NCBI RefSeq assembly: GCF_019173455.1
Contig: NZ_JADPQH010000002.1
Span: 1 to 64,000 of the forward strand
Source of the DNA: Nesterenkonia sp. Act20
GTDB lineage: Bacteria > Actinomycetota > Actinomycetes > Actinomycetales > Micrococcaceae
Direction of reading: 5' to 3'
DNA length: 64,000 nucleotides
In this document: piece by piece, positions 1 to 64,000 of the stretch
Numbering within the stretch: the first letter of the stretch is position 1
Layout of the letters: each line of letters starts with the position of its first letter
Notes under the pieces: model-generated
What the model was told of the DNA's origin: nothing
Databases searched by the model: none
The model's input: only the letters and a program-made list of their open reading frames with translations
Translations under genes and position numbers: made by a program

Positions 1-383
<383 letters not shown>

Positions 384-548
384 AAATTAATAAGAGATCA
401 GCATCCACAATCAACAACGAGAAGAACCAGACCTTGCCAGAAAAACAAGGTCCTCACGATTCCACCATCATTGATCACAGACACCGGAATGAATCCTTGG
501 CTAAATTTGCGATCATCACCACGGGGGTGGTAATGTCGCTGTTATTAA

Positions 549-602
549 CCAAATAAATAATTTGGTATCAACAAACTTGGCACACTATTGAGTTCTCAAA
601 CA
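549..602 (-). promoter_or_regulatory. boxA-like antitermination site with adjacent hairpin in rrn leader
   Basis: Minus strand 602-591 reads TGTTTGAGAACT, resembling the boxA core of Gram-positive rRNA leaders. About 25 nt downstream is a perfect stem CCAAAT/ATTTGG (549-554 with 560-565, 5-nt loop). The order boxA then stem-loop before the 16S gene fits an rrn Nus-factor antitermination signal. Confidence 0.5.
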
Positions 603-817
603 ACAACCGCTACCGGCACCATCAAGAAGTTTATGTTTTCCTGAATCGCTCCGAAGCAACTTTTCAAGCTTACCAACAAGCTTTCGCTTCGTCAATTCGA
701 TGTTTCCATCGAGTTTCTCGATGTTCTCATCTGAATTTGTGACGCCAGACCGTTCTCGTCTTCGTTCCTGCAAGTGCTGCTGGAGCGAAGCTGAACTCGT
801 CGTCTGCGCGGTTCTCA

Positions 818-847
818 ACTCTACGTCCTGGTGTCTGACTGAGTCAA
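818..847 (-). promoter_or_regulatory. Candidate rrn promoter, proximal (P2)
   Basis: On the minus strand there is a -35 TTGACT (842-847), an 18-nt spacer and a -10 TAGAGT (818-823). A second TTGACC lies 11 bp further upstream. This second unit would give the tandem promoter arrangement common for rRNA operons. Confidence 0.55.
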
Positions 848-1002
848 CTCGAGGTCAACCCAGAAACAACACCGGGTTTCACCGGAGTCTCGAACCCTTC
901 CCCGAACGAATCGGTGAAGGAAAGCTATATGGTTTTCAAGTCCTGCTCGGCCGCTGCGGTCCGCTTCAAGCTTTTCCGCTGCGCCCTTGAGCACGAGATA
1001 GA

Positions 1003-1031
1003 ACTTTACACAGACTCTTCGGGCCGTGCAA
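1003..1031 (-). promoter_or_regulatory. Candidate rrn promoter, distal (P1)
   Basis: On the minus strand there is a -35 TTGCAC (1026-1031), a 17-nt spacer and a -10 TAAAGT (1003-1008), pointing towards the 16S gene. It lies about 70 bp downstream of the tyrS stop. Spacing is optimal and both hexamers match sigma70/HrdB-type consensus at 4 of 6 bases or better. Confidence 0.55.
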
Positions 1032-1100
1032 ACCAAATCCGGTGCGACCTCGGTCACACGTCTGGATGCCTGTGACCTGGGGGTTTTGAGGTCCTGCCAC

Positions 1101-2447
1101 TCAGGAGCGGTGGACCAGCGCGAGGTTCTTCTTGCCCCGCCGGATGAGCAGGAACTTCCCGTGCAACCACCTTGAGGCGTCCACAACGGAGTCGCCGTCG
1201 TCGATCTTTTCGTTGTTGATGTAGGCCCCGCCGTCTTTGATGGCACGGCGCGCTTCACCGTTGGACTTCACCAATCCGGTGTCGACCAGCAGCCGCACCG
1301 CGGTGGCGCCCTCCGCCGGCACGCTCGCGCTGGGCAGCTCGGCGGAGACCGCGTGCAACGTGGGTTCATCGATGTCGCTGAGCTCGCCGCGACCGAAGAT
1401 GGCGGCAGAGGCGTCGATGACCTTAGCCGTGGCGTCTTCGCCGTGCACCAAGGAGGTGACATCCCAAGCCAGGGCACGCTGGGCCTCGCGCTTGAAGGAT
1501 TCTTCCTCCACAGCCCGCTCAAGCTCGGCGATCTGCTCGCGGGTGCGGAAGGTGAAGACCTTGAGCCGGTCGATGACATCAGCATCGGACTGGTTGAGCC
1601 AGAACTGGTAGAACGCATAGGGCGAGCAGAGCTCGGAATCCAGCCAGATGGCATTGCCCTCGGACTTGCCGAACTTGGTGCCGTCCGAGTTGGTGATCAG
1701 CGGAGTGCCGAGCGCGTGCACCTGGGCGTTCTCCGCACGACGGACCAGCTCCGTGCCGGAAGTCAGGTTGCCCCACTGATCGGACCCGCCGAACTGCAGC
1801 GTGCAGCCATACTGGCGGAACAGCTGCAGGTAGTCGAAGCCCTGCAGGATCTGGTAGCTGAACTCGGTGTAGGAGATGCCCTCATCGGAGTTCAGCCGCT
1901 TCGCGACGATGTCCTTCTTGATCATGGTCCCGACGCGGAAGTACTTGCCGATGTCGCGGAGGAACTCGATGGCGCTCACTCCCTGGGTCCAGTCCAGGTT
2001 GTTGACCATGGTCGCGCCGCTGTCCCCGTCGAAGGAGATGTAGTGCTTGATCTGGTTCTGCAGCGAGGTGACCCAGCCGGACACGATCTCGGGAGTGTGC
2101 AGGGTCCGTTCGCTCGAGGGCCGCGGATCCCCGATGAGTCCGGTGGATCCCCCCACGAGCGCCAGCGGCCGGTGGCCGGCGAGCTGGATGCGGCGCATGG
2201 TCAGCAGCTGCACCAGGTGACCGAGGTGCAGCGAGGCAGCCGTGGGATCGAAACCGCAGTAGTACACGATCGGCTCACCCGAGAGCGCCTGTTCCAGAGC
2301 CTCTTCATCGGTGGAGACATGGACCAGCCCGCGCCAGTTCAGCTCCTGCCAGACATTCTCGAAGCTTGCGTCGTTGCGCTGGTCGGCCAGCGCCGGGTTC
2401 GTGGATTCGAGGCTCGTCTGGGTCACAGCAGGTACGTTACCAATCAT
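1101..2447 (-). CDS. tyrS: Tyrosyl-tRNA synthetase
   Basis: Charges tRNA-Tyr with tyrosine in the cytoplasm. The 448-residue product has the class I signature HLGH (in FDPTAASLHLGH), a GGSDQWGN tyrosine-pocket motif, the KFGKS version of the KMSKS loop, and a C-terminal S4-like RNA-binding segment ending in GKKNLALVHRS. Length is close to other bacterial TyrRS (about 420-430) with a short N-terminal extension. The start ATG at 2447 gives the protein MIGNVPAV; the longer open frame upstream is only read-through of the preceding gene region. It lies 16 bp after the HelD-like gene and may be cotranscribed with it; the rrn promoters follow. Confidence 0.96.
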   Translation of the reverse strand: MIGNVPAVTQTSLESTNPALADQRNDASFENVWQELNWRGLVHVSTDEEALEQALSGEPIVYYCGFDPTAASLHLGHLVQLLTMRRIQLAGHRPLALVGGSTGLIGDPRPSSERTLHTPEIVSGWVTSLQNQIKHYISFDGDSGATMVNNLDWTQGVSAIEFLRDIGKYFRVGTMIKKDIVAKRLNSDEGISYTEFSYQILQGFDYLQLFRQYGCTLQFGGSDQWGNLTSGTELVRRAENAQVHALGTPLITNSDGTKFGKSEGNAIWLDSELCSPYAFYQFWLNQSDADVIDRLKVFTFRTREQIAELERAVEEESFKREAQRALAWDVTSLVHGEDATAKVIDASAAIFGRGELSDIDEPTLHAVSAELPSASVPAEGATAVRLLVDTGLVKSNGEARRAIKDGGAYINNEKIDDGDSVVDASRWLHGKFLLIRRGKKNLALVHRS

Positions 2448-2463
2448 CTCGGGCCGGGCGGGG

Positions 2464-4764
2464 CTAGAACCCGGCGGGAAGTTCCCGCGCCGCCACGACG
2501 TGCAGGGCGTGAGTGGGACGGGTGAGCGCGACGTAGAGGCTGCCGACTCTGCCGGCCGTCTCCTCAAGGATCTCGGCAGGCTCGACCAGGACCACGGCGT
2601 CGAACTCCAGGCCCTTGGCCTCATCAGCGGAGAGAGCGAGGATGTCCTCGCTCAGTGAGCCGGCTCCCCGGCCCACTCGAGAACCGAACTGGCTCACCAG
2701 CGCCCGACGGGTCGCCCCGAGCAGACGCTCCGGGACGATCGCGGCGACCAGCCCCTCCCCCACACGCTCATGCTCGGCCTGCACGGCTGCCGTCGCGGCG
2801 GAGATCAGCTCATCGGACTCAACCTGCTCCACCACCGGTGGATACTCGCCCTCCCGGACCGTGCGCAGCGAGGTGGTCTCCAGCCCATTGGCCGCGGCCA
2901 CCCGCTCCGCCAGCTCGACGATGGTGCCGGGGGTGCGGTAGTTGACGGTCAGCTCCTCCACGCGCATCCGCTCCCCCACGAACGGCGCCATGGCCTCCGG
3001 CCAGCTCGAGGCCGCGGAGGGCGAGGAGCCCTGGGCGATATCCCCGACGATGGTGAAAGACTTCAGCGGGCAGCGGCGCATCAGCACGTGCCACTGCATG
3101 GGCGAAAGCTCCTGCGCCTCGTCGACCACGACATGGCCGTAGGTCCAGGTGCGGTCGACCTGCGCCCGTTCCGCGGCGGTGAGCCGAGGCCCGGATTCGG
3201 TGTTCATGTCCACCACAGCCTGGGCGTCGAGGAAGCCCTCGATGCCCATCTCTTCCAGCTGCGGGGTGGCGTTCTCCACCGCGCGCTGCGCGTTCTCCAG
3301 TGATCGTGCCTGGGCGGCCTTCTGCCGCGCCGCCTCTCGTCCTGCGGAGACGTCAAGGGTACCGAGGAGCTCGGCTGCTTCATCGAGCAGCGGCACGTCA
3401 GCGCTGGTGAAGGGGCTGCCGGGCTCACGCCGCAGCAGGTCGCGCTGTGCAGGGCTCAGCTGGGGAGCCACATCAGCGAGGTAGGCAGGCTTGGCGAAGA
3501 GGTCCTCCAGGAGACCCTGCGGGCTGCGCGGCATCCAGCACAGGTTCAGCAGCACCCGCACGTCGCGGGCGCTGCGCACATCCTCGGTCAGATAGGACCG
3601 GTCGGCCTCGTTGCCCTCGGAGCGCTTCTCGATGATGCGTTCGAGCTTCTCGGCGATCTCCTTGACCAGGACCTTGACGAAGGTGGTGCGTGCTTCGTTA
3701 TAGGGCTTGCCTGTGGCGCGCGCGCGCTCCAGCGCCCGGTTGACCATCTTCGGAGTGACTCCCACTCGGGTGCCGTCCACGGTGACGTCGCGGACCTCGG
3801 GGATGGTGCGCTGCCGGTGCCTCACCGCTTCCGCGATGATCTGCACCCAGTCAAGCCGTCCCTTGAGCTCCTCGACCTGCGGGTCCTTCTCCTCGATGCC
3901 GCGCACCCCGGGGAAGAGCTCAGAGAGGGAGGACAGCACCACACCGGTCTCACCCAGAGAGGGCAGGACGCGGTCGATATAGGACATGAAGGTGGAGTTC
4001 GGTCCCACGATCAGCACGCCGGCGGACTTCAACCGGTCGCGGTTGCTGTAGAGCAGGTATGCCGCACGGTGCAGCGCCACCGCGGTCTTGCCGGTGCCGG
4101 GCCCGCCCTGGACCACCATGACGCCGGGCATGCCGGCGCGGATGATGCGGTCCTGCTCGGACTGGATGGTCGCGACGATGTCGCCCATCTGTCCGGTGCG
4201 CCGGGCGGTCAGCGCCGCGAGCAGCGCGCCGTCGCCGTGGTTGTGGCTGTCCTCCTCCAGCATGGAGGCGTCCAGCACATCGTCTTCCACACCGTGGACC
4301 TCACGCCGCTTCAGCAGCAGATGACGACGACGCCGGACCCCCTGCCGTTCGAAGGCGGTGGCCTGGTAGAAGACCCCGGCTTCGGGAGCGCGCCAATCGA
4401 GCATGAGCCGCTGGTGGTTGGCGGCGGTGAGGCCGATGCGTCCGATGTACCGGCATTCTCCGGAGTCGTGGTCGAGCCGTCCGAAGACCAGCCGATCGTC
4501 CACCGCGTTGAGCTGAGCGAGGCGGTCCTCGTACATCGCGGCGAACGCGTCGCGCTCCGAGGCGTTCTGCATGGTGCCGCTGGATCCGACGCTGCGGACC
4601 TTCGCGAGCTGGGCCTCTTTCTCGGCGCGCAGCTCATCGAGCCTGGAGTACAGCAGGCCGACGTACTCCCGCTCTTCCTCCACTCCGGCTTCGAGGCCGG
4701 GCACAGGGATGTCGTTGTCGTCGGGCATCATCTCGGCCGTGGCCGAGGAATATGAGTCACTCAT
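2464..4764 (-). CDS. helD: HelD-like superfamily 1 helicase-type ATPase (RNA polymerase-associated)
   Basis: The 766-residue protein has a Walker A GGPGTGKT near residues 220-227, a Walker B-like VVVDEAQELSP, and UvrD-type motifs late in the chain (VNYRTPGTI, SADEAKGLEFDAVVL, LYVALTRPTHALHV). The first ~200 residues hold a charged coiled-coil-like arm with no P-loop. This is the layout of HelD/HelR, which dissociates RNA polymerase from DNA and in some actinobacteria protects against rifamycins (family knowledge). Start at 4764 (MSDSYSSA) is chosen over an upstream in-frame ATG at 4839 because the latter extends into a non-conserved stretch. It precedes tyrS by 16 bp. A UvrD-like DNA helicase is the alternative, but the N-terminal arm favours HelD. 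Confidence 0.8.
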   Translation of the reverse strand: MSDSYSSATAEMMPDDNDIPVPGLEAGVEEEREYVGLLYSRLDELRAEKEAQLAKVRSVGSSGTMQNASERDAFAAMYEDRLAQLNAVDDRLVFGRLDHDSGECRYIGRIGLTAANHQRLMLDWRAPEAGVFYQATAFERQGVRRRRHLLLKRREVHGVEDDVLDASMLEEDSHNHGDGALLAALTARRTGQMGDIVATIQSEQDRIIRAGMPGVMVVQGGPGTGKTAVALHRAAYLLYSNRDRLKSAGVLIVGPNSTFMSYIDRVLPSLGETGVVLSSLSELFPGVRGIEEKDPQVEELKGRLDWVQIIAEAVRHRQRTIPEVRDVTVDGTRVGVTPKMVNRALERARATGKPYNEARTTFVKVLVKEIAEKLERIIEKRSEGNEADRSYLTEDVRSARDVRVLLNLCWMPRSPQGLLEDLFAKPAYLADVAPQLSPAQRDLLRREPGSPFTSADVPLLDEAAELLGTLDVSAGREAARQKAAQARSLENAQRAVENATPQLEEMGIEGFLDAQAVVDMNTESGPRLTAAERAQVDRTWTYGHVVVDEAQELSPMQWHVLMRRCPLKSFTIVGDIAQGSSPSAASSWPEAMAPFVGERMRVEELTVNYRTPGTIVELAERVAAANGLETTSLRTVREGEYPPVVEQVESDELISAATAAVQAEHERVGEGLVAAIVPERLLGATRRALVSQFGSRVGRGAGSLSEDILALSADEAKGLEFDAVVLVEPAEILEETAGRVGSLYVALTRPTHALHVVAARELPAGF

Positions 4765-4871
4765 CAAGCAGCGCAGCTCTCCGTCGCGAAATTGCTGACC
4801 ATCGATCATACCTCTATTCGTGTGAACCGGAGGTGACACACTTCTCCACCGCTGTCAGCCGCTGTCCCCCG

Positions 4872-5546
4872 CTAGGAGCTGATCTCGGCGGGGACGTTGC
4901 GTCCGGCGCGGTAGGCCGAGACGGTGGGGTCCGCATCGAGCCAGTAGCGCCACGGATAGCGGGTGCTGCCTCCAGTTCCGGAGACTCCTACCCGCGGACC
5001 GCTGCGGATCTGATGAGCATTGACCGCTGCGCTGGGTGGGACCAGCGTGAACTCCACCGCGTCGTGGCTGCCTGGCGTGACATGCGTGGTGTCTGCGATG
5101 TCCACGGCCCGGGCATCCATGCTCAGGGTGATCCCGAGCCCCTGCCCCAGCCGCCCCGGTCCCGAGAGCAGCTTCGCACCGGTGTCGCGGCCGCCCCGCC
5201 GTTCGATGGCCAGCTCGCGGCCCTGCAGCACCTCACCGGCGCGCAGCAGAACCCCGCCCGCGGTGCCCTCGCTGTTGCAGGCCAGGTTCAGACAGCGGTG
5301 GATGCCGTAGTTGAGGTACACGTAGGTATGACGCGGCGGTCCGAACAGCGCCGCGTTGCGGGCGGTCTTGCCGTTGAAGCTGTGCGCGCCCGGATCCTCT
5401 CCCTGGTCCCCATACGCCTCGACCTCGGTCAGCCGCACGCGGACGGTACCAGCAGACGTGGCGACGCTGAGCTCGCATCCCAGCAGCGCGGGCGCCAGCT
5501 CGGTGGCGTGGGCGTCGAACAAAGAGCTCAGCTGCGCAGAATCCAT
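4872..5546 (-). CDS. 3-methyladenine DNA glycosylase (AAG/MPG family)
   Basis: Excises alkylated purines in base-excision repair. The 224-residue protein shows the family features LTEVEAYG (containing the catalytic glutamate), GAHSFNGKTARNAALFG, YVYLNYGIHRCLNL, and a C-terminal GPRVGVSGT followed by PWRYWL. Length matches bacterial AAG proteins (about 200-220). It stands alone between the HelD-like gene and the CobW-like gene, all on the minus strand, with gaps of 107 and 39 bp, so it could have its own promoter. Confidence 0.92.
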   Translation of the reverse strand: MDSAQLSSLFDAHATELAPALLGCELSVATSAGTVRVRLTEVEAYGDQGEDPGAHSFNGKTARNAALFGPPRHTYVYLNYGIHRCLNLACNSEGTAGGVLLRAGEVLQGRELAIERRGGRDTGAKLLSGPGRLGQGLGITLSMDARAVDIADTTHVTPGSHDAVEFTLVPPSAAVNAHQIRSGPRVGVSGTGGSTRYPWRYWLDADPTVSAYRAGRNVPAEISS

Positions 5547-5585
5547 CCATCCATGATGGCAGAGGCCCTGGGATTCCCCTGTGGA

Positions 5586-6671
5586 TCAGTTCTCAGACAC
5601 CGATTCCCAGCCCGGAAAGGGGTCGGCAAACTCTTGCCACAGCGTCGGTCCCGCATGGAGCTCCGCATCTGTGACAGCGGCGGCATCGAGCGCGGCGGTG
5701 AGGCCGATCGGATCCAGATCCACGCCGATGAAGGCGAGCTCCTGGCCGATTGCCAAGAGCTCATCCGTCGCACCAGTGTCGTCATCATCCGTGGCCGGCG
5801 TCAGGGAGATGACCTGTCCGACGTGATCCCACTGGGCGGTGATGTGCGAACGCGTGGCCAATCTGGCAAACCCGGCGGAACGGGCTACTCGGCCGAATTC
5901 CTCCGCCTCCACGCGTTGATCCAAGAGGTCCTTCAACCTTCCGGGATGGAACGGTCTGAGCTGCTCATAGCGCACTGCGGAGACGCGGTCATGCTCTCTG
6001 CCGGGATCGAAGTCGCCGTTCAAGACACACATCCATCCGGCGCGAGTTTCCTCGCCCGTGTAGCCGGCGGCGGGCACGTCTCCGTGTGCCCACGATTCGG
6101 CCACGGAGCCCGGGGTTTCGCCCGCGCACTGGACGTCGGCTCGTGGACTCAGATGCGCCACCAGCGCAGTCAGCATCAGGAGCTCCTCCCGAGCCAGCTG
6201 AGACCAGTTCACCAGGACCACCGTGGACGCGTATTCGATCTGTTTCACGATGATCTCGGCTCGACAGACATATGAGAGATCTCCGCGCGCTGTCCAGCGC
6301 TGGTCCGCCTCCAAGACCACATAGTCGGCGCGGAAGAGGTCATCCAGAAGGTGGCTGGCATCGACCACACAGAACAGCTCCCTGAGCCGCGCGGTCTGTC
6401 CCTCCGCCTCGTCGTCCCGTTGAGTCAGGGACCCGATGACATCGGTCGCCCCGGTGGCCAGCGGATACTCGATCACCAGCTCGGGCGCCGGGTGCACGAT
6501 GCCCAGCAGTCCGAGTGCTGATTCCACCGCAGAGGCGTCTTCCGCGATCCGCTCGGCCGGCAGCAACACCGACTCCCGTCTGAGCGCGAGGTCTCTGGCG
6601 AAGCGCCCCCGTTCGGGTGCACATGCTCCCATCACCGCCATGACTTCGACCTGTTGGCTGAGACCGCTCAT
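5586..6671 (-). CDS. CobW/COG0523-type protein lacking the P-loop
   Basis: The C-terminal half is typical of CobW_C (RYEQLRPFHPGRLKDLL, then FARLATRS and QWDHVGQV). COG0523 proteins are normally GTPases that insert or traffic metals, often under Zur control. Here the N-terminus where GxxGxGKT should sit reads VMGACAPERGRFARDL, so no Walker A lysine is visible, and there is no CxCC zinc motif. The 361-residue start at 6671 (MSGLSQQ) has a strong AGGAGGG upstream; the ATG at 6722 would overlap the regulatory site. It is divergent from a zinc-free L36 gene. Mycobacterial Mrf, a CobW-like hibernation factor in a Zur-controlled alternative ribosomal-protein operon, is a possible analogue (inference). 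Confidence 0.75.
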   Translation of the reverse strand: MSGLSQQVEVMAVMGACAPERGRFARDLALRRESVLLPAERIAEDASAVESALGLLGIVHPAPELVIEYPLATGATDVIGSLTQRDDEAEGQTARLRELFCVVDASHLLDDLFRADYVVLEADQRWTARGDLSYVCRAEIIVKQIEYASTVVLVNWSQLAREELLMLTALVAHLSPRADVQCAGETPGSVAESWAHGDVPAAGYTGEETRAGWMCVLNGDFDPGREHDRVSAVRYEQLRPFHPGRLKDLLDQRVEAEEFGRVARSAGFARLATRSHITAQWDHVGQVISLTPATDDDDTGATDELLAIGQELAFIGVDLDPIGLTAALDAAAVTDAELHAGPTLWQEFADPFPGWESVSEN

Positions 6672-6725
6672 CCTTGTGCCCTCCTGCCTGTTTCGCTTAG
6701 GAACCTTCAGGTAGCGTAGCATTAT

Positions 6726-6740
6726 TGATAACGATACTCA
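6726..6740. promoter_or_regulatory. Zur-box-like operator between cobW-like gene and rpmJ
   Basis: The 15-mer TGATAACGATACTCA matches a generic actinobacterial Zur pattern (TGAWAAYGATWWTCA) at all but one position, as I recall the consensus. It is centred 26 bp before the L36 start and about 60 bp before the CobW-like start, so one site could repress both. The assignment relies on the two flanking gene types, both classic Zur targets. Confidence 0.55.
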
Positions 6741-6759
6741 TTAACACTAGGAGGTTGAG

Positions 6760-6882
6760 ATGAAGGTAAGAAACTCACTGCGAGCACTGAAGAACAAGCC
6801 CGGGTCACAGGTCGTCAGGCGGAGAGGCCGCACCTACGTGATCAACAAGAAGAATCCACGGCTCAAAGCTCGTCAGGGCTGA
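6760..6882 (+). CDS. rpmJ: 50S ribosomal protein L36, zinc-independent (C-minus) paralogue
   Basis: The 40-residue product starts [20 protein letters not shown] and ends with NPRLKARQG, the conserved L36 core. It has no cysteine or histidine, so the CxxC...CxxxxH zinc ribbon of housekeeping L36 is absent. The same split is seen in the alternative L36 of E. coli (YkgO). Such paralogues replace the zinc-binding version during zinc starvation and free bound zinc. An AGGAGG lies 5-6 nt before the ATG. The gene is divergent from the CobW-like gene across a Zur-like box, and its last 20 nt overlap the end of the convergent transglycosylase gene. The housekeeping copy should be elsewhere in the genome, normally by infA. 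Confidence 0.93.
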
Positions 6883-7612
6883 CGTAGCCCTGGGCGTAGG
6901 AGGCGACGTCGTTGACGTATTCCACCGACTGGTTATACGCAACGACGGCGTCCACCCAACCGTCGTCCGAGGTCAGCTCTCCGCCGCTTTCGCACAGGTA
7001 GACCGCGGCCGTGAGCGCCGCGTCGTCGAACTGGTGCGGATCTGACTGACCGTCGCGATCGCCGTCCTGGGCATAGAGGCCCCAGGTCACCGGGATGAAC
7101 TGCATCGGCCCCACCGCACGGTCCCATTCGGGGTCCCCGTCCAGGATGCCGCCGTCGGTGTCGGGGATCTCCGCAAATCCAGGGCCGCCGTCCAGCGGGA
7201 CGCCGATGATCTGCGGGGAGACCTGCCCATCCTGCTGGACCCGCGAGTCTGCGTAGGTCCCATGCTGGGACTCGACCTGGCCTATGCCGGCGAGCGTGTT
7301 CCAGCCGAGCCCACAATCCGGCCGGGTCTGGCCCACCAGCAGAGCGGCCCCGCTGTAGGCGGCCAGGGCGCGCTCAGGGATGCCCGTGCGCTCGGCCACG
7401 GCAGCGAGCCACTGCTCATCGACAAGCTCGGCGATCGGGACCCACGGCTCCCCCGGTGCGGGAACCTGCGCGGGCTCGGCCGGTTCGGGGGTGCGCTGAT
7501 CCGGGGCGTCCGGGTAGTCCCGTGCTGGGGACTCTCGGGGCTGGGCGCAGCCGCTGCTCACGAGCAGAACCGCCCCGGCCAACACGGCCAGGGCGGTTCG
7601 GGGGGCGCTCAT
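6863..7612 (-). CDS. Lytic murein transglycosylase, lipoprotein
   Basis: The 249-residue protein has a lipoprotein signal peptide ending LVSSGC (cleavage before Cys22), then a Pro/Glu-rich linker, then a transglycosylase (MltB/SLT-like) fold: [12 protein letters not shown] with the likely catalytic glutamate, [11 protein letters not shown], and [12 protein letters not shown] near the end. It would cleave glycan strands outside the membrane to give 1,6-anhydro-MurNAc ends. That product is the substrate of anmK further along this window, though the genes are not linked. It is convergent with, and overlaps by 20 nt, the L36 gene. Confidence 0.88.
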
Positions 7613-7629
7613 GCGCTGGGACTCATCGC

Positions 7630-10346
<2,717 letters not shown>

Positions 10347-10387
10347 AGCGGATCTCCTTGAAGAACGGAATTTTGGCTCGGGAACAC

Positions 10388-10420
10388 TCTACATAATTAT
10401 TCGCGTGTCTGCATAAAATC
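10388..10420. promoter_or_regulatory. Candidate tandem ARG boxes upstream of argG
   Basis: Two AT-rich ArgR-like half patterns stand out in GC-rich DNA: CATAATTATTC (10392-10402) and TGCATAAAAT (10410-10419). They resemble the TGCATAATTATTCA-type operators of actinobacterial and Bacillus ArgR, and paired boxes are normal for the ArgR hexamer. Confidence 0.5.
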
Positions 10421-10510
10421 GAGATCGGTGAGAGGGACTCGCTGTCAGGCTATCCGTTCCATGACGATCACGGGGGTGCTGGCGGTTCGGGCTCAGATAG
10501 ACTTGCGGCC

Positions 10511-10969
10511 ATGTCACAAGACTCCCCCCACTCGGCCGATGCCCCGGAGAACCAGCAGCCCACCGACGCCGGCACCGAAGAGCTGACCGAGGAGCAGATG
10601 GAGTTTCTTGCCTCGATGTTCGATGTGGCGCGCTCGGGCAAGACCGAGGAGCTGCTGGACCTCGTCGACCGGGGCCTGCCGGTGAATCTGACCAACGACA
10701 AGGGCGATTCGCTGCTCATCCTCTCGGTCTACAACGACCACACGGACCTCGCGAAGGGCCTGCTCGCACGCGGAGCCGATGTCCACAGGATCAATGATCG
10801 CGGGCAGACGGCCCTGGGCTGCGCAGTCTTCCGGCAGAACGAGGAGGCCACGAAGGCGCTGCTCGAGGCCGGCTCCGACCCGCAGCTGGGACGGCAGAGC
10901 GCCTACGCCGTCGCAGAGATCTTCGGCCTCGATGCCATGCGCGCCGTGCTCGACGCACACCAGAGCTGA
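10511..10969 (+). CDS. Ankyrin-repeat protein
   Basis: The 152-residue cytoplasmic protein has no signal peptide. An acidic, Gln/Glu-rich N-terminus is followed by about three ankyrin repeats: SGKTEELLDLVDRGLPVN, then KGDSLLILSVYNDHTDLAKG with ARGADVHRIN, then RGQTALGCAVFRQNEEATKA with EAGSDPQLG. Ankyrin folds bind other proteins; no partner is evident. The gene sits alone on the plus strand between argG and argR, divergent from argG (164 bp, containing the ARG boxes) and convergent with argR (20 bp). Its stop lies inside an 18-bp tandem duplication. Confidence 0.88.
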   Translation: MSQDSPHSADAPENQQPTDAGTEELTEEQMEFLASMFDVARSGKTEELLDLVDRGLPVNLTNDKGDSLLILSVYNDHTDLAKGLLARGADVHRINDRGQTALGCAVFRQNEEATKALLEAGSDPQLGRQSAYAVAEIFGLDAMRAVLDAHQS

Positions 10970-10994
10970 ACTAGCCCACCAGAGCTGAGCTAGC
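10958..10994. repeat. 18-bp tandem duplication at the ankyrin/argR convergent ends
   Basis: CACCAGAGCTGAACTAGC (10958-10975) is repeated as CACCAGAGCTGAGCTAGC (10977-10994), 17 of 18 identical with one base between. The first copy contains the ankyrin-gene stop and the second contains the argR stop. Confidence 0.85.
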
Positions 10995-11490
10995 TGCGGC
11001 CCTCGGCGAAGCCGGTGAACCTGTCAGCGACGGCGGCTCCTCCGGTCGGACTGGTGGTCACCACCATGATCGTGTCGTCACCGGCGATGCAGCCGAGCAC
11101 CTCGGCCAGGCCGGCGTGATCCACTGCGCTGGCCAGGAACTGCGCGGCCCCCGGAGGGGTGCGCAGAATGACCAGATTCGCACTGGACTCGGCCGAGACC
11201 AGCAGGTCCTTGCACAGCGCGATCAGCCGCGCCGTCGTCGTCGCCTCGGTCTGATCGGCCTGGAGCTCCCGGTCGTGCCCGTCGGAGGGCACCGCGTAGA
11301 TCAGCGAGCCCTGGGCACCGCGCACGCGTGCGGCGCCGATCTCCTCCAGATCCCGGGAGAGGGTGCCCTGGGTGACCGTCACTCCCGCGTCGGCCAGGCG
11401 CTGGGCAAGCTCGGCCTGGGAGCGCACCGAGGACCGGGTGATGAGCTCACGGATCTTGGCGTGCCGCGCGGTCTTCGTGGTCGGGGTCAT
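10990..11490 (-). CDS. argR: Arginine repressor
   Basis: The 166-residue protein is ArgR-sized. The N-terminal winged helix contains RSQAELAQRLADAGVTVTQG and LSRDLEEIGAARVR; the C-terminal hexamerisation/arginine-binding domain has GCIAGDDTIMVV. It binds ARG boxes as an arginine-bound hexamer to repress biosynthesis. The ATG at 11490 is 1 nt after the argF stop, so it is the last gene of argCJBDFR. The longer upstream frame is not used. Its stop codon lies in a tandem duplication shared with the ankyrin gene end. Confidence 0.95.
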   Translation of the reverse strand: MTPTTKTARHAKIRELITRSSVRSQAELAQRLADAGVTVTQGTLSRDLEEIGAARVRGAQGSLIYAVPSDGHDRELQADQTEATTTARLIALCKDLLVSAESSANLVILRTPPGAAQFLASAVDHAGLAEVLGCIAGDDTIMVVTTSPTGGAAVADRFTGFAEGRS

Positions 11491-11491
11491 C

Positions 11492-12466
11492 TCAGCGCGT
11501 CCCGGCCCGGACGAGCCGCTCGGTCTCGGCATCGGCAAGCCCGGACTCCACCAGCAGCCAGGCCATCAGCGCCTTCTGCGCATGCAGTCGATTCTCAGCC
11601 TCGTCCCACACCACCGACTGGGGGCCGTCGAGGACCTCGGCGCTGATCTCCACCCCACGGTAGGCCGGCAGGCAGTGCAGGACGACGGCGCCGGGTGCGG
11701 CCTGTGCCATGGCCGCGGCATCCACCCGGTACTCACCGAAGAGCTGAAGCCGGGCCTCCTTCTCCTGCTCCTGGCCCATTGAGATCCAGGTGTCGGTGGC
11801 GACCACCTCGGCTCCGCGCAGCGCTTCGGCAGGGTCGCTGGTGATCAGCACGCTGCCGCCGGTCTGCGCGGCGCGCGCACGGGCAGCCTCGACGATGCGC
11901 GGCTCCGGCAGGTAATCCTGGGGTCCGGCGATGCGGACGTCCATGCCGGCGTTGACCCCGGCGAGGAGATAGGAGTTGGCCATGTTGTTGGCCGCGTCGC
12001 CGAGGTAGGCGAGCGAGCGGCCCTGCGTGGTGCCGAGCTGTTCCCGCACGGTGAGCAGATCGGCGAGCAGCTGGCACGGGTGGTAGTCGTCGGAGAGCGC
12101 GTTGATCACGGGGACGCTGCTGTAGGCGGCCATCTCCTTGAGTCCGGACTGCGCGTAGGTGCGCCAGATGATCAGGCTGACCATCCGGTCCAGCACCCGG
12201 GCCGTGTCGGCGATGGTCTCCTTGTGCCCGAGCTGGGACTCTCCGGGATTGACCACCAGCGGGGAGCCGCCCAGGGCGGAGATTCCCGCGGCGAAGGAGA
12301 ACCGGGTACGCGTGGAGGTCTTGTCGAAGAACACCGCGGCGGTCTGAGGTCCCGCCAGCGGTTTGATGGCGTAGGGGTCTGCCTTCATCGTGGCGGCGAG
12401 GGTGAGCACCTGATCCAGCTCAGCCGGGCTGAGGTCGAGATCGGTGAGGAAATGGCGGATTCTCAT
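11492..12466 (-). CDS. argF: Ornithine carbamoyltransferase
   Basis: Makes citrulline from ornithine and carbamoyl phosphate. The 324-residue protein has the carbamoyl-phosphate loop KTSTRTRFSF, the HPCQ motif (YHPCQLLAD) and the ornithine-binding HCLPAYRG. It overlaps argD by 4 nt (ATGA), and argR begins 1 nt after its stop, indicating one transcript. Biosynthetic (ArgF) rather than catabolic use is inferred from the cluster. Confidence 0.97.
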   Translation of the reverse strand: MRIRHFLTDLDLSPAELDQVLTLAATMKADPYAIKPLAGPQTAAVFFDKTSTRTRFSFAAGISALGGSPLVVNPGESQLGHKETIADTARVLDRMVSLIIWRTYAQSGLKEMAAYSSVPVINALSDDYHPCQLLADLLTVREQLGTTQGRSLAYLGDAANNMANSYLLAGVNAGMDVRIAGPQDYLPEPRIVEAARARAAQTGGSVLITSDPAEALRGAEVVATDTWISMGQEQEKEARLQLFGEYRVDAAAMAQAAPGAVVLHCLPAYRGVEISAEVLDGPQSVVWDEAENRLHAQKALMAWLLVESGLADAETERLVRAGTR

Positions 12467-13731
12467 GAGGTGCTCCTGCGGTGGATCTCGGGAAGGGCGT
12501 CGATGAAGCGCTGGATCTGCTCGGTGGTGATGATCAGCGGAGGGGCCAGGCGCAGCGTGGTCGGGCCGGTCGCGTTGATGATGAACCCGGCCACCAGGGC
12601 GGCGGCCACCATGGCAGGCGCCGGTGCGCCGCGTGCGCCGGAGGAGGTGCTACGGCCCGAGGGGCTGCTGGCGTCAGTGCTGCCATCAGGTTCGGTGGCG
12701 ATCTCGATGCCGATCAGCAGGCCGTGGGCGCGCACCTCGGTGACGAAGTCCAGGGCCTCGAGCCGCTGCTGGGCATACCTGCTGACGTGGCGCACGTGGG
12801 CGAGAAGATCCTGGGATTCGATCACCTCCAACGTGGCCAGTGCGGCCGCGGTGGCGGCGGGGTTTCCGCCGAAGGTGGTGCCGTGCTGTCCCGGGTTGAG
12901 CAATGAGCTGGTGTGCTCGCCGAAGGTCAGCATCGCACCGATGGGGAATCCACCGCCGAGCCCCTTGGCGAGCGTCATCGCATCCGGGATCACCGGAGCG
13001 CTCTGCTCCGGGGCGGAGGCGAACCAGGTGCCGGTGCGTCCGATGCCGGTCTGGACCTCGTCGAGGATCAGCAGTGCCCCGGCGGCCCGGGTGATTTCTC
13101 GGGCCTGCTCCAGGTAGCCGACCGGGTGCCCGCGCACGCCGGCCTCCCCCTGCACGGGTTCGATGATGACGGCCGCCACGGTCTCATCCACCGCAGCCCG
13201 CAGCGCCTCGACGTCTCCTGCCGGGACCCATTCAACCCCTCCGGCAAGCGGCTCGAAGGGCTCACGGTAGCTGGGCTTATGGGTCATCGCCAGCGCGCCC
13301 ATGGTCCGCCCGTGGAAGCCGTGCTCCAGCGCGATGATGCGTGGCCTGGATTCGCCCCCGTGCCGGCGAGCAATTTTGAAGGCTGCCTCGTTGGCCTCGG
13401 TGCCGGAGTTGGCGAAGAAGGCCTTGGAGCCCGACGGCGCGTGGGCCAGCTCCAGGAGCTTCTCGGCCAGTGCGATCTGGGTGGGGCTGGTGAAGAAGTT
13501 GGAGATGTGCCCCAGCGTGTTCAGCTGTTCCGAGACGGCACTGGTGAGCATCGGGTGCGCATGGCCCAGCGCGTTGACCGCGATCCCTGCCAGCAGGTCC
13601 AGGTACTCGCGCCCATCGGCGTCCCAGACGGTGACTCCGGAGCCGCGGACCAGCACCTTCTGCGGGGTGCCGAAGACCCCCAACAGAGAACCGGTGTACC
13701 GGGTGAGCAGCTCTTCGCCGTGGCCGCTCAT
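12463..13731 (-). CDS. argD: Acetylornithine aminotransferase
   Basis: PLP-dependent class III aminotransferase making N-acetylornithine. Visible motifs are [28 protein letters not shown] and the PLP lysine in [16 protein letters not shown]. At 422 residues it is about 20 longer than usual: residues ~349-370 are a Ser/Gly/Ala-rich insertion ([20 protein letters not shown]) in the small C-terminal domain, just before the conserved [15 protein letters not shown]-coupled both to argB upstream and to argF downstream. Confidence 0.96.
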
Positions 13732-14672
13732 GCGCTCTCCTCATCGGGCACGATCTGCGTGCCGACGCCCTCGGTGGTGACGATCTCCAGCAGCATCGAA
13801 TGCGGTTTGCGGCCGTCGACCACGTGGGCGCGCGGCACGCCGGACTCCACGGCCTTCAGTGCGGCGGTCATCTTCGGGATCATGCCGGACTCGAGGCTGG
13901 GCAGCATCGCTCGCAGGTCGCTCGCGCTGAGCGAGGAGATCAGCGAGGACTTATCGGGCCAGTTCGCGTACAGGCCCTCCACATCGGTGAGCATCACCAG
14001 CTTCGCTGCTCCCAGGGCGGAGGCGACGGCGGCGGCCGCAAGGTCGGCGTTGACGTTGAGCACCTCGCCGGTGGGCTGGGCATCAGGCTGGTCCGAGTCG
14101 AACTCCGGGGCGATGGTGGAGATGACGGGGATGCGGCCGGCCGCCAGCAGGTCCTTGATCGCATCCGGGTTCACTCCGGTGACCTCTCCGACCAGGCCCA
14201 GGTCCACGGTCTCCCCGTCCACCTCGACGCTGGTCCGCACGGCCTGCAGCAGAGCGGCATCCTCCCCGGAGAGTCCCACCGCGTAGGGTCCGTGGCTGTT
14301 GATCAGCCCGATCAGCTGGCGTCCGACCTGCCCGGTGAGCACCATGCGGACCACGTCCATGGCCTCCGGGGTGGTCACCCGCTGGCCGGCGCGGAACTCG
14401 GACTCGATGCCCAGGGTCTGCAGCATCGCGTTGATCTGCGGTCCCCCGCCATGGACGACCACCGGGTTGACGCCCACGTGGCGCAGGAACACCACGTCCT
14501 CGGCGAAGGCGCGGCGCAGCTCATCGTTGACCATGGCGTTGCCGCCGTACTTGATCACGATGGTCTGGCCGGCGAACTTCTGGATCCACGGCAGGGCCTC
14601 GACCAGGACGGCGGCCTTGTCACCGGCAGCGCTGAGGCTTCCGGCGTCGCGGGGTTTCAGGGTGGATGTCAT
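13728..14672 (-). CDS. argB: Acetylglutamate kinase
   Basis: Phosphorylates N-acetylglutamate, usually the arginine-feedback step. The 314-residue protein has the amino-acid-kinase motifs IKYGGNAM and [10 protein letters not shown], and [16 protein letters not shown] with [10 protein letters not shown]. The start ATG is at 14672, 74 nt after argJ; the stop overlaps the argD start by 4 nt. Confidence 0.97.
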
Positions 14673-14746
14673 CGGGTCCTCTGCGGGGTGTGATGCTGCG
14701 TGCTGAGCTGCCGCGAAATGGGCGGCTGCGTACTGGGCTGAACGGG

Positions 14747-15946
14747 TCAGGTGGAGTAGGCGGAGTTCTCGTGGACGTAGTCATGAGTCAGGTCATTGGT
14801 CAGGATCGTGGCCTCCCGATCTCCTGATTTGAGGTCGATGACCACCTTCACGTGTCGACCGCTGAGGTCCACCAGGGCGCGATCCTCACCGATCCCCCCG
14901 GCCCGGCAGATCCAGACGCCGTTGACGGCCACGTCGATGGTGCTGGGATCGAAGTCCACATCGGTGGTGCCGACTGCGGAGAGGATCCGGCCCCAGTTGG
15001 GGTCCTGTCCGAAGATCGCGGTCTTGAAGAGGTTGGATCGCGCCACAGAGCGTCCGGCGGTCTCGGCCTGCTCCTCGGTGGCCGCATGGATCGTGGAGAT
15101 CGCGATCTCGTGGTGTGCGCCCTCCGCGTCAGCGATGAGCTGGCTCGCGAGGTCCTGGCACACCTGGTTCAGCGCTGTCTGAAACTCCTCCAGGTCCACG
15201 CCTGAGGGGTCGGCGTCCGGGTGCGCGCCGGAGGCCATGGCGATCACGGTGTCGTTGGTGGACATGCAGCCGTCGGAGTCTGCCCGGTTGAAGCTGATCC
15301 GCACGGCTTCGCGCAGGGCGGCGTCAAGGTCAGGCTGGGAGATCACGGCGTCGGTGGTGACCACGGAGAGCATCGTGGCCATGCCGGGGGCGAGCATTCC
15401 CGCACCCTTGGCCATGCCGCCCACGGTGAAGCCGGCGCCGTCGGCGGTGGCGACCTTCATCACCGAGTCCGTGGTCATGATCGCTTGAGCAGCCTGGTGC
15501 CCCGCGGTCTCGTGGGGGTCGAGCTGGGCCACCGCCGTGTCGATGCCGCCCAGCAGCGCGGGCATGTCCAGCCGCTCACCGATGAGTCCTGTGGAGCAGA
15601 CGAGCACGTCCCCGGCGGAGACATCGGCGCCGCCGGCCTGCAGCTTCTCCGCCACCACCTCGGCGGTCTGATGCGTATCGGCGAAGCCCGGCGCTCCGGT
15701 GCATGCATTGGCGCCGCCAGAGTTCAGCACGACGGCGTCGGCCCGGCCGTCGACGATTACCTGCTGGGACCACAGCACCGGTGCTGCGGCGACCCGGTTG
15801 GTGGTGAAGACTGCCGCTGCATGCTTATCGGGTCCTTCATTGCGCACCACCGCGACGTCGCGGGGCAGGCTGCCGTCGGCGGCGGCAGATTTGAGCCCGG
15901 CGGCGACTCCGGCGGCGGTGAATCCTCGGGCGGCCGTGACACTCAT
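14747..15946 (-). CDS. argJ: Glutamate N-acetyltransferase / amino-acid acetyltransferase
   Basis: Recycles the acetyl group from N-acetylornithine to glutamate. The 399-residue precursor has the self-cleavage region [20 protein letters not shown], where cleavage before the Thr after ATML-like sequence gives two chains in this family, and C-terminal [16 protein letters not shown]. It overlaps argC by 4 nt (ATGA). A 74-nt gap separates it from argB, the only real gap in the operon. Confidence 0.96.
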
Positions 15947-16974
15947 GGGGTGACTCCCAACAGGTTGAGCCCGGTGGTCTCGTCGAGGCCCAGGGCGATG
16001 TTCATGGATTGCACGGCGCCGCCCGCCGTGCCCTTGGTCAGGTTGTCAGCGGCGGAGACGATGACCGCTCGCCCGGCGTGTGAGTCGACGGCCAGCTGCA
16101 GGGTGACGTGGTTGGAGCCGACGACCTGCTTGGTGACCGGCCACTGGCCTTCGGGGAGCAGGTGGACGAAGGGCTCGGCGTCGTATTGCTGGTGATAGGC
16201 GGCGCGCAGCTGCGCCTCGGTGGTGCCGGGGGCGAGCTTGGCCGTGGAGGTCGCCAGGATCCCGCGCGACATCGGCGCCAGGGTCGGGGTGAACGAGATC
16301 TGCACCGGGGCTCCCGCGGCATGACCGAGTCCCTGTTCGATCTCGGGGGTGTGTCGGTGCACTCCCCCGACCCCGTAGGGACTCATACCGCCGATGACCT
16401 CGGCGCTGAGCAGGTGCGGCTTCAAGGACTTGCCCGCACCAGAGGTGCCGGTGGCCGCGACGATGACGATGTCGGTGGGCTCCACCAGACCTGCCGCCAG
16501 CGCAGGGGCCAGTCCGAGCATGATCGTGGTCGGGTAGCAGCCGGGCACGGCGATCCGCCGGGCACCGGCGAGCTTGGCCCGCTGACCCGGCAGCTCGGGG
16601 AGTCCATAGGGCCAGGTGCCCTGATGGGCCGAGCCGTAGAACTGCTCCCAGGCGGAGGCTGATTCCAGCCGGTGATCCGCCGCGGCATCGATGACGATGG
16701 TGTCCTCGCCCAGCTGCGCCGCGATCTCGGCCGAGGCGCCGTGCGGAAGCGCGAGGAACACGACGTCGTGACCAGCGAGGTTCTCCGCGGTCGTCTCGCT
16801 GAGCACCCGATCGGCCAGCGGGATCAGCTGCGGCTGGAGCGCTCCCAGTCGCTCCCCAGCGCTGGAATGCGCGGTGACGGCGCCGATCTCCACCTCAGGG
16901 TGGCCAGCCAGCAGTCGCAGAACTTCTCCCCCGGCATAGCCGGAGGCGCCGGAGACGGCGATCTTATAGGTCAT
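15943..16974 (-). CDS. argC: N-acetyl-gamma-glutamyl-phosphate reductase
   Basis: NADPH-dependent reduction of acetylglutamyl phosphate. The 343-residue protein has the Rossmann start [16 protein letters not shown] and the catalytic cysteine in [11 protein letters not shown]. Start ATG at 16974; the long upstream open frame runs through the promoter and into the opposite gene and is rejected. First gene of argCJBDFR, with an ARG-box-like site 30-50 bp upstream. Confidence 0.96.
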
Positions 16975-17003
16975 GCTCAGCAGTCTAATCGGATATATGC
17001 GGC

Positions 17004-17023
17004 TTATCCAATATTTATGCAAT
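17004..17023. promoter_or_regulatory. Candidate ARG box upstream of argC
   Basis: The minus strand reads TTGCATAAATATTGGATAA, an AT-rich ArgR-type palindrome-like site 30 bp before the argC ATG in otherwise GC-rich DNA. It resembles the element before argG (shared TGCATAAA). The location between argC and the divergent oxidoreductase gene fits repression by the argR product. Confidence 0.55.
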
Positions 17024-17077
17024 ACGCTGGCAAGGGAACTTCGTCCATGCAGGCCTGTGTTGGGTACGCTTGCCGCC

Positions 17078-18085
17078 ATGAATGAACAGAGCGTTTTCCC
17101 AGAGGATCTGCCGGACAGGGCACGAGTGGTGCACGCCGCGCAGGCCGGGGGGACAGAGGTTCTCGTCCCGGCCGAGGTGGCCATGCCTGAGCCCGGCCCC
17201 CACCAGGTGCTGGTGGAGACCGCCGCCGCGGGCGTGAACTTCCTCGAGACCTACCAGCGCAGCGGCGTCTACCCGATGGAGTACCCCTTCACCCCTGGCA
17301 CCGAGGCCACCGGCACGGTGCTTGCCGTCGGTGAGGCGGTGGAGAGCCTCTCCGCAGGCCAGCGCGTGACCACCATGGAGGCAGCCAGCGGCACCTATGC
17401 CTCGCATTTCCTGGTCGACTCCTCCAAGGCGGTCGCGGTGCCCGACGAGGTCACCGATGAGCAGGCTGCCGCGCTGCCGCTGCAGGGCATCACCGCCCAC
17501 TACCTGATGAACTCCACCTACCGGGTCGCCCCCGGTCAGACCGTGTTGACTCACGCCGGAGCCGGCGGGGTGGGGCAGATCCTGACGCAGCTGCTCAAAG
17601 CCAAGGGAGCCCGGGTCATCACCACCTGCTCCACCGAGGAGAAGGCTCAGATCGCCCAGGCCGCGGGCGCCGACTACGTGCTCGGCTACGAGAACTTCGC
17701 CGAGAAGGTCCACGAGATCACCAAGGGCGAGGGTGTGGCCGCAGTGTTCGACGGCGTGGGCAAGGATACGTACCTGGGCTCGCTGGAGTCTTTGGCGGTG
17801 CGCGGCACCTTTGTGCTCTACGGCGGCGCCTCGGGCCAGGTGCCTCCGTTGGATCCACAGGATCTGAACCGACGGGGAGGCCTCTACCTCACTCGACCCT
17901 CCACGCACTGGTACCTGCGCAACGCCGAGGAGCGCTCCTGGCGCTACGCCGAGCTCTTCGACTCGCTCACCGGCGGGGACCTGAAGCTCAGCATCGGTGC
18001 CAGCTACTCGCTGGAAGACGCCGGCCGGGCGCACGATGACCTGGAGAACCGGCGCACCACCGGCAAGCTGCTGCTCACCCCCTGA
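17078..18085 (+). CDS. Quinone oxidoreductase-like zinc-free MDR
   Basis: The 335-residue protein belongs to the QOR branch of medium-chain dehydrogenases: [15 protein letters not shown], the NADPH fold [23 protein letters not shown]-type segment (residues ~150-170), and [16 protein letters not shown]. No structural zinc-lobe cysteines are seen. It would reduce quinones or other enones with NADPH. The ATG at 17078 is preferred over an earlier in-frame ATG, which sits inside the argC control region. Divergent from argC and convergent with nagB. Confidence 0.88.
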
Positions 18086-18113
18086 GGGTCGCCGCAGCAC
18101 CTCGCTGAGGGGG
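18078..18113. terminator. Possible bidirectional hairpin between convergent genes
   Basis: CCCCCT (18078-18083) pairs with AGGGGG (18108-18113), with an inner GAGG/CCTC stem. It overlaps the oxidoreductase stop and lies between two converging genes. There is no T-tract, so only a weak call. Confidence 0.3.
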
Positions 18114-18117
18114 CAGG

Positions 18118-18900
18118 TCAGAGGCCCTGCCAGGCCGGCTTCGCGGCGTAGGTCTGCCGGTAGTAGTCGGCGAGCTGAAGTCGTGACGCCGCGGCTTCGT
18201 CGACGAGCACCGTCGCGTGGGGGTGCAGCTGCATCACCGTGGCGGGCCACAGAGCCGAGATGGGCCCCTCCACGAGCTGATGCACCGCTTCGGCCTTGTG
18301 CCTCCCGCTGGCGAGGAGAACCAGGTGCCGCGCTTCGGATATGGTCCCGAGCCCCTGCGTCACACAGTGCACCGGGACCTGGTCGACGTCGCCGTCGAAG
18401 AACCGCGCATTGTCTGAGCGCGTCTGCGGAGCAAGCGACTTGATCCGAGTGCGCGAGCTCAGCGATGAACCCGGCTCGTTGAAGCCGATGTGGCCATCGG
18501 TTCCGATACCGAGGAGCTGGAGATCCACTCCCCCGGCCTCGGCAATAGCCTGCTCGTACTCCGCGCAGGCGGCTGGGATGTCGGCCGCGAGCCCGTCAGG
18601 GCCGTGGACCCGCTCAGCGTTCCAGTGCACTCGATCCACCAGCTCCTCCGCGATCACATTGCGATACCGCTGCGGGTGATCGGCGGGGAGCCCCACATAC
18701 TCGTCCAGCATGAACCCCTGGGCCCGCGCGAAGGACAACCCGCGCTGCTCATGCCGATGAATCAGCTCTCCGTAGACCGCCAGCGGACTCGAGCCGGTGG
18801 CCAGTCCGAGGGTGGAGTCGGCCTCACGACGCAGCAGCTTCTCTATCGCGTCGGCGGCGAGCCTGGCCTGTTGGTCGACTGGGGCAATGATGACCTCCAT
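18118..18900 (-). CDS. nagB: Glucosamine-6-phosphate deaminase
   Basis: Converts glucosamine-6-phosphate to fructose-6-phosphate and ammonia, the entry into glycolysis. The 260-residue protein (NagB usually 240-270) has LGLATGSSPLAVYGEL, FMLDEYVGLPADHPQRYRN, and the active-site loop GIGTDGHIGFNEPGSSL. The codons before the chosen ATG (18900) are TTG and GTG, and the GTG at 18903 has a better-spaced AAGGA; the difference is one residue. It is the last gene of the amino-sugar operon, 53 bp after the dehydrogenase gene. Confidence 0.94.
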   Translation of the reverse strand: MEVIIAPVDQQARLAADAIEKLLRREADSTLGLATGSSPLAVYGELIHRHEQRGLSFARAQGFMLDEYVGLPADHPQRYRNVIAEELVDRVHWNAERVHGPDGLAADIPAACAEYEQAIAEAGGVDLQLLGIGTDGHIGFNEPGSSLSSRTRIKSLAPQTRSDNARFFDGDVDQVPVHCVTQGLGTISEARHLVLLASGRHKAEAVHQLVEGPISALWPATVMQLHPHATVLVDEAAASRLQLADYYRQTYAAKPAWQGL

Positions 18901-18953
18901 CACCAATCACGTCCTTCTCTCGTTTCGGATCTGCGGCTTCAAAGTCGTCTCGT

Positions 18954-21842
18954 TCAGCGTCCTGCCGAAGCGCTTCGTTCAGTTCTTCCCGCGGCGACGT
19001 CGGCGGCGACCTCCAGCACATGACGGTAGGTGCGCCCGGTGGCACGGGTCATGGCGATCTCGCACGCCCTGTTGGACGATGCGTGCACCACAGCGTCGAT
19101 CTGCTGGACTTCGCGTGCCTCGGCGGCTGTCGCGGAGGCGGTCAGCTCGGGATGCAGCATTCCGCGGTCTCCGGCGAACCCGCAGCAGGCCCAGTCATCA
19201 GGCACGTGCACTCGGTGCGCCACTGCCCGTGCAACACGGAGCAGATCTGCTTCCCCACCAGCCTTCGATGTGGAGCAGGTGGGGTGCAGCGTCAGGGACC
19301 CGACGCGTTGCCCCGGCTCGATCTCCAGACGGGGCAGCACATGCTCCGCCACGAAACTGACGGCGTCGATGACTCGGCCGGCTCGCGGATCCCCCGCCGC
19401 GCCGGCGGCAGCCATGATCGATGCCACACCTTCTGCGCAGGAGCTTGCGTCCACGACGACGGGCACAAGACCCTCGCCCCGATCATCGAGACGTCTCCTG
19501 GTTCGATCCACGGCGTCGAGAACCTGCTCGGCCATCGCCTCATGACCCTCGGCGAGACCTTTGGAGGACCACGGGGTGCCGCAGCACAGCGCATCGATCC
19601 GCTCCGGCATCACCATACTCAGACCCACGATTCCGCACAGCTCGGCGACTGAGGCCTGTGCCCCACGTGATCCATTCGGGGCGGCGAACATCGCACCCTG
19701 ACAGCTCGGCAGAAATATGGCTGCCACGGGGTGCCCGGCGTCCCCGTCATCGCTCGCGCGGCTGCGGCGCCGTCCGCCGGCAGGCAGGTCCGATGTCCAC
19801 AGTGGCACCGTCTCTGCTCCCAGCAGCGAGCGTGCGGAGGCGTTCGGCCAGGCGATCGCAGCGTCCGGCATGCGCGAGGCGGCGTCAAGCCCGCGACCGG
19901 CGGCCTGCGTCACGGCTGACCACCGCGTCGCAGCAAGCTTCCCCAGGCGCTGCTGGGCGGGGCCTCTGCTCTCCTCGCGCAGCCGCTTGACCAGTGCACC
20001 GGTGTCGATGCCGACGGGGCATGCGGTCGCGCACATGCCATCGGCGGCACAGGTCTGAAGACTGTCGTACTCCTGCTGCGAATCCAGCTCGGCGACAAGC
20101 GTTCGGTCCCCGCGAGCCAGCGCACGCTCGCGCTCCCGGCGCACAACGATCCGCTGCCGAGGGGTGAGCGTGAGATCCCGGCTGGGACAGACAGGCTCGC
20201 AGTAGCCACACTCGACGCAACGATCCACTTCAGCATCGACTCGGTCCACCGGCTTGAGGTGATGCAGATGCGCCTGGTCATCCGCAGTGAGCACCACGCC
20301 GGGATTGAGGATCCCCGATGGATCACAGGCTGACTTGATCCTGTGGAGGACCTGAACCAGGTCCGGGGAATATTGACGATCGATGAACGGCGCCATCGCC
20401 CGTCCCGTGCCGTGCTCCGCCTTGAGGTTTCCGCCCTGACGAAGAACCAGCTCCACGAGATCCTCGGTGAAGGCGGCCAATCGCTCCAGCGCCGCGGGGT
20501 CTTCGGTGTCCTCCGTCAGCATGAAGTGGATATTGCCGTCCTTGGCATGACCGAAGATCACGGGATCCACATATCCGTGGTCCGCCAGCAGCACGGACAG
20601 CTCCTCGCAGGTACGGGCGAGGCGCTGAACAGGCACCACCACGTCCTCCAGGAGAGCCATCGTCCCGGGCGGGCGTGCCCCTGCGACCGCCGCGTAGAGT
20701 CCCTTGCGGACCGCCCACAGCTGCGCGCGACGACTCGCATCACGAGTCAGCTCCACCGGATGCGCCGTCGGGGCCCGGTCCAGGCTCGAGGCCACGTGTG
20801 CGAGATGCTGACCAAGTTCGTCCGCTGAATCGGCACGGTACTCGACGAGGATCGCGGCGTGCGTCTCTACCGTGAGATCCGCGATGACTGCGGGGACGTC
20901 GGGGCTTCGACTCGCCACCTTCAAAGAGGTGGCGTCCATCAGCTCCAGGGCCTTGGCCCCGGTGCTGACCAGTTCGGGCAGGGCGCGAGCCGCGACGTCG
21001 AGCGAGTCGAAGACCATGAGTCCCGTCGCGCAATAGGAGTGGACGGGCACGGTGCGGAACACCGCTTCGGCCACGAAGCCCAGGGTCCCCTCGGAACCGA
21101 TCATCAGCTGCAGAAGCATCTGGACCGGATCGTCATAGAGGCTGAGGGCGTCGAGGGAGTATCCCATCGTGTTCTTCATCGAGAATCGTTCAGCGATCTC
21201 GGCCATGGCGGACGGATCTGCTCGAACCTCATCCCTGAGCGCTTCCAGTTCGCTGACGAGTCCAGGTTCCTCCGCACGAAGAGTCTCCAGGGCGTCGGCT
21301 CTGGAGGTGTCCACGACTGTCCCGGAGGGCAGCACGAGCGTCATCGACTCCAGGGTCTTGGCACTGTTGTGCTCGATCCCCGCCGCCATGCCCGAAGAGT
21401 TGTTCGCGATCACCCCTCCCACGGTGCACGCCGCCTCGCTCGCTGGATCAGGGCCCAGCGCTCGACCATGGCGAGCCAGGCGGATGTTGACTGCGCGAAG
21501 CGTGGCACCTGGCTGAACCCGGACACGGCGTCCCTCATCCAGGACCTCGATCGCGCGAAAGCCTCGCCTGGTATCGACCTGGATGCCCGCGCCGATGGAC
21601 TGTCCGGAGAGACTCGTCCCTCCCGAGCGGAAGGTCACCGAGGTGTCATGCTTGGCCGCCAGGTGAAGCACGGCACTCACCGCGGCGATGTCCTCCGCGA
21701 TGACGACCACCTGCGGAATCATGAGGTAGTGCGAGGCATCGTGAGCACGTGCATGCAGGTCGATCGCGCGGTCAAGCACGTTTTCGGCACCCAGCTCACG
21801 GCGAAGCTCATCGATCAAGGGTGTGGTGGTCTTCAGCTCCAT
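18954..21842 (-). CDS. FAD-linked oxidase fused to iron-sulfur subunit (D-lactate dehydrogenase-type)
   Basis: The 962-residue protein joins a GlcD-like and a GlcF-like half. Residues ~35-220 are the FAD-binding_4 domain (TFRSGGTSLSGQSIGAGIQV, TVGGVIANNSSGM), followed by an FAD-oxidase C domain (GHAKDGNIHF, KAEHGTGRAMAPFI). From ~540 come two 4Fe-4S motifs, CVECGYCEPVCP and CAADGMCATACP, then two CCG-type segments (ALCCGTPWSSKG, WACCGFAGDRGM). This is the layout of Dld-II D-lactate dehydrogenases and of YdiJ D-2-hydroxyglutarate dehydrogenase. D-lactate is favoured here because MurQ, encoded two genes upstream, releases D-lactate. It overlaps the kinase gene by 10 nt. Membrane-associated electron delivery to quinone is inferred. 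Confidence 0.85.
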   Translation of the reverse strand: MELKTTTPLIDELRRELGAENVLDRAIDLHARAHDASHYLMIPQVVVIAEDIAAVSAVLHLAAKHDTSVTFRSGGTSLSGQSIGAGIQVDTRRGFRAIEVLDEGRRVRVQPGATLRAVNIRLARHGRALGPDPASEAACTVGGVIANNSSGMAAGIEHNSAKTLESMTLVLPSGTVVDTSRADALETLRAEEPGLVSELEALRDEVRADPSAMAEIAERFSMKNTMGYSLDALSLYDDPVQMLLQLMIGSEGTLGFVAEAVFRTVPVHSYCATGLMVFDSLDVAARALPELVSTGAKALELMDATSLKVASRSPDVPAVIADLTVETHAAILVEYRADSADELGQHLAHVASSLDRAPTAHPVELTRDASRRAQLWAVRKGLYAAVAGARPPGTMALLEDVVVPVQRLARTCEELSVLLADHGYVDPVIFGHAKDGNIHFMLTEDTEDPAALERLAAFTEDLVELVLRQGGNLKAEHGTGRAMAPFIDRQYSPDLVQVLHRIKSACDPSGILNPGVVLTADDQAHLHHLKPVDRVDAEVDRCVECGYCEPVCPSRDLTLTPRQRIVVRRERERALARGDRTLVAELDSQQEYDSLQTCAADGMCATACPVGIDTGALVKRLREESRGPAQQRLGKLAATRWSAVTQAAGRGLDAASRMPDAAIAWPNASARSLLGAETVPLWTSDLPAGGRRRSRASDDGDAGHPVAAIFLPSCQGAMFAAPNGSRGAQASVAELCGIVGLSMVMPERIDALCCGTPWSSKGLAEGHEAMAEQVLDAVDRTRRRLDDRGEGLVPVVVDASSCAEGVASIMAAAGAAGDPRAGRVIDAVSFVAEHVLPRLEIEPGQRVGSLTLHPTCSTSKAGGEADLLRVARAVAHRVHVPDDWACCGFAGDRGMLHPELTASATAAEAREVQQIDAVVHASSNRACEIAMTRATGRTYRHVLEVAADVAAGRTERSASAGR

Positions 21843-22831
21843 ATGAACCCCTCCTGGGGACTCAGTACGCCCCGTCCATGGAGTCGCGCCAGGGACAGCG
21901 AGCCTTCCAGCGGGTCTCCCAAGGCTTCGCCGATCGAGACGTCCGCACGCTGGTTCGCGACTTCTTCGGCAAAGGCGTCACTGAGCAGCGGGCCGGCACC
22001 CACAAGTCCACCGGTGAGCACCAGCTGTGCGGGGCGGTCCTCCCCCAGCGCCGCGAGACCGCTCTTCGCAGCCTCCCGGCCCGCCGCGCGGACCAAAGCA
22101 CGGGCGGTCTCGTCTCCGCGGGCGGCGACTGCCACCACCTCGGCGGCGAACTCGGCGAGGACGCCTGCCCGATCGTCGCGCGTGTAGAGCTGAGCAGGCC
22201 AGGATTCGGGCTCACCGAACCAGTGACGACCCGCCGTCAGCAGGGCGTGACCATGGGTCTCGAGGCCGTCGTGGGCCCGCATGGCCGCTTCCAGGCCACA
22301 CCGACCCAGCCATGCCCCACCGCCACGATCGCCCAGAAGGTGTCCCCAGCCATCGACGCGACGCCACGCGTGTTCATCGCCCACCGCCTCTGCCATGCCA
22401 GGGTGGCTGATCGCGATGGCACCCGTGCCCAGCGCCACCACTGCTCCTCCTGCCTCCCCGAGCGCACCGAGATGCGCCGTGACCGCGTCGATGGCGATGG
22501 CGGTCTGCGTTCCGAGCTCGGCGCGCAGCTGCACTGCCAACTCTTGCGGGTCCTGCACCAGGGAAGCCAGTCCTGACGCCCCGATGCCGACTCCGCTCAG
22601 GCGCGAGGTCTCCTCCGGCCAGGAGGTCATGGCACGAGAGAGCATCTCGCGGATCACCTGCGGGGCAGTGGATCCGCCGGCGCGCACCTCGATTCGCGGC
22701 CCGTCCAGGACTCTTCGCAGGCCTCCGGCCAGAGGCCGCACTGCGAGACGGCTCCCCGAGCCTCCGAGGTCCAGCCCCACCAGGGACCCAGAGAGCGGCC
22801 CCTCCCGGGGATCTTCCACCTTGTGGATCAT
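21833..22831 (-). CDS. BadF/BcrA-type amino-sugar kinase (MurNAc/GlcNAc kinase)
   Basis: The 332-residue protein has the actin-fold phosphate-1 motif LVGLDLGGSGSRLAV, a central VVALGTGAIAI and GWGHLLGDRGGGAWLG, and adenosine-motif LVLTGGLVGAGPLL. These are features of the NagK-like BadF/BcrA/BcrD ATPases, which include clostridial MurK, able to phosphorylate MurNAc and GlcNAc. Coupled to murQ by ATGA and overlapping the dehydrogenase start by 10 nt. MurNAc kinase is the best guess because its product would be the MurQ substrate; a GlcNAc kinase feeding nagA is equally compatible with the sequence. Confidence 0.8.
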   Translation of the reverse strand: MIHKVEDPREGPLSGSLVGLDLGGSGSRLAVRPLAGGLRRVLDGPRIEVRAGGSTAPQVIREMLSRAMTSWPEETSRLSGVGIGASGLASLVQDPQELAVQLRAELGTQTAIAIDAVTAHLGALGEAGGAVVALGTGAIAISHPGMAEAVGDEHAWRRVDGWGHLLGDRGGGAWLGRCGLEAAMRAHDGLETHGHALLTAGRHWFGEPESWPAQLYTRDDRAGVLAEFAAEVVAVAARGDETARALVRAAGREAAKSGLAALGEDRPAQLVLTGGLVGAGPLLSDAFAEEVANQRADVSIGEALGDPLEGSLSLARLHGRGVLSPQEGFIWS

Positions 22832-23760
22832 GGACGGTTCACAGCATTTCTGGGGTCTCGGAGAGCCTCGCGCACGGAACCTGCATGCTTGTCCAGGAGC
22901 TCGGCCGCTTCCGCAACGGGCAGCTCCCCCAGCGCGGAGAGGATGCCCACCTTGAGGTCTCCTCCGGTTCTTTCGAGCAGCGCCCTGGCCTCGGGCTCAT
23001 CGAGATCGGCCGCTTCGCACAGGATGCGGGTTGTCCGCTCGCGGAGTTTCGCGTTGGTCGCCACCACCGAGACCATCAGGTTCTGCCAGGTGCGACCGAG
23101 CTCGATCATCAGCGCGGTGGAGAACCCATTGAGCACCAGCTTCTGTGCGGTGCCTGCTTTCATCCGGGTGGAGCCGGTGACGACCTCCGGACCGGTGTTC
23201 AAGAGAAGGTGCTGGTCCGCGTGGGCCGCCACTCGAGCATCCGGGTTGCTGGAGATCAGCACGGTGTACGCGCCAGCGCCCCGTGCCGCCTCCAGCGCAC
23301 CTGCCACGTATGGGGTGTTGCCGCTCGAGGCGATGCCGATCGCGAGGTCATCGGAGCTCAGCGTGCTCGCATCGGTGCGTCCAGAGTCGACCGAGTCTTC
23401 GGCATTCTCGACGGCTTCCACCAGGGCCTGCGATCCACCTGCGATATGTCCCACGACGCGGCCTGGTTCGAGATTGAAGGTGGGCATCAGTTCGCTGGCA
23501 TCGAGGACCCCCAGCCGACCCGAGGTCCCTGCCCCGAAGTAATGCACCGTCCCTCCACGGCGGAGCCGCCGTGCAGCCTCGTGCACCACGGGGGCAAGCT
23601 CGGGGAGCACCGCAGCGGCCGCGTCCACTGCCACACGATCTTCGGTGTTGAGCAGCTGCAGGACCTCCAGGGTGTCGAGGTCATCGAGGTTCATGCTGCG
23701 CGGATTGCGCTGCTCCGTCGGAGGCAGGGCACCGGTTGCGGAGGCCGAACTGGCGCTCAT
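22828..23760 (-). CDS. murQ: N-acetylmuramic acid 6-phosphate etherase
   Basis: Cleaves the lactyl ether of MurNAc-6-phosphate to GlcNAc-6-phosphate and D-lactate. The 310-residue protein (MurQ about 300) has the SIS domain with YFGAGTSGRLGVLDASELMP, containing the expected catalytic glutamate, GIASSGNTPYVAGAL, and the family signature GTAQKLVLNGFSTALMI followed by NLMVSVVATNAKL. The ATG at 23760 overlaps the symporter stop (ATGA). A longer frame extends into the symporter gene and is rejected. Confidence 0.96.
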   Translation of the reverse strand: MSASSASATGALPPTEQRNPRSMNLDDLDTLEVLQLLNTEDRVAVDAAAAVLPELAPVVHEAARRLRRGGTVHYFGAGTSGRLGVLDASELMPTFNLEPGRVVGHIAGGSQALVEAVENAEDSVDSGRTDASTLSSDDLAIGIASSGNTPYVAGALEAARGAGAYTVLISSNPDARVAAHADQHLLLNTGPEVVTGSTRMKAGTAQKLVLNGFSTALMIELGRTWQNLMVSVVATNAKLRERTTRILCEAADLDEPEARALLERTGGDLKVGILSALGELPVAEAAELLDKHAGSVREALRDPRNAVNRP

Positions 23761-25253
23761 CGCTGCATCTCCGTGAGCTGGACGGGCGCGGCGGGGGTGG
23801 AATGACGCAGCGAGAGCAGACCCCCGACGGCGAATGTCACCAGGACGCCCATCAGCGGGTACCACTGCCACGCCACCCAGACTTCTCCCACCACATACTT
23901 CTCCATCACGAAGAAGAACGCATTGACGGCGACCGCGAACACGAAGGCGATGTTCGCGTCAGCCGCGCGGGCCCGCTTGTTGATGATGCCGAACATGAAG
24001 GCCCCCAACAGTCCGCCGTAGGTGATTCCTGCGACCCCGAGGGCGAGGACGACGATGTTGCCTTCGTCGGAGCGGAACACCATCGCCGGAGCGATGAATG
24101 CGAGTCCCCAGCCGATGGTGGCCCAGCGGCCTGCGCGGAGGCCCTGCTCGTCGGTGAGAGGGGTCTTCTTCAGTCGCGCGTAGACGTCCGTGACCGTGGA
24201 GGAGGACAGCGCTGAGAGCGAGGAGGACAGTGTGGACATGGCGGCCGCCAGGATTCCGGCGAGCAGCAGTCCGGTGACGCCTGGTGGCAGACCCTCCACG
24301 ATGAACATCGGGAAGATCTCGTCATCGCGGGTCAGGCCCAGTGAATCTGGAGTCGCCTGATCGTAGTAGCCCCACAGCGCCAGTCCCACCAGCAGGAAGA
24401 TGGCGAACTGGAAGAGCACGATGACGCCGGAGACGATGATGGCCTTCTGTGCCTCCGCCTTGGTGCGGCAGGCCAGGAGTCGCTGGACGACGAGCTGGTC
24501 TGAACCGTGCGAGGCCATGGCGAAGACTGCGCCGCCCAGCAGCGATGCGATGAATGACCCGCTGGTGGAAATCGGGTTGCCCTCGAAGATGAACATGGTG
24601 AATTTGCCCGCGTCCGCGGCCTCTGTGAACCATCCCCCGCCGGTCGCGGAGGTGATCACGATGATGGAGAGGATGCCGCCACCGACGTAGAGGAACATCT
24701 GCGCCACATCGACCCAGACCACGGCCTTGATGCCACCGATGAACGTGTAGAGGATGGTGACCACTGCGAGCACCACGATGATCGTGAAGTAGTTCGCGTT
24801 GATGCCGATCCCGTCGAGGATGATCTTCAGTGGAATAGCCGCGGCCAGGACGCGGATGCCGTCTGCCAGGAGCCGTGTGATCAGAAATGTCACGCCGGCG
24901 GTGGTCTGCGTGCTCTGTCCGAAGCGCTTACCGAGGTAGGCGTAGGCGGTGACCATCTCGCCGTCGTAGTAGCGCGGCAGCATGAAGAACGCGACGACCA
25001 CGCGTCCCAGGATGTAGCCGAGTCCCAGCTGGAGATAGGAGATGTCTCCCAGGTAGCTCATGACGGGAATGCCGATCACGGTGAGCGCACTTGTCTCGGT
25101 CGCGACGACGGACAGACACACCGCCCACCACGGCAGGTTGCGGCCCCCGAGGAAGTAGTCCTTGAGTCCGGTCTGCCGACCGCTCAGTTTGATGCCCAGC
25201 CAGGCGGTGGCGGCGAGATACGCCACAATCACCAGAAGGTCTATGGTCTGCAC
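23757..25253 (-). CDS. Sodium:solute symporter family transporter (candidate MurNAc/anhMurNAc importer)
   Basis: The 498-residue polytopic membrane protein has the SSS (SLC5-like) signature: KDYFLGGRNLPWWAVCLSVV, VATETSALTVIGIP, GYILGRVVVAFFMLPRYYDG, and GVAGITYGGLLGAFMFGI late in the chain, with about 13 hydrophobic segments. SSS members carry sugars, amino acids, nucleosides or sialic acid with sodium. It lies between anmK (48 bp) and murQ (4-nt overlap), so its substrate is probably MurNAc, anhydro-MurNAc or a GlcNAc-containing disaccharide (inference from context). Confidence 0.88.
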   Translation of the reverse strand: MQTIDLLVIVAYLAATAWLGIKLSGRQTGLKDYFLGGRNLPWWAVCLSVVATETSALTVIGIPVMSYLGDISYLQLGLGYILGRVVVAFFMLPRYYDGEMVTAYAYLGKRFGQSTQTTAGVTFLITRLLADGIRVLAAAIPLKIILDGIGINANYFTIIVVLAVVTILYTFIGGIKAVVWVDVAQMFLYVGGGILSIIVITSATGGGWFTEAADAGKFTMFIFEGNPISTSGSFIASLLGGAVFAMASHGSDQLVVQRLLACRTKAEAQKAIIVSGVIVLFQFAIFLLVGLALWGYYDQATPDSLGLTRDDEIFPMFIVEGLPPGVTGLLLAGILAAAMSTLSSSLSALSSSTVTDVYARLKKTPLTDEQGLRAGRWATIGWGLAFIAPAMVFRSDEGNIVVLALGVAGITYGGLLGAFMFGIINKRARAADANIAFVFAVAVNAFFFVMEKYVVGEVWVAWQWYPLMGVLVTFAVGGLLSLRHSTPAAPVQLTEMQR

Positions 25254-25301
25254 GTGGTTCCTCTTTCCATCATCAAGGTGCTTCTTTCGATTGGTGTGGG
25301 G

Positions 25302-26486
25302 TCAGCTGGCGACATGGAGCCGTGCTGGTCCAGTGCGCAGCGGCGCCGGGAGTCGGAGCGGTTGCGCCCCTGGGGTGAACCGACCGGCGAGTGTCCCGTG
25401 GGCTGCTCCGGTGACACTTGGAATCGTCGCCGGCAGGCCGTGCCAGCTGAGCCAGCCCAGCAGGGCCATAAGGCACCCCTCCTTTGCCTCAGAGGGCAGG
25501 CCGAGCGCCTCATCGGTCGTGCTGACCGGAACCTCTGTGCCGAGTTCCGCACGCAGCTCCGACATCAGGACGGGGTTCCGCGTTCCACCTCCCGACACGG
25601 CGATCTCACTGACTCCCAGGGGCCGGCAGGCCTGCGCGACCGTGCGAGCGGTGAGTCGGGTCAGCGTTGCGATCACGTCGTAGGGGTCCAGTCCTGGATG
25701 ACGCGTGAGGTGGCGGTCCAGGTAGGTGCCGTGGAACAGCTCCTTGCCCGTGGACTTGGGAGCCGGGAGGGCGTAGTAGGGATCCGCCAGGAGATCTGCC
25801 AGCAGCGCCTCGTCGACCTCACCCCGGGCGGCCAGCTCACCGTCCCTATCGAAGGCTCTGGGGTCTCCGGTGATTCTGCGCGCCATGACGTCGATCAGGG
25901 CGTTGGCGGGCCCAGTGTCGAAGGCGACCGTGTCGCTGGTGGGTGAGACGACGGTGACGTTGGCGATGCCGCCCAGGTTGAGCATCGCCCGTGGCTGGTC
26001 TCCGCCGACCAGGAGCAGGTGGTCCAACATCCCTGCGAGCGGTGCGCCCTGACCTCCCGCGGCCACGTCGCGAGCCCGGAGGTCCGAGAGGACCGGCACC
26101 CCGAGTCTCTCTGCGATCCACGCCGGCTGACCGAGCTGCAGGGTCGACTCGACCGCGCCGTCGCGGACGTCGTGCCGGATGGTCTGCCCGTGCGATACGA
26201 CCAGCTCACACTCGAGACCTGTCTCCTCGGACACGGCGGCCACAGCCTCGGCGCAGAGCTGTCCAAGTCTGCGGTCCACGCTGCTCACGAGCGTGAGCGG
26301 CACCGGGTCAGGCTCCAAAAGGCGCAGGATGTCCAGAGCGAGGTCCGAGTCGAAGGGCACCTCCTGGAATGCGCGAAGGTCCATCCGCAGCTCGGGCTGA
26401 TCCGCCGTGCCCCCGAGGTGGAACTCCACCAGCGCGACGTCGAGCGCGTCGGCGGATGTCCCGGTCATCAGTCCTGCCACGATCAT
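25302..26486 (-). CDS. anmK: Anhydro-N-acetylmuramic acid kinase
   Basis: Opens the 1,6-anhydro ring of anhMurNAc and phosphorylates it to MurNAc-6-phosphate. The 394-residue protein begins GLMTGTSADALDVALVEF, has VSHGQTIRHDV, NLGGIANVTVV with FDTGPANALID, and ISGGGTRNPVLM-like AVSGGGTRNPVLMSEL. Length matches AnmK (about 370-390). ATGA-coupled to gntR upstream. Confidence 0.95.
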   Translation of the reverse strand: MIVAGLMTGTSADALDVALVEFHLGGTADQPELRMDLRAFQEVPFDSDLALDILRLLEPDPVPLTLVSSVDRRLGQLCAEAVAAVSEETGLECELVVSHGQTIRHDVRDGAVESTLQLGQPAWIAERLGVPVLSDLRARDVAAGGQGAPLAGMLDHLLLVGGDQPRAMLNLGGIANVTVVSPTSDTVAFDTGPANALIDVMARRITGDPRAFDRDGELAARGEVDEALLADLLADPYYALPAPKSTGKELFHGTYLDRHLTRHPGLDPYDVIATLTRLTARTVAQACRPLGVSEIAVSGGGTRNPVLMSELRAELGTEVPVSTTDEALGLPSEAKEGCLMALLGWLSWHGLPATIPSVTGAAHGTLAGRFTPGAQPLRLPAPLRTGPARLHVAS

Positions 26487-27205
26487 GAGATCTCCTCCAC
26501 AGTGTTCGCCGGCACGCTCAGTTCAGTCCGAATCTTGTAGCGGTCCCCGCGATAGAGAGAACGCACAAACTCGATGGGCTGCCCTTCGGGACCCCAGGAC
26601 GTTCGCTCGAACATCAAGGCCGGGGAATGCAGGGGCACGTTCAGGTCTTTTGCCTCGTCACTGTCCAGGACGGTGGGTTCGATGGTCTGGACGCTGCGCC
26701 GCACGCTGATGCCCAGTCGTTCGCGGAGCAGGTCGTAGAAGGAACGATCCTCCAGGTCGGCTGCGTGAAGATCAGGCATCAGGTGTCGTGGAACGTTGAG
26801 CTCCTCCACGGCGATGGGCTCGTCATCGGCCAGCCTCAGGCGCGTCACCCGGGTGATCTCAGCCGAAGGGTCGATGTTCAGCCGTCGACCGAAACGAGCC
26901 CCCGCCGGAAGCACCTCGAACGCCAGGGTCCGAGCACCTGGACGCAGTCCCCGTGCTCGCATGTCCTCTGAGAATGAGCTGGCGAGCAGCGGCTGGTCCA
27001 GCTTCGGGCCCAGCGCGAACACCCCGGCTCCGTGGCGACGACGCACGGCGCCACGTGCCACGAGCTCGTCGATCGCGCGCCGAAGGGTCATCCGGGACAC
27101 CCCGAGCTCTTGGGCGAGATCTCGCTCAGGGGGAAACGGGTCTCCCGCAGACATCTGGTCCAGGCGATCCAAGAGCTGGTTGCGCACATCGTGGTATTTG
27201 GTCAC
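26483..27205 (-). CDS. GntR family regulator, HutC/UTRA type
   Basis: The 240-residue protein has an N-terminal winged helix (FPPERDLAQELGVSRMTLRR, GAVRRRHGAGVFAL) and a C-terminal UTRA effector domain (EITRVTRLRLADDEPIAVEE, SFYDLLRERLGISV, EFVRSLYRGDRYKI). Relatives DasR and NagR sense GlcN-6-P or GlcNAc-6-P and control amino-sugar genes. As first gene of the operon and divergent from nagA, it is the likely local regulator. The GTG at 27205 lacks a clear Shine-Dalgarno, so a leaderless or weakly translated message is possible. Confidence 0.92.
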   Translation of the reverse strand: MTKYHDVRNQLLDRLDQMSAGDPFPPERDLAQELGVSRMTLRRAIDELVARGAVRRRHGAGVFALGPKLDQPLLASSFSEDMRARGLRPGARTLAFEVLPAGARFGRRLNIDPSAEITRVTRLRLADDEPIAVEELNVPRHLMPDLHAADLEDRSFYDLLRERLGISVRRSVQTIEPTVLDSDEAKDLNVPLHSPALMFERTSWGPEGQPIEFVRSLYRGDRYKIRTELSVPANTVEEIS

Positions 27206-27239
27206 GCCACTATTGAGACACAGCCCACTCTCAGAATCA

Positions 27240-27252
27240 AGACCACTGGACT
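27240..27252. promoter_or_regulatory. Candidate GntR-family operator between gntR and nagA
   Basis: AGACCACTGGACT is a near-palindrome (AGACCA-C-TGGACT, one mismatch) in the 112-bp divergent region. Its half-sites match the TGGTCT/AGACCA halves of DasR/NagR-type operators, though spacing and order differ. Confidence 0.35.
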
Positions 27253-27317
27253 AACTTTGTCTCTGCTGTGATGATGTGAGGAGTCACACCTGCGAGAACC
27301 ACCGCCCGGGAGGCCCG

Positions 27318-28484
27318 ATGAACCACGTGCTCTTTGCTGACGCTGCTCTGACTCCCGAAGGGACGCTGGGACCCTATTGGCTTCGCATCGTGGCCGGAAG
27401 GATCGTGGAGGCTGGGCACGGCAGACCCCCGCAGGCTCCCGACGAACACATCACAGACGCGGTGGTGGCCCCTGGCTTCGTCGATGTGCATGCCCATGGC
27501 GGCGGGGCGGCAGCCTTCACAGATGGCGCCGTCTCCGGAGAGAGAGCCCTGGTCGCTCATCGCCGAAGAGGCACCACCACCATGCTGGCCTCCCTGGTCA
27601 GCGCCCCGGTGTCCGTGCTCCTGGACCAGGCCGAAGAGCTGCGCCCCCTGGTGAAATCCGGCGAACTCGCCGGAGTGCATCTGGAAGGGCCGTGGCTGAG
27701 TCAGGAGCACCGAGGAGCCCATGAGGCCGAGGTGCTGACCTCCCCGACCCCCGAGGCGGTGTCCACACTGCTCGAACACTCAGCGCACGACCTGATCAGG
27801 TACGTGACGCTCGCGCCCGAGCGCGAGGGGGCGACGGAAGCGATCACCCGGCTGCGGGCCGCCGGGTTCACTCTGGGAGTCGGACACACCGGGGCAAGCT
27901 GCGGGCAGACGCGAGAAGCGATCGCCGCGGGGGCTACGGCGGCCACCCACCTGTTCAACGCCATGGGGGGTCTGCATCATCGAGAGCCCGGTCCGGCACT
28001 GGCCCTGTTGGAGGAGCCCACGGCTTTCCTGGAGCTGATCAGCGACGGCGTCCACCTGGACGCCGAGATGGTCCGCTTCGTCTGGGACTACGCGACGCGC
28101 AACGGCGGCCCCCAGCGCCCCGTCCTGGTGTCAGACGCCATGCCCGGAGCTGCCGCCCCGGACGGCAGGTACAGGCTTGGCCCCGTGGAGGTCGACGTCG
28201 TCGAGGGCGTCGCTCGACGAGTCACACCCGATGGAACGCTCGGCGCGATAGCCGGCTCGACCCTGACCCTCTCAGCTGCCGTGCGCGAGAGCATTCTGAG
28301 TGCGGGCATTGACCCGGCACGCGCGCTGATGGCTGCGAGCACCAACCCTGCCGCGATGATCGGGATCGACGACGCCGGCAGACTGCTCCCTGGGGGACGC
28401 GCGGATCTGGTGCTGCTGGACCCTGCCTGGAATGTGAGCCGGGTGATGCACCGCGGTCAGTGGATCGATGACGCTGAAGGCTGA
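27318..28484 (+). CDS. nagA: N-acetylglucosamine-6-phosphate deacetylase
   Basis: Deacetylates GlcNAc-6-P to GlcN-6-P for nagB. The 388-residue amidohydrolase has the metal site DVHAHGGGAAAF, LEGPWLSQEHRGAHEAE, GHTGASCGQ, THLFNAMGGLHHREPG and the catalytic aspartate in VLVSDAMPG. The ATG at 27318 has GGGAGG upstream; the earlier in-frame ATG at 27276 lies in the regulatory region. It is divergent from the rest of the locus, so the GntR product could control both sides. A strong hairpin follows. Confidence 0.95.
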   Translation: MNHVLFADAALTPEGTLGPYWLRIVAGRIVEAGHGRPPQAPDEHITDAVVAPGFVDVHAHGGGAAAFTDGAVSGERALVAHRRRGTTTMLASLVSAPVSVLLDQAEELRPLVKSGELAGVHLEGPWLSQEHRGAHEAEVLTSPTPEAVSTLLEHSAHDLIRYVTLAPEREGATEAITRLRAAGFTLGVGHTGASCGQTREAIAAGATAATHLFNAMGGLHHREPGPALALLEEPTAFLELISDGVHLDAEMVRFVWDYATRNGGPQRPVLVSDAMPGAAAPDGRYRLGPVEVDVVEGVARRVTPDGTLGAIAGSTLTLSAAVRESILSAGIDPARALMAASTNPAAMIGIDDAGRLLPGGRADLVLLDPAWNVSRVMHRGQWIDDAEG

Positions 28485-28537
28485 CACTGAAGGCTGACGC
28501 GTAGGGATGAATCAGCACCCGCCGACATAACATGACA

Positions 28538-28572
28538 CTGGCCCCGACCCTCGCGAGGAGGGTCGGGGCCAG
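28538..28572. terminator. Bidirectional terminator hairpin between nagA and pheT
   Basis: A perfect 15-bp GC-rich stem, CTGGCCCCGACCCTC (28538-28552) with its complement (28558-28572), and a 5-nt loop GCGAG. It lies between the converging nagA and pheT ends. There is no T-run, as is common for actinobacterial terminators. Confidence 0.8.
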
Positions 28573-28610
28573 GTGTGTCCTGTCTGCACAGCGTGAACCG
28601 CTGCAGAGCG

Positions 28611-31154
28611 TCAGCGCTGCACGGCGCCGTGGCGTTCAACGGCCAGCGCGACCGCTGCGGCCCGCGCTTCGGATGCCTCCTCGGCGGTGAGCGTCCGGTC
28701 CTCGGCACGGAAGCGCAGACCATAGGCGAGTGACTTCTTGCCTTCCTCGATATGTTCCCCGGAGTAGACGTCGAAGAGCTCGATCTCCTCCAGCAGCGCC
28801 CCCGCACCCTCGGCCAGGGTGGATTCAAGGGTCGTCGCGGGCAGCGTCTGCGCCACGATCAGCGAGACGTCCTGGGTGGTGGGCGGGAAGGTCGAGATCG
28901 ACGCCGCGCTGACCTGCTCGGGTGCGGCGGCGATCAGCGCGGAGAGGTCCAGCTCCATCACCGAGGTGCGGGCGGGAAGGTCCTGATCCTCGATCACCTT
29001 CGGGTGCAGCTCGCCGGCGTACCCGACCCTGACTCCGTTCAGTCGCAGTTCAGCGGTGCGCCCGGGGTGGAAGGCCTGGTGGCGTCCCTGGGTGACCTCG
29101 AGCTGGACACGCAGCAGGTCCGCGACCTTTTCTGCGGCGTCGACGGCGTCCGCCCAGTCCCGACGCCGGCCCGCCACACCAGGCAGCTCGGCCGGTTCTG
29201 CGCCGGAGACCACCGCGGCGATGTGCAGCGGCTGCTCCGGGATGCCTGCATCCAGGTCCGCCAGCACGTCCTCGCCGGGATAGGCGCCGAGCGCCGGGAT
29301 CGCGGCGGATCCCAGCTGTGTCTTGGGCAGGAAGACCAGTCCAGCCTCGAAGAGCGCGAGATCGGTGAAGCCGCGTGAGACGTTGCGGCGCACGGCCTCC
29401 AGCAGACCCGGCAGCACCGTGGTTCGCAGGGCGGGATGCTGGCTTGCGATGGGGTTGGCCAGCCGGAGCATCGGCATCGCCTCGGCGGTCTCCTCCGCAC
29501 GGCCGAACAGCGTGTTCGCCGCCTCGGAGTAGAACGGGTAGCTGAGCACCTCGGTGAACCCGGCGGCGGCCAGCCCGGCGTAGACGCTGCGGCGGCGCTG
29601 CTGCGAAATGGTCAGCCCCCTGCCTGCGGGAGGCACGGGGAGCCGCGAGGGAATCTGGTCATAGCCGATGAGCCGAGCGATCTCCTCGACCAGGGAGGCA
29701 GGGATGCTCAGGTCGGGGCGCCAGCTGGGCGGGGTGACCAGCAGCTGCTCCCCGGACTGGGTCACCTCGGCCCCGATGGCGGTCAGCGTCTGTTGGATCT
29801 GCTCCTGCGTGTAGGCCACACCGGTGAGCTTCTCCGGCAGAGTCGGGTCCAGTGAGATCGGTTCGGGCAGGACCGGGGTGCCGGCGTCGGTGAACTCGCC
29901 TGCATCGGTGCCGCCCGCGAGCTCGACCAGCAGGTCCACCACTCGTTGTGCGGCAAGCGGGGGAAGCTGCGGGTCCACGCCGCGTTCGAAACGCTTGGAG
30001 GCCTCGGAGGGGAGCTTGTGCCGGCGCTTGCTGCGGCTGACGCTGATCGGGTCGAAATGCGCCGCCTCCACGATCACCGCGGTGGTGGTGTCATCCACCT
30101 CGGTGCGGGCACCACCCATGACTCCGGCGATCCCGATGGCACCGCGCGCATCGGCGATCACCAGATCCTCGGCATGCAGGCTGCGTTCCTTCTCATCCAG
30201 GGTGATGAGCTTCTCCCCCGCCGCGGCACGGCGGACCTGGATGCCGCCGTCGAGCTTGGCCGCGTCGTAGCAGTGGTTGGGCTGACCCAGTTCCAGCATC
30301 ACGTAGTTGGAGACGTCCACCGCGATGCTGATCGAACGCATGCCCGCCAGGCGCAGCCGTGAGGCCATCCACGGCGGTGTGGGCGCCTGCGGATCGATGC
30401 CGGTGACCTTGCGGGTCGAGAACCGGCTGCAGCCCTCCACCCCGTAGATCGGGGCCTGATCGCTGAGGCGGACCTCGAGACCGGGCCGGGCGGCGTCGTC
30501 GGTGGTGATCTGCTCGGCAGGATCGATGAACTGCGTGCCGGTCGCGTGGGAGTACTCGCGGGCGACGCCGCGCAGCGAGAACGCATAGCCGCGGTCCGGG
30601 GTCACATTGATCTCGGCGGCAGAGTCGTAGAGACCCAGCAGCTCCATCGCGTCGGCGCCGATCTCGGGGTCCAGACCCAGTGTGGAGAGCACCAGGATGC
30701 CGTCGTGGTCCTCGCCGATGCCGAGCTCGCGCACCGAGGCGATCATCCCGGCGGAGACGTGTCCGTAGGTCTTGCGTGCGGCGATGCGGAAGTCTCCAGG
30801 CAGCACGGCACCGGGAAGGGTGACCACGACCTTGTCCCCGACCTCGAAGTTGTGGGCGCCGCAGACGATCCCCTGCACGCCGGAGGGGTCGATGCCCTCA
30901 TGCGTCAGGGTCTGAGCAGAACCCTCGGGCACCACCCGGACCTGGCACCAGTTGATGGTCTTGCCGTTGGACTGGGGCTCGGGGATCTTCTCCAGCACCT
31001 CCCCGACGACGATCGGTCCGCTGAGCGCATCGGTGGGACGGTGAACGTCCTCTTCCTCGAGCCCGACCTTGACCAGCTCGGCCATCAGGTCCTCAGCGGT
31101 GCCCTCGGCGGGAAACTGGGTGTACTCACGAATCCAAGAAAGCGGAATGCGCAT
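28611..31154 (-). CDS. pheT: Phenylalanyl-tRNA synthetase beta subunit
   Basis: The 847-residue large subunit has an N-terminal tRNA-binding (EMAP-like) domain (CGAHNFEVGDKVVVTLPGAV), B3/B4 editing region (LDEKERSLHAEDLVIADARG, KRRHKLPSEASKRFERGVDP), the B5 segment and a C-terminal anticodon-binding domain ending in FRAEDRTLTAEEASEARA. It forms an alpha2-beta2 enzyme with PheS. The start ATG is 3 nt after pheS. Confidence 0.97.
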   Translation of the reverse strand: MRIPLSWIREYTQFPAEGTAEDLMAELVKVGLEEEDVHRPTDALSGPIVVGEVLEKIPEPQSNGKTINWCQVRVVPEGSAQTLTHEGIDPSGVQGIVCGAHNFEVGDKVVVTLPGAVLPGDFRIAARKTYGHVSAGMIASVRELGIGEDHDGILVLSTLGLDPEIGADAMELLGLYDSAAEINVTPDRGYAFSLRGVAREYSHATGTQFIDPAEQITTDDAARPGLEVRLSDQAPIYGVEGCSRFSTRKVTGIDPQAPTPPWMASRLRLAGMRSISIAVDVSNYVMLELGQPNHCYDAAKLDGGIQVRRAAAGEKLITLDEKERSLHAEDLVIADARGAIGIAGVMGGARTEVDDTTTAVIVEAAHFDPISVSRSKRRHKLPSEASKRFERGVDPQLPPLAAQRVVDLLVELAGGTDAGEFTDAGTPVLPEPISLDPTLPEKLTGVAYTQEQIQQTLTAIGAEVTQSGEQLLVTPPSWRPDLSIPASLVEEIARLIGYDQIPSRLPVPPAGRGLTISQQRRRSVYAGLAAAGFTEVLSYPFYSEAANTLFGRAEETAEAMPMLRLANPIASQHPALRTTVLPGLLEAVRRNVSRGFTDLALFEAGLVFLPKTQLGSAAIPALGAYPGEDVLADLDAGIPEQPLHIAAVVSGAEPAELPGVAGRRRDWADAVDAAEKVADLLRVQLEVTQGRHQAFHPGRTAELRLNGVRVGYAGELHPKVIEDQDLPARTSVMELDLSALIAAAPEQVSAASISTFPPTTQDVSLIVAQTLPATTLESTLAEGAGALLEEIELFDVYSGEHIEEGKKSLAYGLRFRAEDRTLTAEEASEARAAAVALAVERHGAVQR

Positions 31155-31157
31155 GTC

Positions 31158-32207
31158 TCAGACCTCCATTCCGAAGTGCTGGCTGAAGCGGATGTCGCCC
31201 TCGATCATGTCGCGCATGTCCGGGACGCCGTTGCGGAACATCAGCGTCCGCTCGATTCCCATGCCGAAGGCGAAGCCGGTGTATTCCTCGGGATCCACGC
31301 CGGCCGCGCGCAGCACCGCGGGGTTGATCATCCCGCAGCCACCCCACTCGATCCAGCGCGGGCCGCCCTTGGCCTCCGGGTGCCAGACATCGAGCTCGGC
31401 GGAGGGTTCGGTGAAGGGGAAGTACGCCGGGCGCAGCCGGATGGCGGCCTCTTCGCCGAGCATCCGCCGGGCGAAGTGCTCCAGGGTTCCCTTGAGGTCG
31501 GCCATGGTCAGGCCCTTGTCCACCGCGATGCCCTCGAACTGGTGGAACACCGGGGTGTGGGTCGCGTCGAGCTCATCGGTGCGGAAGGTCTTTCCCGGGC
31601 AGAGCACGTAGACGGGCAGCTCGCGGCTGAGCAGCGAGCGGATCTGGACCGGGGATGTATGGGTGCGCAGCACCAGGTGCGCCTCGGGAGGCTCCACGAA
31701 GAAGGTGTCCTGCATCTCCCGCGAGGGGTGGTCAGGGGCGATGTTCAGCGCATCGAAGTTGAACCATTCCGACTCGATCTCGGGGCCCTCGGCGATCTCC
31801 CAGCCCATGGCGATGAAGACGTCGGAGACCCGCTCCTGCAACACCGAGAGCGGGTGCCGGGCACCGAGCGGACGACGCCGGCCGGCTGCGGTGACATCGA
31901 CGGTCTCCTCCACGAGGATCCGCTCGGCGTGCTCCGCCTCGAGCACCTGGGTGCGGGCGGCGAGGGCCTTCTGGATCCTTCCGCGAGCGCCGCCGAGCAG
32001 TTTGCCTGCGGCGGCCTTCTCCGTCTTGTCCAGGGTGCCGATCTGGCGATTGGCGAGCACGATCGGGGCCTTGTCACCGGTATGGGCGAGGCGCGCGGCC
32101 TTGAGCTCGTCGAGATCCCCCGCCGCAGCGAAGGCAGCAAGGGCAGCGTCGACGCTGCGCTCGATGGCGGACTCGTCCAGGGGGTGCGGTGTTTCGGGCG
32201 TGGACAT
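31158..32207 (-). CDS. pheS: Phenylalanyl-tRNA synthetase alpha subunit
   Basis: The 349-residue catalytic subunit shows class II motifs: [20 protein letters not shown] (motif 1 area), [20 protein letters not shown] (motif 2) and [20 protein letters not shown] (motif 3), with an N-terminal coiled-coil arm. It is followed by pheT after 3 nt. The lipoprotein gene lies 50 bp upstream on the same strand. Confidence 0.97.
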
Positions 32208-32257
32208 GCTGCTCCCGTGTCAGAAGGGTTTGAACAATCTCGGTTAGTTTATGCGGG

Positions 32258-33355
32258 TCACTGATAGGAGACGAACCACGGTTTCGGGTCGACGTCGTAG
32301 GTCTGCTCCGAGGTGAAGGTCGGGGAATCCTCGTCATAGAAGTTCTTCCAGCCGAGCCAGATGTCCTCGCTGAGCCCGTCCTGCAAGGTGTCATAGGTGC
32401 CCAGCTTCAGATCTGGGGTGCCGTGCCCGTCCGCGTGCAGCACGATCGCCAGCTCCTCATGGGAGGTGTCGACCGCCTCGCGGTTCTGGATCATCGTGTG
32501 TTTGAACTGGTGCAGCATCAGCATCTTCTGCGGCAGCTCTTCGTCCGCGGTCAGCTGCGCCAGCCAGTCGGAGACCTCGTTGATCTCCTCGGCGGTGACG
32601 GAGCCGATCTGCTGCATGTGCCGCTGGCCCTCGCGCAGCCGCCACTCAGAGTCCAGCGCGAGCCCGACGTGCGGCTGCGCCAGCAGCTCCTCGTAGAGCT
32701 TGGCCTGGTCCAGGAAGGTGGAGAGTCCGGGCTGCAGATCGAGCACCACGTAGATGTCCTCCTCCGCGGCGAGCTCCACCCAGGGTTCGATAACCTCGGG
32801 ATCCAGGGCATTGGAGTAGTCGCCGTCGGCCCCGGGCTCGCCCGTCGCGACGGAGGTGATGATCTCGAAGGCTGGCTGCACCGGCTCCTCCGAGTGCTTC
32901 TGGTACTGCTCGGCATAGAACTTGACCCGCTCTGCGGTGTCTTCCGCCTCAGCTTCACCCAGGACTCCCAGTCCGGGGATCCCCGGCGAGCCGTAGGCGG
33001 CGACGAAGCGCCGGTCCGGAAAGAGGGTGTCCCCACCGCCGGGAAGCTCTGTCGGCTCGGCCTCGGCCTCTTGCTCCTGGTCTTGTTCCTCGTCAGGGCC
33101 CCCCTCAGACTCCTGCGCTGCGTCGTCGTCGGGTTCTCCCTGGGACTCTTCGGCCTCCTGTTCCGGACTGGCGGAATCTTCGGCAGTGGTCCCCGCGGAG
33201 GCATCGGCAACCGATGGACGGGCGGACTCGCCCGCGTCGGCGGCGTCGTCGTCGGCAGTCTCGGCTCCGCAGGCCGTCAGGGTCAGGGCGAGAGCCAGGG
33301 CGCTGAATGTGAGCCCCGGGCTCAGCTTCTGGGCGGCGGCAGCAGTGGTCTTCAT
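32258..33355 (-). CDS. Lipoprotein of unknown function with acidic linker
   Basis: The 365-residue protein has a lipoprotein signal peptide (LALALTLTACG, Cys near 29) and a long acidic, repetitive linker (about residues 35-105, rich in Glu/Asp/Gln/Ser). A globular part follows: FVAAYGSPGIPGLGVLG, then DIYVVLDLQPGLSTFLDQAK and PHVGLALDSEWRL. The alternation of hydrophobic strands with helices, DLQPG and ALDSEW suggests a TIM-barrel fold, perhaps glycoside-hydrolase-like, but I recognise no catalytic signature. The start at 33355 (MKTTAAA) puts a positive N-region directly before the signal peptide. It would be anchored outside the membrane. Confidence 0.72.
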   Translation of the reverse strand: MKTTAAAAQKLSPGLTFSALALALTLTACGAETADDDAADAGESARPSVADASAGTTAEDSASPEQEAEESQGEPDDDAAQESEGGPDEEQDQEQEAEAEPTELPGGGDTLFPDRRFVAAYGSPGIPGLGVLGEAEAEDTAERVKFYAEQYQKHSEEPVQPAFEIITSVATGEPGADGDYSNALDPEVIEPWVELAAEEDIYVVLDLQPGLSTFLDQAKLYEELLAQPHVGLALDSEWRLREGQRHMQQIGSVTAEEINEVSDWLAQLTADEELPQKMLMLHQFKHTMIQNREAVDTSHEELAIVLHADGHGTPDLKLGTYDTLQDGLSEDIWLGWKNFYDEDSPTFTSEQTYDVDPKPWFVSYQ

Positions 33356-33453
33356 GGGAGCCCACGCTACCGGCATTCACGCTGGTCCCCTCCATTGGTG
33401 CGGTGCACGCGACGGAGTAGGCCGGCCTCCCGCTGCGCACCGCCGACACGTTT

Positions 33454-33523
33454 GTCGCATCCCCGTGCCATGTCCCACCGCTTTGCGCGGAAAGAACGAT
33501 GAGACATGCCATAGGGATGCGAC
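33454..33523. repeat. Long imperfect inverted repeat
   Basis: The outer arms GTCGCATCCC (33454-33463) and GGGATGCGAC (33514-33523) are perfect complements. The arms extend inward to about 30 nt each with about 22 matches, and most mismatches are transitions. It lies in the 212-bp gap between the GH13 gene end and the lipoprotein start. No T-run follows on either strand, and no gene is seen in this gap. Confidence 0.7.
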
Positions 33524-33567
33524 GGAGCAGTCAGATGCGCCCTCGCGAACGTGTTCACCCCATGAAG

Positions 33568-35322
33568 TCAGTGCTGACGCAGCCAGACCGTGGTCTCCCC
33601 GGGAAGCTCGGCGGTGCTCGAGGGTTCGGTGACCAACGGCTGTGAGCTGACGAGCACCTTCCCGGCGGGAAGCGCCACGGCCGACTGGCCGAAGTTCGTC
33701 ACACAGACCCAGCCTCCGGGGCGACGGAAGGCCAGCAGATCACTTCCTGCAGCGGGCAGCTCGAGCCATTCCAGCGTGTCATCTCCCTGCAGCTGACGGC
33801 GCAGCTGAAGCGCCCGGCGGTAGAGATTCAGCGTGGAATCCTCAGCCGTGTCCTGGGCCTCGACGCTGTAGTCCGCGAACCATTGCGGCTGCGGAAGGTG
33901 GGCTGGCCCGTCTCCGAAGCCGAACGCGGTGCCGGTGCTGGACCAGGGCAGCGGGACGCGGCAGCCGTCGCGGCCGACGCTGAACCCGGGGCTGCGGAAG
34001 AACGTCGGATCCTGGCGGTCGGCGTCGGGGATCTCGGCGACCTCGTGGAGTCCCAGCTCCTCACCCTGGTACAGGTAGGCGCTGCCGGGCAGTGCCAGCT
34101 CGAAGAGGGTCGCAGCGCGAGCCCGGCGCAGCCCTTCCTCAGCCTTAAGCTCGGGGGAGCTGCCCCCGCTGAGGAGCCAGTGCGTTCCGGCCTTGTCCTC
34201 GCCCTCTGCCTTGGGCGGGAGCCCGTAGCGGGTGGCGTGACGGACCACATCATGGTTGGAGAGCACCCAGGTGCTGGAGGACCCGGACTGCGCCGCGAGC
34301 TCGAGGTTGAAGGTCACCGTCTCGCGGAACTGCGTGGCGTCGAAGCTGGCCTCGAGGAGGTCGAAGTTGAAGGCCTGGCCCAGCCCCTCTGCGGAGGCGT
34401 ACTTCGGCCGCCGGGCCGAGTCCACCCAGGCTTCGGCGACGCCGATCCTGGGCGGATCGTATTCGTTGAACACCGCGCGCCATTCTCGGTAGATCTCGTG
34501 AACCTCATCCCGGTCCCAGATCGGGTGGGCCCCGTCCTTCGGCGTGGAGTCCAGCTCGGCCTGGCTCGGCAGATTCGCCGGCAGGTCTTTGGACAGCCCA
34601 TGGGCGACGTCGACCCGGAACCCGTCGACTCCACGGTCGGACCAGAAGCGCAGCGTGTGCAGGAAGTCCTCATGCACCTCACGGTTGTGCCAGTTCAGGT
34701 CGGGCTGCTCCTTGGCGAAGCTGTGCAGGAACCACTGGCCCGGGCTCCCATCGGGCTCGGTGATCCTGGTCCAGGCAGGACCGCCGAAGATCGAGGTCCA
34801 GTCTGAAGGGGGTTGGTCTCCCCCGGGTCCGAGACCATCGCGGAAGATGTAGCGATCCCGAGCGGCGGACCCTTTGGGCGAGGCGAGGGCCTCGAGGAAC
34901 CACTCGTGCCGGTCGGAAGTGTGGTTGGGCACGATGTCGACGATCAGTCGGATCCCCGCACGGTGCAGCGCGGCGATCATGGCGTCGAAATCCTCCAGGG
35001 TGCCGATCTTGGGATCGACGTCGCGGTAGTCGTCCACGTCGTAACCGCCATCGGCGAGCGCCGAGGGATAGAACGGGCTGAGCCACACGGCGTCGATCCC
35101 CAGGTCCTTCAGGTACTGCACCCGTGCGGTGATCCCGCGCAGGTCACCGATGCCATTGGCGTCGGCGTCGGCGAAGGAGCGGGGATAGATCTGATAGACG
35201 GCGGCCTGACGCCACCAGTGCGGGTCGGTGCCCAACTCGGCGGCAGCTGCGGGTGCTTCGGCGGTGAAGGTGAATGACAAGTCGCTGTCGTCCTTTCGAT
35301 GCTTCTGTCCAAACCCCGACAC
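33568..35322 (-). CDS. GH13 alpha-glucosidase / oligo-1,6-glucosidase-type
   Basis: The 584-residue cytoplasmic alpha-amylase-family enzyme has WWRQAAVYQIYPRSFADADANG-type start (residues ~36-57), DIVPNHTSD (conserved region I), GFRVDVAHG with the nucleophile Asp (region II), VAEAWV with the acid/base Glu (region III) and LSNHDVVRH (region IV). The VAHG after the nucleophile fits alpha-glucosidases acting on maltose, isomaltose or sucrose-like sugars. No signal peptide; a polar N-terminal tail of about 30 residues precedes the catalytic domain. No sugar transporter is adjacent. Confidence 0.92.
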   Translation of the reverse strand: MSGFGQKHRKDDSDLSFTFTAEAPAAAAELGTDPHWWRQAAVYQIYPRSFADADANGIGDLRGITARVQYLKDLGIDAVWLSPFYPSALADGGYDVDDYRDVDPKIGTLEDFDAMIAALHRAGIRLIVDIVPNHTSDRHEWFLEALASPKGSAARDRYIFRDGLGPGGDQPPSDWTSIFGGPAWTRITEPDGSPGQWFLHSFAKEQPDLNWHNREVHEDFLHTLRFWSDRGVDGFRVDVAHGLSKDLPANLPSQAELDSTPKDGAHPIWDRDEVHEIYREWRAVFNEYDPPRIGVAEAWVDSARRPKYASAEGLGQAFNFDLLEASFDATQFRETVTFNLELAAQSGSSSTWVLSNHDVVRHATRYGLPPKAEGEDKAGTHWLLSGGSSPELKAEEGLRRARAATLFELALPGSAYLYQGEELGLHEVAEIPDADRQDPTFFRSPGFSVGRDGCRVPLPWSSTGTAFGFGDGPAHLPQPQWFADYSVEAQDTAEDSTLNLYRRALQLRRQLQGDDTLEWLELPAAGSDLLAFRRPGGWVCVTNFGQSAVALPAGKVLVSSQPLVTEPSSTAELPGETTVWLRQH

Positions 35323-35446
35323 GTGGGTTCATCGGCGAGGCGGGCACCGGAGGACGGGCCCTTGAGGTCTTTCCATGATTACAGGAAGCCGAGAATCCCG
35401 ACAGCGTCGCTCATCAGCGCGACCTGTATATGTCGCCACCTCGCTC

Positions 35447-35459
35447 GCAACGTCGTTGC
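35447..35459. promoter_or_regulatory. Palindrome upstream of the GH13 gene
   Basis: GCAACGTCGTTGC is a perfect 13-bp odd-centred palindrome about 125 bp upstream of the GH13 start and 100 bp before the divergent CDP-alcohol gene. It recalls LacI-family half-sites (GCAACG), though those usually have an even centre. Confidence 0.3.
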
Positions 35460-35558
35460 CGGGATGACGAACGGTAGGATCGAGGACCAGCTATGCGCCC
35501 CGGTCTCGCGCACAGACACATCCACGCGATCCACGGGAGCACGGTTAGATTGACTGCC

Positions 35559-36287
35559 ATGCATGAGTCTGCTCGTCGTCCCGCCGCCTCCACGGGCCAG
35601 GTCTGGCGCGACGTCGTCGTGCTGCTGCTGATTCCCGGCGTGATTGCCCTCGTCCTGGCCGTGACGGCTGCCCCGAATGCACTGGTGGCCGTCGTGGTGA
35701 TCGCCGCCGCGATGCTGGCGCCCACGGTCGCGGGAGTCTCGCTGCTGCGTCGCCGACCTCTTCGGGTGACCACAGCCGATCGGGTCACCCTCTTTCGGGT
35801 CGCGCTGACCGGTGTGCTGGCAGCGACTGCCGTGCTCATTCATGCTGGGGCGCTGGACCCCAGGAGCTGGATCCTCGCCGTGGTGATCGGACTCGCGCTG
35901 GTGCTCGACGCCGTCGACGGCGCGGTGGCCCGGTACACGCGCAGCTCCAGCACTGCTGGGGCTCGCCTCGACATGGAAGCCGACGCCGCGGCGCTGCTCA
36001 TAGTCTCGGTGATCGCGGCGGCGACCGTGGGCTGGTGGGCAGCGGGGATCGGGCTGATGCGCTACCTCTTCGTGGCGGCCGGCTGGGTGCGCCCTGCGCT
36101 GCGCGGCGAGATGAACTACAGCTTCTTCCGCCGCAGCGTGGCCGCGACCCAGGCGGTGGCCCTCTTCCTGGCGCTGCTGCCGGTGGTGCCGGCAATGATC
36201 TCCGCGGTGATCCTCGCGATCGCACTGATTCTGCTGATCGCTTCTTTCGGCCGCGACGCCCTGACTCTGGAACGAATGGAGAGCTGA
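35559..36287 (+). CDS. CDP-alcohol phosphatidyltransferase family membrane protein
   Basis: The 242-residue membrane protein has the complete CDP-alcohol motif D-x2-DG-x2-AR-x8-G-x3-D-x3-D, seen as DAVDGAVARYTRSSSTAGAR followed by LDMEAD. Several hydrophobic segments surround it, and the active site would lie at the membrane face. The family transfers phosphoalcohols to lipid acceptors; the substrate cannot be told. Start ATG at 35559 (MHESARR). First of five plus-strand genes with gaps of 5 nt or overlaps, suggesting a shared lipid or glycolipid pathway. Confidence 0.9.
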   Translation: MHESARRPAASTGQVWRDVVVLLLIPGVIALVLAVTAAPNALVAVVVIAAAMLAPTVAGVSLLRRRPLRVTTADRVTLFRVALTGVLAATAVLIHAGALDPRSWILAVVIGLALVLDAVDGAVARYTRSSSTAGARLDMEADAAALLIVSVIAAATVGWWAAGIGLMRYLFVAAGWVRPALRGEMNYSFFRRSVAATQAVALFLALLPVVPAMISAVILAIALILLIASFGRDALTLERMES

Positions 36288-36292
36288 GCCCC

Positions 36293-36769
36293 ATGGACCT
36301 GTCCCTGCACCCGTTGATCGTGCATCTCGCGGTGGTGCTCGTCCCGCTGGCGACCGTCCTGCTGGGACTGGCGTTCTTCATCCCGAGGCTGCGCGATCAG
36401 ATCGGCGCCCTCGCCGCGGTGCTCGCGCTGCTGGGGATCGGAGCCTTCGTGCTGGCGCACCGCTCCGGAACCGAGCTGGCGGGACTGGTAGGAGTCCCGC
36501 ATGAGCACCTGCGCTGGGCCGACCCGGCGCTTGGGGTGACCATCACCTTCGGCACGCTGACGGCGCTCTGGTATGTCCTGTGGCTGACGCTGCGCCGCCC
36601 TCGCCACCGCTCACAGCCCCGCCTCCGCGCCGCGACCACCACCCTGGGTCTGCTCGCGCTGGGCAGCGGGATCATCGCGTGCGTGTTCACCGTGCTGCTG
36701 GGGCACTCCGGCGGCGAGGCCGTCTGGTCGAACGTGCCGACAGCACCGAGCCTCTGGCGTCCCCTGTGA
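36293..36769 (+). CDS. DUF2231-like membrane protein
   Basis: The 158-residue protein has four hydrophobic segments. The N-terminus LSLHPLIVHLAVVLVPLATV matches the His-containing first helix typical of DUF2231 proteins, which have been proposed to bind haem. A HEHLRWAD loop and SGGEAVWSN near the end add conserved polar residues. It begins 5 nt after the phosphotransferase gene, and its stop overlaps the next GTG (GTGA). Confidence 0.75.
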   Translation: MDLSLHPLIVHLAVVLVPLATVLLGLAFFIPRLRDQIGALAAVLALLGIGAFVLAHRSGTELAGLVGVPHEHLRWADPALGVTITFGTLTALWYVLWLTLRRPRHRSQPRLRAATTTLGLLALGSGIIACVFTVLLGHSGGEAVWSNVPTAPSLWRPL

Positions 36770-37896
36770 GCGCAGACCCGATGCCGGGGCCGAGGTCGGG
36801 GCCTGTGACGGGGCCGGTGCCACACCCCGCACCGGCCAGCCAGCAGAGCCCACGGGCGATGCTTGTTCCCCGCGATCTGCCCGGCCCCAGCGGCGGCACC
36901 ACCTACAACACGCGGGTCCTCGCCGCGTGGCGCTCCGAGGGACTCGACGTCACCGAAGCGGCAGTTCCCGGCAGCTGGCCACATCCCAGCCGAGAGGACC
37001 GCTTGGAGCTGCGCGAGACGCTGCGGCAACACCCGCGGGTCCTCATCGACGGCATCATCGCCTCGGCGGCGCCGACCGAGCTCGCCCGGGCGGCCGCGGA
37101 TGGCACGGAGATAGCGGTGCTGGTGCATCTGCCGCTCCCCGCGGAGTCCGGGCTCAGCCCTGCCCAGCGTGCACGGCTCGCGGCCAGTGAACGCGCCGCC
37201 CTGGAGACCGCGCACGCCGTCGTCGCCACCAGCGCCTGGGCCCGGGAGGACCTGGAAGCCCGGTATCAGCTCGGCGGGGTCGCCGTGGCGGAGCCGGGAG
37301 TCGACACGGCAGACCTGACGGCAGGCAGCACACCTCCGCGCCTGTTCATGCTCGGCGCGCTCACCCCGCGGAAGAACGCCCTGCTGCTCCTGCAGGCGCT
37401 GACCTCACTGCAGGATCTCGCGTGGGACGCCGTATTCGCCGGTCCGGACGGACAGGACCCAGGCTATGCCGAGCGGTTGCGTCGCGCCTCCACCGAGCTG
37501 CCCGCAGGGCGCGTCTCATTCCCGGGTGCTATAGCGGGCAAGGAGCTGAATACGCTGTGGCGCAGCACCGATCTGCTGATCCTGCCCTCCGTCGCCGAGA
37601 CCTACGGGATGGTGGTGACCGAGGCGCTCGCTCACGGCATTCCTGCGATGGTCGGCGCAGGCACGGGAGCCGAGGAGGCCCTGCGCGGGCCGGGCACCGG
37701 CGGCCGCGCCGAACTGGAGTCACCAGGGACTGCCCTAGACCCCGGCGACGCCGCGACCTGGGCACGGACCCTGCGCCACTGGCTCGAAGATGACGCCCTG
37801 CGGCACCGCTGGAAGTCCGCCGCAGAGGCACACCGGGCTAGAATGCGAGCATGGTCAGACGCAGCGCAGGATCTCAGGACGGCGATCCATTGGTGA
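36766..37896 (+). CDS. Glycosyltransferase family 4-type
   Basis: The 376-residue GT-B enzyme lacks a signal peptide. Features are a Gly-rich acceptor loop near the N-terminus (LPGPSGGTTYNTRVLAAW), FMLGALTPRKNALLLLQALT, and the donor-site region LILPSVAETYGMVVTEALAHG with the E-x7-E pattern. It transfers a sugar from a nucleotide donor to an unknown acceptor. The GTG start at 36766 overlaps the previous stop; a further upstream ATG lies inside the DUF2231 gene. Its stop overlaps the methyltransferase GTG in the same way. Confidence 0.88.
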   Translation: MSADPMPGPRSGPVTGPVPHPAPASQQSPRAMLVPRDLPGPSGGTTYNTRVLAAWRSEGLDVTEAAVPGSWPHPSREDRLELRETLRQHPRVLIDGIIASAAPTELARAAADGTEIAVLVHLPLPAESGLSPAQRARLAASERAALETAHAVVATSAWAREDLEARYQLGGVAVAEPGVDTADLTAGSTPPRLFMLGALTPRKNALLLLQALTSLQDLAWDAVFAGPDGQDPGYAERLRRASTELPAGRVSFPGAIAGKELNTLWRSTDLLILPSVAETYGMVVTEALAHGIPAMVGAGTGAEEALRGPGTGGRAELESPGTALDPGDAATWARTLRHWLEDDALRHRWKSAAEAHRARMRAWSDAAQDLRTAIHW

Positions 37897-38777
37897 CACG
37901 ACCGGTCCCCGCCGACTGGCTGGAACAGCGCCGGCGCGCAGACCATCTGGCACGCGAAAAAGCCTCTGGACTGCTCGAGGAACTCACCCAGCGGCTCCGC
38001 GACCTCCTCGCCGAGCACAACGAGGACGCCGTCAGCGTGATCGATGTGGGCGCCGGCACCGGATCGAACCAGGCCTGGCTGGCACCGCGTCTCGCCGTTC
38101 CCCAGCGCTGGACTCTGTTGGACCACGATGCCGATCTGCTCGAGGTGGCCTCCCAGGCACCCGCGGGCTCCGAGGTGGAGCAGACCACCCGCGTGCTCGG
38201 CACCCTCGAGGATCTTCCCGGCCTGACCGAGGGCCCAGAGGTCCGGCTGGTGACCTGTTCGGCGCTGCTGGACCTGCTCACGCTGGCCGAGGCGGAGGTG
38301 CTCGCGGATGTGATCGCCGGGCCGCAAGCCGGGGCTCGCGTGACCGCCCTGTTGAGCCTCAGCGTCACCGGGGCGGTGGAGATCCACCCCGCTCACGAGC
38401 ATGATGCCACCATCACTGCTGCCTTCGACGCCCACCAGCGCCGCGATCACCTCCTCGGCCCCGATGCTGTGGGCATCCTGGCCGACCTGCTGCGCCAACG
38501 CCGAACCGAGGTGCACCTCAGCCCCACCGACTGGACCCTGGGCGACGACGACGCCGCGCTCATCACCCGCTATCTCAGCGATCGCGCTGATGTGGCGGTC
38601 GAGAGTGACCCCACCCTCTCCGACATCGCCGCCACCTGGCTGAACACGCGCCAGCAGCAGCTCAGCCGCGGTGAGCTCGAGGTCAGCGTGGGACATATCG
38701 ATCTGCTTGCCCTGCCTGCCCCCTCAGGTGAACCTGCCCCGACGGCTGAGCCGAGCCCCGCCGCACCGATCGGATGA
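37893..38777 (+). CDS. Class I SAM-dependent methyltransferase
   Basis: The 294-residue cytoplasmic protein has motif I VSVIDVGAGTGSNQAWLA, an acidic LLDHDADLL at the end of strand 2, and VTCSALLDLLTLAE after strand 4. The substrate is not evident. GTGA coupling to the glycosyltransferase and the 4-bp gap before the flippase-like gene indicate one transcript. The tail is Pro/Ala-rich. Confidence 0.86.
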   Translation: MTRPVPADWLEQRRRADHLAREKASGLLEELTQRLRDLLAEHNEDAVSVIDVGAGTGSNQAWLAPRLAVPQRWTLLDHDADLLEVASQAPAGSEVEQTTRVLGTLEDLPGLTEGPEVRLVTCSALLDLLTLAEAEVLADVIAGPQAGARVTALLSLSVTGAVEIHPAHEHDATITAAFDAHQRRDHLLGPDAVGILADLLRQRRTEVHLSPTDWTLGDDDAALITRYLSDRADVAVESDPTLSDIAATWLNTRQQQLSRGELEVSVGHIDLLALPAPSGEPAPTAEPSPAAPIG

Positions 38778-38781
38778 CACC

Positions 38782-39738
38782 GTGAGCAGCCCCGCCGCCG
38801 CCCGCACACCCCGAGGCCGCGTGGCCTTCTTCGCTGTGCTGCAGGTAGCGGTGACCGTCGGGATCTTCGCGGTCCTCGCCAGCGCCTGGGGCATCACACC
38901 GTTCATCGACGCATTCCGGATGCTTCCCTGGTGGAGTTTCCCCGCGGCCGCCCTCCTGGGCGGCCTCGGGGTGCTGAGCCAGGCCCTGCGCTGGCGAGTC
39001 ATCGCCGGGCACCACGACATCGCCGTGAATCTCGGCCCCGCAGTGGCACGCTGTTGGCAGGCGGCCTTCCTCAACGGAGTGCTGCCGGGCGGACTCGCCG
39101 GAGACGCGCTGCGCGCCGCCGATGACAGCAGCGACGCAGATGTCGCGGCTGGCCGCAGCGCCCTGGGCCAGGCCTTCGCCTCGATGGCCGCCGAGCGACT
39201 CACCGGCACCGCGGTGGCCTTCGGCGCCGCCGGGCTTGCTCTGCTGGCCACGGCTCCGCTCTTCGGCGTCGCCGCCCTCGGTATCGCGGCGCTCGCCGTC
39301 GCCATCGCCTGGCGTTGGCTGAGGCCGCTCTCCCGTGGAGAACTCACCCGGGTCGTGCTGCTCTCTGCGGTGGGCTGGGCCGCCTTCGCGACGCTGTTCA
39401 CGCTCACGATCGCTGCCGTCTCACCCAGCGTTCCGCTGGCCTGGGCTCCGGGACTGGCAGCCATCGCCATCGCGGGCATGTCAGTGCCTCTGGGTTTCGG
39501 CGGCTGGGGGCCTCGCGAGGCCGCGGCCGCCTGGGCCTTCTCCCTCGCGGGTCTCGCTCCGCATCTCGGCGTCACGGCCTCGGTCAGCTACGGGTTGCTG
39601 GCGCTGGCCTCGACCCTCCCAGGGGCTGTGATCCTCACGCTGCGGGCGCTGCCCCGGCTGCATCAGGCGCGGCGTGCCAGAGCCGAGCGTCTCTCGCGGC
39701 GGGCGGCGAAGCACGAGCCCATCGAACCTGCGTTCTGA
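38782..39738 (+). CDS. Flippase-like membrane protein (LPG_synthase_TM / UPF0104 type)
   Basis: The 318-residue integral membrane protein has about eight hydrophobic segments. Visible family features are LSQALRWRVIAG, AFLNGVLPGGLAGDALRA, a MAAERLTG motif and PLGFGGWGPREAAAAWAF. It resembles the N-terminal flippase half of lysyl-phosphatidylglycerol synthase without the synthetase half. In a cluster with a CDP-alcohol enzyme, glycosyltransferase and methyltransferase it may move the finished lipid product across the membrane (inference). Start GTG at 38782. Confidence 0.85.
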   Translation: MSSPAAARTPRGRVAFFAVLQVAVTVGIFAVLASAWGITPFIDAFRMLPWWSFPAAALLGGLGVLSQALRWRVIAGHHDIAVNLGPAVARCWQAAFLNGVLPGGLAGDALRAADDSSDADVAAGRSALGQAFASMAAERLTGTAVAFGAAGLALLATAPLFGVAALGIAALAVAIAWRWLRPLSRGELTRVVLLSAVGWAAFATLFTLTIAAVSPSVPLAWAPGLAAIAIAGMSVPLGFGGWGPREAAAAWAFSLAGLAPHLGVTASVSYGLLALASTLPGAVILTLRALPRLHQARRARAERLSRRAAKHEPIEPAF

Positions 39739-39903
39739 CAGTTTTCTCACAGGATCCAGCAGTAGAACATAGATTCGATCAACGAGTCTGGACACTTGCA
39801 GGGGCGTAGAATAGGTGTTCTAATAGCCTTGCGCGATGGGAAGCGCGATGCGCGCAGAGGCCCTCCTCACTGCTTCTGCGCGCATCTCCCCTGTTCTCGA
39901 AGC

Positions 39904-40377
39904 TCAGTCAGTCTCATAGACGGTCTTGTCCCGGAGAATCTGCTCCACGATGGGTCGATCGGCGGGGATCCAGGGGTAGTTCAGGAGACCGTCCGTCACC
40001 GGCACCCAGTCCACGCGATCATGGTCCTGCAGCGGGAACGGCTCACCCTCGAGCACTTCACCGCGGAACAGGCGCATCGCCGTCGTCTCCTTCAGTCGCC
40101 ACCCGGCCTCCGGATGGAAATTCGGATGACCGGCAGCGCTGACCTCCGCATGGACCGCCACCGTCACCCCCAGCTCTTCGAGGAGCTCACGGTGCAGCCC
40201 CTCATGCAGGGTCTCCCCCGGTTCCAGCTTGCCGCCGGGAAACTCCCACATTCCCGCCACAGACTCTGGGGAGGTGCGGCGGGCGATGAAGAGCTCGACC
40301 TGAGATCCCGGGCGACGGCGCAGCAGCGCGGCCGCGACGACGGTCTTGGTGAACTGTGTGATGGTCTGGCTCTCCAT
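39904..40377 (-). CDS. NUDIX hydrolase (MutT/8-oxo-dGTPase-like)
   Basis: The 157-residue protein carries a full Nudix box, GGKLEPGETLHEGLHRELLEELGV, spanning residues ~47-70 with the G-x5-E-x7-REUxEExGU pattern. The core VVAAALLRR and IARRTSPESVAGMWEFPG resemble MutT, which removes oxidised nucleotides. Start ATG at 40377. The 165-bp gap downstream to the flippase end shows no gene; a SRPBCC gene lies 11 bp upstream on the same strand. Confidence 0.88.
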   Translation of the reverse strand: MESQTITQFTKTVVAAALLRRRPGSQVELFIARRTSPESVAGMWEFPGGKLEPGETLHEGLHRELLEELGVTVAVHAEVSAAGHPNFHPEAGWRLKETTAMRLFRGEVLEGEPFPLQDHDRVDWVPVTDGLLNYPWIPADRPIVEQILRDKTVYETD

Positions 40378-40388
40378 GGAGCACAAGC

Positions 40389-40910
40389 TTAGGCCGAGGC
40401 CTCCACCACAGCCTTCAGGCGCGCGACGGACCGGGCCAGCATGGCGGAGGTGGTGGACTTCGCACGCGCCATACGTTCTTGGTCATGGAGCTGGGACCAG
40501 TCATAGGTGTGGGTGACCTCGGTGGCCCCGTCCTCGGTCGCGGCCAGGGCCCAGCGCCATAGGTGTCCTGCGGGAGGCTCGCCCATAGTCGAGGGCTTCC
40601 ACGCGATCAGCTCTCCCTCGAGGAACTCCACGACATGGTTCTCCCGAACCTTGCCGTTGGTCAGGGCCATGGTGAAGATGTCTCCGACGCCATGGACGCG
40701 CTGTCCGTGCTCTGCGGCAGAGAGATTGTCGTTGCCGTCGAACTCGACCTGCAGGGCAGGATCAGCGAGGAACTCGAAGACCACCGTGGGGATCGCCCTG
40801 ATGACATCCCGGGCGCAGACCACACGTCCGCAGTGCTCGGGGTCATAGGCGAGATCTTCGGCGCCGTTCTCGCCGAACTGAGCCGCATGCGCGGGAGTCG
40901 TTGGGGCCAT
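40389..40910 (-). CDS. SRPBCC (START/polyketide-cyclase-like) family protein
   Basis: The 173-residue soluble protein reads as a helix-grip fold: VVCARDVIRAIPTVVFEFLADPALQVEFDG-type start (split motif, residues ~30-59), HVVEFLEGELIAWKP, WRWALAATEDGATEVTHTYDWS and a long C-terminal helix with SVARLKAVVEAS. Such proteins bind small hydrophobic ligands. The ligand is unknown. It lies 11 bp before the NUDIX gene. Confidence 0.8.
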   Translation of the reverse strand: MAPTTPAHAAQFGENGAEDLAYDPEHCGRVVCARDVIRAIPTVVFEFLADPALQVEFDGNDNLSAAEHGQRVHGVGDIFTMALTNGKVRENHVVEFLEGELIAWKPSTMGEPPAGHLWRWALAATEDGATEVTHTYDWSQLHDQERMARAKSTTSAMLARSVARLKAVVEASA

Positions 40911-40990
40911 GACACTGTCCTCGATTCGAAGTCTGGGAGCTTCAGCTTACGCCGGAGAGGTGTCGGTGCGTCCAGGATGTCGGCACTGTC

Positions 40991-41022
40991 GGTCCAGTCC
41001 AGTCCAGTCCAGTCCGGTCCAG
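40991..41022. repeat. GTCCA pentanucleotide tandem repeat
   Basis: About six copies of GTCCA (one interrupted as GTCCG) in the 246-bp gap between the SRPBCC gene and the divergent YitT-type gene. No gene is seen in this gap; it should hold promoters for both. Confidence 0.85.
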
Positions 41023-41156
41023 TGGGCTGACACGCAGGGTCCGGTGGTGCGCTGGGACGCGACGGCGACACAAGGGCCTCACCTGTGGCGTGAGAGTGGT
41101 CACTTCTTACGGTGGACAGGAAAGCCGCGGGCTGGCGCAGCTATAGGCTGTCGCTC

Positions 41157-41789
41157 ATGTCCGGATCCGAGAACATCCCCCCATGGCCCGAGGACACCAC
41201 CATTCCGCATTCTCCGGCGGAGGATGTCTTCGGGGTGCTGATCGGCACGTTTCTCGCCTCACTGGGCCTCTACGTGCTCCAACAGTCCGAGGCCGTCACC
41301 GGAGGCACCGCGGGACTCGCGCTGCTGCTGACCTACGCCACCCCATTGAACTTCTCCGGGCTCTTCCTTTTGGTGAACCTGCCGTTCTTCGCCCTGGCGA
41401 TCTGGAAGAAGGGCTGGACCTTCACGCTGAATACCGTGGCGGCGGTGGCGATCGTCTCCGGCTATGCGCTGCTGCACGGCCCCATGCTCTCGCTGCCTGA
41501 GCTCAACCCGCTCTACGGCGTCCCAGCGGGGAACATCCTGGTCGGCATGGGGCTGCTGGCGGTCTTCCGCCACGGCGCCAGTCTGGGTGGGTTCAACATC
41601 GTGGCTCTGGTGGCGCAGGAACGCCTTGGGCTGCGTGCCGGATATGTGCAGATGGGCCTCGACGTCGCGGTCATCCTCCTCGCCCTCGCGGTGGTGTCCC
41701 CGCTGAACGTGCTGTACTCCGCTCTGGGCGCAGTGCTGCTGAACCTCGTCTTGGCATTGAACCATCGCCCGGAGCGCTACCGCGCCTGA
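41157..41789 (+). CDS. YitT family membrane protein
   Basis: The 210-residue protein has five to six hydrophobic segments. Typical YitT features are LIGTFLASLGLYVLQQSEAV followed by TGGTAGLALLLTY, a NLPFFALAIWKKGW helix and FRHGASLGGFNIVALV. Function in the family is poorly defined. The usual C-terminal cytoplasmic DUF2179 domain is absent, so this is the short, membrane-only form. Start ATG at 41157 (MSGSENI). Confidence 0.85.
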   Translation: MSGSENIPPWPEDTTIPHSPAEDVFGVLIGTFLASLGLYVLQQSEAVTGGTAGLALLLTYATPLNFSGLFLLVNLPFFALAIWKKGWTFTLNTVAAVAIVSGYALLHGPMLSLPELNPLYGVPAGNILVGMGLLAVFRHGASLGGFNIVALVAQERLGLRAGYVQMGLDVAVILLALAVVSPLNVLYSALGAVLLNLVLALNHRPERYRA

Positions 41790-41799
41790 GCAGACCGGG

Positions 41800-42729
41800 T
41801 CAGGGCAGGTTGTGCCCGGCCGCGCGGATGAGTTCGTACCACTCTGCACGAGTCAGTCTGAGCTCGGCCCCGGCTGCGGCCTCTTCGACCCTGCTTCCCT
41901 GCGTCGTGCCGAGGACCACCTGGATGCCGGCCGGGTGACGGGTCAGCCAGGCGGTCGCGATGCCCATGGGAGTCACGGAGTACTTCTCCGCCAGCCGGCC
42001 AAGCACCGCATTGAGCTCAGGGTAGGCCGGGTTGTCGAGGAAGACCCCGTGCGGTGACTGATACGGAGACCAGGCCTGGAGGGTGATGCCGTTACGACGG
42101 CAGAACTCGACGATGTCGGACCCAGCGGGGGTGCTCTGTTCTGTCTGGGCCAACGTGTTGGCCTGCATCCCCTCGGTGAGAATCGGGGCATGGACCACGG
42201 AGAGCTGCAGCTGGTTCACCACCAGAGGCTGCTGCACGGCGGTGCGGAGCAGCTCGATCTGCCCCACCGTATGGTTCGAGACACCGAAGTGCCGCACCTT
42301 GCCAGCGGCGTGCAGCTGCTCGAACGCGCGGGCCACCTCCTCGGGCTCGACCAACGGGTCAGGCCGGTGCAGCAGCAGAATATCGAGGTAATCGGTCTGC
42401 AGCGCGCGCAGTGATCCCTCCACCTCGGTCATGATGTGCTCGTAGGAGAAGTCGTAGCTCGGGCCGTCCTTGATGATGCCGACCTTGGACTGGATCAACA
42501 CCTGCTCCCGCTCGGCACTGGTGAGCTGCACGGCCTCAGCGAACCGGCGCTCGCAGTGATGCGGGCCGTCCCCGTAGATGTCGGCATGATCGAGCAGGTC
42601 CACGCCTGCCTCGCGGGCCCGGGTGTAGAGCTCGCGGATCTTGGCATCAGTCTTGTCGTTGATCCGCATGAGCCCCAGCACCAGCTGGGAGGCGGTCAGT
42701 TCGGCGGCAGGCAGCTCGAGGGTTCTCAT
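41800..42729 (-). CDS. Aldo/keto reductase
   Basis: The 309-residue NADPH-dependent TIM-barrel oxidoreductase has catalytic Asp/Tyr in DHADIYGDG, Lys in IQSKVGI and His in LLLHRPDPL. VRHFGVSNHTV and QLQLSVVH follow in the expected order, as does the C-terminal cofactor segment VVLGTTQGSRVEEAA. It resembles the YdhF-like branch. Start ATG at 42729. It converges with the YitT gene (10 bp). Confidence 0.9.
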   Translation of the reverse strand: MRTLELPAAELTASQLVLGLMRINDKTDAKIRELYTRAREAGVDLLDHADIYGDGPHHCERRFAEAVQLTSAEREQVLIQSKVGIIKDGPSYDFSYEHIMTEVEGSLRALQTDYLDILLLHRPDPLVEPEEVARAFEQLHAAGKVRHFGVSNHTVGQIELLRTAVQQPLVVNQLQLSVVHAPILTEGMQANTLAQTEQSTPAGSDIVEFCRRNGITLQAWSPYQSPHGVFLDNPAYPELNAVLGRLAEKYSVTPMGIATAWLTRHPAGIQVVLGTTQGSRVEEAAAGAELRLTRAEWYELIRAAGHNLP

Positions 42730-42825
42730 CTGAGCAGGATACTGCGCCGCCGCCTGGACCGGGCGTTGCCATGGCCACGCGCATCGATCAGCGCGGATCA
42801 ACCAGCGCAGATCAGGCAGCTGATA

Positions 42826-45036
42826 TCAGGCGGCGAAGCGCTCCCAGGCACGGTGGGCCCCCATGAGCGTGAACAGCTCCTCCGTCAGCTGCTCCGGGGT
42901 GCCCACCAGCACTCCCGGCGCGCTGGTCGACACACCGCTGGCGCTGAGCAACGGCGAACCGTCGGGGAAGACCACTGCCTTGCCGTGCCGGTAGGCCTCA
43001 GCGGCCATCAGGGTCAGCCGGGGGTCGACCTGCGGATCCCCGGTCGGATCGCCGAGCTTGTGATCGCCGTCGGGCGAGTCCCCTGCGGCTCCCGCCGCCG
43101 TGGCGGTCAGGAACACGATCGCGTCGAACTCGATCGAGCGGGCGGTCAGGTAGGTTCGCTGCGGCGGCGTGCCGTCGGAGAGCGGCGCTCCGGTGGGGGC
43201 GACCACCAGCGGCACCATGTCCTGTGCGTCGATGGCCTTGCGGACCTTCTGGACGGCACTCACGTGGGTGGACTCATCGACGACGACGCCGACCAGCCGA
43301 CCCTCGATGGGCCAAATCTGACCCAGTTGAGAAAGCGTGGGGCTGAGCACCTCGGGCTCCACCGGGGCCTGCAGCGGCTCCGGCACGGGAAGGCCGAGAC
43401 CCTCGGCCACGCCCGCCGCGAGGTCTGCATCGATATGCGTGAGCTGCTGCAGCTGACGCTCCTTGATCACCGGCTCGTAGCACTTGCCCAGCTCAAAGGT
43501 GTACGCCTGGATCACATGCAGCTGCTCGGTGCGCGAGAGGCTGCGGTAGAACATCGTGACCTGGGTGTAGTGGTCATCGAAGCTCTGCGGGCTCTTGCGG
43601 ATCTTCACGCTCGCGGAGACCGGCTCCGGGAAATCGATGAGCGCGCTGGGCGCACTGGCAGACTCCTCAATGTCCTTGACCGGGTAGGGGTTGCCCCCGT
43701 CGAAGGAGTTCGGGTGGTACGGCGCGACACCGGCATGATCTGCGGTCTGATGGTAGCCGTCGCGGAGCATGTCGTTGACCGCTGCACGCGGTCGGTTGAT
43801 CGGGATCTGCGCGAAGTTCGGGCCGCCCAGGCGGGTGATCTGCGTGTCCAGGTACGAGAAGAGCCGGCCTTGAAGCAGCGGATCGTTGGTGACCTCGATG
43901 CCGGGAACCAGGTGGCCGGGGTGGAACGCCACCTGCTCGGTCTCCGCGAAGTAGTTCTGCGGATTGGCGTTCAAGGTCATCTTGCCGAGCATCTGCACCT
44001 CGGCGAGCTCCTCGGGCACGAACTTGGTGGGGTCGAGCAGGTCGATGCCGTGGAACATCTGGTCTTCACTGTCCGGGAAGACCTGGACGCCGAGCTCCCA
44101 TTCAGGGAATGCTCCGGCCTCGATGGCGTCAGCGAGGTCCCGGCGGTGGAAGTCCGGGTCCACGCCATTGGTCATCAGCGCCTCTTCCCAGGTGATGGAG
44201 TGCACGCCGAGCTTCGGCTTCCAATGGAACTTCACCAGCGAGGACTCACCCGCGGCGTTGATCAGCCGGAAGGTGTGCACCCCGAAGCCTTCCATCATGC
44301 GCAGCGAGCGCGGGATGCCGCGGTCTGACATGTTCCAGATGGTGTGGTGCTGGGCTTCGGTGTGCAGCGAGACGAAGTCCCAGAAGGTGTCGTGGGCGCT
44401 CTGGGCCTGCGGGATCTCCCGGTCCGGATGCGGCTTGCCGGCGTGGATGATGTCTGGGAACTTGATCGCGTCCTGGATGAAGAACACCGGGATGTTGTTG
44501 CCGACGAGGTCGTAGTTGCCCTCTTCTGTGTAGAACTTGGTGGAGAAGCCACGGGTGTCACGGACCGTGTCGGCGGAGCCGCGACTGCCCAGCACCGTGG
44601 AGAACCGGGTGAACACCTCGGTGGTGGTCTTCTCTGCCAGGAACTTGGCCTGAGTCAGGTGGCCTGCAGTGCCGTAGGACTCGAAGATCCCGTGCGCAGC
44701 GGCACCGCGGGCATGGACCACGCGCTCCGGGATGCGCTCATGGTCGAAATGCATGATCTTCTCGCGCAGGTGGTGGTCCTGCAGCAGGACCGGCCCTCGG
44801 CTGCCGGCCTTGAGCGAGTGGTCAGTGTCGCGGACCCGGGCACCCTGGGCGGTGGTCAGGTACTCGCCCTGCTGGGCGCGGGCCTTGTCGCTGCCGGGCA
44901 CCTCGGCGCCGGTCGGGCTGACCGGCGCAGCGGCGCGCTGGTCCTGCTTCGGAGGCAGTGGTACCCGGGACTCCACCGGCTGCTCTGCAGCTGGCGGTTC
45001 GGCCTGTGGGGCTCCTGGGATGTGGATGTCGTTCAT
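42826..45036 (-). CDS. katE: Large-subunit catalase (HPII/KatE type)
   Basis: Degrades hydrogen peroxide. The 736-residue size, with a C-terminal flavodoxin/DJ-1-like domain (from about 590, VGVVVDESTHVSAVQKV), marks the large clade-2 catalase. Catalytic His lies in RVVHARGAAAHG, Asn in GNYDLVGNNIPVFFI, and the haem-ligand Tyr in RLFSYLDTQITRLG. An N-terminal Pro/Glu/Ala-rich extension of ~75 residues is usual for the clade. Monocistronic by appearance, with 150 bp upstream. Confidence 0.96.
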   Translation of the reverse strand: MNDIHIPGAPQAEPPAAEQPVESRVPLPPKQDQRAAAPVSPTGAEVPGSDKARAQQGEYLTTAQGARVRDTDHSLKAGSRGPVLLQDHHLREKIMHFDHERIPERVVHARGAAAHGIFESYGTAGHLTQAKFLAEKTTTEVFTRFSTVLGSRGSADTVRDTRGFSTKFYTEEGNYDLVGNNIPVFFIQDAIKFPDIIHAGKPHPDREIPQAQSAHDTFWDFVSLHTEAQHHTIWNMSDRGIPRSLRMMEGFGVHTFRLINAAGESSLVKFHWKPKLGVHSITWEEALMTNGVDPDFHRRDLADAIEAGAFPEWELGVQVFPDSEDQMFHGIDLLDPTKFVPEELAEVQMLGKMTLNANPQNYFAETEQVAFHPGHLVPGIEVTNDPLLQGRLFSYLDTQITRLGGPNFAQIPINRPRAAVNDMLRDGYHQTADHAGVAPYHPNSFDGGNPYPVKDIEESASAPSALIDFPEPVSASVKIRKSPQSFDDHYTQVTMFYRSLSRTEQLHVIQAYTFELGKCYEPVIKERQLQQLTHIDADLAAGVAEGLGLPVPEPLQAPVEPEVLSPTLSQLGQIWPIEGRLVGVVVDESTHVSAVQKVRKAIDAQDMVPLVVAPTGAPLSDGTPPQRTYLTARSIEFDAIVFLTATAAGAAGDSPDGDHKLGDPTGDPQVDPRLTLMAAEAYRHGKAVVFPDGSPLLSASGVSTSAPGVLVGTPEQLTEELFTLMGAHRAWERFAA

Positions 45037-45187
45037 CGCAACTCTTCTCTGTGGTTGGCGACCATAAATGGCCTCACAGAAGAACCGGTTGGTCCTCTCC
45101 CCCTGGGATGAGACCTCACGTGGTCAGGCTAGTCCTAGTGGCATGCCAGCGGTAGCTCACACAAGGTGGCCGACCGGATCGTCATGC

Positions 45188-46108
45188 TCAGCGGGTGGTG
45201 TCGATGAGGATCTTGCCGTTGGATCCCGACTGGTTGGCCTCCATCGCCGAGGCGGACTCCTCGAGTGGGAACACCCGGTCCACATCGACCCGGAGCGTGT
45301 CCGCCGCGACCTTTTCCAACAGCGTGCGCAGCCGTGGTCCGTCGGGGCGGACCCAGAGCCACCGGCCGCCGTGTTCCATGACGGAGGGGTCAGCGATCGA
45401 GACGTGTCGGCCGCCGTCGGCCAGCACTGCCAGCGTGTCCTCCAGGACGCCGCCGACGAAGTCGGCCACAGCGGTGACTCCGTCAGGAGCGGCCTCGTGG
45501 ACCCGATCGGCGAGTCCCTCGCCGTAGGTCAGCGGCGTCACGCCCAGTTCACGGAGCTTCGCGTGGTTCTTCTCTGACGCGGTGCCCAGGACCGTGGCCC
45601 CGCGCTCCACGGCCAGCTGGGCCGCGAGGTGGCCCACGCCGCCGGAGGCAGCATGGATCAGCAGCGTGTCGGAGGAAGTGACCTCCAGGGTCTCCAGCGC
45701 CCGCTGGGCGGTCAGTCCGGTCAGCGGCAGGCCGGCGGCAGAATCGAAGTCCACACCGTCGGGAATCTTGGCCACCGAGTCTGCCGGGACGGCGACGTAC
45801 TCGGCGTAGGTGCCGCCGTGGATGAAGTCTTTGCGGGCGTAGGAGGCCACGCGGTCACCCACGGAGAACTCAGGCACATCAGGACCGAGCTGCTCGATCA
45901 CACCGGAGACGTCCCAACCGGGGATGGCGGGGAAGACCACGTCCATGAGCGCATCGAGGCCACCGGACATGACCTTCCAATCCACCGGGTTCACGGAGGC
46001 GCGCTGGATCTTGATCAGCACGGCCCCCGGAGCCACCTTGGGCAGGTCCAGCTCGCTGAGTTCGAGGGTATGGGGTTCGCCGTATTCTGAGTAAGTCATT
46101 GCACGCAT
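45188..46108 (-). CDS. NADP-dependent MDR oxidoreductase (zinc-free)
   Basis: The 306-residue protein is a quinone-oxidoreductase-like MDR: SVNPVDWKVMSG, FPAIPGWDVSGVIEQLG, LLIHAASGGVGHLAAQLAVE (cofactor fold) and VADFVGGVLEDTLAVLADGG. It lacks the zinc-binding cysteines. Reduction of quinones or reactive enones is the probable role. Located after the two-component genes on the minus strand with 29 bp between, so it may be read from the same transcript. Confidence 0.9.
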   Translation of the reverse strand: MRAMTYSEYGEPHTLELSELDLPKVAPGAVLIKIQRASVNPVDWKVMSGGLDALMDVVFPAIPGWDVSGVIEQLGPDVPEFSVGDRVASYARKDFIHGGTYAEYVAVPADSVAKIPDGVDFDSAAGLPLTGLTAQRALETLEVTSSDTLLIHAASGGVGHLAAQLAVERGATVLGTASEKNHAKLRELGVTPLTYGEGLADRVHEAAPDGVTAVADFVGGVLEDTLAVLADGGRHVSIADPSVMEHGGRWLWVRPDGPRLRTLLEKVAADTLRVDVDRVFPLEESASAMEANQSGSNGKILIDTTR

Positions 46109-46137
46109 ACCCCTGGCAACCTCCTGAGGAGCGTCAT

Positions 46138-47412
46138 CTATTCCGCGCGAGCCGGGATCCCTGCTGCGGCAGGGTCTCCTTCCGGCTGCTGGCTCAGGAG
46201 CAGCACGAAACTGGTCCGGGGGTCGGCGTCGAGTCTCAGGCTGCCCCCTGCGGCAGTGGCGAGCTCTGCAGCCACTGCGAGACCGATCCCCTCTCCCCCG
46301 CCGTGGCTGACCCTGCGCTCGAAGAGATCCGCGCGCTGCGGACGCGCGCCCTGGTCCTGAACCTCGATCCGCAGATGCGATGCGGCGTCTGCGGCGCGCA
46401 GAGTGACGTCTCCGCGTCCGTGGGACAGCGCGTTCTCTATCAGCACATCCAGGATCTGTCCCACCGGCCCTTCCCTCACCACACCGACGAGGTCCGCTGG
46501 GACGCGGACCTCGATGCTGCGTCCCAGGTCCTCGGCATGGCGGGCCCAGCGTGTGGCCGCGGCTTCGAGAAGCTCGGCGAGGTTCACGCCGACAGGCTCA
46601 CCCAGGCGCCGGCCTCGCGCCAGATCCAGCAGCTCGGTCACCGCGGCGCTCAACCGGTCCAGCTCACCGAGCGCGTGATGGAGCCCCTGGGCGACCTCCG
46701 GAGCGGTTTCCGGCCAGTAGGTGAGGTCCTCCAACTCGAGCCTCAGTGCAGTGATCGGGGTTCGCAGCTGATGTGAGGCATTGGCCGCGAACTGTCGCTC
46801 ACGGTCCAACAGCTCTTCGAGCTGGCTCGCACTGCTGCTCAACGCGGTCGCAATGGCCTGGGCCTCAGGCAGCCGGTACTGCGTCTCCGCGATGTCGAAT
46901 CGCCCAGCACCCAGTTCGCGGGCAGTCCCGGCGAGCTCCCGGAAGGGACGCGAGAGTCTGCGTGCCATGATCAGGCAGACGAATCCGGCACTGAGCGAGA
47001 GCAGCACGCCGATGACCACCACCGGTGTCACGGAATCGACGATCCGCTCCTGGATGAAGGCCCCCGAGCGACTCACGGTCACCTGACCACCGGCTGGCAG
47101 GTCCCGGACAACGGTGATGTCGGTGCCATCGCCCAGCAGGGGATCACCTGCGGTCGCAACCACTTCACCGCTGGGATCGAGGTACTCGAGGTGCTCGGCC
47201 TCGGCGAGGAGCCCAGTCAGATACTCCTGGTCCACCGCTTCATGACGCGCACGCTCAGGGAGCAGCTCCGCCAGCAGATCTGCGGAACGCTCGATCCGGC
47301 TGGTCTCGGCCGCGCGGACCTCGTCGGCGAGGACATAGGCGCGGGGAATCCCGTAGATCGCGATGATGACGAGGATCAGAGTGCCGAAGGCGATCAGCAG
47401 CCGTTCACGCAC
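46138..47412 (-). CDS. Sensor histidine kinase
   Basis: The 424-residue membrane kinase has a first transmembrane segment (~8-25), an extracytoplasmic sensor of ~110 residues, a second transmembrane segment (VTPVVVIGVLLSLSAGFVCL), HAMP, the HisKA box NASHQLRTPITAL with the phospho-accepting His, and the ATPase N-box LIENALSHG and G-box GGGEGIGLAVA. The GTG start at 47412 overlaps the response regulator by 8 nt, so the pair is coupled. The signal is unknown. It is divergent from the TasA/SipW genes. Confidence 0.93.
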   Translation of the reverse strand: MRERLLIAFGTLILVIIAIYGIPRAYVLADEVRAAETSRIERSADLLAELLPERARHEAVDQEYLTGLLAEAEHLEYLDPSGEVVATAGDPLLGDGTDITVVRDLPAGGQVTVSRSGAFIQERIVDSVTPVVVIGVLLSLSAGFVCLIMARRLSRPFRELAGTARELGAGRFDIAETQYRLPEAQAIATALSSSASQLEELLDRERQFAANASHQLRTPITALRLELEDLTYWPETAPEVAQGLHHALGELDRLSAAVTELLDLARGRRLGEPVGVNLAELLEAAATRWARHAEDLGRSIEVRVPADLVGVVREGPVGQILDVLIENALSHGRGDVTLRAADAASHLRIEVQDQGARPQRADLFERRVSHGGGEGIGLAVAAELATAAGGSLRLDADPRTSFVLLLSQQPEGDPAAAGIPARAE

Positions 47413-48190
47413 CCTGTGTGACGTCCTCCAGCCGGAATCCCACACCGCGGACCGTCACGATACGAGTGGAGCACTCAGCCGCATCCAGCTTGTGCCGCAG
47501 CCGTGCCATCGTGACATCAAGTGTCTTGGTGGAACCGAACCAGTTCTGGTCCCACACCTGGTCCATGATCTGCTCCCGCGTCACCACGGTCCCGCGGTCG
47601 GCCTCCACGAGCGCCAGAACGTCGAATTCCTTGGCCGTCAGCGGCAGTTCCACGCCGCGCACGAATGCCTGCCGTGCCTCAGTGTCCACCACCACGTGTC
47701 CGCCGCGCTCCGGTGTGGGGGCTGTGACCCCGCGGCGCTGCAGGCCAGGCGCGGCGCCGTCAGAATGGCGCCCCGGGGCAGCTGTTGCTGCGAATTCGAC
47801 CGTACGCGGGACCGCGAGCGCGGGAACGCTCCGGCGCAGCAACGCACGGACTCGGGCCAGCAGCTCGGCGAGGCCGAACGGCTTGGCCATGTAGTCGTCG
47901 GCGCCCACGTCGAGGCCGACCACCCGGTCGATCTCGGAGCCTCGGGCCGTCAGAATGAGCACGGCTCCAGCGAATCCGTTGTCCCGAGCTTGCCTGCACA
48001 CCTCAAGCCCATCCATATCTGGCAGCCCGAGGTCCAGGATGATCAGGTCCGGAAGCTCCACGCCGGCTCTGCGCACGGCTGGTTCACCTGCGGCTTCCCG
48101 CTTCACGATGTATCCCTCACGCTCCAGAGCGCGGGTCAGGGGCAGGGCGATGCCGTCATCGTCCTCGACCAGCAATAGCGTGTGCCCCAC
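47405..48190 (-). CDS. OmpR/PhoB-family response regulator
   Basis: The 261-residue protein has a receiver domain with acidic pocket LVEDDDG, phospho-Asp in LILDLGLPDMDG and Lys in DDYMAKPFG, and a C-terminal winged helix (LPLTAKEFDVLALV, STKTLDVTMARLRHKL, RIVTVRGVGFRL). An extra Pro/Ala/Gly-rich linker of about 40 residues separates the domains. Start GTG at 48190 (residues VGHTLLLVEDD). It is divergent from the TasA-like gene, and the region between has phased repeats suited to this regulator type. Confidence 0.93.
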   Translation of the reverse strand: MGHTLLLVEDDDGIALPLTRALEREGYIVKREAAGEPAVRRAGVELPDLIILDLGLPDMDGLEVCRQARDNGFAGAVLILTARGSEIDRVVGLDVGADDYMAKPFGLAELLARVRALLRRSVPALAVPRTVEFAATAAPGRHSDGAAPGLQRRGVTAPTPERGGHVVVDTEARQAFVRGVELPLTAKEFDVLALVEADRGTVVTREQIMDQVWDQNWFGSTKTLDVTMARLRHKLDAAECSTRIVTVRGVGFRLEDVTQGA

Positions 48191-48212
48191 ACTACGGACA
48201 CTACCAGGGTCC

Positions 48213-48262
48213 CTGTGGCTCAATTGTGGCAAATTTGAAATACACCTGTGGGGCGGCTGTGG
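48213..48262. promoter_or_regulatory. Phased CTGTGG direct repeats: candidate response-regulator operator
   Basis: Four hexamers, CTGTGG (48213), TTGTGG (48224), CTGTGG (48246) and CTGTGG (48257), start at offsets 0, 11, 33 and 44. OmpR/PhoB-type regulators bind direct repeats spaced 11 bp. The array lies between the response regulator start (48190) and the TasA-like start (48322), flanking an AT-rich stretch that could be the core promoter. Confidence 0.55.
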
Positions 48263-48321
48263 GACTGGCCTCCGTAGCGTTGAGGGCATCAGCACAAGCC
48301 CCGAAACTCAGGAGAATCCCC

Positions 48322-48918
48322 ATGAACAACACTGCCGGCACCACTCCCCTCGCCACCGACGCCGAAGCCGCTCCCCTCGCAACGAATGCGCCGTCACGGC
48401 GCCGCCGGATGCTGCTTCCGCTCGCCGGTCTTCTCGGCGCAGCGGCCCTCGTAGTGGGCTCGGGTGCTGACTTCGTCTCCAGCTCGGTCAATGAGGGGAA
48501 CGCGTATACCACCGGCACGCTGACCCAGAGCAACTCCAAGGCCAACTCCGCCATCTTCAACATGGACGACCTCAAGCCCGGGGACACAGTGACCGGCGGC
48601 GTGGAGATCACCAACTCCGGCTCCCTCCCTGCCTCCTTCAAACTCACCGAGGATGCCACCAACGGCTTCGCTGATCCGGCCAACCTGCAGCTGAGCATCA
48701 CCGACGGCAGCGACGAGACTCTGTACAGCGGAACCTTCGGCGCCCTCACCGATGGCGAGCCCTTGGACCTGGGTGACTGGGAAGCCGGTGAGAGCCGTGA
48801 CTTCACCTTCAGCGTCACGCTCGATCAGAGTGCCGGCAATGAAGAGCAGGGCAAGACCGCTGGCGGATCCTACACATGGGATGCCGTGCAGGCGGAGGCC
48901 ACCACGTACGACCAGTGA
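48322..48918 (+). CDS. TasA/camelysin-like secreted fibre subunit
   Basis: The 198-residue secreted protein has an Arg-rich N-region (SRRRRM), a hydrophobic core (LLPLAGLLGAAALVVGSGAD) and a mature part with DDLKPGDTVTGGVEITNSGS and LPASFKLTEDA, characteristic of TasA/CalY (camelysin) proteins. TasA forms matrix fibres in Bacillus biofilms and is processed by SipW; here the next gene encodes a SipW-like peptidase 36 bp downstream. Start ATG at 48322 with GGAG. The fibre role is by family analogy. Confidence 0.8.
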   Translation: MNNTAGTTPLATDAEAAPLATNAPSRRRRMLLPLAGLLGAAALVVGSGADFVSSSVNEGNAYTTGTLTQSNSKANSAIFNMDDLKPGDTVTGGVEITNSGSLPASFKLTEDATNGFADPANLQLSITDGSDETLYSGTFGALTDGEPLDLGDWEAGESRDFTFSVTLDQSAGNEEQGKTAGGSYTWDAVQAEATTYDQ

Positions 48919-48954
48919 TCCTTGCAGGCCAACCACTCCTGAAGGGAGCCCCCG

Positions 48955-49524
48955 ATGATCCGCAGACTGCGTGATTCCAAAGCCACCGGCATGCTGGTGA
49001 ATCTCACCGCGATCGCCACCGTCGTGCTGGCTGGGATCTTTCTGCTGCCTGGACTCGCGGGATACGAGCGCTACGTCATCACCGGGGCGTCCATGTCAGG
49101 GACCTTCGAGCGCGGCTCGCTGGCGTTCGCAGAGTCGGTGCCCGTGGAGGAACTCGAGGTGGGAGACATCATCACCTACCTCCCGCCCCCGGAATCGGGC
49201 ATCTCGGAACTCGTCACCCATCGGATCGTGGACATTGATACCGCCCAGGGTCAGCCCGTGTTCCAGACTCAGGGAGACGCGAACGACTCTGTCGACCCGT
49301 GGATCTTCCAGCTGGAAGAACCTACGCAGGCCCGTGTGGAGGCCACAGTTCCCGGGATCGGCTGGGTGTTCATTGCGCTGGCTGACCGTGAGGCAAGGAT
49401 GCTGATCATCGGCATACCTGCCGCCATGATCGGCCTGCTGAGCCTCATCGACCTGATCCGTGCCCTGCGAGAGCCCGAGTCCAACTCACGAACCTCCCGA
49501 TCCGTGTCCCCCGTGCACTGCTGA
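48955..49524 (+). CDS. Signal peptidase I, SipW/ER-like type
   Basis: The 189-residue membrane protease has an N-terminal transmembrane segment (~15-35), the catalytic serine in TGASMSGTFERGSLAF, GDIITYLPP, a histidine in LVTHRIVDID at the place where standard bacterial enzymes have lysine, and the conserved TQGDANDSVDPW. Ser/His use defines the SipW/ER-type class. A C-terminal hydrophobic segment follows (~140-165). It probably processes the TasA-like protein before it and perhaps the Ig-like protein after it. A strong terminator follows. Confidence 0.92.
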   Translation: MIRRLRDSKATGMLVNLTAIATVVLAGIFLLPGLAGYERYVITGASMSGTFERGSLAFAESVPVEELEVGDIITYLPPPESGISELVTHRIVDIDTAQGQPVFQTQGDANDSVDPWIFQLEEPTQARVEATVPGIGWVFIALADREARMLIIGIPAAMIGLLSLIDLIRALREPESNSRTSRSVSPVHC

Positions 49525-49581
49525 CTCTGGCCCGTGCACGATCGGGCACTTGCACCGTCCGATCACGGCACTCCACCCCCG

Positions 49582-49641
49582 AGGACCCCTTCGTGGATGC
49601 GCCCACCCTGAGTGTGGCACTCCCACGAGGGGGTCCTTTTT
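49582..49641 (+). terminator. Rho-independent terminator after the SipW-like gene
   Basis: A 15-bp stem (49582-49596 AGGACCCCTTCGTGG with 49622-49636, one G-T wobble) is followed directly by TTTTTGTT. It ends the TasA-SipW transcript and separates it from the Ig-like gene. Confidence 0.85.
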
Positions 49642-49751
49642 GTTGCCCAACTGTTGAACTGCAGCCGACCGATGTAGAGCTCCTGTAACCCGCTCCTGCC
49701 TAGTCTGGACAAAGACCGATGATTGTCGCCGCCGGAACATCTGGGAGAAAT

Positions 49752-51554
49752 ATGCTGCAACGTGTACTGCTGGTCCTCGTGGCCCTTGCAGCGACCCTGC
49801 TGACGCAGATGCCTGTGGCCTTCTCCACCGCCGCATTCACCTCTTCCTCCAGCACCGGCGAGAGCACCATTCAGGCAGCAGCCGATTGGACTCCACCCGA
49901 GGTCACGGTGACTGATCTCGGCTCTTCAGTCCGAGAGTCGGTGACCGTCTCCGCAGAAGCCTCCGACGCCGATTCCGAGCTTCGCCACGTGAGCATCCAG
50001 CACCGCGGCTCCGAGGCCACCGGTTGGACCGAATTGTGCACGGACACCTCGGCTCCCTTTTCCTGTGACTGGAACACCCAGGACAGCGACGACGGCGCGC
50101 ACAGTCTGCGCGCGCTGGCCACCGACGCCTTCGGAAACACCGCAACGTCAGAGACGGTCACCACCGCTGTCGCGAATGAACTCACAGTGGTGCTCGCTGA
50201 CCCTGGCACGATGATCCGCGGGGCGGCCACGCTGAACACCATGTTGCACAACGCCGGTTCCACGCCCTACCGAGTGAGCGTTCAGTTCACCCCCGCGGGG
50301 ACCGAACAGTGGACCACGGCCTGCGCCGAGCTCACCTCGCCATTCACCTGCAGCGGAAACACTTCGGCCATGCCTGACGGAGAGTACGACATCCGGGCCA
50401 GCGCCACCGCCGGACACACCACCACGCACTCCGAGGTCTTGCACAAGATTCGTGTGGACAACACCGCACCCAGCGTGACGATGACCGATCCAGGCTCGAC
50501 GCTGCGTGGAAAGCAGACTTTCACCAGCACCGCGGCAGATGGTGGCTCAGGACTCGCCGAGGTGACGATGCAGTTCTCCTCCGCCGGCAGCGGCACCTGG
50601 TCGGAGCTCTGCACCGACGCGGAGGCTCCGTACTCCTGTGACTACGACACCACGCGACTGACCGATGGCAGCTACAGCTTCCGTTCGGTGGCCACTGATC
50701 AGGCAGGAAACACGACCACTTCGGCAACGGTGAGTGATCGAATGATCCAGAACACCGTCTCGAAGGTCTCGATGAAGAATCCAGGATCTCCGCTCACCGG
50801 CCAGGTCACCTTGAGCGCAGCAGCGAGCTCCACCGCGGGCGTGCGCTCGGTCAAGATCCAGTTCGCCCCCAGCGGGTCGGACACGTGGACCACAGTGTGC
50901 GCCGCGACCACTTCGCCGTACTCCTGCAGCGGTGATTCCAATGCACAGCCCAACGGCTCCTATTCGCTGCGCGCCGTGCTCACCGACGGCACCGGCAAGG
51001 AGACCGTCTCGGAGCTGATCACCGGAGTCCGGGTCAGCAACATCTCGATCGCAGCCGAAGCTATTGCGGTGCACAACGGCCGCACCCCCGGCAAGGTGGA
51101 TTCCGGCGACTTCATCAACTACGTCTACAGCAACCGGGTCGACCTGGACTCCATCAGCCCGGGACTCTCCGACGGTCCACGCCGCGTGCTGCTCCCATTG
51201 CAGGACAACAGCTCACGCGACACCATCGACGTCGTCCAGTGGGACGGCCGTCCGGTGAACCTCGGCGTGGTGGACCTCAACCGGGACTACATCGATTGGC
51301 GCCGGACCGCCGTCTTCGAGGCCACCATGACGCCGTCCATCTCCTCGTACAACGGGAGAGACCGCACGCTGATCAACGTGTCGGTGGGCCGGCAGATCCA
51401 AGGCGGAGACGTGCTGGTCACGAATACCGGGTCCTGGGGCTCCTGGGGCACCGGTGGTTACTCGAACATGACCTGGACACCCTCCGGATCGGCGAGCAGC
51501 GCGTCTGGGACCCCCGTCTCCACGACACCGATCACCGTCCGGAATCGGTTCTGA
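49752..51554 (+). CDS. Secreted surface protein with four Ig-like repeats
   Basis: The 600-residue protein has a signal peptide (residues ~1-25) followed by AFTSSSSTGESTIQAA and DW, a start typical of actinobacterial SipW-dependent proteins. Four repeats of ~95 residues (about 49-139, 142-233, 238-329, 337-428) each contain a (D/N)xG(T/S)-type opener, a C-x8-C pair such as CTDTSAPFSC, and a DGxYxxRAxATD-like end, resembling Ig-like folds of adhesins. A unique domain (~430-600) follows. There is no LPXTG or C-terminal anchor, so it is released or held by the fibre. Start ATG at 49752 with GGGAG. Confidence 0.8.
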   Translation: MLQRVLLVLVALAATLLTQMPVAFSTAAFTSSSSTGESTIQAAADWTPPEVTVTDLGSSVRESVTVSAEASDADSELRHVSIQHRGSEATGWTELCTDTSAPFSCDWNTQDSDDGAHSLRALATDAFGNTATSETVTTAVANELTVVLADPGTMIRGAATLNTMLHNAGSTPYRVSVQFTPAGTEQWTTACAELTSPFTCSGNTSAMPDGEYDIRASATAGHTTTHSEVLHKIRVDNTAPSVTMTDPGSTLRGKQTFTSTAADGGSGLAEVTMQFSSAGSGTWSELCTDAEAPYSCDYDTTRLTDGSYSFRSVATDQAGNTTTSATVSDRMIQNTVSKVSMKNPGSPLTGQVTLSAAASSTAGVRSVKIQFAPSGSDTWTTVCAATTSPYSCSGDSNAQPNGSYSLRAVLTDGTGKETVSELITGVRVSNISIAAEAIAVHNGRTPGKVDSGDFINYVYSNRVDLDSISPGLSDGPRRVLLPLQDNSSRDTIDVVQWDGRPVNLGVVDLNRDYIDWRRTAVFEATMTPSISSYNGRDRTLINVSVGRQIQGGDVLVTNTGSWGSWGTGGYSNMTWTPSGSASSASGTPVSTTPITVRNRF

Positions 51555-51958
51555 TGGCCGCGTGCAGATCTCGCCGCGTCAGGGCAGCCGCGACAGCGAC
51601 CGCGCTGCTCGCGGTGGCCCACGCATTCGAGTCCTGGACACACCTGGAGGGCGCTGTGTACATCGCTCTGCTCTCCGGCTCCGCGGCCCTGCTCGGGATC
51701 CTTGCCGCAGCACGTCTCTGGTGGCGCAACTGCATCGAGTCGCGCTTGATCAGCGCCGCCCTTGCAGTCGCTGCGCTGCTGGGCCACCTGCTGGTGGCCG
51801 TAGTCGGCCTGCCAGGACAGTCAGAGCCTTCACCACCGGGCCTCGCGGGATCAGTGGTCGTGGTGACCTCTGCAGCCGTGCTGGTGCTGCTGTTGTTGAG
51901 CTCAGGAGACCATCGATGGGGATCCTCGGGACCTGGCAGGACGCAGGAATCCGCGTAG
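51554..51958 (+). CDS. Small membrane protein of unknown function
   Basis: The 134-residue protein has an N-terminal Arg-rich stretch and about four hydrophobic segments (VYIALLSGSAALLGILAAA, LISAALAVAALLGHLLVAV, VVVVTSAAVLVLLLLSS). The ATG at 51554 overlaps the Ig-like gene stop (TGATG), so it belongs to that operon. I recognise no family. Confidence 0.65.
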   Translation: MAACRSRRVRAAATATALLAVAHAFESWTHLEGAVYIALLSGSAALLGILAAARLWWRNCIESRLISAALAVAALLGHLLVAVVGLPGQSEPSPPGLAGSVVVVTSAAVLVLLLLSSGDHRWGSSGPGRTQESA

Positions 51959-51967
51959 GATCGCGGC

Positions 51968-52777
51968 ATGATCCAGCTCAACTCAGGAACTCAGATGCCC
52001 GAGATCGGTTTCGGCACCGGAAAGACCAGCACCGAGGCCGTGGTGAACGCACTGAAGGCCGGGTACCGGCTGTTGGACACGGCACAGATGTATGGCAATG
52101 AGGCGGAGGTCGGAGAAGCGGTCAGGATCTCCGAGGTGCCCCGCGAGGAGGTCTTCGTGACCACCAAGCTGAACAACGGCCATCATGACCCGTCTGCCGT
52201 GCACGAGACCTTCGCGGCCTCGCTGGAACGCCTCGACATGGATTACGTGGATCTCTTCCTGATCCACTGGCCGATGCCGATGTTGGAGGTCGACTACGTG
52301 GACACCTGGAAGGCCATGATGGAACTGGCCGAATCCGGGCGCGCCCGCGCCGTCGGCGTCTCGAACTTCCAGCCTGACCACCTTCAGCGCCTGATCGATG
52401 CCACCGGGGTCGCGCCGGCGGTCAATCAGATCGAGATGCACCCCTACTTCCCCAATGACGAGGTTCGCGAGTACTGCCAAGACCACGGGATCGCTGTCCA
52501 GGCCTGGAGCCCGCTGGCGCGCACGGATCAGTTCGGGGAGCCGATCCTGGCGGAGATCGCTGATCGCCTGGGCGTCACCCCGGCGCAGGTGATGCTGCGC
52601 TGGCACCTGCAGCGCGGCGTGGTCGCGATCCCGAAGAGCAACACCCCGGAGCGGATCGCGAGCAACCGCGACATCTACAGCTTCGAGCTCAGCCCCCAGG
52701 ACATGACGGGTATCGCCAGCCTCGACAAGGGCGAGGACGGACGCCGCGGCGGGCACCCCGACAGCTTCAGGGGCTGA
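51968..52777 (+). CDS. Aldo/keto reductase (2,5-diketo-D-gluconate reductase-like)
   Basis: The 269-residue enzyme has the AKR tetrad DTAQMYGNE (Asp, Tyr), VTTKLNN (Lys) and FLIHWPMP (His), [21 protein letters not shown] and the cofactor loop [13 protein letters not shown]. Family members reduce sugar-derived and other carbonyls with NADPH. Starts 9 bp after the membrane protein gene. Confidence 0.93.
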
Positions 52778-52848
52778 CCCTTCTTCCGACGCAGGATCGG
52801 GAGTACAGTCAGCCGCATCGAACCACTTCAAGGGTGAAGGACCAGCCC

Positions 52849-53973
52849 GTGCGGACGTTTGGCGTTGAAGAAGAACTGTTGCTGGTGGATGCGGCGGAGC
52901 TGGAACCTGTGCCGGTGGGGTGGCAGGTCGCGGAGCGGCACAGCCTCCGTCCCGAGACGGGCCATGAGATGGCGGCCGAGTTCCAGCAGGAACAGCTCGA
53001 GGTCATCTACCCGCCGCAACGCACGCTGGGCGACCAGCTCGAATGTCTCCGGACCGGCCGGGCCTGGGCGGATGACGCGGCATCGGTCTTCGGAGCGCGC
53101 GCAGTGGCGCTCGCTACGACACCAGGGCCGGTGACACCTCACCTCGTCCCGAACCCTCGGTACCAGCGAATCGCCGACTGGGCGGGCATCACCGCTGTCC
53201 ATCAGCTCACCGGTGGGATGCATGTCCATGTGTATGTGGAATCACGGGCCGAGGCCGTCGCGGTGGTGGACCGCATCCGGGCGTGGCTGCCCACGCTGCT
53301 GGCGCTCAGCAGCAACTCCCCCTTCTGGAACGGCAGCGACACCGCCTTCCACAGCTACCGCAACCAACTCTGGAGCAGGTGGCCCAACACCGGCCCACCC
53401 GACCTCTTCAGCACCGTCGATGCCTATGACCGACAGCGTGAGTCCCTGCTTCGCTCCGGAGTCCCGCTGGATGAGGGGATGCTCTATTCCGATGCCAGAC
53501 TCTGTGATCGCCATTCCACGGTGGAGATCCGCGTCACCGACGTCTGCCTCTACGCGACCCACGCAGCGGTGCTCGCCACGCTGATCCGCGCGCTGGTGGA
53601 GACCGCCGCACGCCAATGGAGGGCCGAGGTGCCACCGCTGCTGGCGGACACCGCCGTGCTGCGCGCCTGGACCTGGCGGGCCAGCCGATGCGGTCTGGAG
53701 AGTGCACTGGTGAACCCCCACACCGGAGTCCCCGCGCCAGCCGCAGAGGTGGTCGCAGAGCTGCTGGACGTGCTGAGACCGGTGCTCACCGAGTACGGAG
53801 AGACCGAGCAGGTCAGCGGTGTGGTCGCCGAGATCCTGCGCACCGGCACCGGCGCGCAGCACCAGCGAGAGGCTTACTTCGATGCCAGGGACACCCATGA
53901 CGTCGTCGCCGCCGCCCTGTATTCGACGCACGAGCTCAGCGAAAAGACTCCGGTGAACGCCGGAGAGGACTAG
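52849..53973 (+). CDS. Carboxylate-amine ligase, GCS2/YbdK family
   Basis: The 374-residue ATP-grasp-like ligase has [12 protein letters not shown] at the N-terminus, [13 protein letters not shown], and [16 protein letters not shown]. Members are annotated as glutamate-cysteine ligase-like; the real substrate in mycothiol-using bacteria is uncertain. The GTG at 52849 is chosen because GAAGGA lies 7 nt upstream; a GTG at 52834 would give five more residues with a poorer site. It converges with, and overlaps by 4 nt, the next gene. Confidence 0.88.
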
Positions 53974-54905
53974 AACGCTGAGGAGACCGCGGTGAGCTGC
54001 TCCGCATCCTCCGTGGAGAGCTCAAGCTGGGCGCCGGCCAGCAGGGCCGGGAGCTGCTCGGGCGTGCGCGCGCTGGCGATCGGCGCGGCCACCCGGTCAC
54101 GAGAGCGCAGCCAGGCCAGTGCCACACTGGGGATCTCGATCTGCCTCCGGATGGCGATCTCCTCGAGCGTCTCCAGCACCGCGAGGCCCTCGCCCGAGAC
54201 GTACTTGCCCGCCATACCTGCCCGGGCAGCACCCTCCAAGTCCTCCCGGGTACGGTACTTCCCGGTCAAGAACCCGGCCGCCAGAGAGAAGTACGGCACC
54301 ACGGCCAGATCCTCCGCGCGGGCCACCGCGGCCAGTTCGGACTCGTAGTCGCTGCGGTGCACCAGGTTGTAGTGCGGCTGCAGCGCCACGGGCAGCGTGA
54401 AGCCTTCCCGCCGGGCGATCTCGAACCACTCGCGGACGCGTGCGGCGCTGTAGTTGGAGACTCCGACGGCGCGGATCGTACCGGCCGTGATGAGCTCCTC
54501 GAAGGCGCCGACGGTCTCCTCGAGCGGGGTGTCCTCGTCGTCGAAGTGCGCGTAGTACAGGTCGATGTAGTCGGTTCCCAGGCGGCGCAGCGAGGCTTCC
54601 GCGGCGGCCAACACGTTCGACGCCGCCAGCCCCGTGAACTCCGGATGCTGACTGACCTTGGTGGCCAGAACGACGTCGTCGCGCCCACCCCGGGCCGCGA
54701 GCCACTCTCCGATGATGGTCTCGGACTCTCCCCCGCCGTTGCCTTCGACCCAGGCCGAATAGCTGTCAGCGGTGTCGATGAAGTTCCCGCCCGCGGCGGT
54801 GAAGGAGTCGAGCACCTGGAAGGAGGCGTCCCGGTCGCTGGTCCAGCCGAAGGTGTTTCCACCCAGGCAGAGTTCGAAGATGCTGGTGCCGACAAGTGAC
54901 GTCAT
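53970..54905 (-). CDS. Aldo/keto reductase
   Basis: The 311-residue protein is a third AKR in the window, of the YajO/AKR13-like group: [49 protein letters not shown] and the C-terminal cofactor segment [14 protein letters not shown]. All four tetrad residues are present. Overlaps the convergent ligase gene by 4 nt. Confidence 0.92.
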
Positions 54906-54983
54906 GCCCCGATCCTATGCGCCCACCCGGCTCGGAGTGCCGGGGCCGTATGAGCTGAACCGTCCTCGAAGGCAGAGCTCGCG

Positions 54984-55712
54984 CTAGAGCAGCAGGTTCA
55001 CTGCGCCGACCCCGGTCAGCACCAGGACCAGACGTTCGAAGAGCGTCTGCGAGATCCGGTCGGCCACCCACCGCCCGATGAAGGCCGCGATCACCACCAC
55101 GGGCACCAGCACCCCCACGATGCTCAGCGTCGCCAGATCCAGCAGACCGAGGCCGATCTGGAAGGGCACCTTGACCAGGTTCACCACGAAGAAGAAGTAG
55201 GCGGCCGTGCCGAGGAAGGTCTTCACCTCCAGGCGCATGGCCAACATGTAGATGCTCATCACCGGGCCTCCGGCGTTGGCCACCATCGTGGTGAACCCGC
55301 CGAGCCAGCCGTAGCCATAACCGGCGATCCGCCCAGGCTTCGCCGACCGTCCGCGGCGGCGCAGCAGCGTGAGCAGCAGCAGCCCCAGAAGAATCGCGCC
55401 GATCACGCGCCGCACCGCCCCGTCCGAGGCCAGCCCGAGGAAGACGGTGCCGACGGCTACGCCTACGAGCACCGGCCAGATCAGCCGACGCAGAATCGCC
55501 CAGTCCACGGTGCGCCGATACATCCAGACGGCGAACAGATCCCCGACCAGCAACAGCACCAGCAGCGCGGCAGTGGACTCCCGTGCCGGCAGGGCCATGG
55601 CGAAGAGGACGACGGCGAGGGTGCCGCCCCCGGGCAGCGCCGTTTTGGACAGACCCACCACCAAGGCTCCCAGCCCCAGCAGCACCCAGTTCAACGCATC
55701 CAATTCGACCAT
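54984..55712 (-). CDS. TauE/SafE family membrane exporter
   Basis: The 242-residue protein has about seven hydrophobic segments and the family features LGLGALVVGLSKTALPGGGT near the start and GGFTTMVANAGGPVMSIYML in the second half. The family exports sulfite and organosulfur anions; the substrate here is unknown. It has its own 24-bp divergent gap with the next gene. Confidence 0.92.
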   Translation of the reverse strand: MVELDALNWVLLGLGALVVGLSKTALPGGGTLAVVLFAMALPARESTAALLVLLLVGDLFAVWMYRRTVDWAILRRLIWPVLVGVAVGTVFLGLASDGAVRRVIGAILLGLLLLTLLRRRGRSAKPGRIAGYGYGWLGGFTTMVANAGGPVMSIYMLAMRLEVKTFLGTAAYFFFVVNLVKVPFQIGLGLLDLATLSIVGVLVPVVVIAAFIGRWVADRISQTLFERLVLVLTGVGAVNLLL

Positions 55713-55736
55713 CCGGACAGCCTATAGACTCCGCGC

Positions 55737-56453
55737 ATGGACGATATCGAGGAGCCCGACCACCGCGCTCGGCTCAGCGCGCTGCAGGACGCCTTCGAGC
55801 AGCAGCTCAGCGCTGCTGACCCCTCCGCACCCGTGCCGGGATGCGGAGATTGGCGCGTCCGCGAGCTGGCCGAGCATCTGGGTTCGGTGCACCTCTGGGC
55901 GGCCGGCCGGGTGCGCGGCGAGAAGCAGACTCCTCCCATCACGCCCGCAGACCTCACCGAGTCCGAAGCACTTGTCTGGCGCTACGCCGCCTGCGCCGAG
56001 ACGCTTCGGTCTGCGTTCGAGGAGGTGCCTGCCGAACACAGGTGTCGAACCTTTGAAGGTGAGGGGCCGGCGTCGTTCTGGCATCGACGCCAGGCCCACG
56101 AGACGCTCATCCATCTGTGGGACCTGGGCCAGGCCGTGGGGATGCAGCTGCCGACGGTGTCGACCGAGACCTGGGCCGACTGTGTGGACGAGGTGGTCCA
56201 GGTGATGCATCCCAGGCAGCTTCGCTTGGGCCGCGCTGAGCCGCCCACGCAGGGGTTTGCGCTCCACGCCGGGGACACCGACCGGCGCTGGGCCATCCTC
56301 GGTCAAACGGGCACCGCGGAGTCCGCCCTCGTCACGGGGCCGGCACAAGAGCTGGCGCTGCTGCTGTGGGGCCGCCGAAGTCTCCGGGGCCTCCAGGTCA
56401 GCGGGGACGACTCTGCGGTGGAGTCCGCGCTGGCCGACTCGCTCACCCCCTGA
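55737..56453 (+). CDS. Maleylpyruvate isomerase family (mycothiol-dependent enzyme-like)
   Basis: The 238-residue protein has the DinB-like four-helix N-domain of the MDMPI group: PGCGDWRVRELAEHLGSVHLW, and FWHRRQAHETLIHLWDL with the conserved metal-ligand histidines (H in AEHLG, H-x3-E and H in the RRQAHETLIHLWD segment). The C-terminal part is a small SCP-like domain (RWAILGQTGTAESALVTG). Probably mycothiol-linked; the substrate is unknown. Starts 24 bp from the divergent TauE gene. Confidence 0.85.
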   Translation: MDDIEEPDHRARLSALQDAFEQQLSAADPSAPVPGCGDWRVRELAEHLGSVHLWAAGRVRGEKQTPPITPADLTESEALVWRYAACAETLRSAFEEVPAEHRCRTFEGEGPASFWHRRQAHETLIHLWDLGQAVGMQLPTVSTETWADCVDEVVQVMHPRQLRLGRAEPPTQGFALHAGDTDRRWAILGQTGTAESALVTGPAQELALLLWGRRSLRGLQVSGDDSAVESALADSLTP

Positions 56454-56502
56454 CCCGTCACTGCGACATTGTCGACCTGCCCCCGACCGGAGAGTGAAGA
56501 TC

Positions 56503-57153
56503 ATGGCTGCACCAGCCGCCACCGAGAACGCCATCACAGCGAGCCTGCTCTACGCCGTGGGCTCGGGCAGGACCCCGAGCAGCGAGGCCCCTGAGCTTCC
56601 CACCGAGATGTGGGAGACCATCGCGGCGGTGCTGAAGGACCAGGGTGCCGAAGACCGTATGGCCCGAGTCGTGCAAGCTGTGCGTGCGGGCTACGAAGCA
56701 GTCGGCGCTGATGCGTCGTTGACGATCTCAGCGCAACGATACGACACGCTGCGCCGCGAGTTCCTTGCCGGGGCCGACGCGGGGCGCAATGTGTGGCCGG
56801 TGGGCTCCACGACGATTCTGAAACGCGCCGGGGGTTCGTGGAACAGCGCGCTGGGCCGGGTCGGGATGGCCGCCTCTACAAGGACGCGGGCCTCGGGTTT
56901 CGGCGCAGCGCGGTTCACCACGGAGCAGTACCGCGCCGCGGTCCACGATTTCACGCTCGCCGCAGCACGCGCGGACAGCAGCACGAGTTATCAGAACTAC
57001 CTCGCCTGGCGGAAGCGCAGCATGGAGCAGGGTCGCAGCGATCTGCCTTCCGGACCCAGCCTGCGCAACACCTACGGCAGCTGGAGCGCCGCCCTGCTGG
57101 ACGGGGAGGACCAGACACCGGACCCGGGGACCACGCCGGGAGGGCAGGGCTGA
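56503..57153 (+). CDS. Protein with homing-endonuclease-associated (HNH_repeat-like) repeats
   Basis: The 216-residue protein has two copies of a motif in which a Pro/Ser-Gly-rich turn leads to GSW-x2-AL: WPVGSTTILKRAGGSWNSAL near residues 98-117 and LPSGPSLRNTYGSWSAALLD near 182-201. This is the pattern of the homing endonuclease associated repeat, a small helical DNA-binding unit. No HNH or LAGLIDADG catalytic motif is present. Start ATG at 56503 with GGAG; a GTG 9 nt earlier is possible. A DNA-binding role is inferred. Confidence 0.6.
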   Translation: MAAPAATENAITASLLYAVGSGRTPSSEAPELPTEMWETIAAVLKDQGAEDRMARVVQAVRAGYEAVGADASLTISAQRYDTLRREFLAGADAGRNVWPVGSTTILKRAGGSWNSALGRVGMAASTRTRASGFGAARFTTEQYRAAVHDFTLAAARADSSTSYQNYLAWRKRSMEQGRSDLPSGPSLRNTYGSWSAALLDGEDQTPDPGTTPGGQG

Positions 57154-57208
57154 GCAGAACAGGGGTGAGGAGGCCAGACCTCAAGGTCGGGCTCGGCTCA
57201 GTCAGGGT

Positions 57209-57268
57209 CTCAGCCGCCAGTATCTCAGCCGCCGGGGCCTGAGCCGCCAGTGCCTGAGCCGGAGCTCC
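57209..57268. repeat. 15-bp minisatellite, four copies
   Basis: Units starting at 57209, 57224, 57239 and 57254 share CTSAGCCGCCRG-like sequence: CTCAGCCGCCAGTAT, CTCAGCCGCCGGGGC, CTGAGCCGCCAGTGC, CTGAGCCGGAGCTCC. They lie between the convergent HNH_repeat-like and VOC genes; no gene is seen in the 127-bp gap. Confidence 0.8.
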
Positions 57269-57280
57269 GCCGCGGGCATC

Positions 57281-57670
57281 TCAACCGTTGTACTGGGCGA
57301 TCTGCAGAAAGTTCCCGCAGGTGTCATCCAGCACGGCGATGGTGACGGGGCCCATCGGGGTCGGCGGCTGGGTGAAGGTGACCCCCTGGGCGCTCAGCCG
57401 GTCATGGACCTCCTGCACGTCGTCCACGCCCAGCACGCACATCGGAATGCCATCCGCCGCCAGAGCCTCAGTGAAGGCCTTGGCCGCCGGGTGAGACTTG
57501 GGCTCGAGCGAGATCTCCGTGGCGTCTGGCCGATCAGGATCCACAACGGTCAGCCAACGGTGTTCACCGATCGGCACGTCCGCTGCGACAGTGAAACCGA
57601 GGGTCTTGGTGTAGAAGTCGAGCGCATGCTGCTGGTCATCGACGAAGATGCTGACGGTCTGCAGTTTCAT
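57281..57670 (-). CDS. VOC (glyoxalase/bleomycin-resistance) family protein
   Basis: The 129-residue protein has the paired beta-alpha-beta VOC fold: VSIFVDDQQHALDFYTKTLG at the start, and VLGVDDVQEVHDRLSAQGVT with VAVLDDTCGNFLQIAQY-like end (IAVLDDTCGNFLQIAQY). It may be a metal-dependent lyase/dioxygenase or a binding protein. The ATG at 57670 overlaps the ArsR-type regulator stop (ATGA), so the two are one unit. Confidence 0.9.
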   Translation of the reverse strand: MKLQTVSIFVDDQQHALDFYTKTLGFTVAADVPIGEHRWLTVVDPDRPDATEISLEPKSHPAAKAFTEALAADGIPMCVLGVDDVQEVHDRLSAQGVTFTQPPTPMGPVTIAVLDDTCGNFLQIAQYNG

Positions 57671-57948
57671 GATTCGGCCTTTCGCTGGGGCCACCGCTGG
57701 GAGATCTCGGCAAGTGGCGCCGTGTTGATCGTGTGAAGTTTGTAGCGGCCCCGGCGCTCGGTGCGCACAAGGTCAGCCGCCTCGAGGACGTCCAGGTGCT
57801 GGGACACAGCCTGGCGGGAGGGTGTGAGGTCGTGATGCATCGCAAGCCTGCTGCACAGCTCGAACAGCGTCTGTTCATCGCGCGTCAGCAGTTCATCGAG
57901 CAGTGCGCGCCGCGTCTCATCAGCGAGAGCCTTATAGACGTCGGTCAC
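57667..57948 (-). CDS. ArsR-family winged-helix repressor
   Basis: The 93-residue protein has DVYKALADETRRALLDELL, a recognition helix in LTPSRQAVSQHLDVLEAADL and the wing RTERRGRYKLHTI. No metal-binding ELCVCD motif is present, so it senses something other than arsenic-type metals. The start chosen is the GTG at 57948. An upstream GTG (57954) abuts the -10 hexamer (57955-57960) and cannot be in the message, so the transcript is probably leaderless. It precedes the VOC gene and likely represses both. Confidence 0.88.
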   Translation of the reverse strand: MTDVYKALADETRRALLDELLTRDEQTLFELCSRLAMHHDLTPSRQAVSQHLDVLEAADLVRTERRGRYKLHTINTAPLAEISQRWPQRKAES

Positions 57949-57954
57949 AGCCAC

Positions 57955-57984
57955 ATCATAGGCAAGTGGTTACTTGCATGTCAA
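57955..57984 (-). promoter_or_regulatory. Promoter and internal operator of the ArsR-VOC unit
   Basis: On the minus strand: -35 TTGACA (57979-57984), 18-nt spacer, -10 TATGAT (57955-57960). The spacer contains a perfect inverted repeat GCAAGT-N4-ACTTGC (57962-57977), the expected form and place for ArsR autorepression. The -35 overlaps the photolyase-like gene stop. Confidence 0.8.
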
Positions 57985-59615
57985 GAGGTGGGGTCAGCCC
58001 CGTTCGCCGGGCGCAGCAGCCGCGTCGGCTGCGAAGGTTCCAGCAGCGCGGCTGCTCGGCGGTGATGACCTTCTCGCGTGTCCTCCTTCATCCGCTCCAG
58101 CAGGGAGACGACCATCTTGGCGCGCGGGTTGGCGGCGAAGACCTCACGGTGATCCCGGATGAAGGTCCAATAGAGCCCGTCCCAGTCGGCCGTCCAGTCT
58201 CCGGCGGGCAGGTCTGACATCTTGCGCAGGTAGTTGCTCCCGGAGACATAGGGCTTGGTGGTGATCGCCTCGCCGGCAGCGAACTGGCTCATCGCGTAGA
58301 CGTTGGGGACCATCACCCAGTCGTAGGCGTCGATGAAGAGCTCCATGAACCACTCGTAGACCTGCTCAGGATGCACCCGCAGCAGGGACATCGCATTGCC
58401 GAGGACCATGAGCCGCTCGATGTGGTGTGCATACCCGGTGGCCAGCACCCGTGAGATCACCAGGTCCACGGGCGCCAGGCCGGTGCTGGCGTCCCACCAG
58501 CCCTCCCCCAACCTGTTGTCGTGGCCAAGTCGATTGGCAGTGCGCAGTGCGCGGCCGCGCACCCGGTATGTCGCCCGCATGTACTCGCGCCAGCCGATGA
58601 CCTGCCGCAGGAAGCCCTCCACCGAGGCCAGCGGGGTGTCCTCGTGGGCACCGTCAAGAACCGCCTGGACCACCTCCCGCGGGTCCAGCAGTCCGATGTT
58701 CAGCGGCGGGGTCAGCAGCCCATGCGCGATGAACGGGTGCTCCGCGGAGATCGCGTCCTCATAGGGTCCGAAGTCGTCCAGCCGTTCGCGGACGAACTCC
58801 TGCAGGTGTGTGCGGGCGTCCTCAGCGGTGATCGGCCAGGCGAACTGCGCCGGGTCACCCGGGGCGTCGGGGAACTCTGCGGCGACCCAGGCGATGGCGG
58901 CCGCGATGTCCTCGGCCGCGCCGTCTTCCGAGGCTCTGACCGCGCCGTCGTCGTCGTTCTTCTCGGTCTCTCCCGTGAGCGACTCGAGGTCAAACATCGG
59001 CTCCCGCTGGTGCACCGGGTGATCCGCGAAACGTCCGACCACGGGCGGGGTGTAGCCGCGTGGCAGCTTCTTGCGGTTCTCTGCGTCGAAGGACCACCGT
59101 CCACCCGCCGGCTCCCCGTCCGCGTCCACCAGCAGGGTCAGCCGTCGGCGCTGCCACACGTAGAATTCGTGCATGCGGCTGTCATGTGCCGCGAACCATT
59201 CCTGGATCTGGTTCCGGCTGGTGAGGAAGTTCGGGGTCTCCAGGACGTCCTCGGCGCGGAGCTGGTACCCCCCTTCAGCGAGCGCGGCGGAAAGCTGCTG
59301 CTCCAGCCAGTCATCGACCACGTCGAAGAGACTCACCCGTGCAGGACGCTGCTCCGTGATCAGGGCGGCCAGCTGCTGATGTGTGCTGTGCGAGGCCTCG
59401 CTGCCCAGGACATCCACCGTGAACCCGTGCTGGCGCAGGAGACGCGCGAACTGGGCCATCGACGCCCGGTGCAGCACCAGCTTCTGGGCGTGGAAGCGGT
59501 ATTGGCGGAACAGCAGATCGTGCTCGATGAGCACGAACACGGTGTCCGCGGGTGCCTGGAAGTGCTCCGCGAAGAGCTGGTGCGGCAGGACCAGGCGCAG
59601 GTCGGGGCCGTTCAC
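57981..59615 (-). CDS. Cryptochrome/photolyase-related protein (FeS-BCP family) without cluster cysteines
   Basis: The 544-residue protein has an N-terminal Rossmann domain (LRLVLPHQLFAEHF, VFVLIEHDLLFRQYRFHAQK) and a C-terminal helical FAD domain (GFLRQVIGWREYMRATY, NAMSLLRVHPEQVYEWFMELF, DWVMVPNVYAMSQFA, TTKPYVSGSNYLRKMSD). This matches bacterial (6-4)-photolyase/FeS-BCP proteins such as PhrB. There the next segment carries CxxC...C ligands before LYWDF; here it reads LPAGDWTADWDGLYWTFI. The whole protein contains no cysteine. An extra acidic insertion (~220-260) is also present. Start GTG at 59615 overlaps the oxidoreductase stop (GTGA). Confidence 0.88.
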   Translation of the reverse strand: MNGPDLRLVLPHQLFAEHFQAPADTVFVLIEHDLLFRQYRFHAQKLVLHRASMAQFARLLRQHGFTVDVLGSEASHSTHQQLAALITEQRPARVSLFDVVDDWLEQQLSAALAEGGYQLRAEDVLETPNFLTSRNQIQEWFAAHDSRMHEFYVWQRRRLTLLVDADGEPAGGRWSFDAENRKKLPRGYTPPVVGRFADHPVHQREPMFDLESLTGETEKNDDDGAVRASEDGAAEDIAAAIAWVAAEFPDAPGDPAQFAWPITAEDARTHLQEFVRERLDDFGPYEDAISAEHPFIAHGLLTPPLNIGLLDPREVVQAVLDGAHEDTPLASVEGFLRQVIGWREYMRATYRVRGRALRTANRLGHDNRLGEGWWDASTGLAPVDLVISRVLATGYAHHIERLMVLGNAMSLLRVHPEQVYEWFMELFIDAYDWVMVPNVYAMSQFAAGEAITTKPYVSGSNYLRKMSDLPAGDWTADWDGLYWTFIRDHREVFAANPRAKMVVSLLERMKEDTREGHHRRAAALLEPSQPTRLLRPANGADPTS

Positions 59616-60889
59616 GTCGTAAGGAGTCTCGACACGGTCCGTGCGGCCCGATCGCCCGAGACCAGGGCTCCTTGGATGGAGCCGTTCTCCCGGTGATCTC
59701 CGGCCACCAGGATGCGCTGCCCGATGCGCTCCGGCCCCTGGTTCACCAGCGGCGGAGGCATCGCGGGCAGCGTGTGCGGGACCACGTGGTGGATGAGCAT
59801 CTCCCAGTCCCGGGTGGAGGTCTGGTAGAGCCGTTCGAGGTCGCGGCGCACCGCGGCCTCCTCCGCGAGCCCATCGGGGCGGTCGAGCAGTGTGGTGGCC
59901 TGAACGAGGTGCTGACCCGCTGGGGCGTAGGAAGGTGCTGCCTGGGAGACCACCGCGGTGTTCCAGATCGGCCCCGCGGGGCCGCCGCCTGGTCGCGAGG
60001 CGTCGAGCATCAGGAAGGGTTCGGACTGGGGCAGCTCCGGGGCGCGGAACCACCAGGTGGTCAGGCCATGCGTCTGACCTGCCGGGTGACCAGCGAGGTC
60101 CCCGCCCAGCCCATCCAGCTGCTCCGTTCCGACTGCGACGACGGCGGCGCGTGCCCGAACCGTGCCCGCATCGGTGCCCACCTGGACCCCTGAGGTGCTG
60201 TGCCGCAGGTCCCTGGCAGCTGTGTTCAGTCGCACCGGGCCCTGAAGCGCGCCGGCCATCTGTGCGGGCAGCGCCTGCATACCCTCCTGGGGCAGCCCAG
60301 GCACACCGAGGGCGAAGTAGCGCACGAGCATGCGCACGTAGGCCGCCGAGTTCTCTCCGGTGCTGTCGGCGAGGACCCCGGCCAGAAAGGTGTCCAGCAC
60401 GTCGCGGCGCAGTCGTCCGGTCAGGCCCACCGCGTCCAGGGAGGCATCAAGCGTCCGGTCGAGCTCCTCGCCCGAGGAGCCGCGAACACCCGGGAACCTG
60501 GGCAGATCCGGGGCGATCCAGCGTGCCAGTCCCAGCAGGTCTGAGGTGGGGGTGTGCCGGCTGCGCAGAGTGGCAAGCGCGTGCTGCGGGTGACGCAGCG
60601 GATGCGCCAACGTGGTCGTGCGCTTCCCATTGCGGATGACCGCGCCGACGCCGAAGCGCTGCAGTCCCAGCGCAGGCACATCGATCCATTCCCGCACCGC
60701 CGAGTAGGCGGGGTTCAGGACCTGGAAGCCGCGGTCGCAGCGAAAGCCGTCGACGGTGTCGGTGCGCACCCGGCCACCGACGGCGTCTCCGGCTTCGAGA
60801 ACCGTGACGGTGTGACCGAGGCGCTGGAGGCGTCGAGCTGCCTGCAGGCCGGCGAGTCCGGCTCCGATCACGATGACGTCGGCGTCCAT
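59612..60889 (-). CDS. FAD-dependent oxidoreductase (amine oxidase / phytoene-desaturase-like)
   Basis: The 425-residue flavoprotein has the dinucleotide motif VIVIGAGLAGLQAARRLQRL with following VLEAGDAVGGRVRT, and the C-terminal FAD signature ILVAGDHRENGSIQGALVSG. It resembles protoporphyrinogen oxidase/carotenoid-type desaturases; the substrate is unknown. GTGA-coupled to the photolyase-like gene, an association that suggests linked use of the flavin products or of a light-related pathway (inference). Confidence 0.88.
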   Translation of the reverse strand: MDADVIVIGAGLAGLQAARRLQRLGHTVTVLEAGDAVGGRVRTDTVDGFRCDRGFQVLNPAYSAVREWIDVPALGLQRFGVGAVIRNGKRTTTLAHPLRHPQHALATLRSRHTPTSDLLGLARWIAPDLPRFPGVRGSSGEELDRTLDASLDAVGLTGRLRRDVLDTFLAGVLADSTGENSAAYVRMLVRYFALGVPGLPQEGMQALPAQMAGALQGPVRLNTAARDLRHSTSGVQVGTDAGTVRARAAVVAVGTEQLDGLGGDLAGHPAGQTHGLTTWWFRAPELPQSEPFLMLDASRPGGGPAGPIWNTAVVSQAAPSYAPAGQHLVQATTLLDRPDGLAEEAAVRRDLERLYQTSTRDWEMLIHHVVPHTLPAMPPPLVNQGPERIGQRILVAGDHRENGSIQGALVSGDRAARTVSRLLTT

Positions 60890-60919
60890 GACGCTCCCTC
60901 CGGTGGCGTGGTGGTCAGT

Positions 60920-61546
60920 CTAGGTGGATGCTGCGCGGGGTCCTGTGTGGGGTGTTCGATGCGCGGGGTCCCGGTTCCCGTCAAAGCGACCGAAGAACAT
61001 CAGGAACAGCCCGGCGCACAGAGCGCCCAGCCCACCGGCGGCCATGTCACCAATGGTGTCGCTGTAGTCGACGCTGATGCTCTCGGCGACGTAGATGAAG
61101 CCGACCCATTCCACCATCTCCCAGACCGCGCTCAGCGCGAGCCCGAAGGCGGTGGTCAGCGTGACGCCGAGCGTGGTGGTCGCCAGCGTGCTGCGCGGGA
61201 CCGGCGCCATCTGCACCCGCCCGAGCAGCAGGCAGAGACTGGCGGCCAGCACCCCGGTGCAGACGAAGTGCACGGCAAGGTCCCACCCGGGGACGCTCTC
61301 GTAGAGCCCCCACACGTTGCTCCAGCCGGCGACGAGCACGGTGAGGGACAAGGTGATGTCCGCCCCGGCTCGACTCCCGAGGAACCGCGGGGCGAAGACG
61401 ACAGGGAGGACGAACGCGAGGATGCCGGCGTCGGTGGGGTCGAAGAACACTGCGGCGAAGATGACGCTGAACACGCCCAGGGCGCGCAGGACATCGGCGA
61501 GCAGCTCAGCAGGGGTCTGCGGGGGCCGCAGGAAGTTCTCGATCAT
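60920..61546 (-). CDS. DUF2238-like membrane protein
   Basis: The 208-residue protein has five to six hydrophobic segments, with a conserved WDLAVHFVCTG in the middle, SAVWEMVEWVGF (acidic ExxEW) and DYSDTIGDMAAGGLGAL in the next helix, features of DUF2238/YjdF-like proteins. No known function. ATG at 61546 overlaps the EEP nuclease stop (ATGA), 30 bp before the oxidoreductase gene. Confidence 0.82.
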   Translation of the reverse strand: MIENFLRPPQTPAELLADVLRALGVFSVIFAAVFFDPTDAGILAFVLPVVFAPRFLGSRAGADITLSLTVLVAGWSNVWGLYESVPGWDLAVHFVCTGVLAASLCLLLGRVQMAPVPRSTLATTTLGVTLTTAFGLALSAVWEMVEWVGFIYVAESISVDYSDTIGDMAAGGLGALCAGLFLMFFGRFDGNRDPAHRTPHTGPRAAST

Positions 61547-62454
61547 GGGGTGTCGCCCTCCTTGGGAAGTGTCACCACGGCATGGACCGGAAGGTGATCG
61601 GAGGCCCAGGCGCCGCCGTGGCGCTGGGCGTTGATCGCGGTGCGAAGCACCCGGATGCCTGGCGTCGCCAGGATCCAGTCGATCCGGGGTCGGTCTCGGC
61701 GAGGGGGTCGATAGTTCGCGAAGGTGCCCCATTCGTGGCTGTCGTGGTGCTCCGCCGCGGCCCAGGTCTCGGCGAGCGCGGCGTCTTGGAGCAGCTCGGC
61801 CAAAGGTGCACTGGCACCATCGGCGTTGAAGTCTGCGGTGAGCACCGCGGGCAGGCCGCTGTGCAGGACGCGTTCGCGGATGACTTGGGCGGAGCGCAGC
61901 CGGGACCGGGCGGAGAGGTGATCGAGGTGCGTGTTCAGCGCGAGGAACACTGTCGATGTCTGGAGATCGCGGAATCGCGCGGAGACCAGGACGCGCGGAA
62001 TGAGGTTCCCCCAGGAGGTGGAGCCGGGCCTGTACGGCGCATCCGAGAGCGCAGTCTGCTCACAGTCCAGCAGCTCGAGCCGGCCTGCGTCGTAGAAAAT
62101 CGGGGAGGCTTCTCCCCCGCCGCGGGGCCCTCGGCCTTGACCGACGACGCCGTAGTCGGCTCCCAGCGACTCGACGAGGAAGCGAGACTGCTCTTCCAGG
62201 ACCTCCTGGGCGCCCAGCAGGGTGGGGCGCTCCGCCTGGAGCAGGGCACGGACTCCTGGTGCGCGGCGATGCCAGCGGTCTGCGACCCGCGGGTGAAACC
62301 GCCCGGTGCGACGGCGGATGTTCCAGCTCATCACATGCAGGCTCGGTGCCGCGACGGGCCCGATCAGGGCGGTCCCTTCGTCGTGTGTCCGGTTGCCAGC
62401 CTCCGGCTCTGCCTTCTCGGGGTCGGGCCCATATCTGTGCTCATACGTGGCCAT
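61543..62454 (-). CDS. Endonuclease/exonuclease/phosphatase (EEP) family protein
   Basis: The 303-residue metal-dependent phosphoesterase has VMSWNIRRR, GAQEVLEEQSRFL with the metal-binding Glu, FLALNTHLDHLS with the catalytic His, LTADFNAD, and the C-terminal WASDHLPVHAVV (SDH motif). No signal peptide, so it acts in the cytoplasm; substrate could be DNA, lipid head groups or nucleotides. ATG at 62454 lies inside the end of the glycosyltransferase gene (14-nt overlap). Confidence 0.9.
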   Translation of the reverse strand: MATYEHRYGPDPEKAEPEAGNRTHDEGTALIGPVAAPSLHVMSWNIRRRTGRFHPRVADRWHRRAPGVRALLQAERPTLLGAQEVLEEQSRFLVESLGADYGVVGQGRGPRGGGEASPIFYDAGRLELLDCEQTALSDAPYRPGSTSWGNLIPRVLVSARFRDLQTSTVFLALNTHLDHLSARSRLRSAQVIRERVLHSGLPAVLTADFNADGASAPLAELLQDAALAETWAAAEHHDSHEWGTFANYRPPRRDRPRIDWILATPGIRVLRTAINAQRHGGAWASDHLPVHAVVTLPKEGDTP

Positions 62455-63244
62455 GCGTCCGCCACTTCTGGGCTGGGGACCCGGTGAGAGCGTGTCTGCG
62501 AGTCCACCGGGTCCAGCGGGTCCGGCGCCAGCGGTAGGGAGGAAAGTCATGGGGCCAGTGGATCGTCACGGTGCGCAGGCCTCGGCGTATACGGCGCTGA
62601 AAGGACCGTGCGTCGTGAAAGGGTCGCATCGAGATGCCCATCGGCTCCCCGCGGACGCGGACCAGCCGGTGACGCTCGCCGAGGTGGAAGGAGAGGTCCA
62701 GGTCATCGTGGATCTCCGGATCATCGCGGTGCACCTCGAGCCGGACGGCCTGCCACGCGTCGCGGCGCATGGCCAGATTGGAGCCGAACAGCGGCAGATG
62801 GCCCAGCGCGGGGAAGGAGAAGCACCGATAGGTGAAGAGGTAGACCGCTATGAGCGGGGGCCTGATCAGGGCCGGACCGTCGATGAAGCGTGAAGGACCG
62901 GTGGCCGCGGCGACCTCGGGCTGGTCTGCGAAGGCCGCGACCATTTCCTGGATCCAGGAGGCGGGCGGCACGCAGTCGGCGTCGAGGCGGAGGATCAGGT
63001 CACCGGCGGCGGCGTCGTAGCCAGCGGCACTTGCCGCAGGTATCCCCGGCTCGGGGCAACCGATGACGGTGGCGCCGTGGGCGCGGGCGGTTGCGGCTGA
63101 GTCATCGGAGGAGGCGTTGTCCACGACGATGATCTCTTCGGCCGGTCGGGTCTGGTTCTCCAGGGCGGCCAGGCAGATGGCGAGTACCCTGCTGTCGTCC
63201 TTGACCGGGATGACCACGGACACCGTGCTCGGGCGACCAGTCAT
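62441..63244 (-). CDS. Family 2 glycosyltransferase
   Basis: The 267-residue GT-A protein has SVVIPVKDDSRVLAICL, EIIVVDNASSDDSAAT, the metal-binding DxD region in LRLDADCVPP, and FGSNLAMRRDAW then HDDLDLSFHLG. It lacks a clear transmembrane segment, although the ~150-175 region (LIRPPLIAVYLFTYRCFSF) is hydrophobic. Acceptor unknown. Start ATG at 63244. First gene of a run of five minus-strand genes that reaches the photolyase-like gene. Confidence 0.9.
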   Translation of the reverse strand: MTGRPSTVSVVIPVKDDSRVLAICLAALENQTRPAEEIIVVDNASSDDSAATARAHGATVIGCPEPGIPAASAAGYDAAAGDLILRLDADCVPPASWIQEMVAAFADQPEVAAATGPSRFIDGPALIRPPLIAVYLFTYRCFSFPALGHLPLFGSNLAMRRDAWQAVRLEVHRDDPEIHDDLDLSFHLGERHRLVRVRGEPMGISMRPFHDARSFQRRIRRGLRTVTIHWPHDFPPYRWRRTRWTRWTRRHALTGSPAQKWRTHGHV

Positions 63245-63400
63245 CTCGCGTCCTTCGTCGTCAGTTCTCAAACCGGCTCCGGCCCTTCTAAACTTGCAGC
63301 CATCGCCGCCACCTATGTTGCGGCGCAGTCTCACGCACTTCCGCCGCTAGATAATCTACGCGGTCTGAAGCGGCTTCGCTTGAAAGGGTGGACTGACTCC

Positions 63401-64000
63401 ATGACCGAGGCTCCCCCGCTGGGCAGCGCCGCCATCCTTCGACAACGATGGAGCGACGTCTCGTTTCTCCATTGGCGGGTCGACCCAAGCGTCGTCGAAC
63501 CCTATATGCCCCCCGGCTGCACCCCCGATGTCTTCGACGGGACGACCTGGGTGGGTCTGATCGGATTCCAGATGTCGGACAGCTCCTTCTTCGGCGGTCC
63601 GCGCATCCCGTGGCTGGGGAACTTCCCCGAGGTCAATGTCCGGCTGTATTCCATCGATGCGAATGGACACCGCGGCGTCGTCTTCCTCAGTCTGGAGGCC
63701 TCGCACCTGATCCCGGTGCTGATCGCCCGGGCGGCGTTCGGACTGAAGTACCAGTGGGCCTCGATGAAGCTGCAGCGGCGCGGCGGCGAGGTCGCCTACC
63801 GGACCCGTCGGCATGGCCAGAGCGCCGCCGCCTCGCAGATGATCCTGCGGCCCGGTGGATCCTCCGCGGAGAATGCCTCCCTCGCGCAGGACCCGCTGGC
63901 GCAGTTCCTGACCTCACGATGGGGCTTCCACGAACGGCATCTGGGGCGCACCCTCTACTGCCGGAACCATCATGAGCCGTGGCCGCTGCAGCACGCTGAG
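63401..64000 (+). CDS. DUF2071 (YqjF-like) protein, 5' part, runs off right edge
   Basis: The first 200 residues are visible and the frame is open to the end of the window. The protein begins with LRQRWSDVSFLHWRVDPSVV, then PDVFDGTTWVGLIGFQM, RIPWLGNFPEVNVRLYSI and RGVVFLSLEASHL, the pattern of DUF2071/YqjF acetoacetate-decarboxylase-like proteins. No function is established. Start ATG at 63401, 156 bp from the divergent glycosyltransferase gene. About 40-60 residues should be missing at the C-terminus, judging from usual family length (~240-260). Confidence 0.88.
   Translation, partial: MTEAPPLGSAAILRQRWSDVSFLHWRVDPSVVEPYMPPGCTPDVFDGTTWVGLIGFQMSDSSFFGGPRIPWLGNFPEVNVRLYSIDANGHRGVVFLSLEASHLIPVLIARAAFGLKYQWASMKLQRRGGEVAYRTRRHGQSAAASQMILRPGGSSAENASLAQDPLAQFLTSRWGFHERHLGRTLYCRNHHEPWPLQHAE

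Follow-up and report, generated by a model that had tools for sequence, protein, structure and literature searches.

The murTKQ operon of Tannerella forsythia, a Gram-negative anaerobe, encodes a MurNAc importer, a MurNAc kinase and MurQ; the importer is placed in the sodium symporter superfamily in one passage of the source and in the major facilitator superfamily in another (PMC5790795). In Escherichia coli, the MurQ etherase is encoded at the murR / murQ-murP-yfeW locus together with a dedicated regulator and importer. Import by the E. coli PTS yields MurNAc-6-P directly, and the 10 kb examined there has no annotated kinase, nag gene or lactate dehydrogenase. MurQ cleavage of MurNAc releases one D-lactate per sugar.

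LldE is a dehydrogenase with an FAD/Fe-S architecture of the same kind as that of the enzyme analysed here. It is encoded by the lldPDE operon of Pseudomonas aeruginosa and oxidizes D-lactate in aerobic growth; the partner in its transcript is the lactate permease gene lldP rather than murQ (PMC6134097). The quinone-dependent D-lactate dehydrogenase Dld (Cg1027) of the actinobacterium Corynebacterium glutamicum is a membrane-binding protein of the PRK11183/pfam09330 type (PMC3022706), whereas the dehydrogenase of the present locus scores only 18 bits against PRK11183 (cut-off 391). An engineered C. glutamicum growing on MurNAc accumulated D-lactate, and the authors proposed overexpression of dld (PMC6165865). 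Natural operons with a D-lactate step would allow a direct genetic test of whether the released lactate burdens the cell or fuels it, and could supply ready-made parts where peptidoglycan waste is to support growth.

The window, a 64,000-nucleotide stretch of Nesterenkonia sp. Act20 DNA (contig NZ_JADPQH010000002.1, positions 1 to 64,000), contains what is, with good confidence, a MurNAc/1,6-anhydroMurNAc catabolic operon in which D-lactate is oxidized by an FAD/Fe-S dehydrogenase. Its direct basis is the family matches and gene order, the conservation and linkage of the genes, and the residues and predicted operator described below; the substrates of the transporter, kinase and dehydrogenase, the electron acceptor and the regulation are predicted from these. 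As in T. forsythia, genes for a predicted importer, a predicted MurNAc kinase and MurQ are combined in one operon and, as in E. coli, murQ is accompanied by a putative dedicated regulator and importer. The window operon differs in that it also contains anmK, nag genes, a GntR gene and the dehydrogenase gene, whereas only murT, murK and murQ are named for T. forsythia in the text available. No description of a murQ-linked D-lactate dehydrogenase was found among the openly licensed papers listed, a weak absence judged by titles and the openings of abstracts; the coupling of murQ with an Fe-S dehydrogenase is an added result not found in print.

Gene organization and predicted pathway

The minus strand of the window carries, from position 27205 down to 18118, the genes gntR, anmK, SSF symporter, murQ, BadF-type kinase, dehydrogenase and nagB, and nagA is divergent on the plus strand. 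The first-pass annotation had proposed these eight genes in this order and on these strands, and family matches recovered all of them. NagB (glucosamine-6-phosphate deaminase; 18118..18906) matches NF001684 with a score of 406.2 (cut-off 326) and TIGR00502 with 257.9 (236.9). MurQ (MurNAc-6-phosphate etherase; 22828..23760) matches TIGR00274 with 306.8 (302), and AnmK (1,6-anhydroMurNAc kinase; 25302..26486) matches its family model with 497.3 (440). The symporter (23757..25253; SSF 128.8, cut-off 22.8), the BadF-type kinase (21833..22831; BcrAD_BadFG 52.7, cut-off 31.5), the GntR/UTRA regulator (26483..27205) and the FAD and Fe-S domains of the dehydrogenase (18954..21842) also lie above curated cut-offs. 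NagA (GlcNAc-6-phosphate deacetylase; 27318..28484, plus strand; listed open reading frame from GTG 27276) is the best match of its protein, yet below the equivalog cut-off (TIGR00221 199.7 versus 225.65).

The minus-strand genes are tightly packed. Overlaps of 4 nt are found between gntR and anmK and between murQ and the kinase gene, and the kinase and dehydrogenase genes overlap by 10 nt. Taking ATG 23760 as the murQ start, chosen here in place of GTG 23871, at which the listed open reading frame begins, adds a further 4-nt overlap between the symporter gene and murQ. With this start, overlaps of 4 to 10 nt join four of the six same-strand junctions, in agreement with the earlier observation that such overlaps couple most of the genes. 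Gaps of 48 and 47 nt separate the symporter gene from anmK and nagB from the dehydrogenase gene, respectively.

In the proposed pathway, MurNAc and anhydroMurNAc from outside the cell or from the cell's own wall turnover would be used, the SSF symporter importing both sugars. AnmK would open and phosphorylate anhydroMurNAc, and the BadF-type kinase would phosphorylate MurNAc and probably also GlcNAc. MurQ would then split MurNAc-6-P into GlcNAc-6-P and D-lactate, with NagA and NagB converting GlcNAc-6-P to fructose-6-P. The FAD/Fe-S dehydrogenase would oxidize the intracellular D-lactate to pyruvate and pass the electrons to a presumed acceptor. The route to fructose-6-P and pyruvate, as first suggested for this locus, accounts for all of the genes and has the support of comparative data.

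Window MurQ and E. coli MurQ share 45.3% identity across 296 positions. The E. coli residues E83 and E114, which we take to be catalytic, are kept as E89 and E120 (numbered without the start Met). The best solved relative of AnmK is 3qbw, and AnmK, the BadF-type kinase or both, each above cut-off, would provide the route to MurNAc-6-P. The symporter is closest among solved structures to 5nv9 (172.4 bits), which is titled a putative sodium:solute symporter and is presumably a sialic acid transporter. MurNAc/anhydroMurNAc uptake by the symporter is predicted from its SSF family membership, and the kinase is a predicted MurK-like MurNAc/GlcNAc 6-kinase.

The absence of NagZ from the cluster, pointed out in the first-pass annotation, holds for the cluster itself and has to be corrected for the genome, which contains two GH3 matches. 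One of them is a NagZ-like protein of 607 residues, with a start that looks lipoprotein-like by eye, encoded on the same contig ∼555 kb away from the window; it matches the PRK05337 β-N-acetylhexosaminidase model below the equivalog cut-off (136.1 versus 207). With this protein, MurNAc could be released outside the cell, and the earlier guess that free sugars are the input would fit such a release.

The operon could serve GlcNAc as much as MurNAc, with the symporter and kinase directed at GlcNAc and the MurNAc genes forming a side line. The best solved relative of the kinase is the probable GlcNAc kinase 1zc6 (50 bits), and nagA and nagB serve GlcNAc as well. Moreover, the MurNAc-specific MurK of T. 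forsythia has an S-P-L motif (PMC10465942) where the window kinase has an apparent D-G-W, counted by eye. However, another solved relative, 8zo3 (41 bits), is titled a MurNAc/GlcNAc kinase and has G-G-W at the same place. To our knowledge, anmK and murQ have no role in GlcNAc use, and an operon centred on GlcNAc is considered unlikely.

The gntR product combines a GntR DNA-binding domain (59.7, cut-off 27) with a UTRA ligand domain (137.3, cut-off 23.8) and is of the HutC type. Between gntR and nagA (27236..27253, minus strand) lies a predicted operator, the conserved sequence TAGTCCAGTGGTCTTGAT, which contains the near-palindromic core GTCCANTGGTC. All nine loci with gntR, among the 13 examined, have the core 46–47 nt ahead of the point where the gntR match begins. 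Its long form upstream of gntR, TAGTCCANTGGTCTTGAT, occurs once in the window, with zero mismatches (0.01 occurrences expected at up to three mismatches). At up to three mismatches, two copies are found genome-wide, as many as for a reversed control pattern; the only mismatch-free copy is the site at this locus, and the other has three mismatches. The GntR/UTRA protein is likely a dedicated local regulator of gntR to nagB and perhaps also of nagA, as predicted from its domains and this site; by binding between gntR and nagA, it would switch both directions together.

Linkage of murQ and the dehydrogenase gene

The gene neighbourhoods of dehydrogenase relatives were mapped for the best 80 of 577 relatives confirmed by tblastn in named genomes, a selection that leans to the query's kin. 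Within 10 kb, murQ is found at 12 of these 80 loci and a permease of the LldP/GlcA family at 18. One locus has a LutB homologue without murQ or permease, 34 have none of the three, and the flank is too short at 15. No locus among the 80 has both murQ and the permease, against 2.7 expected (12 × 18 / 80); mutual exclusion of the two contexts is not claimed, as the loci are too few and the sample leans to the query's kin.

The core anmK-SSF-murQ-kinase-dehydrogenase is present in the same order at six of the best 80 named loci (L035–L040), from Isoptericola, Brachybacterium, Nesterenkonia and Paraoerskovia. The core is headed by gntR in five of the six and followed by nagB in two. Because this order recurs, the arrangement is not a product of chance. 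A search for the same order in related bacteria had been proposed as a check, and the core was found in several families of the order; a gene order unique to the window genome is thus rejected.

The linkage was quantified in a sample of 347 genomes of the order, in which murQ was detected in 126 (E ≤ 1e-60) and the dehydrogenase in 101 (E ≤ 1e-100). Both genes are present in 70 genomes and are separated by at most 10 kb in 16 of them, against 0.52 expected and a maximum of seven in 200,000 simulations; three of these 16 lie near the limit (9,944, 9,961 and 8,866 bp). At a distance of at most 5 kb, nine of the 70 are linked (0.30 expected). In the chance model, both genes are placed randomly and one above-limit dehydrogenase match is taken per genome, so that second copies may be missed. 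The two genes also tend to occur together (odds ratio of 7.7); related genomes are not independent, which affects this ratio and the linkage count alike. The genes are not within 10 kb of each other in 54 of the 70 genomes, many of which have them on different contigs. The statement that the D-lactate side is usually left unlinked therefore fits these 54 genomes and is corrected by the other 16, which make the linkage recurrent in the order.

Smaller samples extend the comparison. In 149 genomes of the family, both genes are found in 17 and lie within 10 kb in four by hand count, with murQ above the family cut-off and the dehydrogenase at 1e-60. In 296 genomes of the class, 46 have both genes. 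Outside the order, the genes lie close in one of 38 genomes with both, nine of which have them on one contig. The murQ–dehydrogenase linkage is mainly a feature of the order.

A quick maximum-likelihood tree of 96 dehydrogenases was built after two long-branch outgroup rows had been removed and L144 had been added. L115, L118, L119, L120 and L131, judged duplicates of named loci, were excluded from the tree, and 15 named loci and L130, whose flanks are too short, were excluded from the counts. The murQ-linked state requires at least eight changes over the 80 scored rows, compared with 19 to 25 (mean 22.7) in 60 shuffles. The state is clustered on the tree but not single, and the tree does not separate gains from losses of linkage. 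The window dehydrogenase belongs to a 14-row clade with a support of 100 in an earlier tree that included the outgroup rows. This clade covers Micrococcaceae, Promicromonosporaceae, Cellulomonadaceae and Dermabacteraceae as well as genomes coded f1, f8 and f19, some of which may belong to the same families; the closest dehydrogenase to that of the window is from G107, a genome of the same genus, followed by Nesterenkonia sequences. Eleven of the other 13 rows are murQ-linked. The remaining two are L033, which is cut, and L034, which lacks the link; in L034, genes for an AnmK homologue, a GH3 protein and a BadF kinase adjoin the dehydrogenase gene. A second clade of linked rows is formed by L126–L129 and L144.

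The linked loci are not built alike. An SBP_bac_1 ABC importer is encoded near murQ in L121, which belongs to the window clade, and in L127, and an SBP_bac_5 ABC importer in L123 and L132. The L126 locus contains NamZ, a GH3 protein and an RpiR regulator. In L144, from a genome of the class, genes for an RpiR/MurR-like regulator, the dehydrogenase, MurQ and a PTS IIBC protein follow each other on one strand, and the best NCBIfam match of the PTS protein is MurP (342.5 bits versus a cut-off of 516). The linked genes of L042, L047, L077, L108 and L123 are several kb apart and may be loose neighbours.

These builds bear on the proposal that murQ and the dehydrogenase gene are linked because one cluster was inherited or transferred, and not because they were coupled repeatedly. 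Such an origin would agree with the single, well-supported clade of window-type dehydrogenases spanning at least four named families and with the equally single clade of L126–L129 and L144. Against it, some murQ-linked dehydrogenases belong to neither group and have differing gene orders and importers; as the trees are quick ones, some linked rows may be loose neighbours and gains are not separated from losses, this objection is not strong, and a one-cluster origin is judged improbable. In the order, murQ and this type of Fe-S dehydrogenase are coupled with strong statistical support, and the coupling takes several forms. We lean, by a modest degree, towards repeated coupling across the order, in which D-lactate oxidation is a regular and overlooked arm of MurNAc catabolism and the Fe-S dehydrogenase joined murQ several times, each time with the lineage's own importer, so that one regulated unit would feed the sugar into glycolysis and the electrons of lactate into respiration.

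Architecture and predicted substrate of the dehydrogenase

The 962-residue dehydrogenase (18954..21842, minus strand) combines FAD_binding_4 (116.8, cut-off 26.4), FAD-oxidase_C (184.4, cut-off 21.2) and a Fer4 dicluster (Fer4_8 41.7, cut-off 27) with CCG in one chain. The CCG match is weak (24.4, cut-off 20.6), without any single stretch passing. Together, these domains are the defining set of the LldE/Dld-II type. Fifteen cysteines between C542 and C927 are kept in all 95 actinobacterial dehydrogenase rows. On its domains, the protein is assigned to the FAD/Fe-S enzymes with LldE/Dld-II architecture. None of the NCBIfam models reaches its cut-off with this protein, the best matches being YdiJ (202.4 versus 1350) and GlcD (190.4 versus 567.9). 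Among solved structures, the full chain is closest to glycolate oxidase 9qgz (1.5e-33), followed by LDHD (5.5e-32). The substrate half alone is closest to LDHD (2.8e-25), followed by glycolate oxidase, LctD and D2HGDH.

Mouse LDHD requires R347, H398, H405, E442 and H443 for activity, which act as the catalytic Arg, the metal-binding His/His/Glu set and the base His, and has a hydrophobic pocket for the substrate side chain (PMC10589216). The same source places T390, K401 and N443 in the corresponding pocket of D2HGDH and Y351 in that of GlcD, where it narrows the pocket (PMC10589216). The LDHD catalytic residues correspond to R379, H432, H439, E476 and H477 of the window dehydrogenase, which are conserved in all 95 actinobacterial rows; they are common to YdiJ and GlcD also and do not set the substrate. 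The pocket of the window dehydrogenase is hydrophobic and contains A396 (94 of 95 rows), L398 (95 of 95) and M441 (83 Met and 12 Leu), with A396 and L398 placed by counting back from a shared Asp in the alignments. The equivalent positions in YdiJ are Pro, Ala and Arg. In human D2HGDH, Lys and Asn (K401 and N443) stand in place of L398 and M441 and hold the second carboxylate. Judged from these residues, the pocket is suited to D-lactate and speaks against dicarboxylic hydroxy acids; other small hydrophobic D-2-hydroxy acids would fit too.

A main activity on another 2-hydroxy acid, such as glycolate, D-2-hydroxyglutarate or D-malate, with an incidental place in the operon, would suit the NCBIfam ranking of YdiJ (a D-2-hydroxyglutarate dehydrogenase) and GlcD, the first rank of 9qgz and an operon of the same genus without the enzyme, but is very improbable given scores far under both cut-offs, the replacement of D2HGDH K401 and N443 by L398 and M441, the rank of LDHD for the substrate half, an identity of 23.5% to YdiJ versus 38.3% to a homologue from an Azospirillum lactate locus, and the repeated linkage to murQ and lactate permeases. 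A YdiJ function was rejected on its score and on M441, where YdiJ has Arg, and a GlcD function on its score and on A396, where GlcD has Tyr351.

The window genome, 97% complete, has no match to the lactate permease family PF02652, a search that covers the PF02652 type only, and it encodes two FAD-oxidase_C proteins in all; MurQ is therefore the evident internal D-lactate source for the dehydrogenase. The 38.3% identical Azospirillum protein is annotated after an L-lactate permease gene and before lut-type genes, and a 54.5% identical relative on a Streptomyces plasmid has no permease or murQ annotated nearby. The murQ link offers a genomic handle on the substrate of a family whose members are named in plasmid records only as FAD-binding and (Fe-S)-binding domain-containing protein.

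True murQ is present in three of the seven sampled genomes of the window's genus: G000, G012 and G107. G107 contains the full operon, with proteins that are 82–99% identical. In the G012 operon the dehydrogenase gene is missing and 41 bp separate the nagB match from the kinase match; no other dehydrogenase match is found in that genome at 1e-60. Since nagB follows the dehydrogenase gene in the window, G107, L037, L040 and L117, loss of the dehydrogenase gene in G012 is the simpler reading. The G012 operon thus makes the dehydrogenase an optional part of the operon, and the D-lactate step is not obligatory.

Dehydrogenase–murQ neighbourhoods with PTS import or an exo-muramidase

In genome G536 (contig 22, 6877-14285), one strand carries, in this order, the gene of an RpiR/MurR-like regulator, that of the Fe-S dehydrogenase, murQ and a PTS IIBC gene of MurP-like type. 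This gene set contains the same predicted D-lactate step as the window operon, combined with PTS import. A further, second murQ match is located elsewhere in G536. Genome G308 (5135-15376) accommodates murQ, GH3, NamZ exo-muramidase, GNAT, RpiR regulator and dehydrogenase genes in one neighbourhood, with a weak BadF-kinase match.

Operon without the dehydrogenase, and dehydrogenase without a murQ match, in Nesterenkonia

Genome G012, from the window's genus, contains the operon without the dehydrogenase, and the nagB and kinase matches are separated by 41 bp; this strain provides a natural comparison. In Nesterenkonia sedimenti (7590-17160), a dehydrogenase of the window clade is surrounded by ROK, AnmK-homologue, GH3 and BadF-kinase genes, and no murQ match was observed within the 22.8 kb of sequence examined.

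A NagZ-like protein and possibly decayed or duplicated murQ copies

The window's own genome encodes a NagZ-like GH3 protein (contig 2, 619299-620267) whose start resembles that of a lipoprotein; it is a candidate external β-N-acetylglucosaminidase. In genome G144 (contig 1, 197979-199782), murQ matches lie in adjoining pieces and one match has an internal stop, a pattern that suggests decayed or duplicated copies.
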